Of a stretch of DNA of 64,000 bases, positions 1 through 64,000 are shown in pieces. The translations under genes were made by a program, and so were the position numbers. The notes beneath the pieces were generated by a model. It was not told the origin of the DNA and ran no database searches. It saw only the letters and a list, made by a program, of their open reading frames with translations. Within the stretch, counting starts at the first letter, position 1. Each line of letters begins with the position of its first letter. The stretch comes from Arenicola marina (Eukaryota > Annelida > Polychaeta > Arenicolidae), in the NCBI GenBank assembly GCA_964019135.1, contig OZ025249.1, forward strand, positions 33,803,759 to 33,867,758, read 5' to 3'.

Positions 1-86
1 TTTCCACTAATTTCCACTAAATTTCCACTAATTTCCATAAAATTTCCACTAATTTCCATTCAGTTTCCACTAATTTCCATTAAATA
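1..86. repeat. Short tandem repeat at left edge
   Basis: Repeats of a 12-bp-like motif (tttccactaatt and variants with tttccattaa) fill the first 86 bases and probably continue left of the window. It lies downstream (in gene sense) of the last visible exon of the minus-strand vWA gene, so it is either intronic or 3' flanking. Confidence 0.75.
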
Positions 87-510
87 CCAGTTTCTATTAA
101 TGACGGCTTGCTAAATTAATCATCTTGAATGTAATGAGCAGAAAGATATATATTTGAAGGCGCGGCAAAGACCAAGTTCTATTTTGAAAATAAATACTAA
201 CGCGGTGTTTTTCTGGTGATTGCCCCTGAAACGCAATAAGTGGTGCCGATTAGGGTAGTTCATTCCTGTACTCAAATCAAATGGTAGCAACTGTCTTAAT
301 CAGTAGATTACGCCAAGCACCAATCCATGCGATTCTTATATCCAGACACAAATAATATGGTTATGCAACGCTAACAGCACCATCAAATACTACATAAGCC
401 AAAACTTGAGCCCGGTACTAACTTTAATAAGGCGGAATATATAAAAGTACTTCTATTTTATATTTTAGTAACCTATTTAAGCCCAATTATTATTTTGCAC
501 CATTACTTAC

Positions 511-3500
511 GGCAAGCTTGGTTGATGACGTCACCGCCATCCTGGGCGAGCAACGTGAAATTATGGCTGACGTAGATGTCGTCTTCCGAGCTGCCGATCT
601 CTACCAGCTCCTCCCGATTAACCCACTCTCCGACCCCAACGGCGAAGACTGAGATCCCTCGTGCTCTGGCTCGCGAGGCCAAGGGGGCCACCTCCGCCCC
701 ACGGTGCGACGAACGACCATTCGTGATGAGGATAATGACGTTTTGAGCGTCCGGGCGGTCGCCCCCGTCCTCGGTGAAGACCTCCTCCATGGCCAGTTCG
801 AGGGCGCCCGCTATGTTGGTGAAGTCGCCGTGGCTTGTCAAGTCGCCTATAGCCAAGCGCACATCGGCCGCCGTGGTGTACTTGTCGAAGTTAAACTCCA
901 CAGCTGCCGTCGAGCTATAAATTTAAGGAATGTACTTACATGCGCCATCCTAGATTTTTTACATTTTAGAATCAAGACTAAAAGTATCTAAAAATTTAGG
1001 ATGCATATGAAACATATTTCAGGATTTATATTCAAGACAGAATGTACTTATTTGACATGGCGAAGAGGTTGGCAATACAACAAATTACGGCATATATTGC
1101 TTTAAGGAATGAAGTAAAACAGTGTTTGAGTCCTCATCGGCCCAGAGTCCTCATCGGCCCAGAGTCCTCATCGGCCCAGAGTCCTCATCGGCCCAGAGTC
1201 CTCATCGGCCCAGAGTCCTCATCGGCTACTAACCTGAACGTGATGACGGAGACGCGGGAGTCGTTCACTCCGACCTTGACGGAATCTACAATATTCTTGG
1301 CCAGATCCAGAAGAATAGCCCAATTTTCAGGATCTTCCTCTACTTCGCTTCCGGAAACGTCCAACAGGATCGCCACATCCGCCCGCAATCCGGCGCACGC
1401 TACGGGAGACCAGAAGCCAGGAAACACCCTAAAGCCACAGGCCATTGCTTGGCGGAATCTGAATAGGCGTTTGAACCCACCTTTGTGCACACATGGCACG
1501 AGTCGGTCCGGTCCGGAGTTGGATAGATTCATGAAGGGGTTTTTCGAGTCACCTTTTTGTACACATGGGATAATCAGGACCAATTAAGTAGCCTCCATAA
1601 AGGACGTGATTTAATGGATTCACTTTATTCACCCCAATGAGCAATGTATGGTTCAAACAACCTGTGACAAATTCCTTTGAGGCCCATGGGAGGCTCACCC
1701 GTGGGCCGGACCATGTAATCATATTATGCTTACAATGATATTAATCCTGGGACATCGGTTAAATAAGTTAACCACATACAAATCCTAACGGATTTAATGG
1801 CGACTAGGAATACATTTGTCCATTACGATAACGGTTGCAATGCGACAGAATCTATAATGGCCTACAATGACCGATGCACTCGATGACAATATGTATGATA
1901 GGTGAATAAATATAGCTGTTTGCAATGACCCGCCCCCATCCGCCCCCCCCCACCCTTTTCACACACACACACACACACACATCCCCCATAGTCATCCACT
2001 CACCGACAGCCAATTGGCAGGTTTCGTAGACAATGCCAACCGCCTTGGTGCCCAGAGCGGCGAAGCTGGGTACGAAATGGATGCTGGACGGCGGGCCGGG
2101 TAACGGATTTAATGGCGACTAGGAATACATTTGTCCATTACCATAACGGTTGCAATGCGACAGAATCTATAATGGCCTACAATGACCGATGCACTCGATG
2201 ACAATATGTATGATAGGTGAATAAATATAGCTGTTTGCAATGACCCGCCCCCATCCGCGCCCCCCCCCCCCCACCCTTTTCACACACACACACACACACA
2301 CATCCCCCATAGTCATCCACTCACCGACAGCCAATTGGCAGGTTTCGTAGACAATGCCAACCGCCTTGGTGCCCAGAGCGGCGAAGCTGGGTACGAAATG
2401 GATGCTGGACGGCGGGCCGGGTGCGATGAGCATCAGTTCCGCCTCATCCACGGCGTCCGTGATGCCGACGACGATGAAGCGGATGCCATGTTGTCTCGCC
2501 AGCCCGGCGGCGCTGGCAATCTCCGACTGTCGCACGTTCACCTGGCCGTCGATCATCACTATGGCAACGTTGTCCACATCCGGTCTGTCGCCGTTGCTGG
2601 GCTGGAAGACGTCGCTGACGAGCTGCTCCATCACGCTGGCCATGTTGGTGGTTGACCCCATGTATTCTATGTTGTCGATGGGGCTCATAAGGGCAGACTC
2701 GGACCTGCAATGAGGAGAATCGTCACACGGCGGAATCATGTGGCGAATTCATATCATGATGGCGATGCTATACGGCATTATATCTATCTTGATTTTAAAA
2801 GTGGGAAAAAAATGATATTTCAGGATGTAATTAAAAATAGCCACACCGTTATGTCCAACACAAGATGCTCGAATCGGCAAAAGGTGCCATTTATCAGCAA
2901 AATACCCCTTCAATTATTAACGACTAAATATTTGTATTTATGCAATAAGGTCCCACAAATTTGTCGGAAAGAAACTGCTGCATAGACAGCTTTGAGACTC
3001 GTGACAGTACAGTATAAGGTGAAGAAATTGAGTATCGCCACAAAGCCAAGGCGTGCGACCAGCTTTTATATAGCTACATTATATGTCCCATGGTGGGACT
3101 AGATAAAATTAAACTACCAAGGCTATTCGTGGTCTTGGAATGGGCAGGACTTGATAAATATTCTTAAATTAAAACATATCCTGATATAGATTTTAGGTTA
3201 ACTTGATGCTTGACCTGACAAGTTTGATAAATAAAATAGCGCCACAAGTTTCTCGTAAGGTGTTTTTCGTATATATATGTCCACCCCCATAAGTAAATAA
3301 ACTCACCCACAACTGATCCTTTCTTATAAGAGACTACCATGTAGTAGTAGCCACTGCAGGAGAGACCAACTACACCAAAGTGATGCCAAATGCATTAATA
3401 AACCCTTACGTGTAGTTGTTGAGATGGAATTGAGTGCGAGCGACATTGCTGTAGGAGATGACAGACACTTGCGCCGCTTCGGGGCCCACGTTAATGTCGG

Positions 3501-6500
3501 CGACTATCGCCTTGACGAAGGCCAACACTTTGGGCCAGTTCAGTGGGTCGTTGGTCTGGACGCTGCCACTCGTGTCGACGGCAATGGCGAGGTCCACTGG
3601 TCTTCTACACACTGAAGAAACCAGGATTTAATTCGAACTAGAACACCCCCGAGTCTTAGATAAATATTGGTACATATTTCAAGAACAGTTAAATGAAAAG
3701 CAGCACTTTTTAATGACCGGGTAGGCATACATAATTTACGGTGCATGGTTTTATACTTATACTCATATACTCGTCTTAACATTATCGTTTTCCATGAATA
3801 TGAATATATATATGGCCTAATTCTATCATGCAACACGCAATAGATACCTTTAACATATATATTCTTGCATGCGAGGACTGCACGAGTCCTTATCTGCAGC
3901 ATGGATATATACCCGGGCAGATGAAAAGATCCATTAGATAGTCTTAGTTAAGCCTTTATTATCTAGTAATTCACCCTCAGTCGTGTGGCGTAAGTGCGTT
4001 TGCAGTTCAGTTCAGTTTACCTGCGGATGGAGAGCACACGCTGGAGAAGAGCGTGCTGACGCGATCCGCCAGGTCAAAGAAGTTACCGAGGAACATGTAA
4101 TCGTGCGAAGCGGAGGCCAACGCCTGTAGCTCCGTGGAGTTGACCCTGCTGGAGACACCGACCGTGAGCAGGCGGACGCCGTTCAGTTTGGCGGCGGTGG
4201 CGAGCGGCTCGACGTCGGCGTGGCGGTGCGTGGGGCGTCCGTCCGTCACCAGGACGCCCACGTTACGCGCGTGCGGGCGGTCGCCATACGGCGCGCTGAA
4301 GATTTCTTCGTTCATCAGCTGCAGGGCGTCCGCCATGTTGGTTCCGCCGCCTGTGTAGGGCAGAGCATCGGCGGCCGCCTTCATGGAGGCGACGTCCGTG
4401 TAGCTGTTGAGGTGCCACTGGACGACTCCGGTCGACCTGCCGGGGGAGTTGGGAGGAAAGGTTGGCTGGTTTGAGGCGGATTTGGACTATATATGCAAAA
4501 GTCCTAACGCGTCAATGGAGCGGGAGAACTGAGGTAGCCATGGGATTTTTTTAGACATTAACATTCTGATTTTCTGCGCTATGGCTGGCTTAGCAGAGCC
4601 TTATTGACAACGTCAAACGTGCTAACCGTCGACCATTCAGTGGACCCCCGATACCAATATACGATTAAATAGGGTGTAGGTGGGATTGGGGGGGGGGGGG
4701 GGTCAGTAACGGAAGCAAATAAGATAAGGGGAGGGACATCATTGGATTATGTAGCATAGGATCGACATCAACAGACCATGCAACGTGCAAACATTAGTGG
4801 AAGGAAAATGTCTATCTCTAGGTCATCTAACAGTGACAGATGTACTCACTCAAGATAGACCATCTAACAATGACATATGTACTCATTCAAGAAAGACCAT
4901 CTAACAGTGACAGATGTACTCACTCAAGATAGACCATCTAACAGTGAGCGATATACTCACTCAAGATAGACCATCTAACAGTGACAGATGTGCTCACTCA
5001 AGATAGACCATCTAACAGTGGCAGATGTGCTCACTCAAGATAGACCATCTAACAATGACAGATGTAGTGCTCCACGATAAAGTATCTCTAATAATGACAG
5101 ATGCACTCGCTCACGATAGGTCATCTAACAGTGACAGATGTACTCACTCAAGATACATCATCTAACAATGGCCGATGTACTGCTCCACAAAAGAGCATCT
5201 AACAATGACAGATGTATTCGCCCACGACAAGGTATGTAGCTAGGACAGATGTACTCGCCCGTGATAGAGCCGACAATAGCGGATCCACTCACCCATAGAG
5301 AACAACAGCGATGTGCGTGCCCCCCGGGCTGACAGCGGCGAAATCGATAGTGTTCTTCACGAATTCCTTTACCCTGTCCCAGTTATCGCGGTCGTCAAAG
5401 TTGATGCTGCCAGAGGCATCTAGCAGCAGAGCCATGTCTAACACATCTGCGCAATCTGAAATAATATTGTATAAAGTGCACTCACCTTATCACGTCTTAA
5501 CATTTCACGTCGAGACGCGGGTCTCCCGGATGGGAGGGGGGGGGCGGATGGGGGGGGGGAGGGCAGGCAGCATTTGGTAGACGGCGGGTGGGTTCAATAT
5601 GGTGGGGGGGGGGGGGATAAATAAACACCTCTCATAAAAATGTGGCGTTCCGGATCCCGTGAGACTGCTTTACAGACGATATCTGTCAAATAAGACAGGA
5701 ACGTGGTGGGATGAACCGCAGTAATCAGACGCTGGATCCACTGTTGTGGCTAAGCTTTGGTTCTTTAGTCCATAAAACAATTAAATATTTTAGCTATATA
5801 ATTCAAATGTTCTTCTTTTAGTAAAATAATGACCAAGATCTCCAGAAATCAAGGGTATGTAATTATATTGTACTGACCACTGACAGCTGTCGGCCGGGGC
5901 GCGGTGGTAGTGGGAGTTGTCACTGGGGTGGTCGTGGTCGTCACGATGAGGATATCATCGATAGCGATGTCGGCTTGGTTGTCGAAGCCCCCATTTCCCC
6001 CTTTGGCGGCGGTGATCTTCACCCCCGCGGTACCGGATGGCAGAGTAAAGGTGGCCTCCGTCCAGGCTGGTCCCACTGGAAGGCATCAATTAACAGCCAG
6101 GATATTAAAGTGAATATTTAACAAATCTATACAGACAAAGCAATCGTATTAGCTTGTGGCCGGGACCTATCCCCATAGATGCGATAGACCGGCCCAGGGC
6201 GCATCCTCTCGCCATGTTCGTTCAAACCAGCCTGGTGTAGACGCTGTGCTGACTGGTTTGGAACCAGGCAGTCTGTGTTGACTGGCCTGGAACCAGGCAA
6301 TCTGTGCCGACTGGTTTGGAACCAGGCAGCACCATCAAAATTAGCTGTCAGTAAGCTTTTCACACAAAAAAACTGCAACTAAATGGCACACATTATGTGC
6401 GGACACTGGAAAGATCAATTCAGGGTTCTGTTCAAATGCATAGAAGAACGATTACATTTAATGAAGCAATCATTCGAATACCAGTTTGTAAATGTAAGTA

Positions 6501-8130
6501 TTAACACTAATATTTATCAAATTGCAGAACGACTTTTACATGAAGGCCAATCACATCTGTATACACATTAGAGAGCTTTGAGAGAGAACGTGTGTGCAGT
6601 CATTAACAGGCGTAGCTCCAGCATTTCGTCAAGTGGGGAGGGGTGACAATTCAATATAGTTCCAGGATTTGTGGGCCATCGGGGTCAGGGATTGGGAGCA
6701 GGGTCAGGGAGTTATGGCCTATGGATAGGGCCTTACGCCATTTCCATTTCTTACGCCGTTTCTGTGGACACCTACCTTGTCCGTCTTGCCTGAACACTTG
6801 TGTAGATGCATCAGCGCCATCAATGGCATCCACCTGTAGATGCCCAATGAACGCTCCTTCCATGTGATACCACAATGTCATGGCAAATGGCCCAGCCGCC
6901 CCCGATGTGTCGATGCGCAATGCAGCGGCTTGGCCCAGGATGGCATCCGGATGGGAAGCCTCCACGAAGGCGTAAAAACCTGAAATCCAAGGGTCCGCTT
7001 GAGAAGCGAGCATCTTCGGAGGCAATTTGTGGGGTATTATGCATCATACGAGGCGAAAATCTTTATTCTGCGACCACACAGACATGACCACAGCCGGGCC
7101 CGAACCACCGATGCACGTGCCGTTAAGCTCGCAGGTGGCCAGAGCGCTGAATGCCTGCGCTCTGACCCACTGAGCTATCGAGTCGACCCCGGGTGACTGT
7201 GGTGGTTGATATACTGAATCGCTTGCAGTGTACGATCGTGTATTGGATCACCCACCGGAGGCATCCCCGCGGGTGTGGTCGTTGGAGGGTCCGGTGCCGG
7301 ACGTCGGCGTGGAGCCACTGGTCCTGCTCCACTCCAGCTGGTCGTCAGTCATTTGGACAGCACCGCAGAAGTCACTTTGGAAGTCGCAGGAGAAGACAGT
7401 TTCAGTGGTAGCTGAAGATAGAACCCACGATGGCAAGCGGAAAGTGGAAAGCCAATGATTGACCAAGGTTATGGCTAGGATTATTGTCTTTGTAAAATCA
7501 CATTTGCGTTCTATTGTTACCGAAAAGCCTGAATAGGGTCGTATATTGCGAACGCAAATTTGTACTAAGCTGCCATTATGATAATAGATTGAAGTGCTCT
7601 ATATTGTATTAAGCAATATATTCGCTAGCCAGTTTATATAGGAGTTCTATAGATTCTGTATTAGTTGCATATCGAGCGCTTTCCCGCCAAAACCTAGCCC
7701 ATGCGAAAAAAAATTCAATCTATAAATCAGAAACCCGATAAACATCGCTGTTTCGGCTGTGGTGTGGCAAACGTGTCTATTTTGGGACAGCACAGAACTA
7801 TGTCGCGGCATTGCTACTTATGGCAAAGCATCGCGAAGCACACAAACTGATGACGTTTACCTCTCAGTTAAGGTAAATTAATATCACGGGCAAGACTAAA
7901 AGACTATTTGGCAGTCTGGCATAGATGGATTATAGACAAAAGAAATCTTGAATGATTTAAGGACTGATTCTTATTTGTATTTTTACCTCTTTAGTTTTGA
8001 CGGGAAAGAACTCTTTATGAAACCTTAATAGTTACTCACCTGGCTTCACGGTGATCGTGGCGACAAGCAAGACTGGCAAGACTTGGCGCCAAACCCCCCA
8101 CCAATCCCGCAACTTCTCAGCCGTCATCAT
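511..8130 (-). CDS. Secreted MAM + triple von Willebrand A domain protein (3' end outside window)
   Basis: Ten coding exons on the minus strand: 8130-8040, 7411-7256, 6979-6776, 6075-5878, 5455-5293, 4436-4021, 3611-3410, 2704-2325, 1399-1234, 914-511. All have AG/GT borders and agree in phase, giving about 793 residues. Start: MMTAEKLRDWW followed by a hydrophobic LPVLLVATI stretch, a signal peptide. Residues ~35-195 are a MAM domain (CDFQSDFCG, WSRTSGSTPTSGTGP, GFYAFVEAS, IAIDDILI). A TTTTTPVTTPTTTAP linker, probably O-glycosylated, leads to three vWA domains at ~217-405, ~411-600 and ~605-790. Each has an adhesion-site DxSGS (DASGS, DTSGS, DVSGS). MAM and vWA modules are bounded by phase-1 introns, as in exon-shuffled extracellular proteins. 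The last exon ends at a perfect GTAAGT donor (reading through would add only Arg-Lys-stop), so I infer more exons left of the window. Expected role: extracellular matrix or adhesion; the exact orthologue is not recognised. Confidence 0.88.
1128..1226. repeat. 17-bp minisatellite abutting a splice donor
   Basis: About 5.8 near-perfect copies of gagtcctcatcggccca. On the gene strand the array starts eight bases inside the intron after the donor of the 1399-1234 exon (first half of vWA domain 3). Confidence 0.9.
1786..2421. repeat. 315-bp tandem duplication carrying the 3' part of a vWA exon
   Basis: 1786-2100 and 2101-2421 are near-identical direct repeats; the differences I see are one g/c change near the start and the lengths of the poly-C and CA tracts. 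The right copy is part of the genuine exon 2704-2325 and its donor. The left copy (2005-2100) repeats the last ~96 exon bases and the donor but has no acceptor, so it should not be spliced in. High identity means a recent event, or an assembly overlap of two haplotypes. Confidence 0.9.
4824..5293. repeat. 37-bp intronic minisatellite grown from a splice donor
   Basis: About 12-13 copies of a 37-bp unit (catctaacagtgacagatgt followed by actcactcaagatagac). It becomes more divergent toward 5293, where the last unit merges with the exon/intron border of vWA domain 1. In the gene sense most units carry TCTATCTTGAGTGAGT, which matches the real junction CTCTATGG|GTGAGT. Confidence 0.9.
6245..6330. 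repeat. 29-bp tandem repeat, 3 copies
   Basis: The motif gactggtttggaaccaggca recurs at 6251, 6280 and 6309 (29-bp period). It lies inside the intron between two MAM exons and away from both splice sites. Confidence 0.85.
7053..7196 (-). mobile_element. tRNA-derived SINE (family B), 3'-truncated
   Basis: On the minus strand it begins with a tRNA-like head: box A region GATAGCTCAGTGGGTCAGAGC and box B GGTTCGGGCCC. It then reads into the shared body gtgtggtcgcagaataaag. Compared with the full copies at 21884 and 42087 it stops early, without the TTGG-repeat tail. It lies in an intron of the MAM/vWA gene. Confidence 0.75.
7673..8013. mobile_element. MITE (family M1), 341 bp
   Basis: Imperfect terminal inverted repeats: cgagcgctttcccgccaaaac at the left and gttttgacgggaaagaactc at the right. 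No coding capacity. The interior matches the copy at 10752-12249 (for example gcgaagcacacaaactgatg). It sits in intron 1 of the MAM/vWA gene. No clear target-site duplication could be assigned. Confidence 0.75.
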
Positions 8131-8653
8131 GTTCAAAATGGTCTTCAAACAAGGAAAAAGGCTGTTGATGCATAAATGTTCACTTGAGAAACGTTAATTT
8201 AAGAAAACTTTCGAATGTTAATCATGTTTAAAGTTGCCATTGCCACAAAATGTAAACATGCGAAGTGGCAAGGCCGCCTTAATTTATCTTCCGATTAGGC
8301 GTAGTGTCAGGGATTAGGATCGAGGATTTTTCTTCACTAACTGACAACCGTCAGGAGGGACCACAATTTTCAAACAAAATGGTTGATCTTCCGACTGAGT
8401 AAGCCGCTATGGTGCATAGGTGAGCAATATTATCAGTCTTGCGTAAGATGCTATCAGAAATCGAACGCCATACTATATATTGCTGTTGCCAGATCAGGAT
8501 TATAGACTACGTTCTACAATTTCAATGAAACTGTAATGGAGGTAGAACATTTTGTTTTGCGGTGATGCTATGAGTTGTCCCTGTGGTCACCCTGGCGGAG
8601 CTCAAAGTAAGTAAAGTTACATGTAAGTATATAAAGTTTACGCCCCTCACTTT

Positions 8654-8885
8654 GTGCATATGGACATCATGGAGACCAGCATCCTTTATTTCTTAACGGG
8701 GAACACAAGAACCATTCAACAACGATACTTAATAAACATCGCTTTTATACTGGCAAGATTTTCATATATCAACAAGAAAAACGCGGTGCGGCCTACAGGA
8801 AACAAAATGTTCATTGATTTTGCAAAAGCTTTTGACAAAATTTACTTGGTGATAAAACAAAAACTATTCCGAATCTAAAATATTG
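8654..8885 (+). pseudogene. Possible decayed LINE reverse-transcriptase fragment
   Basis: The plus-strand translation holds MFIDFAKAFDKI followed by IKQKLFRI and a stop. This resembles the conserved 'F.DF.KAFD.V...L' block around the first catalytic Asp of non-LTR retrotransposon reverse transcriptases. Nothing else of an element is recognisable around it. Chance similarity is possible; the flanks 8131-8650 and 8890-10050 show no other recognisable feature. Confidence 0.4.
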
Positions 8886-10063
8886 AATGATGATTTAATG
8901 AGCATTTATTCAAGTAATATAATATGCTATTATTGGGAATCCGGATCGGTCGATGGCGTGCAAGACTTCTACAACATCTGGACAATCCTGCAATCTACAA
9001 TCAGGCTAAGGGCAGGGCACACGTACACCCACCAAGTACAGTTCACCAAAAGCACAGCTAACAGTGGACGTCTGTGAGAACCGAAAACGTCCGACTGCCC
9101 AAAACGGGCCAGAATCGTGACTTCTACACCTATAACATAATGCACGGTTAGTTAGACACAGATTTTAGTCCAATCGAATAATATCTCCAGATTTGTTTCA
9201 TACCCTCCCTATCTCGCATAAATATTGTTTCAAAGGGAAGATCTAGCTCCGGAGGGTCTGACCATTAAGTCTCATAACGAGCAAAGAGGCCAATTAAGGC
9301 TGTGAAATACTGCGGACGCTTTTTCCGTGCCTGGTTACGCACCGTTGCCATACTCAAGCTCACACGTCCGCACGCAATACATGCAATATTAATTGGGAGT
9401 AGGGTATCGTACATAGCGTAGGTAGCCATGAATCCAAGGCTATAGTTGAAGAATCATTTTTCATGTTTCAGCCCACACAGCCTAGGGTTCTGGGCTATAG
9501 CGTAGGTTGGGATGAAAATATCAGGTCTCCTGCATAATAACAGCTAGTTGGTTATACACGTGCATAATAAGATTTTAGGGGTATGCCCCTCCAATAAGCG
9601 ATAACTGAACTGTATGCGTATAAGTCGTCTCTGCTGAAAACCTACCTTTACTGCGTGGGACGCGTTGGTCCCAGTTGAAGCAACAAACCTCTGTGACTTC
9701 GCCCCCTGATGTACACTGGAAGGGTTTGTCAGCTTATCACGTTGTCTGTCTTACAGGTGACGAAGATATGAAGGTCTGCGCGATATGAGCAGATCCCGCA
9801 GGCCGCCTATACCACGTGATCTGCACGCCCCAGTGGTACCTAATTATGCCGGCGAGCAGCATAAATTTCTGGACTGTTGATTGGCCGGAGAGCCACTGGA
9901 GTAAAGGGTAAAGCCAATCGACGCATCCCGTCTGTCTATTACGTAATGATATAAAGGGAAGGTGTTGTGTCGTTTTCTCACGGCATTCTTCAACTTCTCG
10001 TGTCAATCTTTGAGCAATGGCATCGTCACGCTCACGGTTTAACCCATATATGTGCCTATGAGG

Positions 10064-10220
10064 TTGGTTGGTTGTATATTCAGGACGTTTTAACCACTTT
10101 TGGTCATATCGCGTCAATGGGAGAAGAACGGGAGAGTGGAACCATTTCCCCGGGGGTAATCCCTACTCTTTGCGAAGAAGGACACGGGATCTTTATCCTG
10201 CGACCACACAGACATGACGT
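10064..10220 (-). mobile_element. tRNA-derived SINE (family B), head missing
   Basis: Minus-oriented body and TTGG-repeat tail matching the copies at 21884 and 42087, but lacking the tRNA-like head. It is bracketed by a 12-bp direct repeat with one mismatch (gtgcctatgagg at 10052, gtgcctgtgagg at 10221), consistent with 5'-truncated insertion by a LINE machinery. Confidence 0.75.
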
Positions 10221-10902
10221 GTGCCTGTGAGGAACATTGTATGTGCGTGTATTGGGCTATGAAGGCTATGAGATGAAGACGATCAGGAAAAACCACTAAT
10301 ACGAAGTCGCAAAGAGTACATACTGTTTATAATGCATTTTTTTTTCATATTATCCAACAAGAAAACCTATTGCATATGTTGTCACTAAAACAATTCCCGA
10401 ATTGTTAAATACAGAATTGTAGACCTACATACATATAGCTACTTTATCGTTTTGGGTTTAATCGTACATTTCCATGTCAAAGTTGAACATTCTTGGTTGA
10501 CAGGATTAACATTTTAGGGTTAATAAAATTGAGTGGATATCACGCTTCACTGATTCCGCGGGATTGGTGTTGCAACGAGGGCAGTCCCTTGCGCCTGTTG
10601 GGTGTGGTGGGGGGGGGGAGGTCGATCGCTCCCGACTACCCCAGCACTTGACAGCCCACTGCAGTGTCCTAGCTCCTTCAGCCCCGCAGAAGGCTAAAGG
10701 TGCATAAAACAACATGTCAGCGCGCACGCAGCAAGTTTTAAAGTTGCACAGCGAGCTCTTTCCCGCCAAAACTAAGCCCAGGCGAAATGTATATCAAAAT
10801 GTACAGAAAACTCGACTGTTTCATTCTATAAATTCAGAAACCTGATAAACATCGCCGTTTCGGCTGTGATGTGGCAAACGTGTCTATCCCGGGACACCAC
10901 AG

Positions 10903-12116
10903 AACTCTGTCCGCGGCACTGCTACTTATAACAAAACATCGCGAAGCACACAAACTGATGACGTTTACCACTAAGTTGAAAACTTATGGTAAATTGATAT
11001 CATGAGCAAGGAATGGAATGTTGGTGTTTTAGGCCACTTTTGTGCACATACAGGCTAAATTGGGCCAAGGAACCTCCCGAGACGATGAAGGATGAAGGAA
11101 TGAAACATGCCCCAGATTAGGTGCCCGAGCCCGGATTCGAACCCAGGACCTATTGATCTGCGGTCTAGTGCGCTAACCACTACAACTCTGTCCGCGGCAC
11201 TGCTACTTATAACAAAACATCGCGAAGCACACAAACTGATACACATACAGGCTAAATTGGGCCAAGGAACCTCCCGAGACGATGAAGGATGAAGGAATGA
11301 AACATGCCCCAGATTAGGTGCCCGAGCCCGGATTCGAACCCAGGACCTATTGATCTGCGGTCTAGTGCGCTAACCACTACAACTCTGTCCGCGGCACTGC
11401 TACTTATAACAAAACATCGCGAAGCACACAAACTGATGACTTTTGTGCACATACAGGCTAAATTGGGCCAAGGAACCTCCCGAGACGATGAAGGATGAAG
11501 GAATGAAACATGCCCCAGATTAGGTGCCCGAGCCCGGATTCGAACATGCCCCAGATTAGGTGCCCGAGCCCGGATTCGAACCCAGGACCTATTGATCTGC
11601 GGTCTAGTGCGCTAACCACTACAACTCTGTCCGCGGCACTGCTACTTATAACAAAACATCGCGAAGCACACAAACTGATACACATACAGGCTAAATTGGG
11701 CCAAGGAACCTCCCGAGACGATGAAGGATGAAGGAATGAAACATGCCCCAGATTAGGTGCCCGAGCCCGGATTCGAACCCAGGACCTATTGATCTGCGGT
11801 CTAGTGCGCTAACCACTACAACTCTGTCCGCGGCACTGCTACTTATAACAAAACATCGCGAAGCACACAAACTGATGACGTTTACCACTAAGTTGAAAAC
11901 TTATGGTAAATTGATATCATGAGCAAGGAATGGAATGTTGGTGTTTTAGGCCACTTTTGTGCACATACAGGCTAAATTGGGCCAAGGAACCTCCCGAGAC
12001 GATGAAGGATGAAGGAATGAAACATGCCCCAGATTAGGTGCCCGAGCCCGGATTCGAACCCAGGACCTATTGATCTGCGGTCTAGTGCGCTAACCACTAC
12101 ACCAGGGAGGCCCCCC
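10903..12116. repeat. Tandem array of a SINE/MITE chimeric unit
   Basis: A unit made of MITE sequence (aactctgtccgcggcactgc onward) joined to a minus-oriented SINE recurs at 10903, 11184, 11381, 11623 and 11820, giving steps of 281, 197, 242 and 197 bp. Internal junctions fuse SINE 'taaccactaca' to MITE 'actctgtcc'. Short units lack the stretch between aaactgat and acacatacagg. The 242-bp unit has an extra ~36-bp internal duplication. Units are almost identical, so expansion was recent. Confidence 0.9.
11929..12116 (-). mobile_element. tRNA-derived SINE (family A), complete copy with target-site duplication
   Basis: 188 bp. In the minus sense it has box A (TGGTGTAGTGGTTAGCGC), box B (GGTTCGAATCC), then a non-tRNA body ending in acattccatt, with no poly-A. 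It is flanked by tcatgagcaagg at 11917-11928 and 12117-12128. It matches the plus-strand copy at 51027-51216 over its whole length. Four further partial copies lie within 11012-11820. Confidence 0.92.
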
Positions 12117-12420
12117 TCATGAGCAAGGCCAAGAGACTCTATTTGGCAGTCTGACCTGGGTGGAGTATAGACAGAATAAATCTTGAACGATTCAAGGACT
12201 GATTCGTACGTGTATTTTGACCTCTTTAGTTTTGGCGGGAAAGAGCTCGATAATCAACTTTAATTATTTTGTTGCCGCGACGCGATTGGTTTATTTTTAA
12301 TCACGAATCTTTATTGACTGAAAGTCAAGGTATATGATATATTTATATACATATATCATAAAACGAGCGTTCTCGAACTCATTTCATGTCATTGGATTAA
12401 GCACGGACCGTTGATGTTAG

Positions 12421-12515
12421 AACCCACGAAATGTATTATCGTACTGAACGTTAGGCGTGAGTAATACGTGAGCTATGTTGAAACAATGGTTCGCCCTTAC
12501 ATGGAAGAAGACCAT
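12421..12515. repeat. Interspersed repeat, partner of 45129-45222
   Basis: The segment acgaaatgtatt...ggcgtgagtaatac...gaaacaatggttcgccct has an inverted relative at 45129-45222 with clear but imperfect identity. No termini or coding capacity identified. The following 12516-13900 region shows only poly-C tracts and CCGGTCG-type C-rich patches, no recognisable gene. Confidence 0.65.
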
Positions 12516-14132
12516 TTGATAGAAGGTGGACGTAAAAATATACTGGCTTGAAAAAAGACCTAAACAAACTTGCGTGTTGAAGTGCAGCCCCTGGGTCCAA
12601 AGAAACTTTCAAGATATAAATCCCAATATATTACGCCATCAAATGTAATACTCGTTAATTTTAGTCGGGAGCAATTAATATTAGAAATATTGGCCATTAT
12701 CCCATATGATTCGTTAAAACATCCAAACATAGTCAGAGGCGATCATTTGAAATTCGTGACGTAAATGTAGGTTTCCCTTTGACGAGCTCACGCGCTGTAC
12801 GCATCAGACCATCAGTCATACTACTTCTTTTGGTGTGTAATTAATTCCGTTACGAAATATCTCCGATTATAACGACATTCCAGATATTATGAATTCAACA
12901 CATCGAACACATATACTGGTTACCTCCTTTCTCAAAAACCCATATTCATCTGAATATGTAAATAAACCATTCACCTGCTTATATTTAGCAATTAAACCGG
13001 ACCTTGCATCTTCGTCACTTGGCGCGAAAATTACGGTATCGGTCGTTCACAGCTGATGCCCGAGCTGATGTTTGAGTTTCGTGACTCAAACGCGCCACGT
13101 ACATTTACACAACTATATCAGCCACACAATTTACACAACCACACAGATTGCTTTAATGTTTACTCTTCTGATGGCATATTACATTAATTTTACGAATTAA
13201 TTTAACCAGAAGCTGGCTTTAATATGTCACCCGCAACTTACCAATATTTGCTGCACTTTTATAGCATAATTTACGGGAACGATGCTCGGTCCATCACTCA
13301 TGTTGCATTCATTCAAAAGTCATAACGGATACATGACGAAATATATAAATTGTAAAAAGGTACATTTTGATGGAATTAATGATTGTAGTAAATGAAAGGC
13401 CAGACAGCTTATAGTTATGCTGATTCAGAAGTAATGACCCCCCCCCCTCCATAATAATAGCATAGAAAATAGCATAGACCTCGTGTTCCAAGGGGAATTA
13501 AACGTTGCCTGAGATGCAAACAGATACGTAAAACATTTGGCGGAAGAAACAATTAAGGGAGCTTTTGGCAACATTTGAACCGAAATCGTTGAACTGTTTA
13601 AGTCGACAGATTTTTAATAACCGTTTTTGAGGAAAGGGTTCCCTTTTCCATATAAAAATCAATGCCATCTGAGGTGGGGACCCCCGGGTCGTAAAATGGT
13701 GCCCCCCCCCCCACCCCATCGCCCGGTCGTCATTTTCACACACCCCGGTCGTAGATTTTCAAACAACAGAGAGCAGCCCCCCCCCCACTCACACGACCCG
13801 GTCGCAATTGTTCAGTGCCCCCTCCCCCACCCCCTTTTCAAATCGTTCGGATACATGTAAATGTAGACACAGATATCAGCTGAAAATGAAAAACTATTTA
13901 ATCACTTTACGGTACATTAACTGACTAATAAAAAGTAGGGGGAGGCATCTTTCATTGTCTTTGGTTTGATTCGAAGATCTTGCGACCCCGTGAATACCCC
14001 CCTCCGCCCCTCCCCCCCTCCCCCCTCCGCCCCTTCGCAGCTTCGGGAGAATGGAACTTCCAACCTTATTACAATGAAATTATTGGTCTGACAAGGTCTG
14101 GGCGTTTTCTATATCTGTGTCAACAGCAATCG

Positions 14133-14790
14133 TCAGAGACCGCTCTGGGCGCTGGAGTAGGACTCCGGTCGCGTACCATGGCTCCGTGCGCTGGATGGAC
14201 TATGGTTCCGGTCGCAGGCTATCGCTTTGCGCGCCGGGCTATGGTTCCGGGCGCTAGAATATGGTTCCGGACGCGAGCTATTGCTCGGGGCGCTGGACTA
14301 TGGTTCCGGTCGCGAACTATGGCTCAGTGCGCTAGACTGTGGCTCAGTGCGCTAGACTATGGCTCCAGGAGCGGGCTATGACTCAGTGCGCCAGCCTATG
14401 GCTCAGTGCGCCAGACTATGGCTCAGTGCGCTAGACTATGACTCAGTGCTCTAGACTATGGCTCAGTGCGCTAGACTATGGCTCAGTGCGCTAGACTATG
14501 GCTCAGTGCGCTAGACTATGGCTCCAGGAGCGGGCTATGACTCAGTGCGCCAGCCTATGGCTCAGTGCGCCAGACTATGGCTCAGTGCGCTAGATTATGA
14601 CTCAGTGCTCTAGACTATGGCTCAGTGCGCTAGACTATGGCTCAGTGCGCTAGACTATGGCTCAGTGCGCTAGACTATGGCTCCAGGAGCGGGCTATGAC
14701 TCCGGTCGGGAGCTATGGCTCCGGTCTATGACTCTGGGCGCGGGTTCGGGCTATGGCTCTGGGTGCTGGACTATGGCTCTGAGTGCCGTT
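14133..14790. repeat. 20-bp minisatellite with a 159-bp higher-order period
   Basis: The monomer is about gctagactatggctcagtgc. The distinctive variant ggctccaggagcgggctatg recurs at 14361, 14520 and 14679, giving a 159-bp higher-order unit of eight monomers. The left edge (14133-14340) and right edge (14700-14790) are more diverged (tccggtcg, tctgggcgc variants). Stretches stay open in plus frames only because the repeat is stop-poor; I do not regard these as genes. Confidence 0.9.
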
Positions 14791-14827
14791 CCATTGCTCC
14801 GTACGTGCGCTGCGCCAAAATCAAGGC

Positions 14828-14990
14828 GTCGGGAAGCCAAAACGCTAAGGCGAGAAAACGTGAGGGCGATATCGCAAGAAAGCGAAAATGCGAGGGCGAG
14901 ATCAATCTCGCGTTCTTGCCTTTGTCTTCTCAACCTCGCGTTCGCGTGTGCGCCTTGTTGCGTTCTCGCGTCTTTTGGTGGCAGGCGAGA
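14828..14990. repeat. Imperfect inverted repeat (foldback-like)
   Basis: The left side (ccaaaacgctaaggcgagaa, gcaagaaagcg) is loosely mirrored by the right side (cgcgttcttgcc, gcgttctcgcgtcttttggtgg) around a cgagatcaatctcg centre. Possible hairpin or decayed palindromic element; low support. Confidence 0.35.
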
Positions 14991-15883
14991 ATGCTACATA
15001 GGGGAGCAGGGGGTGGGGTGGGGTCCACCCCCCCTCCCCCGCCCACCTTTTGAAGAAGAATGCTGTTTTTTAGTGCACAATTTTAGACTTCATCCCATAT
15101 ATCGGTCTTTCTTCTCTTTGATGAAGAATGCTGTTTTTCAATTGACAAAGTAATTATGGGATTAGAAGCCTCACCTAAGTGCGCGCCCGGTGACGGTGGG
15201 TTGTGAGACTAGCACACTGCATCAGTCTGCCAGCAGAGGGAGCTCGTTCCTCACACTAGCGTAAGCGGAACGCCCTCTGTGGGAAGATCGACACTGCATA
15301 AGAATGATAAATAAAGAAAACGGAATTTAATCTAATAGTAGGCCTACTTTGGCCACCAAGTCTCCTTTTCCCTCCTTTTCCTCATCGTCATCCTCATATC
15401 TCCTCCTTGTAGCTCATGTCATACTCGTAGCTTCTAGTCGTTACTCCTCCTAGCATGAAGACCGGGTTGAGCTCTCAGACTGGTTTAACACCAACCCGGC
15501 GGGTTGCCTTGGTTGTTGTTGATATCCGCGTTTAATTGTGACCTATATACGTAGGTATATGGTGTAACCGGGTTTTTCGTGTCAACTGCAGCCGTTGACG
15601 TAGAAGAACGACATGTAACCGAGTTATCTATATGATAAACAAGATAGTCAATGGCCGAATCGCACGTTGGACTTTTTTTGGCATGCATTGACCCGCTCTA
15701 ATGACGCCGGCGCTTGGTTTATTCTCCTCTGTTTGCCAGGAATATATAATTAAATAATGATAAAATATATCAGCTGTCTGACATCATTGAGCGTTCAGAG
15801 ATCTCCCCAGCTCCGGCCCCTCAGCCAAAATTTAATAACTGCATGTTACCCTAAGATCGACAAGGGTACGTACTCAATAATCG

Positions 15884-16075
15884 TAATTGATTACATTCTT
15901 TCAAGTAATCGATTAATTACATAAATCGATCAGTAATCATGATTGTAATCATAATTACTTCAAATGTAACCGTAATCGTTTACTTCCATATTTCTTGTAA
16001 TCGTAATCGCAATCATGACATTTTGAGAATTAATAGTTACATTGCCAATGCAATTTCCAAGTAATCGATTACATT
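15884..16075. repeat. AT-rich cluster of GTAATCGATTAC-like palindromes
   Basis: Many copies of gtaatcgatta/taatcgtaat motifs in both orientations, 330 to 520 bases upstream of the DHCR24 start codon. It could be a degenerate palindromic repeat or bind homeodomain/Cut-like factors; neither can be decided here. Confidence 0.5.
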
Positions 16076-16402
16076 TATAATGCACACTACATATGTGTGT
16101 ACGCTGATGCCGTAGGGAAGGAAACGATAAGTGCCAAAAAGGCCAACGAAATAGGGAAATATGGCATACCCCATAGAAACACAAATGAGATTCAACTCCG
16201 CCATTTGACTTAACGCGTCCGCCGTTGGCTGAACCTTGACCCTTGGCACACATATTAAATATCCATGGTTCGGGTAAGTGGCCCCAGAAACGTAGGCGAA
16301 CCACTGGTCGTCCAGAACACTTGTCCGGTTTGGCACCGCCCAACCCGCACACGAACCTGCAGGAATCTCAGAAAGCCGGCAGCTGCAACATTTCTAGCAA
16401 AC

Positions 16403-19400
16403 ATGGAATTACTTGCCCTGGGGTACCTTGCGGTACCGACAGTTTTGGCGTTTTCTTGGTACAAGTATCATGGCTTGGAGTACATTCTCCTGAATTACCG
16501 GTGGATGTTTGTATGTCTCTTTCTCATGCCGCTTTCTCTCGTGTATGATGTTGGAATGTTAATTCGAAGCTGGATAATCTTCAAAAGAAGCAGTGCACCT
16601 CACAAACATGCAGAGAAAGTCAAGCAAGTCCAGAGTCAGGTATGAGTTCTGTTATTGTTAAGGCTGTTAAAAATAAGTTGGGGGAATGGTCCAATTTGTG
16701 TGGGGTACATAAATTATTAAGAACAAAAAAAATTAGATTCAGCATATTGTGGACTTCGGCTTAAATGTCTGCCTATTTTAGGGCATCTAGGGCTAGAAGG
16801 GATGCTGCTGTATTTGTCCTTACGTCTGTCAAACTATGACTTAAGCTTCAATATTGGTGCATGTAATTAGCTTATATTATATAATTCAATTATGATTATA
16901 TATACAGTGTAGAGGTGGAGAGTGAACAGGGCTAGATATATATCTTGTTATATTTTACAGATTAAATTTTATAAATAAAAAATGACTGTAAAATTAGTCA
17001 CTTGTAAGCTTAGTATAATTAAAAGGTTTTTATTTATTTGCAGAAAATTTGTATCAATGTTTATATAAAATTCTAATTTCAGGTTAGAGAATGGAATGAC
17101 AGTGGATGCCAAACCAAAATGTGTACTGCACGCCCTGGTTGGATGGCTGTTAGCTTTCGTGTGGGAAAATATAAGAAGACGTTACGTAATATTGAAGTAA
17201 ACCTGATTGACATCTTGGAGGTAGATACCGAGAGACGGATTGTAAAGGTGGAACCTTTGGCAACCATGGGCCAAGTGACATCAATTTTGAACCCTTTAGG
17301 ATGGACACTACCTGTAGTGCCAGAACTTGATGACTTGACAGTGGGTAAGTATCATACCTAAAGTAAAGCTCTTTCCGTTTAGTCAGTCATCATTATTTAT
17401 CATATAACTGTTTGTCATACTTGACAATAACATGATTTAGGGTCAGATACTTATCACAGTTTCTGGAATAAGAGTTCTAGCTGTTTATCCGCTGGATGCT
17501 TTCCAAGATTATGGACAAAATACTTTAGAATACCCTTACATGCTGAATTTCTTTTATCTTATATAATCATGTTTTTTAAAGTCAAGTAAGTGATGGATAG
17601 CTATGTACTGGTCAATATGTCTTAAATTATTGACTTTCCCAACATGTAACAATAAAATATATATCATATGCTAAGTAAATATTGTCCTTTATCTTTTCTG
17701 ATGAAAGGTCTTATTACTTTGGTTCTAGATTACATTATAAGTTTAAAAGATCCAAATCATAAGATCATTGAACATAAACATCTATTATATTGTAAAAATA
17801 TCAGTATATATAGTCCCTGATAAGATACAGACCATATTTCAGTTAAAAAGGCTTAACCCATATCCTGGATAGTGTACAATTGAATGTCTGCCTATTCTAT
17901 GGTATATTCATCTGTAATTGATATTGATCTGTATGTGATAATCTGCAGAAGTCAGAAAAAGAATTAGCATATCATATACACAATAGACACAAAAAAGAGT
18001 AATAACATTTGGTGGGGAGTGAAGCATGCTATAGCAAAGAGCCTTAAAGTTCAGGATTTCTGTTTTGAGTGTGAGTTTCATTGAACTCACTTTCCTAACC
18101 CTGCACTCCTCCCCCTCTGGGGTTTTGGTAGTATTGATTGGTGGATAAGGTAATATAATAATTTCGTTTTCAAAAGTTAAAGAATAATCCAGTCTGATTT
18201 GTAGTATATTTACGAGAATCAATGTATAAATGCCCAGTGGAGGTATCAGTTAATGGATAGGTTTTTAGACAATGATTGTTTGATGAAGTTTGAGGTATTA
18301 TATATTTGCTTGGTTTTGATTTTCATAAAAAAGTTTGCTTAATTGGTAGATTTGTGCTATTTCAGGGATTTCTTTCAGTGACATGACATTGCTTTTTTGG
18401 TATGTGTGCACTTCACTGATTGCATGGCAATGAATGGCTATGCCCGTGGTATATTCTGCTAAGTGCAACATATTAACAATGAGAAGCAGATAACAAACAT
18501 CAAGTGCTTTGATCAGCCCTGCTGGTGGTCTTCTTAGTGCAAGACTTTAGGAACTGTCTTCCAACTGCTATGCAGCCAGCATTTATTACTTTCAATTAAT
18601 GTATTGAAGAAAAAAGGTTATCTAAATGGTGGATAAAGCAGAATCCACATATATATGTATAGCATGACATATTTAGAGAGATTATTATCTCATATTCTTA
18701 TTATCAATCAGCATGTAGATTTCCGCTTGGGACTATTATACCCTGGTATATCGATACTTTAAACTTCATTAATCTGGGATATAACAGTAAATATGATTGA
18801 TATTTGAAGAGATTAAAAGTTTCTGATGAAATCACTACTATAGGTACAATGAAAATAACCTCTAATGCATTCTGCATGCTTCAAGATGGTGATCTATGAA
18901 TTTAAAGCCCTTGATTGTTTGGCCTTTCCATGATATTCAGGATATGTAATTGAAGGCATAATATGTTGTGTTGTTCTTGTCATAAAAAGAGACCATTGTA
19001 TCTTAGAAATAACATAAAAACCTGCATAAAGTGACTGGTTTCTGACCCAAGAAACTTTAATTGGGTTCAAATCAAAGTTTCTAACCTTTATATTGCAGCT
19101 GTACGTAAATTCACCATAATAATTTCTGTCATGTTAAGGACAAGTTCATGACATGGTTTATGCCTTTTGACAGGTGGCCTTGTAATGGGTGTTGGGATTG
19201 AAACCTCTTCACACAAATATGGTCTGATGCAGCATGTGTGTGTAGGATTTGAACTGGTCCTGGCAGATGGAAGCCATGTGCATTGCTCCAAGGTATATTC
19301 TCATGTGTTGTATATTTGTACATATATTATATACTTATGTACAACTGTTGGGTAACTATACATATCTTATATCAATATACATTTTATAATCAGTTAATAA

Positions 19401-22400
19401 TTAATAAAGCACTTTTCTTTTTATTTCTATGCATTGTTTTCTGTAAACGTTATGCTTGAGGTTTGATAAATACTTTGTTCTATTTGAGTTTGATATATTT
19501 AAACCGCCATGATCGAATCATGTCCTATTAACCTGTTCCGGTTAATCACATTTTAGGAGGAGAACCCGGACCTGTTCTACGCATGTCCCTGGTCGCATGG
19601 AACCCTGGGCTTCCTGGTGGCGGCAGAGATTAGTATCATTCCCGCCAAGAAGTACGTCAAGCTGCAGTACCAACCGGTGTACAAGTTTGATGACGTCGTC
19701 ACCGAATTTACAAAGGCCTCCACGAGCGATCGCCCGAGCGACTTCGTCGAGGGTTTGATGTACTCCGAGAACGAGGCTGTCATAATGAGAGGAACGCTCA
19801 CTGACGAGGCTGAAGCGGACAAAGTAAGTAGTCGCTACTACGCGTAGGATCTTCATGGGTTGCCAGAGGTCATTGAATAATTTCTTGTATGTTAATGGGC
19901 ACCATGCAACGAGCGATGCCAGGTCAGTTTGGGCGGGGAAGGTAGCATATAAATTCCTAGTTTGAATGAAGCAAAATGGCCTTTGCTCCCTGGTTATCAC
20001 TGTCAGACGTCAGTATGTCGGAATATAACTTGCACCCGAGGTCAATTTAGGTAGTTTCTGAGAATAACCCTGGAGGGGCATAGTGGCAGATATTAATACT
20101 GACAGCACCAGGGACGATTAAAAAGGGTGTCCATGCAACCCACATGTAACCGGACTGATTGACTGTCTCAACCTATCACAGCAAATGGGTATCATAAAAT
20201 CCATAAAGAATGATTCCAATTCCATTACTAATTTTTATAGGGATGTGCTGTTGGTTAACACTCTGAAATCAGCTTAGGGGTAGTTCTAACGTTTAGTTTA
20301 CTTATTTCAACCTACGATTGTCTTGTACTTGTAGGTTAACTCTATCGGTTACTACTACAAGCCGTGGTTTTTCAAGCACGTGGAGTCCTACTTGCTGAAG
20401 GGTAAGAGTGGCGTTGAGTACATACCACTTCGCCACTACTACCACCGACACACGCGCAGCATCTTCTGGCAAATGCAGGTAGGACGTCTTCTTTTCACTG
20501 GGATTTCTTTCAGCTTCTTGAGGGGATCACCCCGTGGCCTAGTAGGTAGCGCGTTCATCTATTGCCGAGTGTGCAAAAAAGATCAAGAGAACATTATCCT
20601 ACACAAACAGATATTTGCACAGGTGGGATTCCAACCCCGCACTGAGCGCTTGGGCTGGCCTAGGTAGCTAAGTACCTAAGTGCTCAGTGCTCAGTCCTTT
20701 GTGCAGGATAATGTTCTCTTGATCTTTTTTCGCAAAAAGTAGGCGGAGACTTCCGAAGGCATGGATCCTCTCTTCTTTGACCCTTCCCATTGTCTTGATC
20801 TGACATACGCAGGTTAAAGCATTCTACATAAAATCAATCAGTCCATCAGTTTCATCAAATGGAAAAGTAGTTTTTTTGTACGACAAGAGTGTGTCAACCC
20901 AATGGGGGTCCAGGTTCGTCAATGTTGGCGACTCGTTTATCACGTATCAAAGTAGTTTTTACATGTGCTATTTATTATTATGATGACTCACACAACCGTT
21001 CGTAATGTAATGAATACATTTAAAGTGGAACCTCCGCACTCCGGACCCAAGGCTACTTTCTGAAAGCCCCCGAATCATTCATAAATATATATACAGTATA
21101 TGAAATGTTGTACATCTTGTATAACCGTCTAAACCGGCAAAATTCCGGTAACAGCACGCAACAAGATTCCATAGGGGTTATACTATAGTACAATTGCACC
21201 GTTCTAAGATGTATTTAGCCAGTGACCTACTGATTCGTTATTCTGTGTTGTTCAGTGCCAAGACACATCTTGATAACTGTTCATAGCTACTTGACCACTG
21301 ACCTCGCATCCCTTGCTAAGGACACACGCTAATAATAGTGATAGGGTGTTATGCCTCAGAGAGGCTCGTCACTGGCTTAGACACTGGAGTAGAACAGAGG
21401 CTTCTGACGTGGATCAAAGTACATACTCTCAGAGCTGATTAAGTAGCTGACCTTGATTTGATGACAGAGTAACCTGTGGGAAGGGAAATTGCCAAATATA
21501 AGTATTCTGATCACCCCACTACAAATAAAAAATATACATTGAGTACAGCAAGAACGTGGCGTATTACGCAGCGCTAGCATACATAAAAAATATCGGACAA
21601 ATTCGTGGAAGATTACAATATATTTATGGTCCTTTTCGGGCATTTCGAACACCTTTACTTTTATTTGTCAAATTGAATTTGTCATCATGTTTTGGCCCAT
21701 AAGATTTTACGGTGGCGTTTGGTTTCATACATAAAATCGGCATGAACAGTAGTACGTCATCAATAAGAAAATACAATACACGTTAACATTTACTTTCACG
21801 GACAATGTAATCATCAACAGCATTTAATGATACAGCCACTCATTTCATTGCCCCCTGCGTAAATTAAATTCCTCAAAATTAAAGGGGGCCAGCTCGATAG
21901 CTCTGTGGGTTAGAGCCCTCGCCTTGCATGCTTTGGCCACCTGAGAGCCTAACTGCACGTGGATCCGATGGTTAGCGCCCCGCTGTGACCATGTCTGTGT
22001 GGTCGCAAGATAAAGATCCCGCGTCCGTTTTCGCAAAGAGTAGAGTGTTACCCCCGGGGACATGGCTCCACTCTCTCGTCCATCTCCCATTAAGTCGATA
22101 TAACCAAAAGCGGTTAAAGCGTCTTGAATATACAACCAACCAACCGAAAATTATATAATATTCCCGAGCAAGATATGGTAAAGCTTTATTTTGGCAAGGG
22201 CTCCTGAAACAGTCGGCATTTATCAGACAATTTTGTACTCTTAACCAATATGAATTGTGTATTATTTATACACAAATGGCAAATTACCTCTCTTTTTTTA
22301 AAGAGATATATCACTACTTAGGAACAAGTTATTTAAAAGAATACGCTACCGTCGCGGGAAATTATGTTTTGCAAAATGTAGTCTATATATGTATGTTTAA

Positions 22401-24714
22401 CTTACAGGACATTATTCCATTCGGTAACAACCCAGTCTTTCGAGGCCTTTTCGGCTGGATGGTTCCGCCGAAGATTTCGTTGTTGAAGTTGACTCAAGGC
22501 GAAACCATTAAGAGGATGTACGAGAAACACCAAATCATTCAAGACATGTTGATTCCCATAAAGGATATGGGAGCCTCCCTCAAGTGTTTTCACGAGGAGC
22601 TAAAGGTGAGACATGCTATGTGGCTTTTTGATGAAAGGGGAGTATGTAACTCCTGAAGATCGACCTCCATGGCGGTAAATTATGTCTGTGATCAATGGTA
22701 TATAACCCATCTTTGCCAGTTTAATCTTAACACTCATACGGTTGATATACACCAATAGTCACGTGAGCAGATTAGACGGTGCCTTCTCTTGTCATTATGC
22801 GTCATTGTTTTCATCATTGCCTACAATAGGATTTTATTTTGTGCCCAAATATGTGGTTGCTATCCGCTCGTCTATGTAAGACGATAGATTTGTAGCTTAG
22901 TTATTATGTGCAACCACAGTTGTAGTAAATATAGGACTCAATTCCCGGCCTTGACGCGATAAGATCAGAATAATCTTTTGGGCCCACGCGCGCAAGCAGA
23001 CGGTTTTTTATGGTGATCATGGTTTGGGGTCACTAAAGTAGAACGCCACTGTCTTTCACCCCTAAGAGAGGCTAACAACTAGCGCATCTACAGTGTGACG
23101 TGTCTGATGGGTAGAAAGTGGTGTGGGTTTTAGTATGCATGATGCATAACGATCCTCTCAGTTCACCAGGTCAGTCGGTGCAACACAAAGGACAGAATTC
23201 GTGCTTAGTTGCATGGAAACGAGAACCTTTTTGTTATCATGCATGTTCGCATCCTCTGTGTAACTGTGGTTTGTCGCTCTTGCATGCAAGTACATGGAAT
23301 GAGTTTTATTAATTAATTGTACATTAATTAGAATGGTTTGGGTAGCTCTTAGCCCTCTGAGGCACGAGGATAAAAAAAGAGACACCATACCTGGAGGATT
23401 ATAAAGGCTGCAACGTTACCAATATAGGTTCCCCCTTTTTAATTAAGAACAGGCTTAATTTGTAATCGAGAGTGTCGTTACCACATGTCGGGTTGTGTTG
23501 ATTAATCCAAGGTGTAACCGAAACATAGAAATGGAGATATCTTATCTGCTCATGGACGTGAGCTTATCCTTAAAAAAAGTGTTTAATTAATGAGAACAGA
23601 TGTAGGCGCCAATGGCTTAAGTTATTAATACCAGGGACATTTCATTATTTTTATAATTTTCATCATGTACGTGGTCCTTGGTGTGACGTAGTCCCGGGGT
23701 CGTAGTCCAATGCACTGATTGGTTCATTGCTGAGTAGGGTGGATGACGGCGGAGAGCTTGTCATCTCTAATCCAGTCGTTTGGCTAGCTTGCATACAAGG
23801 ACGTACGGTGTGCGTTTATGTGTCCAATTCCGGTGGAAGGATAAGTCCTTAATGCTAATGCAGCATTAAGATTCCTAGTCTTTCGCTGGCACGACATAGT
23901 GCCGCTACTAAATGTGCCGCTAATCCTCAATGAAATCAAGGCAAAGATTCAACGCATTGCAATACCTCTCAATGTACCTTTACGTAAACATGAATTTAGG
24001 TTACTATGACATAAAGGTTATATATCCATTCCTAATCTTCTTCCAGCTGTACCCTTTGTGGCTGTGCCCCTTCAAGCTGTTTAACAACCCGGGATTCATC
24101 CACCCCAAGAATGGAGCTGACGAAATGTTTGTGGACATCGGAGCGTACGGAGCGCCCAAGGTGGAGGCTTATGATGCCATAACTACCACCAGAGCCCTGG
24201 AGAAGTTTGTGTCGGAGCACAATGGGTAATTATTTCCTGATATCATATGGTTCTCGGAAAAGGATTCAATACCGTCATATGATACCTTACGTAATCAATG
24301 ATGTAAAGTAATTAAAGCAGTGAAGTTTACAGAGTCTCTTCCATAAAACTGCATACCATCTACCCGTACATTTCTTTGACCATGTTTTAATTAATCTACA
24401 GTGTGTTGTTTTTATACATACACATGTCCAAATTAACTTGACGGCAATCTAGGCAAACAATTAAGTAGCAAAGCGGTCAAATTTAAAACGTCACGTACAT
24501 ATCCATCGGGTTCTCTCAATTGTCGGATATCCATTTTGTTCACTTTCCTGCCGTACCCAGGTTTCAGATGCTGTACGCGGACTCGTTCCTTACCCGAGAG
24601 GAGTTCCGTCGTATGTTCGACCACGATCTCTACGATCGCATGAGGAAGAAGCTGGCGTGCGAGAAGGCCTTCCCAGAGATCTACGACAAGGTCAACAGGA
24701 AGGCGAGATCGTAG
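16403..24714 (+). CDS. DHCR24: Delta(24)-sterol reductase (seladin-1)
   Basis: Eight exons: 16403-16639, 17083-17344, 19174-19292, 19557-19823, 20335-20478, 22408-22605, 24047-24225, 24561-24714. They give 519 aa with every junction in phase; the human protein is 516 aa. It reduces the C24 double bond of sterol side chains (desmosterol to cholesterol) using FAD and NADPH in the ER membrane. Features: N-terminal membrane segment ([20 protein letters not shown], ~34-53), FAD-binding PCMH region ~80-230 with [25 protein letters not shown] and [10 protein letters not shown] then [13 protein letters not shown], and the family block [17 protein letters not shown]. The C-terminus is [13 protein letters not shown]. 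The start was chosen at MELLALGYL because similarity begins there and the context is aacATGg; an upstream in-frame ATG at 16265 adds unrelated residues. It looks functional. Confidence 0.97.
20521..20745. mobile_element. Inverted pair of SINE-like fragments (family C)
   Basis: Arms at 20573-20607 and 20698-20733 are almost perfectly complementary (aaaaaagatcaagagaacat and its reverse complement). Outside the left arm is a plus-strand tRNA-like box A (GTGGCCTAGTAGGTAGCGCG). Between the arms, on the minus strand, is a box-B-like GGTTGGAATCC. Best read as two opposite SINE copies sharing a tail. It begins about 40 bases after the DHCR24 exon-5 donor (20478), in the intron. Confidence 0.65.
21884..22146 (+). 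mobile_element. tRNA-derived SINE (family B), full length
   Basis: Plus-strand head GATAGCTCTGTGGGTTAGAGC (box A like), a degraded box B (GTGGATCCGATGG), the shared body tgtgtggtcgcaagataaag, and an aaccaaccaacc tail. A short direct repeat aaaatta flanks it (about 21875 and 22147). It lies in the DHCR24 intron before exon 6. Confidence 0.8.
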
Positions 24715-24777
24715 GAATCGCTTACCCTCCGCGACGGACATTTCACAAATTCTACAACTGGGAGACGGCGCGGCTAC

Positions 24778-24831
24778 AAAGAAACTTTCTCAGAGATCTG
24801 CGAAAATATCAACAGGAACACCAGGTCATAG
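24778..24831 (+). pseudogene. Diverged duplicate of the DHCR24 C-terminal tail in its 3' UTR
   Basis: Read in frame, this stretch gives ETFSEICENINRNTRS and a stop. The real tail is [16 protein letters not shown] and a stop, 63 bases upstream. Nucleotides are also alike (cagagatct, aacagga). It lies beyond the true stop, so it is probably not translated: a relic of partial exon duplication. Confidence 0.6.
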
Positions 24832-27650
24832 AATGAGAGCTCGCCTTCCCATTTTCGTGCATATAAAATGTGGTCAGACCAGCAAGGTCGCAGATAAACA
24901 CGGTGGAAATTGGCGTATGTTTAGTGTATTTTACAGGCTACTTTTTGACCAATTCTAGTCTCAATAGATTGGTTAATACAAAGACACTAATTGGGTAGCT
25001 TGAACACCTTTTCCAACATATGGTAACAATTAATAACGTATTGTTCTACAACTGTCCAATTCCGAACGTTTGCAACAATGTGTCATCGGTGATCTGGTTT
25101 ACAAAGATGGCCCAATTCCAGATTCTACAATGAAGAACTTTCACTCGCCCTACCGTAAATGGATTTTTCAGAATAATATATGTTCACTCAGTTATTTAAC
25201 GGATATGTCTATGTTAGCTTATATATTGCTTCTATATGTACAGTCAGAAGTAGTCTTTTTATGTCTGTCTGACGTGTGGTTAACTTCAACGATGCCATGA
25301 CGACAGGCTTATTTATCTCAAGCAATTCCACTTCAGACATTATACGATTGTAGTGCATTTGTGTGTCTATAATTCTAAGCTATGATTATATAAGAGGTAA
25401 TACCTCGTTTTGTTGAAAGCGGTTGCATGCGATTTGTTTAATGATATATCGTCAAAGAAAAGATCACAGATGAGGACACAACGCTAAAAAACACCGTTGT
25501 CCTATATATCCTGCTTGACACTATTGTGCTGTTTGATGACATGTTTTTGCCCAGAATCGATCGAAGGTTTATAATGGTACTTTCTTCATACAGTAAAGGA
25601 TCTAAATGTGTCCGTGATATTATTGTTATTCTCACAAAATCATGGCTGAAGAAATTGCACGATTGTTTTGCGGGAAACTTGTTACTTATACATTTTTTGA
25701 TTTGGTTAGAGGCGATGTAATCATGTAAATCATGTAATCCCTTATTCATCAAGATGTAACTTTAGCATGTATACTAATTATGACGATGTTTCAGTAATAA
25801 CCTGACAAGAGTATTGCATTTTGCACTCTATCGCACATGTTCTACTGCTCTGTAAGATGACGTCGGTCAATAACGGCAAGTGGTGGGATCTTCGAGCCTC
25901 AAAGTGCAGCCACCCTTGGTACTCTGGCTGTGTACCGTTTACTTTGCGTTGCATGACAACTGACTGGCTATGTAGCCATGGAAGTTTGAAAATTCAGACG
26001 GCGGTGTACTTTCTGGCTGTTTTTATTTATGTGGTTTACACTATGCATTGTCTAAAATGATTCGACTGCGTTTTATGCCTGGACTAGAAATTGCATATTT
26101 TGTTGCTATTGCATCTTCTACAGCTGTTAATGTACACCTCTTGTAAAGGTTTATATGCTTTTGATGGGAAAGAATAAATATTTAACTGAAGTAGACAATT
26201 TGTTTTCGTTCAAATTTCTTCAGTCAAATTTGTAGTTTACAACTTGGACGCGGCATATGATACATATAATACCAGTCTGCAATCTTCACTCTATCGGGAA
26301 TAAGATTTCTGGGGCAGATCCAGGGAAGTTAGTCCACATAAAAAATGCAGGGGACCAAAGATATCGATGTGGCGAGAGGAAGATGCTGCCAACTTTGTAC
26401 TTTTAAAGACGTGTGTGACAAGAAATAGAAAAAATAACAAATAAACGTAGATCTCTTTTTAATCGTATACTAGAGTATAAAAAACCATGACTCCAGACAT
26501 ACTGTGGACGGTGATAGATATATAGAGAACACAACAAATAACATTCAACAAGAGCATTACACGATATTCGCCCTTGTGAGCTAGCCCCAAACTAACACTT
26601 TTCAAGGGAACCTCTGAAAGTATAAAAAAGTCTGGTGTTTTCTATGATATAGGTATAAAATAGTTCAGTGAGTTACATTGTATCATGCAGCGTATCATGT
26701 GTGTGCAATGTCAGTGCAGTCTTGTTAATTTCAAGCGCCAGTCAGTACACTAAGTCTAAAGTGGGTTTGGTGGGTCATTGTCGCGTCGAACCCGGCGGCT
26801 TTTCTTCCCACAGGTCCTGCGTTTGGTGTGGGTGGTGTGACTATATCACCGGGAAAGGCGATTGACCTTTAAGTGAGCTACTCCGTGCATTCAGTTTACT
26901 ACACTACTAGCTCTAATAAGGTGGGCTGAATGAAGCGTGAACGGGTAAATAGAAAATGATCTTGCACATACATGAAAAACTATGTCACGAATACTACTAG
27001 TTAAAATAACTTAATTAACAGTAACTTGCGATCATTTAAACTAAAATAAAGACATACATATTATGAACAGTACGTAAAATCGATCAATTGCCGGTAAAAA
27101 AACTTTAACTACCATTATTTGGCCTAGGACGCACTCCCACCCCAACAAAACTCTCCAACAAAGACAATTCAGGTGGAAATCATTACAGACTCTATAAGAA
27201 CAAATCTATATTCATTGTACTTTTAAGATGGAAAAGAAGAGGAATGTAAGTGAATCCTTTTAGTTCAGAACGTTGATATATATGAAAAGAATAGAGTTTT
27301 CGCGCTCATAAGCCTTTTTATGGGTATAGTTATCACAATCCTTTATAGGTGGCCTGTCTTATTGCACAGCTCGATCAAATAAAGCAAGACAAATGATAAA
27401 GGGAAATAACGTAAGGTGATCACTAAACGCTCGGTCTTCCGTGTTAAAACCCACAAAATAGTTTTCCAGTAAATGCACAACGCGAGCAACACGCGATACG
27501 AACACAACGGTTCGCCGTAGAGCACCGCCAAACGTTTTAGCAGAACATATTTATGTATTAATAAATTTTAAATATTAGCGCTTTTACTTTTGTACCACAA
27601 TGGCAGATAACAGCCATCGAAATATAAATTTCTATTTTACGTTGAAAGTA
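24832..27650. other. DHCR24 3' UTR and downstream interval
   Basis: No further gene recognised. An AATAAA lies at 26173-26178 (plus), a possible DHCR24 polyadenylation signal about 1.46 kb past the stop; a long 3' UTR is inferred only from that. The rest is AT-rich unique-looking DNA. Confidence 0.5.
26173..26178 (+). promoter_or_regulatory. Candidate polyadenylation signal for DHCR24
   Basis: AATAAA hexamer downstream of the stop on the gene strand. No nearer strong candidate was noticed, but 3' UTR length is untested. Confidence 0.35.
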
Positions 27651-27655
27651 CTTCA

Positions 27656-30600
27656 TCAATGCAGATCGTCCAAGTCTAGTGTGTCACCAATACTGCTTAG
27701 GTCATCTGTTGTCAAGTTGAGGTCCGTGAGTAAAATGTCTTCATCGCCTAGGAAGTAAAAAAAGTAATAAGCGTTCATCTATGATCGATCACGGATAGTG
27801 GACGAACGATGACAATTCACCACTGAAGGCGTTTTTTTTATGATTATTCTATTACAGGAGCGGTATGTGTTTCAAAACTCAGAAGCCTTATTTATTTATA
27901 CAAGAATTGTTAAAACACAATATCGTCCAGGGAACCATTTATAACATTGCGCTGCAACATTTAACTTACACGCCATAAGTCTATACATCAAAGGCGAAAG
28001 ATTCGATTGCATATTATGCCACGATACACCTACCAGTAGGTGTGAGAATTGGACGCTCCTTGGCTTTAGTGGAGAATTCAAGGTCGCATGTTTTGAGGTC
28101 ATCGAGGTCGGTGCTTTCACTGAGTTCAAAGTCACTGGTGTTGGGACTGAACAGGTCCGCTGTCGCTCGTGGCATATACGGTTTGGTCCCGAATCGGGTT
28201 GATTTCGGAGAAGACACTTTGCGCTCTGGAAATGCATACTTTTAATATACTAATGCTAGGTCGACAAAAATAAGATGATGAACACACCGGTACATTGCGA
28301 TATATATCGGTCAGCAAACAGGACCCTTTTCACGCCACGATTTAATTTACTTAAGCAGGGTTTACTTTGACATAACTGTACATAACACATCTTATTGAGA
28401 CCTATATTATTAAGGAAACGTGATAAAAAAAAAACAATAGATACAAGATCAAAGATGTAAAAAAAAGATATCTAGGAGTTTCTTAGAGATACTTACCAGT
28501 GATCGGCGAATTAGTTTTCAATTTATTTTCAATGTCACCAAGCTTAGCTTTCATGGATTGATAGCTGTCTCTGCAATGCAAGAAAACAAATCAAAAGCGG
28601 ACAACTAATAGTCACCCGTCAAGCAGAAGTTCACCCGGCGTTGTTATCTTGTAAATCCGCTTTGCAGCTAGGTTGAAATAAATGTAATTTTGGCTAAACC
28701 GGCAACCTCCCGTACATCGCTTATACTTTGTCAAGACCTCAGCACTCTAAAAATACCGAACTTATACTTTATCGAAACATCACCACGCTGAATATCGAAC
28801 TTACATTGTCGAAACCCCACCACTCTGAAGACCGAACTTACCGGTACTTTCTCGAAACCTCACCACTCTGAAGAGCGAACTTACTTTGTCGAAACCTCAC
28901 CACTCTAAAGACCGACATTAATTTGTCGAAACCTCACCACTCTAAAGACCGACATTAATTTGTCGAAACCTCACCACTCTGAAGAAGATACTCTGCCGCC
29001 GATTTACCATGGAGTTTTTTGTATCATAGATTTTGTGTATTTTATCATGGACTTTTTTATATCATAGATTTTGTTTAAGACGCCGAAAAATAACATTGTA
29101 AATAGATAGCGTTTGTTCAAGCCTTAAATTAACTTACTTGAGCAGGTCAAGTTCTTTTCCTGAAACAGTCAGCTCTCCAGATCTGGACGGTTCCAATACT
29201 TGACTATTGGCCACACATCGAACCTCCTGCAATAAACGTAGATTGTTACTGAGTTTACCCAAGAGTTTCTATTGTTCATATCTAGCGTACATAGTGCAGG
29301 TTGAGTTAAGCCCCAATGTTCATGCCATTACGGTTTCTACGCTGGAGTGATATATGCTGTGCATGTATATACCGTAACATACATAAAAAATGTAACGCGT
29401 ATGTCTATATAATGGTAACTCAAATCGCATCCTCTATTGTGCTCATTTCTAGGAGCTAGGACAACTTTTGGTTCAATCATATCTTCAACTTAATTTACAG
29501 TCGCTAATATAAATGAACACATCCCACGTACGTTTTCGAGTCGGCCTTGCCTCCTTTCAGATTCTCGATTTTCTAATGTTACAGAAGTCAACTGTGATTC
29601 CATTCTTCCTGCAAAATGAAAAATCAGAATATAAACCAAGCGTATATGTGACAATATCACATATATATATATAATCAACCAGAATTCTAAAATCATTAGG
29701 TACTGGTGCGCCTGATATTGATAGTTATTTGGTTGTAGAGACATCAGACTTTACTAATTTACGACGATCAATGTTCACACAATTTAAAACTCATATGAGC
29801 GCGCAGTTTCAATTTGAGATACAAAAAGTCTAGAGTACTTAGAGACTTACCAAGTCTGCCTTTGAAAACGTCAAGTTCTCGTCTTAATGAATCACATTCG
29901 TCTTGAGAGTATTTTCTCCTGAAAACATAATCTAACGTCACTATCTAGCCAGGTACACATACTGAGTCAAAGGTGCCCTAAATAATTATAGATCTACCCA
30001 TGTAGACTTATTCTTGAAAAGGACTGACTGAAAACATTAAAGGGCCACCTCATCAATGCAAGGCTATCTAGTTACTTCCAGTCACTAACAAGTATTATAT
30101 CATATTATGAACAGAGCGCTACATGATTGCTAAGTAATTTCATGTTGGCCAATTTCTTTACAAAGCTGGAGAAAATTCACAAAAGAAAAAGCAGAACACA
30201 CTCCACCGAATAGGGCAGTGTCGGGTGATCTCGAGCCAGCTAAAAAGCGAGTATAACGGCAGGCCTAACAACATACATCTGTTTACTATTGGCAACAATT
30301 TCAAATGATTACTGTAATTCACGAGGAAAGTGGAGTTGTATTTGCGTTGCTTTGAAGCGCCATATTTGTTCGGCAAAGGAGAGCCTACATTAAGCGGTAT
30401 TTCAATCTTCACAGAATACCTGTTACCTTAACAAAGAAACCACTTTAAAATATCAGTAAGATCTTCAAACGTACGTTGTAGGAGTGGGTGTACTATAGAG
30501 TGGCTTGTAGTACCCACAATAACAATGGTTATGGTTACCAGATTACACTCTCACTACCTATAAGTTTGTGAGTCATTTTGCAATACGTTAACAATTAGCA

Positions 30601-33459
30601 ATCCGTCATTTTGCAATACGTTAACAATTAGATGTCCGCCATCTATATTTTATTATTACAACTATCTCAACATGTCACAATAAAATCATGATTCCTACCC
30701 AAGAAAATTAATTATTCCAACATTGAGACACTCGAGACCTCTAAACTCATAAGCACTTACACCTCTATTATATCTCTAACAATAGATGAGGATATGCCAG
30801 AATCACTGTCGCGACCACGCTGTAAGTTAAGCTGTGTATGAATCATCTGCATCTCTCCCATAACCTCTCTCCTCCATTGTTCCACCTTCCGTTCTGTCTG
30901 AACATCCACGCCTTTCTCCACAAATCTGCTGTTTAGTAATGCAAGCTCATCTAGAGCAGAATAAAAAGGGAAGAATATGCATCTATAAGCAAGGCGTACT
31001 AACAACTATGATAAGGATTCACAAACGCAATTCTTCTACGGAAAAGTGAAAAAAACAGTTTATGGAGCATATAATATAAGATATAACTACATACCGATAA
31101 CTACTATCTCACTGGAGATACGCTTTATCTTTCACATAAGTTAGAATGCCGAATAGACTTAGAGCCTTGATATTGATTAAAAACAGCCATAATGCTTAAT
31201 TGTCTTTGTAATAGGCCCCTAAAAACATCATTTCATTACCTCGTGTATCTTTCATTTGTTTTAAATAAATTTCCTTTTCTTCCTCTAGCCTCCTCACACT
31301 TCTTGCAAGTTGATCTATAACCTTTAAAAACAACAAATTTCTAATTATACCGGTAACAAATACACTTGTAACCTAGCTTATGGTTGAACTTTCAATTAGA
31401 TGTGATTATATTACATTGGACCTTGACTTTAAAATATGTGTTACTGCCGTTCTTAATACAAATACTGGTAGTCAGCCAATCGCTTTCGTGATTTATATTT
31501 GATGACATCTCAAGATTAACAATGGATAATGAGTATATATTATTTCTATAGCTGCATAGGGATGTTATGTGAGAAATTAATGGTATACAGTACTTGCATT
31601 TGAAATTACCAGCAACATCGTTATTGCTACCATTATAATACAAACTGATATTTTGGAATGCTGAGAAGCTGAACATAAATGTCTAAGCAAGAGAGGATGA
31701 ACAGTTATGTTTTATACTGACCCGTCCTTGAGCTTCCATTCTATCTTGCATCAACATAATGATTCCAGGAGAATTTTCCAATGGCAAGTATTGTCCATTT
31801 GAAGCCGTTGGGTCTTTCCCGTTCAGGAATTCATGTTTGAAGTGGGTTGAACTTGCAGGGGATGTAGTTGGTATTAATCCAGTAAGAGATTGGTTCAGGC
31901 CAGGCATAGCTCCCCCTGTCATTGACATGGAATTTAAGCTGGTAGAGAAGGGCCTGCCTTTTCCAAAAGGAGAAACTGAAAAAAAGATACCTCATTAGTC
32001 ACTTATATGTACCAGTATGAAGAATCTTTTATGATCTTTCATAATTTACTGTTTAATCATTTGAGTCCAAATTTGTTCCAAAGAAAATGCATACCCCCAC
32101 CCCCATGAAAAAACCAAAACTTTCGGAACAGCAGGAAAAAAAATATTGGGTGTATGTTTTAGTACACCTAGGTTTATAATTATTTTGGTAGACCTAGAAT
32201 ATAATTTTAAAAAGCCTCAATTTTATAACATATTTGTGGGATATACTGGTACTTGCACTTATGATACACAAACCTTTTTGCTTAGACAAGGGTAACAATT
32301 GTAGAGGTTGTCAGTTATACACTGGTTTCCTACCTCTGTGGTCATTAAGGGTCAATGCAGCCGAAGACGATGCTCTTGCTGATCCAAGCCGTTGCTAAAA
32401 AAAAAAAATATATTACACTTGCTATATATAAACAGAAAATTACATGTAAGCCAACCAATCTAAATTCCAGCAATTAATATTTGGTACTAAGCCCACATGT
32501 GAAATGCAGGATGTCAATGTTTGGGATGATGTCATAAATTTTGTCAGTTGTATCACAGGCGCTTCAATCGTGGGTGGGTGGGGTGGGAGAGGGGGAGGGG
32601 GACATATGTCATATAAAGAGAGAAGGTAGGAAACCCAGTTTGCAGCCATAAAACTGCAGCCCAAACAACATCAGTCAATTTTGTCAACAAAATGGCACGA
32701 CAGGGCAGTTTCCTCACTTCATTCAATACTTCAACACTTTACTCACAAAATGATCACCCAATCCACTTAAAACACATCTTCAAATCGCTGCATGAAGACA
32801 TTTTTCTGGCAACTTTACGCGATTTTGACCTTTGCCACTCACCATGGCCATTGAGGTTTGTCAGTAACGCATCAAGTATTTTGGAGCGTTCTCATTGGTT
32901 GTAACTGCTCTGTGGCTATCAGCCTTTTGATTGGTCATAAATCATCTGGCAGCTTTTTTTAAATACATGCCTAAATAAAGTACACAGAGACAAAGTGGGG
33001 AGGGGGGGTGAGCTCGAGGGGGAGGGGAGGAGGGGGAGTGGCACTATTATACAAAACTGAAAGGGGGCGGTTTCTGCGGGTGTCTTGATGCCTGAGAGAG
33101 CAGATATTTGTGGCTCTGGACCAGGGGTCTATGACGTTTTTGATGACCGGGGGAGTGGTGGGTGGGGGCTCCACTGAATAATTGTGCCCGGGGGGGGGGG
33201 TCTATGCCAAAAAAGGTGGGGGGGGTATACCCTAGATATAACAATATAGGACTTCCATCACACGAACCTAGTGCCCGAGCAGCTAGGCACGTAAAATAGG
33301 TCACAGAGGAGCCAAACAAATTTGAGTTTAAATAATTCAGCGTCATATTTACCATGGAAACCACGTTCGATCGAAGGTTCTTACCTTTACTTTATCTAAA
33401 TTTGATTCTGTTTCCCGCACAATGGATGAAAACTTGCTTTCCCAATCCATTTCTGACAT
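27656..33459 (-). CDS. Coiled-coil protein of unknown function, 417 aa
   Basis: Eleven minus-strand exons: 33459-33385, 32394-32334, 31975-31722, 31321-31240, 30950-30761, 29918-29851, 29608-29532, 29226-29138, 28570-28497, 28225-28034, 27747-27656. All have AG/GT borders and matching phases and sum to 1254 nt including the stop. The protein begins MSEMDWESKFSSIVRETESN. A Ser/Gly-rich low-complexity region follows (~50-115), then heptad-rich helices from ~120 to ~320 (ARSVRRLEEEKEIYLKQMKD, YQSMKAKLGDIENKLK). A Ser/Pro-rich part with SPKSTRFGTKPYMP comes next, and an acidic Leu/Asp C-terminus (ILLTDLNLTTDDL, DTLDLDDLH). No catalytic motif, signal peptide or membrane segment. A cytoskeletal or centrosomal scaffold is a reasonable guess, but I do not recognise the family. 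It is divergent with the SOCS-box gene, 724 bases between start codons. Confidence 0.87.
28729..28985. repeat. 37-bp intronic minisatellite, ~7 copies
   Basis: The unit is about gtcgaaacctcaccactcta plus aagaccgacattaattt, diverging toward the left. It lies in the intron between coiled-coil exons 29226-29138 and 28570-28497, about 150 bases past the donor. Some units contain AAAGTAAGTT in the gene sense, like the true donor CAA|GTAAGTT. Confidence 0.88.
32992..33240. other. G-rich low-complexity tracts in first intron of coiled-coil gene
   Basis: Several runs of G (aggggggg, cggggggggggg) between coiled-coil exons 1 and 2. No element termini seen; similar G/C-rich patches recur at 13680, 45540 and 49980. 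Confidence 0.5.
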
Positions 33460-34183
33460 CGGTCTCGTCTCACTGCATAAATATCATGGCCCTTCTGTCG
33501 TTCCACTGTTCCATTAAAGCTAGAAATTTGAATCGGAGAAGCTGGGTAGCAAGAGTATGCGACCGGAAGTACCGTTGTCTGGGTAAAATATGAATCTGTC
33601 AAATAGGGTAAGACAACCAGCTGACCAGCTAAGGCAACAGGAAAACCAATCTGCCTTGAAAACTTAAAGTGAATGAAATCTTTGTAAAATCAAAAGACGC
33701 CGCTATTACCTAATACTTGTAGCAGACAATAGTTGAAACAAACTGAGATGACTAGGCTATTTACAATTTGCAGATGAAAACTGCTTTCCTACGTAATGAA
33801 CGTAGTGAACGTCGCAGCCGTTGAAACGTCCTTCAATATATTTGTCACATATTATTCTCTATCCTCAAATTACAGATTTTATAACCATGATAACCAGATT
33901 CTGCTGCTCCTGTCTATACTGAAAGTCTAAACTAGAATGTCTGTATCTATTTTGAATGTCTTTTTTAAACAAAGATATAGCTTACTTCTATTTGAAAGCC
34001 TGCAAACTCTTTGCATGCCACTTTATAGAGAAGATTATACACTGTTGAGAATTTGGCTAAAATCAAAAGTCCTGCAATGCAATTAAAATATCTTGATATT
34101 GTGATGCCTATGGCTATGATACATATACTTATTGTCTGTTTAGATCTGTCCTTTGATTCCAATGTTGCTGAGGAGCATCTGCA

Positions 34184-35077
34184 ATGGACAGCTTGCGGGA
34201 GGCATTGACTATGGCCAATTTGCCCTACCTTCTCAGCCTCATACGTGCAGGAGTAGACATCAACATTCCTCTGGTCATAGAGGATGACAGAACCTGCACC
34301 ATCCGCGAAGAAACACCACTGACCATGTCTGCGCGACTGGGTAATGTGGATGTGGTGAGAATGCTGATCCATAACAAAGCCGACCTCGATGTGGGGACAA
34401 CAGGAACTGGTATGACAGCCCTTCACTGGGCCTGTGCCAGGGGCAATGTGGACATTGTGAGAATCCTTGTCAGCCATCGTGCCAATGTGGACAAGGCCGA
34501 TTACATCTACGAAACACCTTTGTTAGAAGCCATCTGCAGTGGACGGATTGAAATTGTCAAGATGCTTGTGACATGTGGCGCTGACATGAACCGTCCAGTG
34601 AACAGTGCTCAGGATTCGAGCCTATTCTTCGCATTGTACACCAGAAATTTGGATGTGGCTCGCTTTTTGATCGCTGCAGGAGCAGATGTGAATAATATCA
34701 ACAGCTTTGGGGAAGACTTACTGTGGTCCCTCCCTTACGTATCCCAACACGCACAAGTTATTCGCAATACATACGAAATGCTCATAGAAGCTGGATGTAA
34801 ACCAACTAATATTCACTTGCAAAAAATTCGCAAAGTGGGAGATCTTCTCCCAAATGACCACTTTTTACGGAGTACCATAACCACCATTGAACGATCTCGG
34901 TTGCAACCAAAGAGACTGCAGCAAATAGCCAGGCTTCGAATCCGAACACATTTGCTGGCTCTCACCCACGGCAGATGCGTTTTATATAAAATTTATCAAA
35001 TGCCCTTGCCGAGTTGCTTGCAAAAGTTCCTCGCATTGGGTATCGAATTGGATCAGTTTTGCTTAGAACAAACATGA
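34184..35077 (+). CDS. Ankyrin-repeat and SOCS-box protein (ASB-type), intronless
   Basis: A single open frame of 297 aa. About five ankyrin repeats cover residues ~2-172, with TPLTMSARLGNVDVVRMLI, TALHWACARGNVDIVRILV, TPLLEAICSGRIEIVKMLV and LDVARFLIAAGADVN. A C-terminal SOCS box at ~244-285 has the BC-box helix LQQIARLRIRTHLL and the Cul5-box-like MPLPSCLQKFL. ASB proteins recruit Elongin B/C and Cullin-5 as substrate receptors of an E3 ubiquitin ligase; that role is inferred from the family, and the substrate is unknown. The start is supported by an in-frame TGA 15 bases upstream. A tttag acceptor-like site at 34137-34141 may mark a 5' UTR intron. AATAAA at 35102-35107 follows the stop closely. 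Most animal ASB genes have coding introns, so this may be an expressed retrocopy or a family-specific loss. Confidence 0.92.
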   Translation: MDSLREALTMANLPYLLSLIRAGVDINIPLVIEDDRTCTIREETPLTMSARLGNVDVVRMLIHNKADLDVGTTGTGMTALHWACARGNVDIVRILVSHRANVDKADYIYETPLLEAICSGRIEIVKMLVTCGADMNRPVNSAQDSSLFFALYTRNLDVARFLIAAGADVNNINSFGEDLLWSLPYVSQHAQVIRNTYEMLIEAGCKPTNIHLQKIRKVGDLLPNDHFLRSTITTIERSRLQPKRLQQIARLRIRTHLLALTHGRCVLYKIYQMPLPSCLQKFLALGIELDQFCLEQT

Positions 35078-35101
35078 ACGCTGTGATAATGGTTTGTGTT
35101 T

Positions 35102-35107
35102 AATAAA
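35102..35107 (+). promoter_or_regulatory. Polyadenylation signal of the SOCS-box gene
   Basis: AATAAA 24 bases after the stop codon; a second one lies near 35389. The space to the convergent ARFRP1 gene (35110-36230) holds no recognisable gene. Confidence 0.55.
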
Positions 35108-36230
35108 ATCCTTTGTGATCATCCTGCATTGCTTATGATCCTTACTTCTTTGTTGGTGTTGCAAGTACCTAACTGAACCAGTTTCTTGGCAACAACTTAT
35201 GAGATCTACTGACAATCATGTGGATATTGGTAACCAAAGCACATTCTATCTTGTAATTTGTTTTATGGGAGGCGTTTTGCTCCGTTGTAGCCATAGCCAG
35301 TCAAACTAAGACCTTGCTGTTCATCAGATATTGAATTGTTACAAAAGTCAGCAACTGTATTGTTATTAAATAGTTATTATATTATTGGCAATAAAAGTTA
35401 CTCAAATAGGAGTTGTTCATTAATAAAAGTCATACCTTATCACTTTGAATCGTCTAACGATAAACGTTAAACAGGTTTAACCACATGGCCTAAAATGAAC
35501 TATATATACCGGACGCTACTAGACTTCATCAAGTAGTAGCAAGCCACACGTTCCTAAATAGCCTTACACTGCACACATTTGTTATATATTCCAGAAGACA
35601 TTTCATCATAAACATTGAACAAATATGATACAAATTCTTACATTTATTAGTACAATATACAGTATTACAATTTACAAGCACATTGGAGAGATTACACCTT
35701 GTATTAGTCCCGCTACATCTCAAGCCCTGCATTGCGTATGGTTAAAGACTTGTCCTTGTAAACAATTTATCTTGCGGCTTCATCTGTATGGTACCACCAT
35801 ATATCTACAGTGTTAAAATAATAGGCCATGATTGAAAAGGCACCTCTGTATGAAATTCTAGTCTCTGTTTGCTCGAAAACCTATAATAGGACACATAATA
35901 TCCGTTGGTTAGATAACCATATTAAGTACCGACATTTTTCTCTATTGCGATATTCTACACATGAGCATGCTATGCCTTGTGCGCAAGGCCAAAAGCCCAA
36001 CATTTCTTTTTATTTGTTTTATCCCCAACATACTTACTCATACTGATTGAGATGAGTATCAAAAAGACTTCGTGAACACACCTTACTCTCATAGCCAAGC
36101 CACTATTTACAGTTCCACGGGGATGGACATTCTCCCTCTCGCGCCAACATAGGACTAGAATATTGCCAATTGTAGAAGCAAAGTTAGACGGAAACCATTA
36201 TCAGCTGCACGCCCGGACAGAACTTGTGCA

Positions 36231-38876
36231 TTACGTGATGTCTTTCTGCGTAGGCGGTCGAAGAAAAGTGTTTCTCTTGACGCAGTCCACAATCCATCGA
36301 ATACCTTCATCAACCCCGTCGCTGTAAACAAAGACAAAGGATGAAGCTACCAGTACTAACTGGGCATCAAACTGCCGCTATGTGACGTAACTCTTTCCTT
36401 CCTATTATCAGCACCGGTTATAATATTTTACTCTGGTTTGTAGTATATACAAGTACAAGATAAATGGTTGTTCGTATTACTGTCTGATTTATTGGTACAA
36501 CTATAATTAAAGACCGAATGCTTGTTTCACAAACAGTATATACACGATATAAGGGGTTAATTTCTCTTTTCAATGGCTGGCTAGGTGCAGACATTACACC
36601 AAGCTGTCGGTGATCTCGGCAGACTGTGTCGCACCTACCCATTCAGCGCTGACGTCCCCATGATATGACAGTCCCTGCGGCCTATCTTGTGTGCACTATC
36701 TTTAAATGCATCTTTGATGTTTCCGACGGACAAACAGCTCTGCAATGAATAAGAAGTTTGATGTTGTGCCAATCTTCACTGATACCGCAATTTGTTTTCG
36801 TTACATCGGTTCTGAATAATTATTCTATTCTGAATAAATTGTTTTAAGTTAATTTGTGTTTGAAATTCAAATAAAAACAAACATAATAAACAAGACAGAC
36901 ACAGCTACCATGGACTTCATTCAAACGCCTTCCTCTTCCCTCACCTTGAGTGCATAGTAAACGTATCCAGCTAAGTTATTTACGGTACTTTTCCTGCAGT
37001 CACTGACCAGCGATCCAATTTCTTAACATATACGTACGAGATATACCTTTCAGGATTTAACAGTGTCTTTTATTGGCAGTATTCATAACATAACTTGGCA
37101 TTTTCCTTTGCGTCAGACAAAGACATTTGAGACAGTTCAATTTATCTGACCTGGTACATCCTGACTTTAAATATGATCATATGATGATTTTAACAACCTA
37201 GGGGCAGGAAAACGTTGTAACCGTATCTAAAGAACTTACATTCAAGTCCTGCTTGTTGCCCAGCAACAAAAGGGGCACTGCTTCCAAAACTTCGCTGGAA
37301 ATCATTTTGTCTGAAATGATAATAAAGTGTGTCATTTAGATATGATATACCGGCACTATTATACCCCGTTTACCGACCTTTTTGTTACCATTCAATATAC
37401 GAAAAACATAATGTTCACCATAACAAAAGTGTCACAAAATATGCACCAATTTCATTCACTTTTATTTATATTGAGTTTTAAAATTGATCTACCGATAAAT
37501 TGAGTTCACGTATTCCTACCAAATGCTTGCTTGGACTCTTCTAATCTTTCATGATCTGAGGAATCCACCATGTATACAACTGCATGAGATTCGGCATAAT
37601 ACTACAAGAACAAACAAAAATGGTCAAATAGACACAAAAAAAGTGGTTCAGATGACACATGTACAATATGATGTCAGGGAGACACAAATGCTGTGTAGAA
37701 TTTAAACTAAACTATACAGGGCGTAAAAGCTTAATTTGGTCCCAATAGTGTTCCAACATTGATGTGATCAACATGTCCCAACATTTGTTTCAATATGTTA
37801 CAAGTATGCATATGTATGCACTAAAATAACATAATTTAACTCCTGATCATTTCAAAGTGGCATTAACAACCTCCTCAACCTCAATGCAAATGATCAAACA
37901 GAATAGTTTCCGCAAATGAATGTGGCAGCGAACAGCAGCTTTACACAGGCCATGGCAATCCTGTGAAAATTATAATGTGACTTCATTATTCAATTATAAA
38001 TCTAATACATGTATCATGGAAATGGACGGACCACATAATTTGTTATATATCATTCACTGTCTTGCTCACAACAGTTTTTACCTTGTCCCACAGGGATTGT
38101 AATTCCTCTTGTCCACCCAGGTCCCAGAAGTTCAGTCTGATGTTACCTATGTCTATTTTTCCAACTGAAAACAAGTAACAATAAACTACCAGTATTAATC
38201 ACAATATAACATATTCGTCTTCAATAAAGCCTTACATAGCTGAAATATATACATACTAGCATTCACTATAAGTCCTCAAGTAAATAAAAGTTTGATATTA
38301 GGCCACACTGCCAGTAACAATTCGAGACGACAGGCCACAACAAGACAATTTGACTGCTGAGGACTGAGAGGGCCTGTATCTGTATCCAGGTTTGGGAATA
38401 CATGTATTTACCTCATTCCTGGTGATAGTTTTGTTACTTACTGTTTAGTCCGACTGTAGTTGTGATCTTTGCAGGATTCATTCCCTTGTAATTCTTGCTA
38501 AACTTTGTCTTTGTTTGTTCCAAGTATGTCTGAATAAATGAGAAGACACAGATTTTATACAAATTTAGAAGTGTCAATGCCATTTTTGACACAACACAAT
38601 ATTCCCAGCATTCAACATCTCCCATATATGATTCTTAGTGTTATACCACTTTATCACATGTTACAGAGAAAGAATAAAGTTCTTCCTTAGCACTGTATCC
38701 ATTGTAGAGCCAGGTAAATAAGGGTAAAATGAGAAAGTGGTTTTTATTAAATATTTTTGTTATATAACTAAGAAATACTTACAGTTTTTCCTGCATTGTC
38801 AAGCCCCAAAATCAGAACAAAATATTCCTCCTTTTGGAACAAGTACTTCCATAATCCTGACATCAAAGTAAACATC
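36231..38876 (-). CDS. ARFRP1: ADP-ribosylation factor-related protein 1 (Golgi small GTPase)
   Basis: Seven minus-strand coding exons: 38876-38783, 38529-38442, 38164-38082, 37601-37520, 37310-37240, 36739-36639, 36321-36231. They give about 202 aa against 201 in human, and all junctions fit. Motifs: P-loop GLDNAGKT, switch I TTVGLN, DLGGQE, NKQD, SALNG and the C-terminus RPPTQKDIT. ARFRP1 is an Arf-like GTPase of the trans-Golgi that acts upstream of ARL1/golgin recruitment (family knowledge). The first coding exon opens MFTLMSGLWKYLFQKEEY directly after an acceptor, so a 5' noncoding exon lies further right; an AAG|GTAAAC donor near 40455 is one possibility. Oddity: in that exon a run of five T (gene sense; A run at 38819-38823) puts the P-loop one base out of frame. 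Four T would restore the conserved reading, so this is a sequencing error or a real lesion. AATAAA (minus) lies at 36014-36009. Confidence 0.93.
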
Positions 38877-38899
38877 TGGAAAGGTAATAAGTATAATAC

Positions 38900-41800
38900 A
38901 ATTATATCATCATATACATGTAGTGGTATACATATATAAATTATATAACCAAAGGGAAAATGTTATGGCATGAAATCAATAGTGCTAACTCTTTGCATAA
39001 ATATTTGAATGCAAGCCAGACACCTAGGTCACAGGTTGTTGGCTATAAACAATAGCAACTTCTCAGGCTAAATATTATTTGTACAGTGGTTCCTGCATTA
39101 TACAGTCCCTTCATTGTACTATTTCCTCTGTTATACAGGCTTTTCACTATGCACAGAATACTTTTACATGTTAAAGCTCCAGTATATGCACAGGTACAGT
39201 AAATCAAAGGACACAGGGCCAGGGCACCAACCATATACAACATACACATTGTATATGGTTAGCCATCACTCTCACCTTCCCCATTATCGGTATATGAGTA
39301 ATTAGTCAGCTGGGTCAGGGGGGTGGAGAGGATCGACTACTACCTGACTTGGCCCTGATTGGACAACATGTTAGTGGGTGGCAAGTGGGGGTGGAGTAAT
39401 CATCATATGACTGGTACAGTATGCATGCTGCCATACAAATAGCAAATCAGTTTATTGGTACAGACCTGTACAAATAGCCACAGCCTAATTTGTTGAAATT
39501 CTCTCAGAGCGAGTGGAGAGAAGTGTTCCCTCAGTTTACACCCATTTTGAGCTCTGGACAATTTTACTGCCAGTGAGGTTGAGGGGTGAAGTTTGGGTTA
39601 CATATAATGTGAGGGGTTCGGGGTCAATGTTTGAAGGGGTAGAGACATGCCCAGGTGCAGAGGGATTGAGATAGCTGGTTATCAGCTGACACCTGGCGAC
39701 TGGGCAAGCAACAGGGAGTCACTGGGCTGCAGTGTCAGCCATATCATCTCAGCGACATCAGCTCCAGCGGCTGGAAGACAGGGTTGGGCATCCTGGGTTC
39801 CAATGAGCTGGTAGCCTACCTGGAGTAGCTGGACAGGGTCCTATTCCGCACCACATATCAGGCGCCCCATATAAGGGCCTTTGAGGCCTACAATCACAGG
39901 CACTGCAGATCAACTGACACAGGCCGGGGGGGGGGGGGGGTCGCGCACCGCCTACATAGCTATGTAGGCCTGTGCCTACAATACACTACAGTATAGTGAG
40001 GGCTACAGCCTACACCCTCTTCCCCTAAAATAATAGTTTTGTTGATATATACATATATATTTTACAGTAATCAAATTTTTGACGAATGAAAAACCCACTC
40101 ATGCGTATACAACATGCGAACTTTTCCGCTTTCCCCAGTGGAGGTTGACTTCCACTTCCAGTGGATTTCATCAGCTCATAACGGTATGGGATTTAGATAT
40201 AGGTTTTTTTCATGTTCATGTTCATGTTTTACGTGTGGTTTACCTAAAGAGCTCGCTACTAAGTTACATGCCTGTGCCTGTGGCCAGTGACAGTGTGGGT
40301 TGTTGACATTTTATTTTAATAAAATTGCCATTTCGGGACAGAACTTTTTAGAAAACCGTTCTGCAACCAGGTCAGATGACCGCAGAAGTAAGCTACCAGG
40401 GCTATCTTCAATCAGTAACGCTTAGACAGGCATAATTAATATTAAGGGTTTACCTTGAACAAAGTCTTCTGGATAAAAGCTTTCAAGTAGGAAACAACAA
40501 CACTCAAAGGTGATGTGGCACGGGCGCAGACATTTGCGAATTACGCATTCTCCTTGCGAAGCGCCATCCTGCGGCGGAGTTTGCTGAAGGCCCTCTAGCG
40601 AATTACAACGCAAGCAGATGACGTTCACCAGATGGCGCCACTATGTAGTTGTAGTAGTCATTATCATAATGCACCCGAATTGCCTCTGTGCGGTCCAATA
40701 AACCAGGAACCGGTGCGGTTTGCAGAATCGGGCGATCAGAGGATCGTTGGTCCGTTAATTGGTCGAAGATGAATGCCGACGCGATAGATTGGTGCTTAAC
40801 GTCACATAAAATGCATTTAGTAGGCCTATGTAAAGGCGAACTTAAAAGAATAAATGTTTAATTTATATTGTTACTTACATATGGGCCTTATAAAAACCAA
40901 AAATCATCATTACAATTTTTCGGCGTGGTTCCATGTCCTATGGACCTTAGTACCAACGTATTCATTTGGTTTCGAAACCATTCCGATGCGAGCAGCCGCC
41001 CCAAAATGGCCTAACCAGTCCCATCCAAATATATATCTTAACTGATGAACATATTTTGCGATGAACGATTAATCTCTGATAGTCAGTAATTGGAGAACAC
41101 ACAGCTGCGATACATGGGTATATCTTGGTGAAATTGTAGGCATCCATAGAAGGCCACAGTTTGCCGCATGTATGACTGAGGGGGCGCTGGCAAATAGACC
41201 GATATCCCGGCATCGCCTGTCAGCTCTCGTAAGGAGGATATCCTCATATGGGGTTTTCTTATGTAAAAATCCTAAACTGTTGTCCAAGTACCTTAATGTT
41301 ATGTGAAATGAATATATATATCATAACACTGTAGCATAGCTATACATTTATATCAGCTATAAAAACCTCGGCTGACGACCTCGGCCTCATAAACCCACTG
41401 AATCACATGCGATATCCACACATAGGTTTTGTACCATCCATGACAATATTTTTACCACAGTGCAACAAAAAGTGAAATATTTTATTTCGAATGGGACGCT
41501 ATCTGTGCTACATATAGAATAGAAATTTTTATTTTGTATTTTTCTGGCCGCGGGCCCTCGGTATATAGGCCTAGATACTATTATAACGTGGCCGCACTAG
41601 TTATTACAGCTATGCAACCGATCTCGCGGCTGAGGGCGTTACGCTTGCGCCATAGTTCCTCTGCCCCACTTTTATCCTTCATCCGCGAAAATTGAAATGA
41701 ATCTAATCGAAGATAAATTCGCAGTTTGGCATCAAATACACCACTGTTTAGCATTTACTGTGCCACTGGTACCATACCTGACGAATGCATTTGATTAATT

Positions 41801-42080
41801 TGAAGCCATATTACTTTCGAACTATATTTTCGAGTGCGGTCGAGGTCATGGGCGTGAAGCGTTTTGAACTTTGATCCCGTGTTATTTTGAAATAAATTTT
41901 CGCTTAACTATTCCATTGTGATCATTCGACAAAGGAATGTCTATATTTTTCAACTTCTGCATCGAAAATTCAATATTCAATCTAAAAAAACCCTCTAAAA
42001 CCATTCGTGACCTGAGGACCGTTGAGGTCAACTTGAGGTGGGCGGTGAGGTGGCAGAGGTGATGTGAGGAAGCAGCGCCC
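38900..42080. other. Intergenic / ARFRP1 5' region without recognised coding exons
   Basis: Unique-looking sequence with a poly-G tract at 39927-39940 and a few short open frames that lack coding character. It may include the ARFRP1 promoter and noncoding first exon; no CpG-rich island is obvious. Confidence 0.4.
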
Positions 42081-42086
42081 TTTGCT

Positions 42087-42338
42087 AGTTGGTTGGTTGG
42101 TTATTCAGGACGCTTTAGCCACTTTTGGTCATATCGCGTCAATGCGAGAAGAAAGGGAGAGGGGAGCCATGCCTCCGGGTGTACTCTTTACGAAGAAAGA
42201 CATGGGATCTTTATCCTGCGACCACACAGACATGGCCACAGCAGGGCTCAAACCATCGATCCACGTGCCGTTAGGCTCTCAGATGACCAGATCCCTTAAT
42301 GCGAGCGCTCTAGCCCACTGAGCTATCGCGCCGGCCCC
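42087..42338 (-). mobile_element. tRNA-derived SINE (family B), full length with target-site duplication
   Basis: 252 bp, minus orientation: the tRNA-like head is at the right end (gatagctcagtgggctagagc on the minus strand) and the tail (ttggttggttgg on plus) at the left. It is flanked by an exact 12-bp direct repeat gcgccctttgct at 42075-42086 and 42339-42350, so insertion is recent. Confidence 0.92.
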
Positions 42339-42410
42339 GCGCCCTTTGCTGGCAGAGTGCTATGCAACTTCGCTGCGTGGCGGCAATATGGGCCTGGAAG
42401 AGAGGGTCTA

Positions 42411-42633
42411 GTATTCAGTGTCGATTTTTCAAAATTCTCAACATCGAAGGTCGATTTTTTACGACGTTCCGTATCCCCTTTTGGCTAAATTCAGTGCATT
42501 TTTTTTTCAAAAATCTGTGTCGATATCGCTTTTTTCTGACACTCAGTGTCGGAATTTGGGGGTCAATGTCGCATGTCGATTTTCCAAATATGCCTGTGTC
42601 GCGTGTCGCCATTTACCCCTTCCAAACCTCTAG
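42411..42633. repeat. Interspersed repeat (GTCGATTTTT family), copy 1
   Basis: It shares with 48224-48500 the order cagtgtcgattttt, cgttccgt, tcaaaaatctgtgtcgat, aatttgggggtcaatgtcg and cgtgtcgccatttacccc. Length is about 220 bp. No tRNA head, RT or convincing inverted ends. Unclassified. Confidence 0.75.
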
Positions 42634-42639
42634 CAATAT

Positions 42640-44830
42640 GCACATAAAGTAATTAGTAACATAGTATTCTTTGTGCTCATAAGTGAGATAATGTTTTCTC
42701 TGCTATGGTAGCAAATAATATTAGGTATGTATTTGTGGCGAATTTTGGTATATTTATAATCCACAAATCATGGAAACGTGGTACTCATCTGATAAGAATG
42801 GCGTTTCTATGGCTTTTACAGATCTTTGCAGTATGATCATAGGCAAGAGCTACCATGTGTCGCTTATAATTAACTACGTTTACATATTTTACTCGTTCTA
42901 GCAGTGATTTAATCATATCTCGCAATAGTTATTTAGTTACGTTGCATCGTCAGACAGTGGACTGCACCACTCACTATCTGGACATCATGCACCTTTTGCT
43001 CAGTCCTGATACCTCTGATGCGACTCCTAGATTCAAGCCGTCTCCGCCCGCGCACTTTTTCGGAAGACTTCATTGGTGGACATCATTTGGCAGCATTTCA
43101 TTTTGTTCACGGACAGTTCATGGTATAGTCCCACGTTACAATAATGCAAGAAAGAGAATTCGTTTTTTAGTACACACGAAGTCTTTCCTGTTTGAAGAAT
43201 CGTCTCGTTTGTCGACATTTACCGATGCGTAGCTGCCTAAAAACGGAAAAGGATTAATTTTTATCGCGTGATACAATCTTGATACTAATGCGTAGGCCTA
43301 TACCCCGTAATATCATGACAGGTAAATAACTTTTTGTACAGTTTGTTTTGATCACCTGGATGAATCTTATTGCCTTAGGCATAAATTGGCTTCTCTGCCG
43401 TACGGCCCAAACAGAAACAAGAAAGCTTTTCCTCATTTACCTCCTCGCTTGCGCGGAGCGTAAACCCGCAAAGACATGCGTAACGGACTCCATTACAAGT
43501 GACTATAGCTCCACATATAGCCGTCGGCTCTACCATCTGTATATATAAATATATTGACACGGACAAAACTGAGCCCACAGGAGACACAGTGTGTGCGAGT
43601 ATTTTTTTGTGGCCCTGGCTGGCGCCAGTCGGACGGCGGCCTGAAGTGGGACTCAATGGCCGTCGTCTGGTTATTAGAGGGTTTCGAGAGTGTAATCAGG
43701 CCGCCCGTAGGAAGACAGTCCACCTTTGGGTATTGTTGTGGGGCCATCGGAATGCTGCCGGCTATGGCATAGATAACGCCAGCCGGGGCCTGCAGGTGCG
43801 CCGTAGACAGACTGGCGTCGGCGGGTTTACACAGCTAGCCAAGTGTAAACAGGTAGGTTGCTTTGCACGGGTTGAGACCCGGCGACTGGTCGCACACCTG
43901 GGCAAGGCGCCGGTGACAACGCCACCGAGGGGGCGGCGGTTTGGAGGGGGAGGGGGAGGGGGGGAGGGTCCATCGGGTGGAGTGCCGGAGGGGGTAGAGT
44001 AGAGTAAGAGAGTGGGGTCGCCTCGGGGTATGGGGCTGGGCGGAGAGGCAGGAGGGTGGGTATAGTGAGTGGTGGTGGTGGGGTGGGGGGGGGGGGAGGT
44101 AGGGGGTTCGAAGGTATAAGTATGTTGATATCAAAGCTGGCTGGTAATATGTGTCCCCAGTGATGGGTGCGATTCAGCCCACTGACTTCGTAATTGCAGA
44201 TAGAAAAGAAGGTGGGGTGGAAGTGGTGGGGAGGGGAGGGGCGAGATTGCGGTGTGGAGTAGGATACAGGGGTGGACAGCGCACGTGGGGTTCGATCTAA
44301 CCTCTCTCACTCCTTCACCCCCACACAGTCCCCCCGCTCCCTCCTCCCCCCCGCCCCCATCACCCTCGCCACCCCACCTGCGTGATCTTTCTCGCCCGCC
44401 CACACCACCCGTGAGAAACTTACCGACTCGAATGGCGACATAATTTCAAGGGGCGGGGTGGGGTGGGGATGGGAAGGGGGATTGCTCTTCTGTGGGGTCG
44501 GCGTACGGAGGGGAGGGAGAGGGGGGGGGATGGGCGCTGTGACGGGGGGCTCAGAGCGGCGGCGCCCGCACACACTGACGGCGCGGCGCCGCTGTCACCA
44601 TAGACCAGCCGTCTTAAGACTTACACATACAGTAAACGCTGCTGCGAATCACGTGCTAATTAAAAGGAAGGCTTTCTCTGATGTCTGCTTCTTTTATCAT
44701 GCCTCCATTGTTGGCTTTCCGTGGAAGATACAATAACAAATCAAAGTAGAGTTGCAAGCAAGAAATGCGAGGAGCGCTGTACGTAAATTTTAAATATAGG
44801 TTAAGATAAAAGTTTTTGTTTTTCTATTTC
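42640..44830. other. Low-complexity and unique DNA without recognised gene
   Basis: 43900-44560 is dominated by G- and C-rich tracts (gggggagggg, cccccgccccc) ending in a GC-rich patch (gcggcggcgcccg, ggcgcggcgccgc near 44552-44592). Open frames here arise from stop-poor composition. Confidence 0.45.
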
Positions 44831-44837
44831 TAATTAC

Positions 44838-44985
44838 CATGGAAAATGCCCTTGATGAGAACATTAATATCTGCTTCTCTGTATCTGGTTGTTACGTCAA
44901 GGATCAGGTCCTGCGGTTTACATTGTTCAGCCAACTTGAGACAAATTACTTTTAGACCCATATAAGTGGTTATACAACTGCTCAT
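44838..44985 (-). CDS. Candidate isolated coding exon (minus)
   Basis: Minus-strand reading MSSCITTYMGLKVICLKLAE then QCKPQDLILDVTTRYREADI, ending at CATG|GTAATT (148 nt, phase 1). Composition and charged helix-like pattern look coding. I found no following exon at lower coordinates and do not recognise the protein. An alternative internal acceptor (ccgcag at 44925-44930) could shorten it. It may be chance or a gene relic. Confidence 0.25.
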
Positions 44986-45128
44986 AATTATAACAATAAA
45001 ACAGTAGTAAAATTACAGATTATTCCCACAAAATCCATTGTTCATATCGGAGGGGCGCTGTGACTCAGGACAGATTTCCCCCCAAAATTTATCATGCTGA
45101 CAGCAAGCTGAGTGTAACGACCGTTCGT

Positions 45129-45222
45129 CCATGTTAGGGCGAACCATTGTTTCAGCACAGCTTATGTATTACTCACGCCCACCATTTACTACAGCAATAC
45201 ATTTCGTGAGCTCTTAACATGG
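45129..45222. repeat. Interspersed repeat, inverted relative of 12421-12515
   Basis: The reverse complement reads cacgaaatgtattgc...gggcgtgagtaatac...gaaacaatggttcgcccta, matching the other copy with scattered differences. Unclassified. Confidence 0.6.
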
Positions 45223-45493
45223 AAGATGAACCAAAATAACCCATGTAAACCCGAATGGATTGACTCATTATATAAGAATGTATTCGTCATCTCTGACATT
45301 AAGATTTATGCATGGGTTACCGCTAACCTTGTCCCATGTCACAGACAGACAGTCCACGTGAGAGACAGACACTAAACTGTTTGTGGCCACTATAACAAGC
45401 ATCACCTGACGGCAACAAACTTTCAAACAAACGAGATCGCATTTGTCGTAAACTTGTGAATTTCAGCACAAACACATTACGGCATAGGTTACG

Positions 45494-45676
45494 CAAGGGC
45501 GGATCCAGGAGCGGGATCCAGGGAGTCCGGACCCCCTCCCCTCTTTTTTTGAGAAAGGACGCTATCTGAGGCGGCGTAGATCCCCCCCCCCCCGGTGGCA
45601 ATTTTATTTAAAGCCCCCGCCCCCCTCCCGGTCGCAAGATTCAATGGATCTTTACATATTCCTGCATCCGCCCCTG
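45494..45676. mobile_element. MITE (family M2), 183 bp
   Basis: Terminal inverted repeats of ~16 bp (caagggcggatccagg left; cctgcatccgcccctg right) and a direct repeat gttacg on both sides (45488-45493, 45677-45682). The interior is C-rich with a cggtcgcaag motif. The CAGGGGCGGATCCAG-type end recalls hAT-derived MITEs, but 6 bp rather than 8 bp of duplication is visible. Confidence 0.7.
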
Positions 45677-45682
45677 GTTACG

Positions 45683-48220
45683 TTGTGGGCCACATCAATT
45701 GTAATAGTGTTAACGTTGTAACAATGAAATCGCCTTTTAACGATACTGTATGTATAATTTTGGTTGTGTAAGAACACGTTTGCCATCCTGTACGGGACGG
45801 GGAGTATGTGTGATCTACAATCAGATGGGTACCCTACCAAACTCCCTGTTGGAGTAGGATTTCAGCGGGTCGGATTTGGAATTATTGCTGTGGACGGCTC
45901 ATGCCATTTTTGCCGCAAATGGTAGTGGAAATGGGCCGACAAGCCGAATTTGATTACGCACCCTGATGTGGCATTATGGAGGGCGGATTGAGTCATTAAT
46001 TATTATATTTGGGGCTGGCGGTGCGTACCAGCCACAATTACAAAACATTATATAAAATCCAGTGATCTTTTTAATTAGAGCTACCGTTTACTTAAGGTCG
46101 TTATGCGATGCATGGCATGCTAGGACCCTTAGTACATGAACAGTTGATATTGTCTATCCATCGCTTCCTTGCCATTGTCAAGCGTCCAACAATGCCGTTC
46201 CCCTGGAAGCTAATTTGTTTCTTATTTATTCCGCACTAAGGAACGGCCGCGGACTGCCGATAGAGGAATCAAAAGGGCACGGCGCGCAAGGAGAATTATA
46301 GCGCGGTCTGCCGACGTCACACCTCTCATTGTTAGGCGTCCGCTAATAACTGTACTGTTTATTCTCAACGAGGGTCACCGTTATAAGTCACGGCAGAATA
46401 GCACATTCCTTCATTGTATAGGTATTGGAATGCCGCGCTATAGCCATTGCGCAACAACGCTTTGTTGCAGGATGACGTGGCGTGCAGTTACCTCCAGCAA
46501 TCTGCGGGGCCCGTTCGCAGCGGCTCCCAAGGGGCGAACAATGGTTGCCCCGGCTGTTTGGCTGCTTTGAGGGTCTTCAATTGAATTTCCGTCTTACCAT
46601 AGACTTTTGTTGCCCTGAGAAGGTCTGATAAAGCCCCAAGGGGAATTACACGGCTGAGAGTGGAGGCTAGTTGAGACGGGGTCGCTGAGAGCAAAGGGCG
46701 TTTGAAAGTTCAAGTAATGCAAACGTCAGCTGACGATATCAAAGAGCGGATTTGTTAGTGGGGGCGTGTTGGGTGTCAGAGGGTTGGGGTTGACGGAGTA
46801 CGGGGTATAGGCTCGTGGGTTAAGCCATATATGGAGGTGTGGCATGCTAAGAGTTTAGGGGGTGGGTGTGTATGTAAGTATTGATTATAAGGCGAGAAAG
46901 GGAGGGAGGGGTGGAAGCCAACTTTGGGGGGTTGGGTGAGCCATGTATGAAGTTGTGCGGTATTAACAGCTGAGTGGGTGGGTGGGTGGTGGGGTCGCCA
47001 TGTATGAACGTGTTTCCCCTTCATGCGTCTTTATTCCCATCACGTGGCCGTAACGGGTTCGACGTCGAGGTGTTGACGTTCACACCGGAACCAGTTAGGT
47101 AACCGGAAGTGATATTGAACGGAAGTGGTATAATCATCCAGCGGCAAGGAGGGGGCTTTGCTAGTCTATACCGGCGCAGTCTATGCAAGCGTAAAACTTA
47201 CATATATCATATAATCACAGCGGATGTGTGAAATTAATATATATATTACTATATACATACCCGGAAAGCCTACACCAAGTGTCTTTTACACATGAAGGAC
47301 ATTCGTCGGCGGTTTGGTGAAAAAAGGAGAGAATTATACCTCCTTCTTTACCTTTACGTAATGTATGACATGGTCATCCAAATACCACAGTACACAGGGG
47401 CGCAACGCTTGATATTTTGTTCTATGCCAGGTGCATAAATGTCATAATTTTGCGTTTCGGTCTATTTTTCTGTCCAACCCAAGCCCGGCGAGCTTAACGT
47501 TGGATTGAGTGTGTCGCAGCCAATACCGACCGTCATGCATAAGCGGATGCATGTCACTGCGGAAACACACACGTATATACGATAAATAGGCGTATTGTGT
47601 TATGATTAAATAGTGCAACACGTGCAAAGGCTCAGATAATGCATTTTTTGTCTCGGTTTCTCGGAAGACTCAGTTTTCTTTGGATATGGAGTATTGACAT
47701 AAATCGAAATCCATGGGTAGTGGATTTATTCCGCTGCCTCACCAAGGAACTTTGTTTATTTACAGATCAAACACGTGGCATAACACTGTGACGTCGGGGA
47801 AAACATTGTAAGAAAGTCTCCTTTTTCCCATACGAATATCCTTCCTTAAGATAAGTCAGTCCAACTAAAGTGGACCTCCATCGCAATAGCCATTACAGTA
47901 GGCTATTCGTAAGTTAATGGATGCAAATTAATGAAATTAAACCGAGAAACCTGAAACATGCTCCTGATGGAAGTGCAAGGGATGTGGTTACCCATGACTG
48001 TGATTGGTTGAGTCGCTCATACAGGTAGTTTTCCGGTTGATCCAGTCCGGCTCCTATAGATGTTACACATGGAGCTAGAAGTGATGACGTCTTAAGTCTT
48101 AAATTTTCATAAATCGATAGAGTTCTATCTACGAGACTACTGTTGACGGTAATTTGCGTAAATATTAGTACATTTCTTCATTTAAGTCAGTTTGTAAACT
48201 TCTAATTAGTATCAGAGGTC
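45683..48220. other. Gene-poor interval
   Basis: No gene, RNA or element recognised. 46730-47020 is G-rich with tgggtggg tracts. Confidence 0.4.
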
Positions 48221-48223
48221 TGG

Positions 48224-48500
48224 GTCCAGTGTCGATTTTTGAACATGTTCAGTGTCGAATGTCGATTTTTCAACATGTTCAGTGTCGAATGTCGATTTTT
48301 CAACATGTTCAGTGTCGAATGTCGATTTTTCACGATGTTCCGTGTCGCTTTATGGCTTTGTTCAGTGTCGTTTTTTCAAAAATCTGTGTCGATGTCGCTT
48401 TTTCAGATCTTCAGTGTCCTAATTTGGGGGTCAATGTCGAATGTCGATTTTTTAAAGTAGCCTGTGTCGCGTGTCGCCATTTACCCCGTCCACACCCCTA
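48224..48500. repeat. Interspersed repeat (GTCGATTTTT family), copy 2 with internal 30-bp tandem units
   Basis: Same order of blocks as 42411-42633, but its 5' part carries tandem units gttcagtgtcgaatgtcgat + ttttcaacat starting at 48247, 48277 and 48307 (30-bp period). Reading frames through it are a by-product of the 30-bp unit, which is a multiple of three. Confidence 0.75.
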
Positions 48501-49126
48501 GTATCTTCCGTTGTTGGAGGACGCTGTACTTTGACCCGGAGAAAGGAACCAGCAACGATAGATCTATTGACCTGACAACCCTCGGTGCCGCCACGGGCTT
48601 CGGACCTTCAGGTTCTAGAGGGGAGGGAATACGTTTTCCGACCTCCGCGATTGGCATCCAGGAATTTGTGGATATTTGCCATTAACTTTTGGCAAGTTTT
48701 GGGGATCGTTATCCTGGTTCAACGCGATTAACTTTATTTACCGCGATCCGTTATTAAAATAGCAGTCTGTGAATTCCTCGATATTCGCAATATCATCTTT
48801 GAGGTTATTTTTTTCGCGGTCAGTATTGAGTAGTCCTCATATTAGAGATTTGATATTATGCTCCCTAATTGTTGGGAATTCGCGATTGAGAGGGGTGTCC
48901 CTCCCTCTTTCTACGAACCTAACGCATCTCGTCCTTTCTCTCGAGATCTGACATGGCGTGCGTGTGCCCAGCACGAGTCTTGAGGCAAACACAGACCTAT
49001 CGGCGCCGTCAGCGTCAAGACAATCAGTGCGGCCCGGGACGTGATAATACGTTTCCTTGATCTACCAACTTCACAAATATAATCTACAAATTTTATTATT
49101 ATGATATGTGTGTTCAGATATATATT

Positions 49127-49279
49127 ATGGCGAATGGAAGTCATAAAGCAAGTGAGGAGGATGTAAACCTGCCTCCAATGGACACCTACACACAGGTGAA
49201 GAGGCGGTCCACTAAACCGATCTCAGAAGTATTTAGGCGTCATCATGGGGCTACGATAAGGCTTATCAGCGCTTGGCGG
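49127..49279 (+). CDS. Candidate first coding exon of an unrecognised gene (plus)
   Basis: A plausible acceptor (tgtgttcag, ending 49117) is followed nine bases later by ATG. The 51-residue reading MANGSHKASEEDVNLPPMDT, then YTQVKRRSTKPISEVFRRHH, runs to CGG|GTGAGT, a consensus donor in phase 0. The hydrophilic start with a basic end looks like a cytoplasmic N-terminus. No continuation is recognised before the satellite, so the gene would have to reach beyond 64 kb or be a relic. Confidence 0.4.
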
Positions 49280-49952
49280 GTGAGTGGCATGTTTGTATCG
49301 CCCTTCACGCTTTAAATGGAGGCCACGCCGCCTGTTTTATTGAGGGTTCCATATTTCTACAGACGTTTTTAAGAGGCCGGGGAGAGGATGGATGGTGCGT
49401 CCGAAGCACGCACGGCGGCGCTGTACTCGTGTTTCTGGCGCCTGGCTGGTTCCCTGTCTCGCCCGGAACACTTGTCGCACGGCGCCAGCCAGCAAGCCTC
49501 AGTCGACTGTAGACGGTCGGAATGATATCACGGCAGTCGATTTATAAAGTGTGTGTGCCGAACTGATGAAGGCGCTAGCTGACTGTGCACCCGTCCGTTT
49601 GTTTGGGTTAGGGGCGGTAGGTTTGATTCCAATTGGTTATGTGAAAAAAAAAATCTTTATTCCTTGTTTTTTTTTATTACACAAAAATTAAACCTTTTAG
49701 ATTTGGGGGATTTAAAATACTTTCTTCTTGCCCCATAATTGGTAAAAACAAGAGGCAAATTAGGCATCGAGTGTTGGCCCGGACAAACGGGATTGAAGAT
49801 GAATTTATGTACAAACAATGAAATGCGAACAATGAACTTAGATTTCGGTGATTTTCGTCAACATTTCCAAGCGGTGTGGGGAGCTCCATCTCGCCACCCG
49901 TGGTCCAACACATAGCCAATGCAGGTATGACGTCATATGGCAAAGAATAACA

Positions 49953-50165
49953 GGGGCGGAGCCAGGAATTAGAGAAAGGGAAGGGGAAGGGGGGGTCCAC
50001 TGAAACTTGCAACCGGGGGGGGAGGGAGGGCTCTGAACAAAATTGCGACCGGGGGAGTCCCCTCGAATCTTAGTGGGCGGGCGAGCGCGTGGGTCCACGA
50101 CGCCTCAAATGGCGTTCTTCCTAAAAAAAAGGGGAGGGGGTGGGGGTGGGGGGGGGGGTCCAGGC
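49953..50165. repeat. G-rich patch beginning with an M2-like MITE end
   Basis: It starts caggggcggagccagg, like the left end of the 45494 MITE, then shows G-runs and ttgcaaccggggg / ttgcgaccgggggag motifs. A matching right end was not found, so this is a fragment or decayed copy. Confidence 0.4.
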
Positions 50166-50406
50166 CATTTTGACGACAGCAGTTCATCAATATATATCAA
50201 CATATATACCGTTATCATGAGAGTAATGCCACATTATGCCATGTATGCAGATATAGGCGTATCTGACTCCAGTTCTGCTAAAAAAAAATTCCGTGATAGG
50301 CTAGTGACATTGCTAATGGTGTGCAATAAGAGCGCACGAGCAGTGACGTCACAGCAGGCTAGCAATCATAACATGACACCATACGGCTCGCAACATTTAA
50401 CATCGA

Positions 50407-51026
50407 CGTCAACGTCACTCGTCGATGTCACCGACGTCACTCGTCGATGTCACCAACGTCACGCATCGATGTCACCGACGTCACTCGTCGATGTCACCAA
50501 CGTCACTCGTCGATGTCACCAACGTCACTCGTCGATGTCACCAACGTCACTCGTCGATGTCAACAACGTCACTCGTCGATGTCACCAATGTCAATGGTCG
50601 TTGTCACCGACGTCACGTGTCGATGTCATCGACGTCACGCGTCGATGTCACCAACGTCACTCGTCGATGTCACCAATGTCAATGGTCGATGTCACCGACG
50701 TCCCGCGTCGATGTCACGTGTCGATGCCACGCGTCGATGTCACCGACGTCACGCGTCGATGTCACCATCGTCACTCGTCGATGTCACCGACGTCACGCGT
50801 CGATGTCACCATCGTCACTCGTCGATGTTGCCGACGTCCCGCGTCGATGTTACGTGTCAATGCCACGCGTCGATGTCACCGACGTCACGCGTCGATGTCA
50901 CCATCGTCACTCGTCGATGTCACCAATGTCAATGGTCGATGTCACCGACGTCACGCGTCGATGTTGCCGACGTCCCGCGTCGATGTTACGTGTCAATGCC
51001 ACGCGTCGATGTCACCAACATCGTCG
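50407..51026. repeat. 22-bp minisatellite, open in all three plus frames
   Basis: About 28 copies of gtcactcgtcgatgtcaccaa+c with variants (caccgacgtcacgcgtcgat, caccatcgtcac, caatgtcaatggtcgat). 22 is not a multiple of three, so every frame reads the same ~22-residue pattern; frames of 209 to 334 codons result without being genes. Many units hold GACGTCAC, a CRE-like half-palindrome. The array resumes for 14 bases after the SINE. Confidence 0.92.
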
Positions 51027-51216
51027 GGGGGGGCCTCCCTGGTGTAGTGGTTAGCGCACTAGACCGCAGATCAATAGGTCCTGGGTTCGAATCCGGGCTC
51101 GGGCACCTAATCTGGGGCATGTTTCATTCCTTCATCCTTCATCGTCTCGGGAGGTTCCTTGGCCCAATTTAGCCTGTATGTGCACAAAAGTGGCCTAAAA
51201 CACCAACATTCCATTC
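51027..51216 (+). mobile_element. tRNA-derived SINE (family A), inserted in the 22-bp array
   Basis: 190 bp. Box A TGGTGTAGTGGTTAGCGC at 51040 onward, box B GGTTCGAATCC at ~51084, body with gcatgtttcattccttcatc, end acattccattc. An exact 14-bp target-site duplication caccaacatcgtcg lies at 51013-51026 and 51217-51230. Almost identical to the copy at 11929-12116. Confidence 0.94.
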
Positions 51217-51230
51217 CACCAACATCGTCG

Positions 51231-52186
51231 ACGCCGCGAACGTGGCTCGTGGAGTGTTGTTAGTCGGGGATCGTGGTGACAGTCTGTCTGTGTGTCGGCC
51301 AATGGGGTCTCCGTGGGGTCCTCCCTGACGGCGAGAGACCCCGCAACCACTAAGGATCTGGTCGGTGGGGGGTCGGCGGCACCCCTGCCGACCCCAGGCC
51401 TGGCTGACTCGTGGGTCGGTGGATGACCCTCGATGGAGTGGGTGTTTACCGTGCGTGTCCAATCGGGAGTCGCGGCGACCACAAAGACAGTGAGCAAACC
51501 ACGGGATCCACCCACCGTAACCGCAGACCGCGGGGGGTTTAGGACGGGGTTGAGTGAGGGGCGGGGGTGGGTGGGGGTCCTCACTCACCGGTCCGTTTCC
51601 CGGGGCAGCGGGGCACGCGCCCGAGGCCGCCACCGTGGGCCGCCATGGTGAGGGGCCTCGCGCCACGCGCCGCGCCGCTGCCTGTCCGTCCGTCCCATCC
51701 ACAGGTCTCAAGTCTCATCACACGCCTATATACATATATATACCTATGTATCAGCTCCCTCCCTCTCCCCACGCCACCCTGGGACCCCCCATCCACTCAC
51801 TTCTCTTTGTAGACATCCGCGCCACGCAAGTCGACAGCCGAAGGCTATTCAGGTTTTCGTTTCTAGCCCGCCCTTTTTTTTGTCCAGATTGTTCATGGTT
51901 CTTGAAATCTAGAAAAAAGAGGGGTAAAGGGTAGTAAATTGTAACCAAATAAAAGAACAAAAACGGTAAAGAAAAACGTCAAAACCAGATCACGGAGCGA
52001 GAATCTCTAAATGCCGCCTTCTGAAAATGAAAAGCAAGCAGACGTCAAAATTCTGCATCTTGGGGAACGAATTATTTGTGTTCAAATTGATGAACGAATG
52101 AATTTATAATTTAAAACTAAAATTGTAGCGGTGTTTTGGAAAGAACAGTTTTCTTGTGCTGGACTAATACATCCGTCACCATTGGC
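51231..52186. other. GC-rich to AT-rich interval between minisatellite and satellite
   Basis: 51231-51710 is GC-rich with several open frames but no recognisable protein; 51900-52186 is AT-rich. A coding exon cannot be excluded, but none is supported. Confidence 0.35.
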
Positions 52187-55100
52187 TAAATGGCTATGGC
52201 ATGAACATATATCCCACCTAGACTCGTGGTGGGTGGCTATAGACCTACATCCCACCTGGATGGGTGGCTATAGACGTACATCCCACTTGGATGGGTGGCT
52301 ATGGACGTACATCCCACCTAGATCCTGGGTGGCGAGGATCTATTTTTAAAAACAACTAAGGGTGAATTGATGTACAGAGCACATACAAATTGGCTCAACT
52401 GCCTAGAAGAAAATGACCGACTTGACACATATAGAAAGTATAAAAGAACCTTGACAACAGAACCGTATATATTTGCTATAAAGGAAAGCTATCTTCGAAA
52501 AATCCTGGCCCAATTTCGATGTTCCACACACCCACTAAACATAGAGAAAGGCAGACATTTAGGAATCCCATGGGAGGAAAGACTGTGTATGTATTGTAAA
52601 AATAATGGTGAGCCTACAGTGCACAATAAACTCATTATTATTATTATTATTATTATTATATCCCACCTAGACCCTGGGTGGGTGGCTATAGACGTACATC
52701 CCACCTAGACCGTGGGTGGGTTGTTATAGACGTACATTCCACCTAGACCCTGGGTGGGTGGCTATAGACGTACATCCCACCTAGACCCTGGATGGGTGGC
52801 TATAGACGTATATCCCACCTAGACCCTGGGTGGGTGGCTATAGACGTACATTCCACCTAGACCCTGGGTGGGTGGCTATAGACGTACATCCCACCTAGAC
52901 CCTGGATGGGTGGCTATAGACGTACATCCCACCTAGACCCTGGATGGGTGGCTATAGATGTACATCCCACCTAGACTCGTGGTGGGAGGCTATAGACGTA
53001 CATTCCACCTAGACCCTGGATGGGTGGCTATAGACGTACATCCCATCTAGACCCTGGATGGGTGGCTATAGACGTACATCCCACCTAGACCCTGGATGGG
53101 TGGCTATAGACGTACATTTCACCTAGACCCTGGGTGGGTGGCTATAGACGTACATCCCACCTAGACCCTGGGTGGGTGGCTATAGACGTACATCCCACCT
53201 AGACCCTGGATGGGTGGCTATAAACGTACATCCCACCTAGATCCTGGGTGGGTGGTCATAGACGTACATCCCACCTAGACCCTGGATGGGTGGCTACAGA
53301 CGTACATCCCACCTAGACACTGGATGGGTGGCTTTAGACGTACATCCCACCTAGACCCTGGATGGGTGGCTATAGACGTACATCCCACCTAGACCCTGGA
53401 TGGGTGGCTATAGACGTACATTTCACCTAGACCCTGGGTGGGTGGCTATAGACGTACATCCCACCTAGACCCTGGGTGGGTGGCTATAGACGTACATCCC
53501 ACCTAGACCCTGGATGGGTGGCTATAGACGTACATCCCACCTAGATCCTGGGTGGGTGGTCATAGACGTACATCCCACCTAGACCCTGGATGGGTGGCTA
53601 CAGACGTACATCCCACCTAGACACTGGATGGGTGGCTTTAGACGTACATCCCACCTAGACCCTGGATGGGTGGCTATAGACGTACATCCCACCTAGACCC
53701 TGGGTGGGTGGCTGTAGACGTACATCCCACCTAGACCCTGGATGGGTGGCTATAGACGTACATCCCACCTAGACTCTGGATGGGTGGCTATAGACGTACA
53801 TCCCACCTAGACCCTGGATGGGTGGCTATAGACGTACATCCCACCTAGACCCTGGGTGGGTGGCTATAGACGTACATTCCACCTAGACCCTGGATGGGTG
53901 GCTATAGACGTACATCTCACCTAGACCCTGGATGGGTGGCTATAGACGTACATCCCATCTAGACCCTGGATGGGTGGCTATAGACGTACATCCCACCTAG
54001 ACCCTGGATGGGTGGCTATAGACGTACATTTCACCTAGACCCTGGGTGGGTGGCTATAGACGTACATCCCACCTAGATCCTGGGTGGGTGGTCATAGACG
54101 TACATCCCACCTAGACACTGGGTGGGTGGCTATAGACGTACATCCCACCTAGACACTGGATGGGTGGCTTTAGACGTACATCCCACCTAGACCCTGGGTG
54201 GGTGGCTATAGACGTACATCCCACCTAGACACTGGATGGGTGGCTTTAGACGTACATCCCACCTAGACCCTGGATGGGTGGCTGTAGACGTACATCCCAC
54301 CTAGACCCTGGGTGGGTGGCTGTAGATGTACATCCCACCTAGACCCTGGGTGGGTGGCTATAGACGTACATCCCACCTAGACCCTGGATGGGTGGCTATA
54401 GACGTACATCCCACCTAGACCCTGGATGGGTGGCTATAGACGTACATCCCACCTAGACTCGTGGTGGGTGGCTATAGACGTACATTCCACCTAGACCCTG
54501 GATGGGTGGCTATAGACGTACATCCCATCTAGACCCTGGATGGGTGGCTATAGACGTACATCCCACCTAGACCCTGGATGGGTGGCTATAGACGTACATT
54601 TCACCTAGACCCTGGGTGGGTGGCTATAGACGTACATCCCACCTAGACCCTGGGTGGGTGGCTATAGACGTACATCCCACCTAGACCCTGGATGGGTGGC
54701 TATAGACGTACATCCCACCTAGATCCTGGGTGGGTGGTCATAGACGTACATCCCACCTAGACACTGGGTGGGTGGCTATAGACGTACATCCCACCTAGAC
54801 ACTGGATGGGTGGCTTTAGACGTACATCCCACCTAGACCCTGGGTGGGTGGCTATAGACGTACATCCCACCTAGACACTGGATGGGTGGCTTTAGACGTA
54901 CATCCCACCTAGACCCTGGATGGGTGGCTATAGACGTACATCCCACCTAGACCCTGGGTGGGTGGCTGTAGATGTACATCCCACCTAGACCCTGGATGGG
55001 TGGCTATAGACGTACATCCCACCTAGACCCTGGATGGGTGGCTATAGACGTACATCCCACCTAGACCCTGGATGGGTGGCTATAGACGTACATCCCACCT

Positions 55101-58100
55101 AGACCCTGGGTGGGTGGCTATAGACGTACATTCCACCTAGACCCTGGATGGGTGGCTATAGACGTACATCTCACCTAGACCCTGGATGGGTGGCTATAGA
55201 CGTACATCCCATTTAGACCCTGGATGGGTGGCTATAGACGTACATCCCACCTACACCCTGGATGGGTGGCTATAGACGTACATTTCACCTAGACCCTGGG
55301 TGGGTGGCTATAGACGTACATCCCACCTAGATCCTGGGTGGGTGGTCATAGACGTACATCCCACCTAGACACTGGGTGGGTGGCTATAGACGTACATCCC
55401 ACCTAGACACTGGATGGGTGGCTTTAGACGTACATCCCACCTAGACACTGGATGGGTGGCTTTATTCGTACATCCCACCTAGACCCTGGGTGGGTGGCTA
55501 TAGACGTACATCCCACCTAGACACTGGATGGGTGGCTTTAGACGTACATCCCACCTAGACCCTGGATGGGTGGCTATAGACGTACATCCCACCTAGACCC
55601 TGGGTGGGTGGCTGTAGACGTACATCCCACCTAGACCCTGGATGGGTGGCTATAGACGTACATCCCACCTAGACCCTGGATGGGTGGCTATAGACGTACA
55701 TCCCACCTAGACCCTGGATGGGTGGCTATAGACGTACATCCCACCTAGACCCTGGGTGGGTGGCTATAGACGTACATTCCACCTAGACCCTGGATGGGTG
55801 GCTATAGACGTACATCTCACCTAGACCCTGGATGGGTGGCTATAGACGTACATCCCATCTAGACCCTGGATGGGTGGCTATAGACGTACATCCCACCTGA
55901 GACCTTGGATGGGTGGCTATAGACGTACATTTCACCTAGACCCTGGGTGGGTGGCTATAGACGTACATCCCACCTAGATCCTGGGTGGGTGGTCATAGAC
56001 GTACATCCCACCTAGACACTGGGTGGGTGGCTATAGACGTACATCCCACCTAGACACTGGATGGGTGGCTTTAGACGTACATCCCACCTAGACACTGGAT
56101 GGGTGGCTTTAGACGTACATCCCACCTAGACCCTGGGTGGGTGGCTATAGACGTACATCCCACCTAGACACTGGATGGGTGGCTTTAGACGTACATCCCA
56201 CCTAGACCCTGGATAGGTGGCTATAGACGTACATCCCACCTAGACCCTGGGTGGGTGGCTGTAGACGTACATCCCACCTAGACCCTGGATGGGTGGCTAT
56301 AGACGTACATCCCACCTAGACCCTGGATGGGTGGCTATAGACGTACATCCCACCTAGACCCTGGATGGGTGGCTATAGACGTACATCCCACCTAGACCCT
56401 GGGTGGGTGGCTATAGACGTACATTCCACCTAGACCCTGGATGGGTGGCTATAGACGTACATCTCACCTAGACCCTGGATGGGTGGCTATAGACGTACAT
56501 CTCACCTAGACCCTGGATGGGTGGCTATAGACGTACATCCCATCTAGACCCTGGATGGGTGGCTATAGACGTACATCCCACCTAGACCCTGGATGGGTGG
56601 CTATAGACGTACATTTCACCTAGACCCTGGGTGGGTGGCTATAGACGTACATCCCACCTAGACCCTGGGTGGGTGGCTATAGACGTACATCCCACCTAGA
56701 CCCTGGATGGGTGGCTATAGACGTACATCCCACCTAGATCCTGGGTGGGTGGTCATAGACGTACATCCCACCTAGACACTGGGTGGGGGGCTATAGACGT
56801 ACATCCCACCTAGACACTGGATGGGTGGCTTTAGACGTACATCCCACCTAGACACTGGATGGGTGGCTTTAGACGTACATCCCACCTAGACCCTGGGTGG
56901 GTGGCTATAGACGTACATCCCACCTAGACACTGGATGGGTGGCTTTAGACGTACATCCCACCTAGACCCTGGATGGGTGGCTATAGACGTACATCCCACC
57001 TAGACCCTGGGTGGGTGGCTGTAGACGTACATCCCACCTAGACCCTGGATGGGTGGCTATAGACGTACATCCCACCTAGACCCTGGATGGGTGGCTATAG
57101 ACGTACATCCCACCTAGACCCTGGATGGGTGGCTATAGACGTACATCCCACCTAGACCCTGGGTGGGTGGCTATAGACGTACATTCCACCTAGACCCTGG
57201 ATGGGTGGCTATAGACGTACATCCCATCTAGACCCTGGATGGGTGGCTATAGACGTACATCCCACCTAGACCCTGGATGGGTGGCTATAGACGTACATCT
57301 CACCTAGACCCTGGATGGGTGGCTATAGACGTACATCCCATCTAGACCCTGGATGGGTGGCTATAGACGTACATCCCACCTAGACCCTGGATGGGTGGCT
57401 ATAGACGTACATTTCACCTAGACCCTGGGTGGGTGGCTATAGACGTACATCCCACCTAGATCCTGGGTGGGTGGTCATAGACGTACATCCCACCTAGACA
57501 CTGGGTGGGTGGCTATAGACGTACATCCCACCTAGACACTGGATGGGTGGCTTTAGACGTACATCCCACCTAGACACTGGATGGGTGGCTTTAGACGTAC
57601 ATCCCACCTAGACCCTGGGTGGGTGGCTATAGACGTACATCCCACCTAGACACTGGATGGGTGGCTTTAGACGTACATCCCACCTAGACCCTGGATAGGT
57701 GGCTATAGACGTACATCCCACCTAGACCCTGGGTGGGTGGCTGTAGACGTACATCCCACCTAGACCCTGGATGGGTGGCTATAGACGTACATCCCACCTA
57801 GACCCTGGATGGGTGGCTATAGACGTACATCCCACCTAGACCCTGGATGGGTGGCTATAGACGTACATCCCACCTAGACCCTGGGTGGGTGGCTATAGAC
57901 GTACATTCCACCTAGACCCTGGATGGGTGGCTATAGACGTACATCTCACCTAGACCCTGGATGGGTGGCTATAGACGTACATCCCATCTAGACCCTGGAT
58001 GGGTGGCTATAGACGTACATCCCACCTAGACCCTGGATGGGTGGCTATAGACGTACATTTCACCTAGACCCTGGGTGGGTGGCTATAGACGTACATCCCA

Positions 58101-61100
58101 CCTAGACCCTGGGTGGGTGGCTATAGACGTACATCCCACCTAGACCCTGGATGGGTGGCTATAGACGTACATCCCACCTAGATCCTGGGTGGGTGGTCAT
58201 AGACGTACATCCCACCTAGACACTGGGTGGGGGGCTATAGACGTACATCCCACCTAGACACTGGATAGGTGGCTTTAGACGTACATCCCACCTAGACACT
58301 GGATGGGTGGCTTTAGACGTACATCCCACCTAGACCCTGGGTGGGTGGCTATAGACGTACATCCCACCTAGACACTGGATGGGTGGCTTTAGACGTACAT
58401 CCCACCTAGACCCTGGATGGGTGGCTATAGACGTACATCCCACCTAGACCCTGGGTGGGTGGCTGTAGACGTACATCCCACCTAGACCCTGGATGGGTGG
58501 CTATAGACGTACATCCCACCTAGACCCTGGATGGGTGGCTATAGACGTACATCCCACCTAGACCCTGGATGGGTGGCTATAGACGTACATCCCACCTAGA
58601 CCCTGGGTGGGTGGCTATAGACGTACATTCCACCTAGACCCTGGATGGGTGGCTATAGACGTACATCTCACCTAGACCCTGGATGGGTGGCTATAGACGT
58701 ACATCCCATCTAGACCCTGGATGGGTGGCTATAGACGTACATCCCACCTAGACCCTGGATGGGTGGCTATAGACGTACATTTCACTTAGACCCTGGGTGG
58801 GTGGCTATAGACGTACATCCCACCTAGATCCTGGGTGGGTGGTCATAGACGTACATCCCACCTAGACACTGGGTGGGTGGCTATAGACGTACATCCCACC
58901 TAGACACTGGATGGGTGGCTTTAGACGTACATCCCACCTAGACACTGGATGGGTGGCTTTAGACGTACATCCCACCTAGACCCTGGGTGGGTGGCTATAG
59001 ACGTACATCCCACCTAGACACTGGATGGGTGGCTTTAGACGTACATCCCACCTAGACCCTGGATAGGTGGCTATAGACGTACATCCCACCTAGACCCTGG
59101 GTGGGTGGCTGTAGACGTACATCCCACCTAGACCCTGGATGGGTGGCTATAGACGTACATCCCACCTAGACCCTGGATGGGTGGCTATAGACGTACATCC
59201 CACCTAGACCCTGGATGGGTGGCTATAGACGTACATCCCACCTAGACCCTGGGTGGGTGGCTATAGACGTACATTCCACCTAGACCCTGGATGGGTGGCT
59301 ATAGACGTACATCTCACCTAGACCCTGGATGGGTGGCTATAGACGTACATCCCATCTAGACCCTGGATGGGTGGCTATAGACGTACATCCCACCTAGACC
59401 CTGGATGGGTGGCTATAGACGTACATTTCACCTAGACCCTGGGTGGGTGGCTATAGACGTACATCCCACCTAGACCCTGGGTGGGTGGCTATAGACGTAC
59501 ATCCCACCTAGACCCTGGATGGGTGGCTATAGACGTACATCCCACCTAGATCCTGGGTGGGTGGTCATAGACGTACATCCCACCTAGACACTGGGTGGGG
59601 GGCTATAGACGTACATCCCACCTAGACACTGGATGGGTGGCTTTAGACGTACATCCCATCTAGACCCTGGGTGGGTGGCTATAGACGTACATCCCACCTA
59701 GACACTGGATGGGTGGCTTTAGACGTACATCCCACCTAGACCCTGGATGGGTGGCTGTAGACGTACATCCCACCTAGACCCTGGGTGGGTGGCTGTAGAC
59801 GTACATCCCACCTAGACCCTGGGTGGGTGGCTATAGACGTACATCCCACCTAGACCCTGGATGGGTGGCTGTAGACGTACATCCCACCTAGACCCTGGAT
59901 GGGTGGCTATAGACGTACATCCCACCTAGACACTGGATGGGTGGCTATAGACGTACATCCCACCTAGACCGTGGGTGGGTTGTTATAGACGTACATCCCA
60001 CCTAGACGCTGGGTGGGTGGCTATAGACGTACATCCGACCTAGACCCTGGGTGGGTGCTTATAGACGTACATCCCACCTAGACCGTGGGTGGGTGGCTAT
60101 AGACGTACATCCCACCTAGACCCTGGATGGGTGGCTATAGACGTACATTCCACCTAGACCGTGGGTGGGTGGCTATAGACGTACATCCCACCTAGACCCT
60201 GGATGGGTGGCTATAGACGTTCATCCCACCTAGACCCTGGGTGGGTGGCCATAGACGTACATCCGACCTAGACCCTGGTTGGGTGGTTATAGACGTACAT
60301 CCCACCTAGACCGTGGGTGGGTGGCTATAGACGTACATCCCACCTAGACGCTGGGTGGGTGGCTATAGTCGTACATCCCACCTAGATCCTGGGTGGGTGG
60401 TCATAGACGTACATCCCACCTAGACACTGGGTGGGTGGCTATAGACGTACATCCCACCTAGACACTGGATGGGTGGCTTTAGACGTACATCCCACCTAGA
60501 CCCTGGATGGGTGGCTATAGACGTACATCCCACCTAGACACTGGATGGGTGGCTATAGACGTACATCCCACCTAGACCCTGGATGGGTGGCTATAGACGT
60601 ACATCCCACCTAGACCCTGGATGGGTGGCTATAGACGTACATCCCACCTATACCCTGGATGGGTGGCTATAGACGTACATCCGACCTAGTCCCTGGGTGG
60701 GTGGTTATAGACGTACATCCCACCTAGACCCTGGATGGGTGGCTATAGACGTACATCCCACCTGGGTGGGTGGCTATAGACGTACATCCCACCTAGACGC
60801 TGGGTGGGTGGCTATAGACGTACATCCCACCTAGATCCTGGGTGGGTGGTCATAGACGTACATCCCACCTAGACACTGGGTGGGTGGCTATAGACGTACA
60901 TCCCACCTAGACACTGGATGGGTGGCTTTAGACGTACATCCCACCTAGACCCTGGATGGGTGGCTATAGACGTATATCGCCCCTAGACCCAAGGGTGGGT
61001 GGCTATAGACGTACATCCCACCTAGACACTGGGTAGGTGGCTATAGACGTACATCCCACCTAGACCGTGGGTGGGTTTTTATAGACGTACATCCCACCTA

Positions 61101-63258
61101 GACACTGGATGGGTGGCCATAGACGTACATCCCACCTAGACCCTGGGTGGGTGGCCATAGACGTACATCCCACCTAGACCCTGGATGGGTGGCTATAGAC
61201 GTACATCCCACCTAGACCCTGGATGGGTGGCTATATACGTACATCCCACCTAGACCCTGGATGGGTGGCTTTTGACGTACATCCCACCTAGACCCTGGAT
61301 GAGTGGCTATAGACGTACATCCCACCTAGACCCTGGGTGGGTGGCTATAGACGTACATCCCACCTAGACCCTGGATGGGTGGCCATAGACGTACATCCCA
61401 CCTAGACCCTGGGTGGGTGTCCATAGACGTACATCCCACCTAGACCCTGGATGGGTGGCTATAGACGTACATCCCACCTAGACCGTGGGTGGGTTGTTAT
61501 AGACGTACATCCCACCTAGACACTGGATGGGTGGCTATAGACGTACATCCCACCTAGACCCTGGATGGGTGGCCATAGACGTACATCCCACCTAGACCCT
61601 GGGTGGGTTGCCATAGACGTACATCCCACCTAGACCCTGGGTGGGTTATTATAGACGTACATCCCACCTAGACACTGGATGGGTGGCTATAGACGTACAT
61701 CCCACCTAGACCCTGGATGGGTGGCTATAGACGTACATCCCACCTAGACCCTGGATGGGTGGCTATAGACGTACATCCCACCTAGACCCTGGGTGGGTGG
61801 CTATAGACGTACATCCCACCTAGACCCTGGATGGGTGGCTATAGACGTACATCCCACCTAGACCCTGGATGGGTGGCTATAGACGTACATCCCACCTAGA
61901 CCCTGGGTGGGTGGCTATAGACGTACATCCCACCTAGACCCTGGGTGGGTGGCTATAGACGTACATCCCACCTAGACCCTGGGTGGGTGGCTATAGACGT
62001 ACATCCCACCTAGACCGTGGGTGGGTGGCTATAGACGTACATCCCACCTAGACACTGGATGGGTGGCTATAGACGTACATCCCACCTAGACCCTGGATGG
62101 GTGGCTATAGACGTACATCCCACCTAGACCCTGGATGGGTGGCTATAGACGTACATCCCACCTAGACCCTGGGTGGGTGGCTATAGACGTACATCCCACC
62201 TAGACCCTGGGTGGGTGGCTATAGACGTACATCCCACCTAGACCGTGGGTGGGTGGCTATAGACGCACATCCCACCTAGACACTGGATGGGTGGCTATAG
62301 ACGTACATCCCACCTAGACACTGGATGGGTGGCTATAGACGTACATCCCACCTAGACACTGGATGGGTGGCTATAGACGTACATCCCACCTAGACCCTGG
62401 ATGGGTGGCTATAGACGTACATCCCACCTAGACCCTGGATGGGTGGCTATAGACGTACATCCCACCTAGACCCTGGATGGGTGGCTATAGACGTACATCC
62501 CACCTAGACCCTGGATGGGTGGCTGTAGACGTACATCCCACCTAGACCCTGGATGGGTGGCCATAGACGTACATCCCACCTAGACCCTGGGTGGGTTGTT
62601 ATAGACGTACATCCCACCTAGACCCTGGATGGGTGGCTATAGACGTACATCCCACCTAGACCCTGGATGGGTGGCTATAGACGTACATCCCACCTAGACC
62701 CTGGATGGGTGGCTATAGACGTACATCCCACCTAGACCCTGGATGGGTGGCCATAGACGTACATCCCACCTAGACCCTGGGTGGGTTGTTATAGACGTAC
62801 ATCCCACCTAGACCCTGGATGGGTGGCTATAGACGTACATCCCACCTAGACCCTGGATGGGTGGCTATAGACGTACATCCCACCTAGACCCTGGATGGGT
62901 GGCTATAGACGTACATCCCACCTAGACCCTGGATGGGTGGCTATAGACGTACATCCCACCTAGACCCTGGGTGGGTGGCTATAGACGTACATCCCACCTA
63001 GACCCTGGATGGGTGGCCATAGACGTACATCCCACCTAGACCCTGGGTGGGTTGTTATAGACGTACATTCCACCTAGACCCTGGATGGGTGGCTATAGAC
63101 GTACATTCCACCTAGACCCTGGATGGGTGGCTATAGACGTACATTCCACCTAGACCCTGGGTGGGTGGCCATAGACGTACATCCCACCTAGACCCTGGAT
63201 GGGTGGCTATAGACGTACATTCCACCTAGACCGTGGGTGGGTGGCTATAGACGTACAT
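52187..63258. repeat. 11-kb satellite of a 38-bp monomer with higher-order structure
   Basis: Monomer: ctagaccctggatgggtggc + tatagacgtacatcccac, roughly 280 copies. The main variants are GGATGGG or GGGTGGG at one site, ACACTGG, ATCCTGG, GTGGTCATAG and TTGTTATAG. Diagnostic variants recur at whole multiples of 38: ggataggtgg in an ACCCTGG context at 56211, 57693 and 59061; gggtgggggg at 56781, 58225 and 59593. These show a higher-order unit near 1368-1482 bp (36-39 monomers) in the middle. The left edge (52187-52340) is degenerate and split from the rest by a LINE fragment; the right edge stops sharply at 63258. Each monomer can form a small hairpin (CCCACC with GGTGGG). Confidence 0.97.
52341..52658 (+). 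mobile_element. LINE 3'-end fragment with (ATT)n tail, inside the satellite
   Basis: A plus-strand frame reads LRKILAQFRCSTHPLNIEKG, then RHLGIPWEERLCMYC. This is like the C-terminal region after the reverse transcriptase in several animal non-LTR elements, where a Cys-x2-Cys motif follows a 'R..L.IE.GR' block. The frame ends shortly after, and an att/tta microsatellite (52633-52659) closes the fragment before satellite monomers resume. 5'-truncated and not functional. Target-site duplication not clear. Confidence 0.65.
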
Positions 63259-64000
63259 AGAGGTAAACGTCAGTGCAAGTTGCCATTTCTCACATAAGGT
63301 TAATGCTTCTCTAACTCCCGTCATCCCTACCCCACCCAATGCAAGGCAGAGTCGGGTGTGGGACTGGGGGTGGGGGTGGGGGGGGGGGTGAGGTCGGGGC
63401 AGAGGGCGGTGGCATCAACTGACAGGGTGGCCAACGTGGGAACCCGTCTCCAGGCAGTTTCTCACAGGAAGGCAGCCATTGTTGTGTCGCTGGCATGCAG
63501 GTGTGCCCCGTCGCGCTCACAGTCATCGACCCCCCCCCCCCACACACCCCCATACCCCCTCCTCTTCCGTTATCCCCGCCGTCACCCTCTGGTTCTTTCC
63601 CAGTCACGCTCCAGTCGCCGATTTATCAACTCCCCCCCCCCCCCCACCCGTCCCTCCGCTGCACTCCCGACTTCGGCCTCTCCCAGGTGTTTAGGCACTC
63701 CTGCCCTGCCCTTCCCTCTCTACGTCTCGTCTCTCAGGGTTTATCTTCCCCTCCCCTCCCCTCCTCTGCCCTGCCCTGCCCTGCCCTTCCCTGCCCTGCC
63801 CTGCCCTCCCCTCCCCTCACTCGCACATGGCGTGACCCACACTTGACACAGGCACCAGGGAGGTCTGTCATAATCTTTTGTCCCTGCCTCAGCCCCCCCC
63901 CCTCTCTCCCCCGCTCTTCCCCATCTAACCCCCTGGCCTCATTCATGCACAAACTGTAGCCCCCCCCCCCCCAGCGACCCTCCACCCACCCACCAATACC
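63259..64000. other. Low-complexity pyrimidine-rich right flank
   Basis: After the satellite come G-runs (63365-63390), then C-rich and ccctgccctg/cccctcccct tracts (63530-63985), giving long stop-free frames of Pro/Leu/Ser-rich nonsense. No gene supported. Confidence 0.6.

What the first reader, a model, noticed from the sequence alone, without database searches (positions are those of the whole stretch)
4824..5300. Minisatellite whose units copy the adjacent 5' splice site
The 37-bp array in the intron after the first vWA-1 exon ends exactly at the exon border, and the border itself aligns with the repeat unit: real junction TCTATGG|GTGAGT, repeat TCTATCTTGAGTGAGT. The intron therefore offers up to a dozen decoy GTGAGT donors in series. 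Seen directly. I recall amphioxus 'mirage' minisatellites having a similar intron-start location; if this is one, the array may arise by slippage or break repair seeded at the donor. Use of the decoys would shift the frame or add stops.
Basis: partly seen in the sequence, partly recalled or inferred. Interest (0 to 1): 0.75.

Follow-up and report, generated by a model that had tools for sequence, protein, structure and literature searches.

The report
Repeat array near annelid splice site
A worm gene has a tandem repeat just inside an intron that only doubtfully copies the splice site, but the same gene and genome hold clear cases where tandem repeats duplicate whole splice junctions, a pattern reported before in the lancelet.

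Summary
The 37-bp array is real (minus strand, intron of a MAM/vWA gene) but does not end at the exon border: recognisable units stop at 5267, 25 nt inside the intron (donor GG|GTGAGT at 5292). The junction does not demonstrably copy the unit: 0.3 bits, E 0.74; 18 of 128 other GTGAGT sites align as well. The array holds seven GTGAG[T/C] decoys, all weaker than the true donor; using one reads into an immediate TGA.

Mitochondrial gene order is annelid, not amphioxus. Yet junction-copying arrays ('mirages') occur in this genome: five at donors, one with 31 decoys as strong as the true site, and one at an acceptor. In the window gene the vWA-2 exon end plus donor is duplicated in tandem (2422-2102, 2101-1787; 314 of 315 aligned bases identical): a nascent mirage.

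Array starts are no denser at donors than deeper in introns (ratio 1.0, bootstrap 0.3-2.3; 74 donors), which fits random tandem duplication tolerated at exon borders. Splicing and population variation could not be tested.

The parts
5293..5455 (-). vWA-1 first-half exon, ends ...CTC TAT GG|; 5' start by eye from ...tatttcag|ATTGC
   Evidence: ORF and sequence; Pfam VWA match of the joined halves E 2e-36
5287..5292 (-). authentic 5' splice site GTGAGT, donor score 8.2, phase 2; read-through gives an immediate in-frame TGA
5268..5292 (-). 25 nt of intron between donor and first recognisable unit; similarity to the unit at chance level
4824..5267 (-). 37-bp minisatellite; cleanest units at 4824-5044 and one at about 5122-5156, the others, most of them towards the donor, degenerate
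   Evidence: TRF; profile scan
4844..5147 (-). decoy donors: GTGAGT at 5147, 4960, 4923, 4849 (score 5.1); GTGAGC at 5114 (3.8), 5034 and 4997 (3.5)
4437..5292 (-). vWA-1 internal intron, 856 nt, acceptor cggcag|GTCGAC
1787..2422 (-). two-copy tandem duplication across the vWA-2 donor (nascent mirage): copy 1 2422-2102, copy 2 2101-1787; 314 of 315 aligned bases identical plus a 6-bp gap; 98 nt of exon end copied
2319..2324 (-). vWA-2 donor in reading frame, GTCG|GTGAGT, score 8.3
1998..2003 (-). identical decoy copy of the vWA-2 donor, score 8.3
1128..1226 (-). 17-bp array (5.8 copies) starting 8 nt after the vWA-3 internal donor (CAG|GTTAGT at 1233); no junction copy detected

Best explanation
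The array at 4824-5267 is an intronic minisatellite whose recognisable part begins 25 nt inside the intron of a MAM/multi-vWA gene of an annelid. It is one product of a genome in which tandem duplications arise often and, in the introns sampled, at roughly even density. When a duplication happens to span an exon/intron border, the outermost copy keeps the coding exon and splice site intact, so the extra copies are tolerated as intron. Later slippage or unequal exchange expands them into arrays with serial decoy splice sites ('mirages'). Shown: the array, its distance from the donor, lack of demonstrable copying, mirages elsewhere, a two-copy duplication across the vWA-2 donor, and no detected excess of array starts at donors. 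Inferred: the neutral mechanism, expansion by slippage or exchange, and that splicing uses the donor that keeps the reading frame.
For: Junction profile score 0.3 bits (E 0.74) against 46-72 bits at junctions of L067, L101, L127 and L070/L069. Array-start rate within -40..+25 of 74 donors: ratio 1.01 to the rate at 26-319, bootstrap 0.28-2.31. Junction 24-mers recur downstream (17 or more of 24) in 3 of 74 donors, against 83 of 627 intronic control 24-mers. vWA-2 duplication: 314 of 315 aligned bases identical. An acceptor can be duplicated too (L011), and in L110, and for the last few bases in L099, a coding end with its stop codon lies in an array (by eye), so the 5' splice site is not special. 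The seven window decoys are all weaker than the true donor.
Against: The exon-proximal units are mostly the degenerate ones and the donor is close to register (34 vs 37 nt), so a decayed copy of the junction could be undetectable. TCTAT on the exon side does match the unit (9 of 128 GTGAGT sites match as well). Against the sparser background at 60-499 nt, 5 starts were seen where 3.1 were expected (p 0.24). Few events (5 near, 19 far), so about 2.3-fold enrichment is not excluded. The sample is mostly vWA genes.
Confidence: 0.65

Rival explanations
1. Old decayed mirage: the array was seeded by duplication of its own vWA-1 junction, and the copies next to the exon have decayed beyond recognition.
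For: TCTAT plus GTGAGT shared with the unit; only 2 of 79 other donors align as well; unit scores tend to fall towards the exon; mirages are real in this genome; a fresh junction duplication sits at the vWA-2 donor.
Against: E 0.74 in the profile test; 18 of 128 GTGAGT sites align as well; intron side no better than random (58 of 128).
Confidence: 0.28
2. Donors are birth hotspots: transcription- or splicing-linked breaks at 5' splice sites seed minisatellites.
For: 3 of 74 sampled donors (plus L017, doubtful) lie at the head of junction-copying arrays, and 2 more were found in 8 stretches chosen by intron position. Each of the three vWA domains of the window gene has a repeat at or near a donor.
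Against: Rate ratio about 1; 5 starts against 3.1 expected from a wider background, p 0.24; junction recurrence not above intron controls; unit donor motifs not clearly stronger on the sense strand (Wilcoxon p 0.14).
Confidence: 0.08
3. Functional array: serial decoy donors regulate splicing or expression of the gene.
For: Decoy use would give an immediate stop, which could tune output.
Against: Decoys are weaker than the donor; conservation could not be tested; similar arrays start throughout the sampled introns.
Confidence: 0.04
4. Assembly artefact, especially the near-identical vWA-2 duplication.
For: 314 of 315 aligned bases identical between the two copies.
Against: The 37-bp array has diverged units; copies of the duplication differ by 6 bp in a G run; donor mirages lie on C2, C4, C12 and C20.
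Confidence: 0.04

Closest known systems
Amphioxus 'mirage' minisatellites (Adh3, globins BflGb6 and BflGb9: PMC3087553 passages; troponin C named in PMC3902484)
   Same: In this genome (L101, L108, L067, L070/L069; L127 from the last exon base on; acceptor L011): tandem repeats that include an exon/intron border, at 5' or 3' splice sites, with decoy sites. The vWA-2 two-copy duplication fits the birth step.
   Different: Annelid, not cephalochordate. The flagged array itself lies inside the intron and fails the copy test. Splicing and instability untested here.
PGBD5 tandem repeats in lancelet (PMC3902484, one passage read)
   Different: Different gene and phylum; the passage gives a triplication for the 108-bp repeat, against up to 35 copies here.
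Variable internal tandem repeats at exon-intron boundaries of human duplicated genes (PMC2812944, abstract and passages read)
   Same: Minisatellite expansions at exon-intron boundaries that can create splice sites.
   Different: Recent primate paralogs; there linked to new introns with transcript support.
Intronic minisatellites of earthworm metallothionein genes (PMC12783039, passages read)
   Same: Annelid genes with large tandem arrays in introns.
   Different: In the passages read, no copying of splice junctions is described; monomers average about 180 bp.

Membership tests
mirage minisatellite (flagged array 4824-5267) | repeat unit contains a copy of the adjacent exon/intron border | tested here: not met
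   0.3 bits, E 0.74; 18 of 128 GTGAGT sites align as well
mirage minisatellite (flagged array 4824-5267) | array lies next to or across the splice border | tested here: inconclusive
   profile ends 25 nt inside the intron
mirage minisatellite (L101, L108, L067, L070/L069) | repeat unit contains a copy of the adjacent exon/intron border | tested here: met
   profile hit across the junction of 58, 46 and 72 bits in L101, L067 and L070/L069; in L108 two hits (41 and 74 bits) meet at it; ungapped copies with exon part 91-97% and intron part 96-99% identical
mirage minisatellite (L127) | repeat unit contains a copy of the adjacent exon/intron border | tested here: inconclusive
   72-bit hit starting at the last base of the exon; the donor is copied but the exon sequence before it is not
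mirage minisatellite (vWA-2 donor, 1787-2422) | exon/intron border duplicated in tandem | tested here: met
   two copies, 314 of 315 aligned bases identical; only two copies, so a duplication rather than yet a minisatellite
mirage minisatellite | normal splicing in spite of decoys | not testable with these tools
   no RNA data
mirage minisatellite | length instability between alleles or tissues | not testable with these tools
   one assembly
origin in amphioxus | cephalochordate genome | tested here: not met
   mitochondrial contig C762 has its protein genes on one strand in the annelid order (compared with PMC7889199 and PMC4866719, passages)

The most novel reading that the evidence does not exclude
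Junction-copying minisatellites are a standing, genome-wide class of intron in this annelid: 3 of 74 sampled donors (about 4%) sit at the head of an array of decoys as strong as the true site, and in L067, outside that sample, 31 such decoys follow in series. They arise by neutral tandem duplication across borders, with a birth stage caught at the vWA-2 donor. If so, mirages are not a lancelet oddity but arise in any minisatellite-rich genome, and give ready-made natural tests of how the spliceosome picks among identical sites and of intron gain or boundary sliding.
Probability: 0.55. Interest if true: 0.7.

Novelty: new member of a known kind. Interest (0 to 1): 0.5.

Why it matters
Identical donors in series, each with the same flanking exon sequence, remove local sequence as a cue, so these introns test directly whether position, transcription order or frame surveillance decides which site is used. 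They also show the raw material of the tandem-duplication model of intron gain. Finding them in an annelid extends a pattern that the papers I could read describe in lancelets, and gives a rough estimate of frequency, with no donor hotspot detected.

Tried and rejected
Amphioxus identity: a GFP family search found nothing, but its control rang nowhere either, so it says nothing; mitochondrial gene order decided it.

Sense-strand enrichment of donor motifs in array units: 13 of 53 non-redundant units score 5 or more on the sense strand, 9 antisense, 7.1 expected from shuffles; Wilcoxon p 0.14. Not significant.

Idea that mirages survive only where the intron starts with an in-frame stop: 17 of 71 phase-1 donors have one, among them L101, L108 and L127, but L017 is not among them and L070/L069 has none at once. 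Dropped.

L017 and L003 as mirages: L017 only 5.4 bits, E 0.05, GT-rich; L003's array starts 19 nt after the donor with no junction copy. The vWA-3 array does not reach its junction either.

Acceptors: among the 30 vWA loci, no listed array reaches the vWA acceptor (the nearest end 40-45 nt before the domain match); L011's acceptor mirage belongs to a neighbouring EGF-like exon (named by eye).

Rows dropped: of 90 donors, 7 near-duplicates and 9 weak ones (score under 3.5) were left out of the 74. One of the weak ones, L110, has an array over its coding end, so dropping it lowers the near count. L089, L099 and L107 stayed in although their exons seem to end in stop codons, so their 'donors' are probably misassigned. 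Of the 30 sushi loci L036-L065, 18 come from one cluster; none was used as a donor; they entered only the GTGAGT pool. That pool also holds sites from array-bearing loci.

Full report
WHAT IS THERE. The gene is on the minus strand and encodes a MAM domain followed by three vWA domains. The joined pieces of vWA-1, vWA-3 and the MAM domain match Pfam at E 2e-36, 2e-34 and 6e-22, and the two vWA-2 pieces match VWA at 6e-13 and 6e-17. The vWA-1 domain is split by an 856-nt intron, donor ...CTCTATGG|GTGAGTGG at 5292, next exon from 4436. TRF finds a 37-bp array at 4824-5216, with longer-period rows to 5253 and 5270. A profile of six clean units finds units up to 5267-5244 and, in a 20-kb scan, none at the donor. 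So the recognisable array starts 25 nt inside the intron. Most of its degenerate units lie on the exon side, with one clean unit among them.

DOES THE UNIT COPY THE DONOR? Three tests. Local alignment of the doubled unit to the 41-bp junction: 95 of 4000 random windows score as well with lax scoring, 370 of 4000 with strict; 3 of 21 and 13 of 21 GTGAGT sites. Alignment anchored on the donor GT: 2 of 79 other donors and 18 of 128 GTGAGT sites do as well; the part after GTGAGT 58 of 128, the exon part 9 of 128. A profile built from units at least 40 nt away scores the junction 0.3 bits, E 0.74. The same profile test on other introns of the genome gives 58 bits at L101, 72 at L127 and 46 at L067, 41 and 74 bits on the two sides of the L108 junction, and 72 at L070/L069. 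The test can therefore see a copy; here it does not. The spacing from donor to first unit (34 nt) is near register, which by itself would happen about one time in five by chance (inference).

DECOYS. Seven GTGAG[T/C] sites lie in the array; the best score 5.1 against 8.2 for the true donor, since the unit has A, not G, before the GT (generic metazoan weights that I wrote in from general knowledge). Reading past the true donor gives LYG and at once a stop, so any decoy use adds a premature stop.

WHICH ORGANISM. The assembly has 867 Mb in 762 contigs. Its mitochondrial contig carries, on one strand, nad4L-nad4, a stretch with tRNA-Val where the rRNAs belong, nad1-nad3-nad2-cox1-cox2, a stretch where atp8 and cox3 belong, nad6-cob-atp6, a noncoding stretch, and nad5. 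nad6 is below its Pfam cut-off and nad2 is named from a family it shares with nad4 and nad5; atp8, cox3 and the rRNAs were placed by position only. This fits the order that PMC7889199 and PMC4866719 describe for annelids (passages; the full order string is recalled). The genome is thus an annelid of unknown species, not amphioxus.

MIRAGES ELSEWHERE IN THE GENOME. Exons were picked by protein domain, not by repeats: 30 vWA loci, 40 further vWA donors, 10 fn3 and 10 sushi donors, and 8 stretches with an intron near the same vWA position. Donor mirages: L101 (period about 70, exact 24/24 junction copies), L108 (period 72/60, 42 nt of exon copied), L067 (32-nt unit of 23 exon + 9 intron bases, 33 copies at 75% or better, 97-99% identical) and L070/L069 (61-nt unit, 9 ungapped copies of 45 exon + 11 intron bases). 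L127 (59 nt) copies the donor from the last exon base on, but not the exon before it. Decoys scoring at least as high as the donor: 31 in L067, 7 in L101, 6 in L108, 5 in L127, 7 in L070/L069. The 'true' donor in each is the one that keeps the reading frame; no RNA was seen. In L011 a 77-nt unit repeats an acceptor with the start of an EGF-like exon...TATATTcccag|ATATCAACGAGTGC..., running into that exon. In L110 the repeated stretch is the end of a coding exon with its stop codon, and L099's array starts at the last coding bases (by eye).

A BIRTH STAGE IN THE WINDOW GENE. The vWA-2 exon end with its donor is duplicated in tandem: 2422-2102 and 2101-1787, 314 of 315 aligned bases identical and a 6-bp difference in a G run; both donors score 8.3. 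The reading frame continues past the first donor and meets a stop before the second copy (ORF ends at 2167). The vWA-3 internal donor has a 17-bp array starting 8 nt into the intron with no junction copy.

IS THE DONOR A HOTSPOT? Of 90 donors, 7 near-duplicates and 9 weak calls were dropped, leaving 74. Array starts: 5 within -40..+25 (1.04 per kb), 7 at 100-200 and 7 at 200-300 (0.95 per kb each), then 0.32 and 0 per kb at 300-400 and 400-500, where fragments end and earlier arrays already cover the intron. Against the whole 60-500 background 3.1 were expected near donors and 5 seen, p 0.24. With exposure limited to bases not already in an array and the far zone at 26-319 nt, the rate ratio is 1.01 (bootstrap 0.28-2.31) at TRF score 50, and 1.15 and 1.14 at scores 40 and 70. 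Junction 24-mers recur downstream (17 of 24 or better) in 3 of 74, control intronic 24-mers in 83 of 627; the controls are correlated and counted several times within arrays, so the Fisher value (0.02, fewer at junctions) is only descriptive. Hence no sign of a hotspot, with limited power.

MECHANISM. Most likely tandem duplications arise at an even density; one that spans a border is harmless to the protein because the outermost copy keeps exon and donor; slippage or unequal exchange then expands it. The duplication and the arrays are shown; neutrality and the expansion step are inferred. Splice choice is untested; [quoted passage not shown]

NOVELTY. Searches of the held library: 'mirage minisatellite' 0 papers; minisatellite+amphioxus+intron 3; mirage+minisatellite+splice 3; minisatellite+amphioxus+Adh 3; minisatellite+'amphioxus genome' 2; annelid+minisatellite+intron 2, one read in passages and one seen in the listing only; two wider searches (17 papers; 3 papers), of which PMC2812944 and PMC3045353 were read in passages and the rest, apart from those named above, seen only as listings. 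No passage that I read describes splice-junction-copying arrays in annelids; the library lacks most subscription papers. The flagged array is an ordinary intronic minisatellite unless shown otherwise; the pattern seen in the sampled introns is a known kind in a new phylum.

Noticed in passing
1787-2422: Near-identical two-copy tandem duplication spanning the vWA-2 exon end and donor; folded into the explanation.
   Followed up: yes
52660-63258: 10.6-kb array of a 38-bp unit, about 279 copies at 93% match; an array with a similar 31-bp unit at 52230-52323.
   Followed up: no
L011, 640-1100 nt after the vWA donor: Acceptor mirage: 77-nt unit repeating a 3' splice site and the first bases of an EGF-like exon; four of the five decoy acceptors read TTCCCAG, the true one TTGACAG.
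   Followed up: partly
L110 and L099: Arrays that take in the end of a vWA coding exon with its stop codon (in L099 only its last few bases), so border copying is not limited to splice sites.
   Followed up: partly
11045-12253 and about 51055-51172: Repeated copies of a tRNA-like (box B-like, recalled) element with a 197-bp tandem period, perhaps a SINE.
   Followed up: no
34172-35074 (+): Open frame with ankyrin repeats and a SOCS box (Pfam).
   Followed up: no
14239-14683, 28724-28985, 48230-48347, 50410-51019: Further minisatellites (20-37 bp units); the window is rich in them.
   Followed up: no
C3:36.07-36.33 Mb (L024, L025, L029) and C12:38.81 Mb (L027): vWA copies with G-rich arrays ending about 40 nt before the vWA domain match, close to the acceptor.
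   Followed up: no
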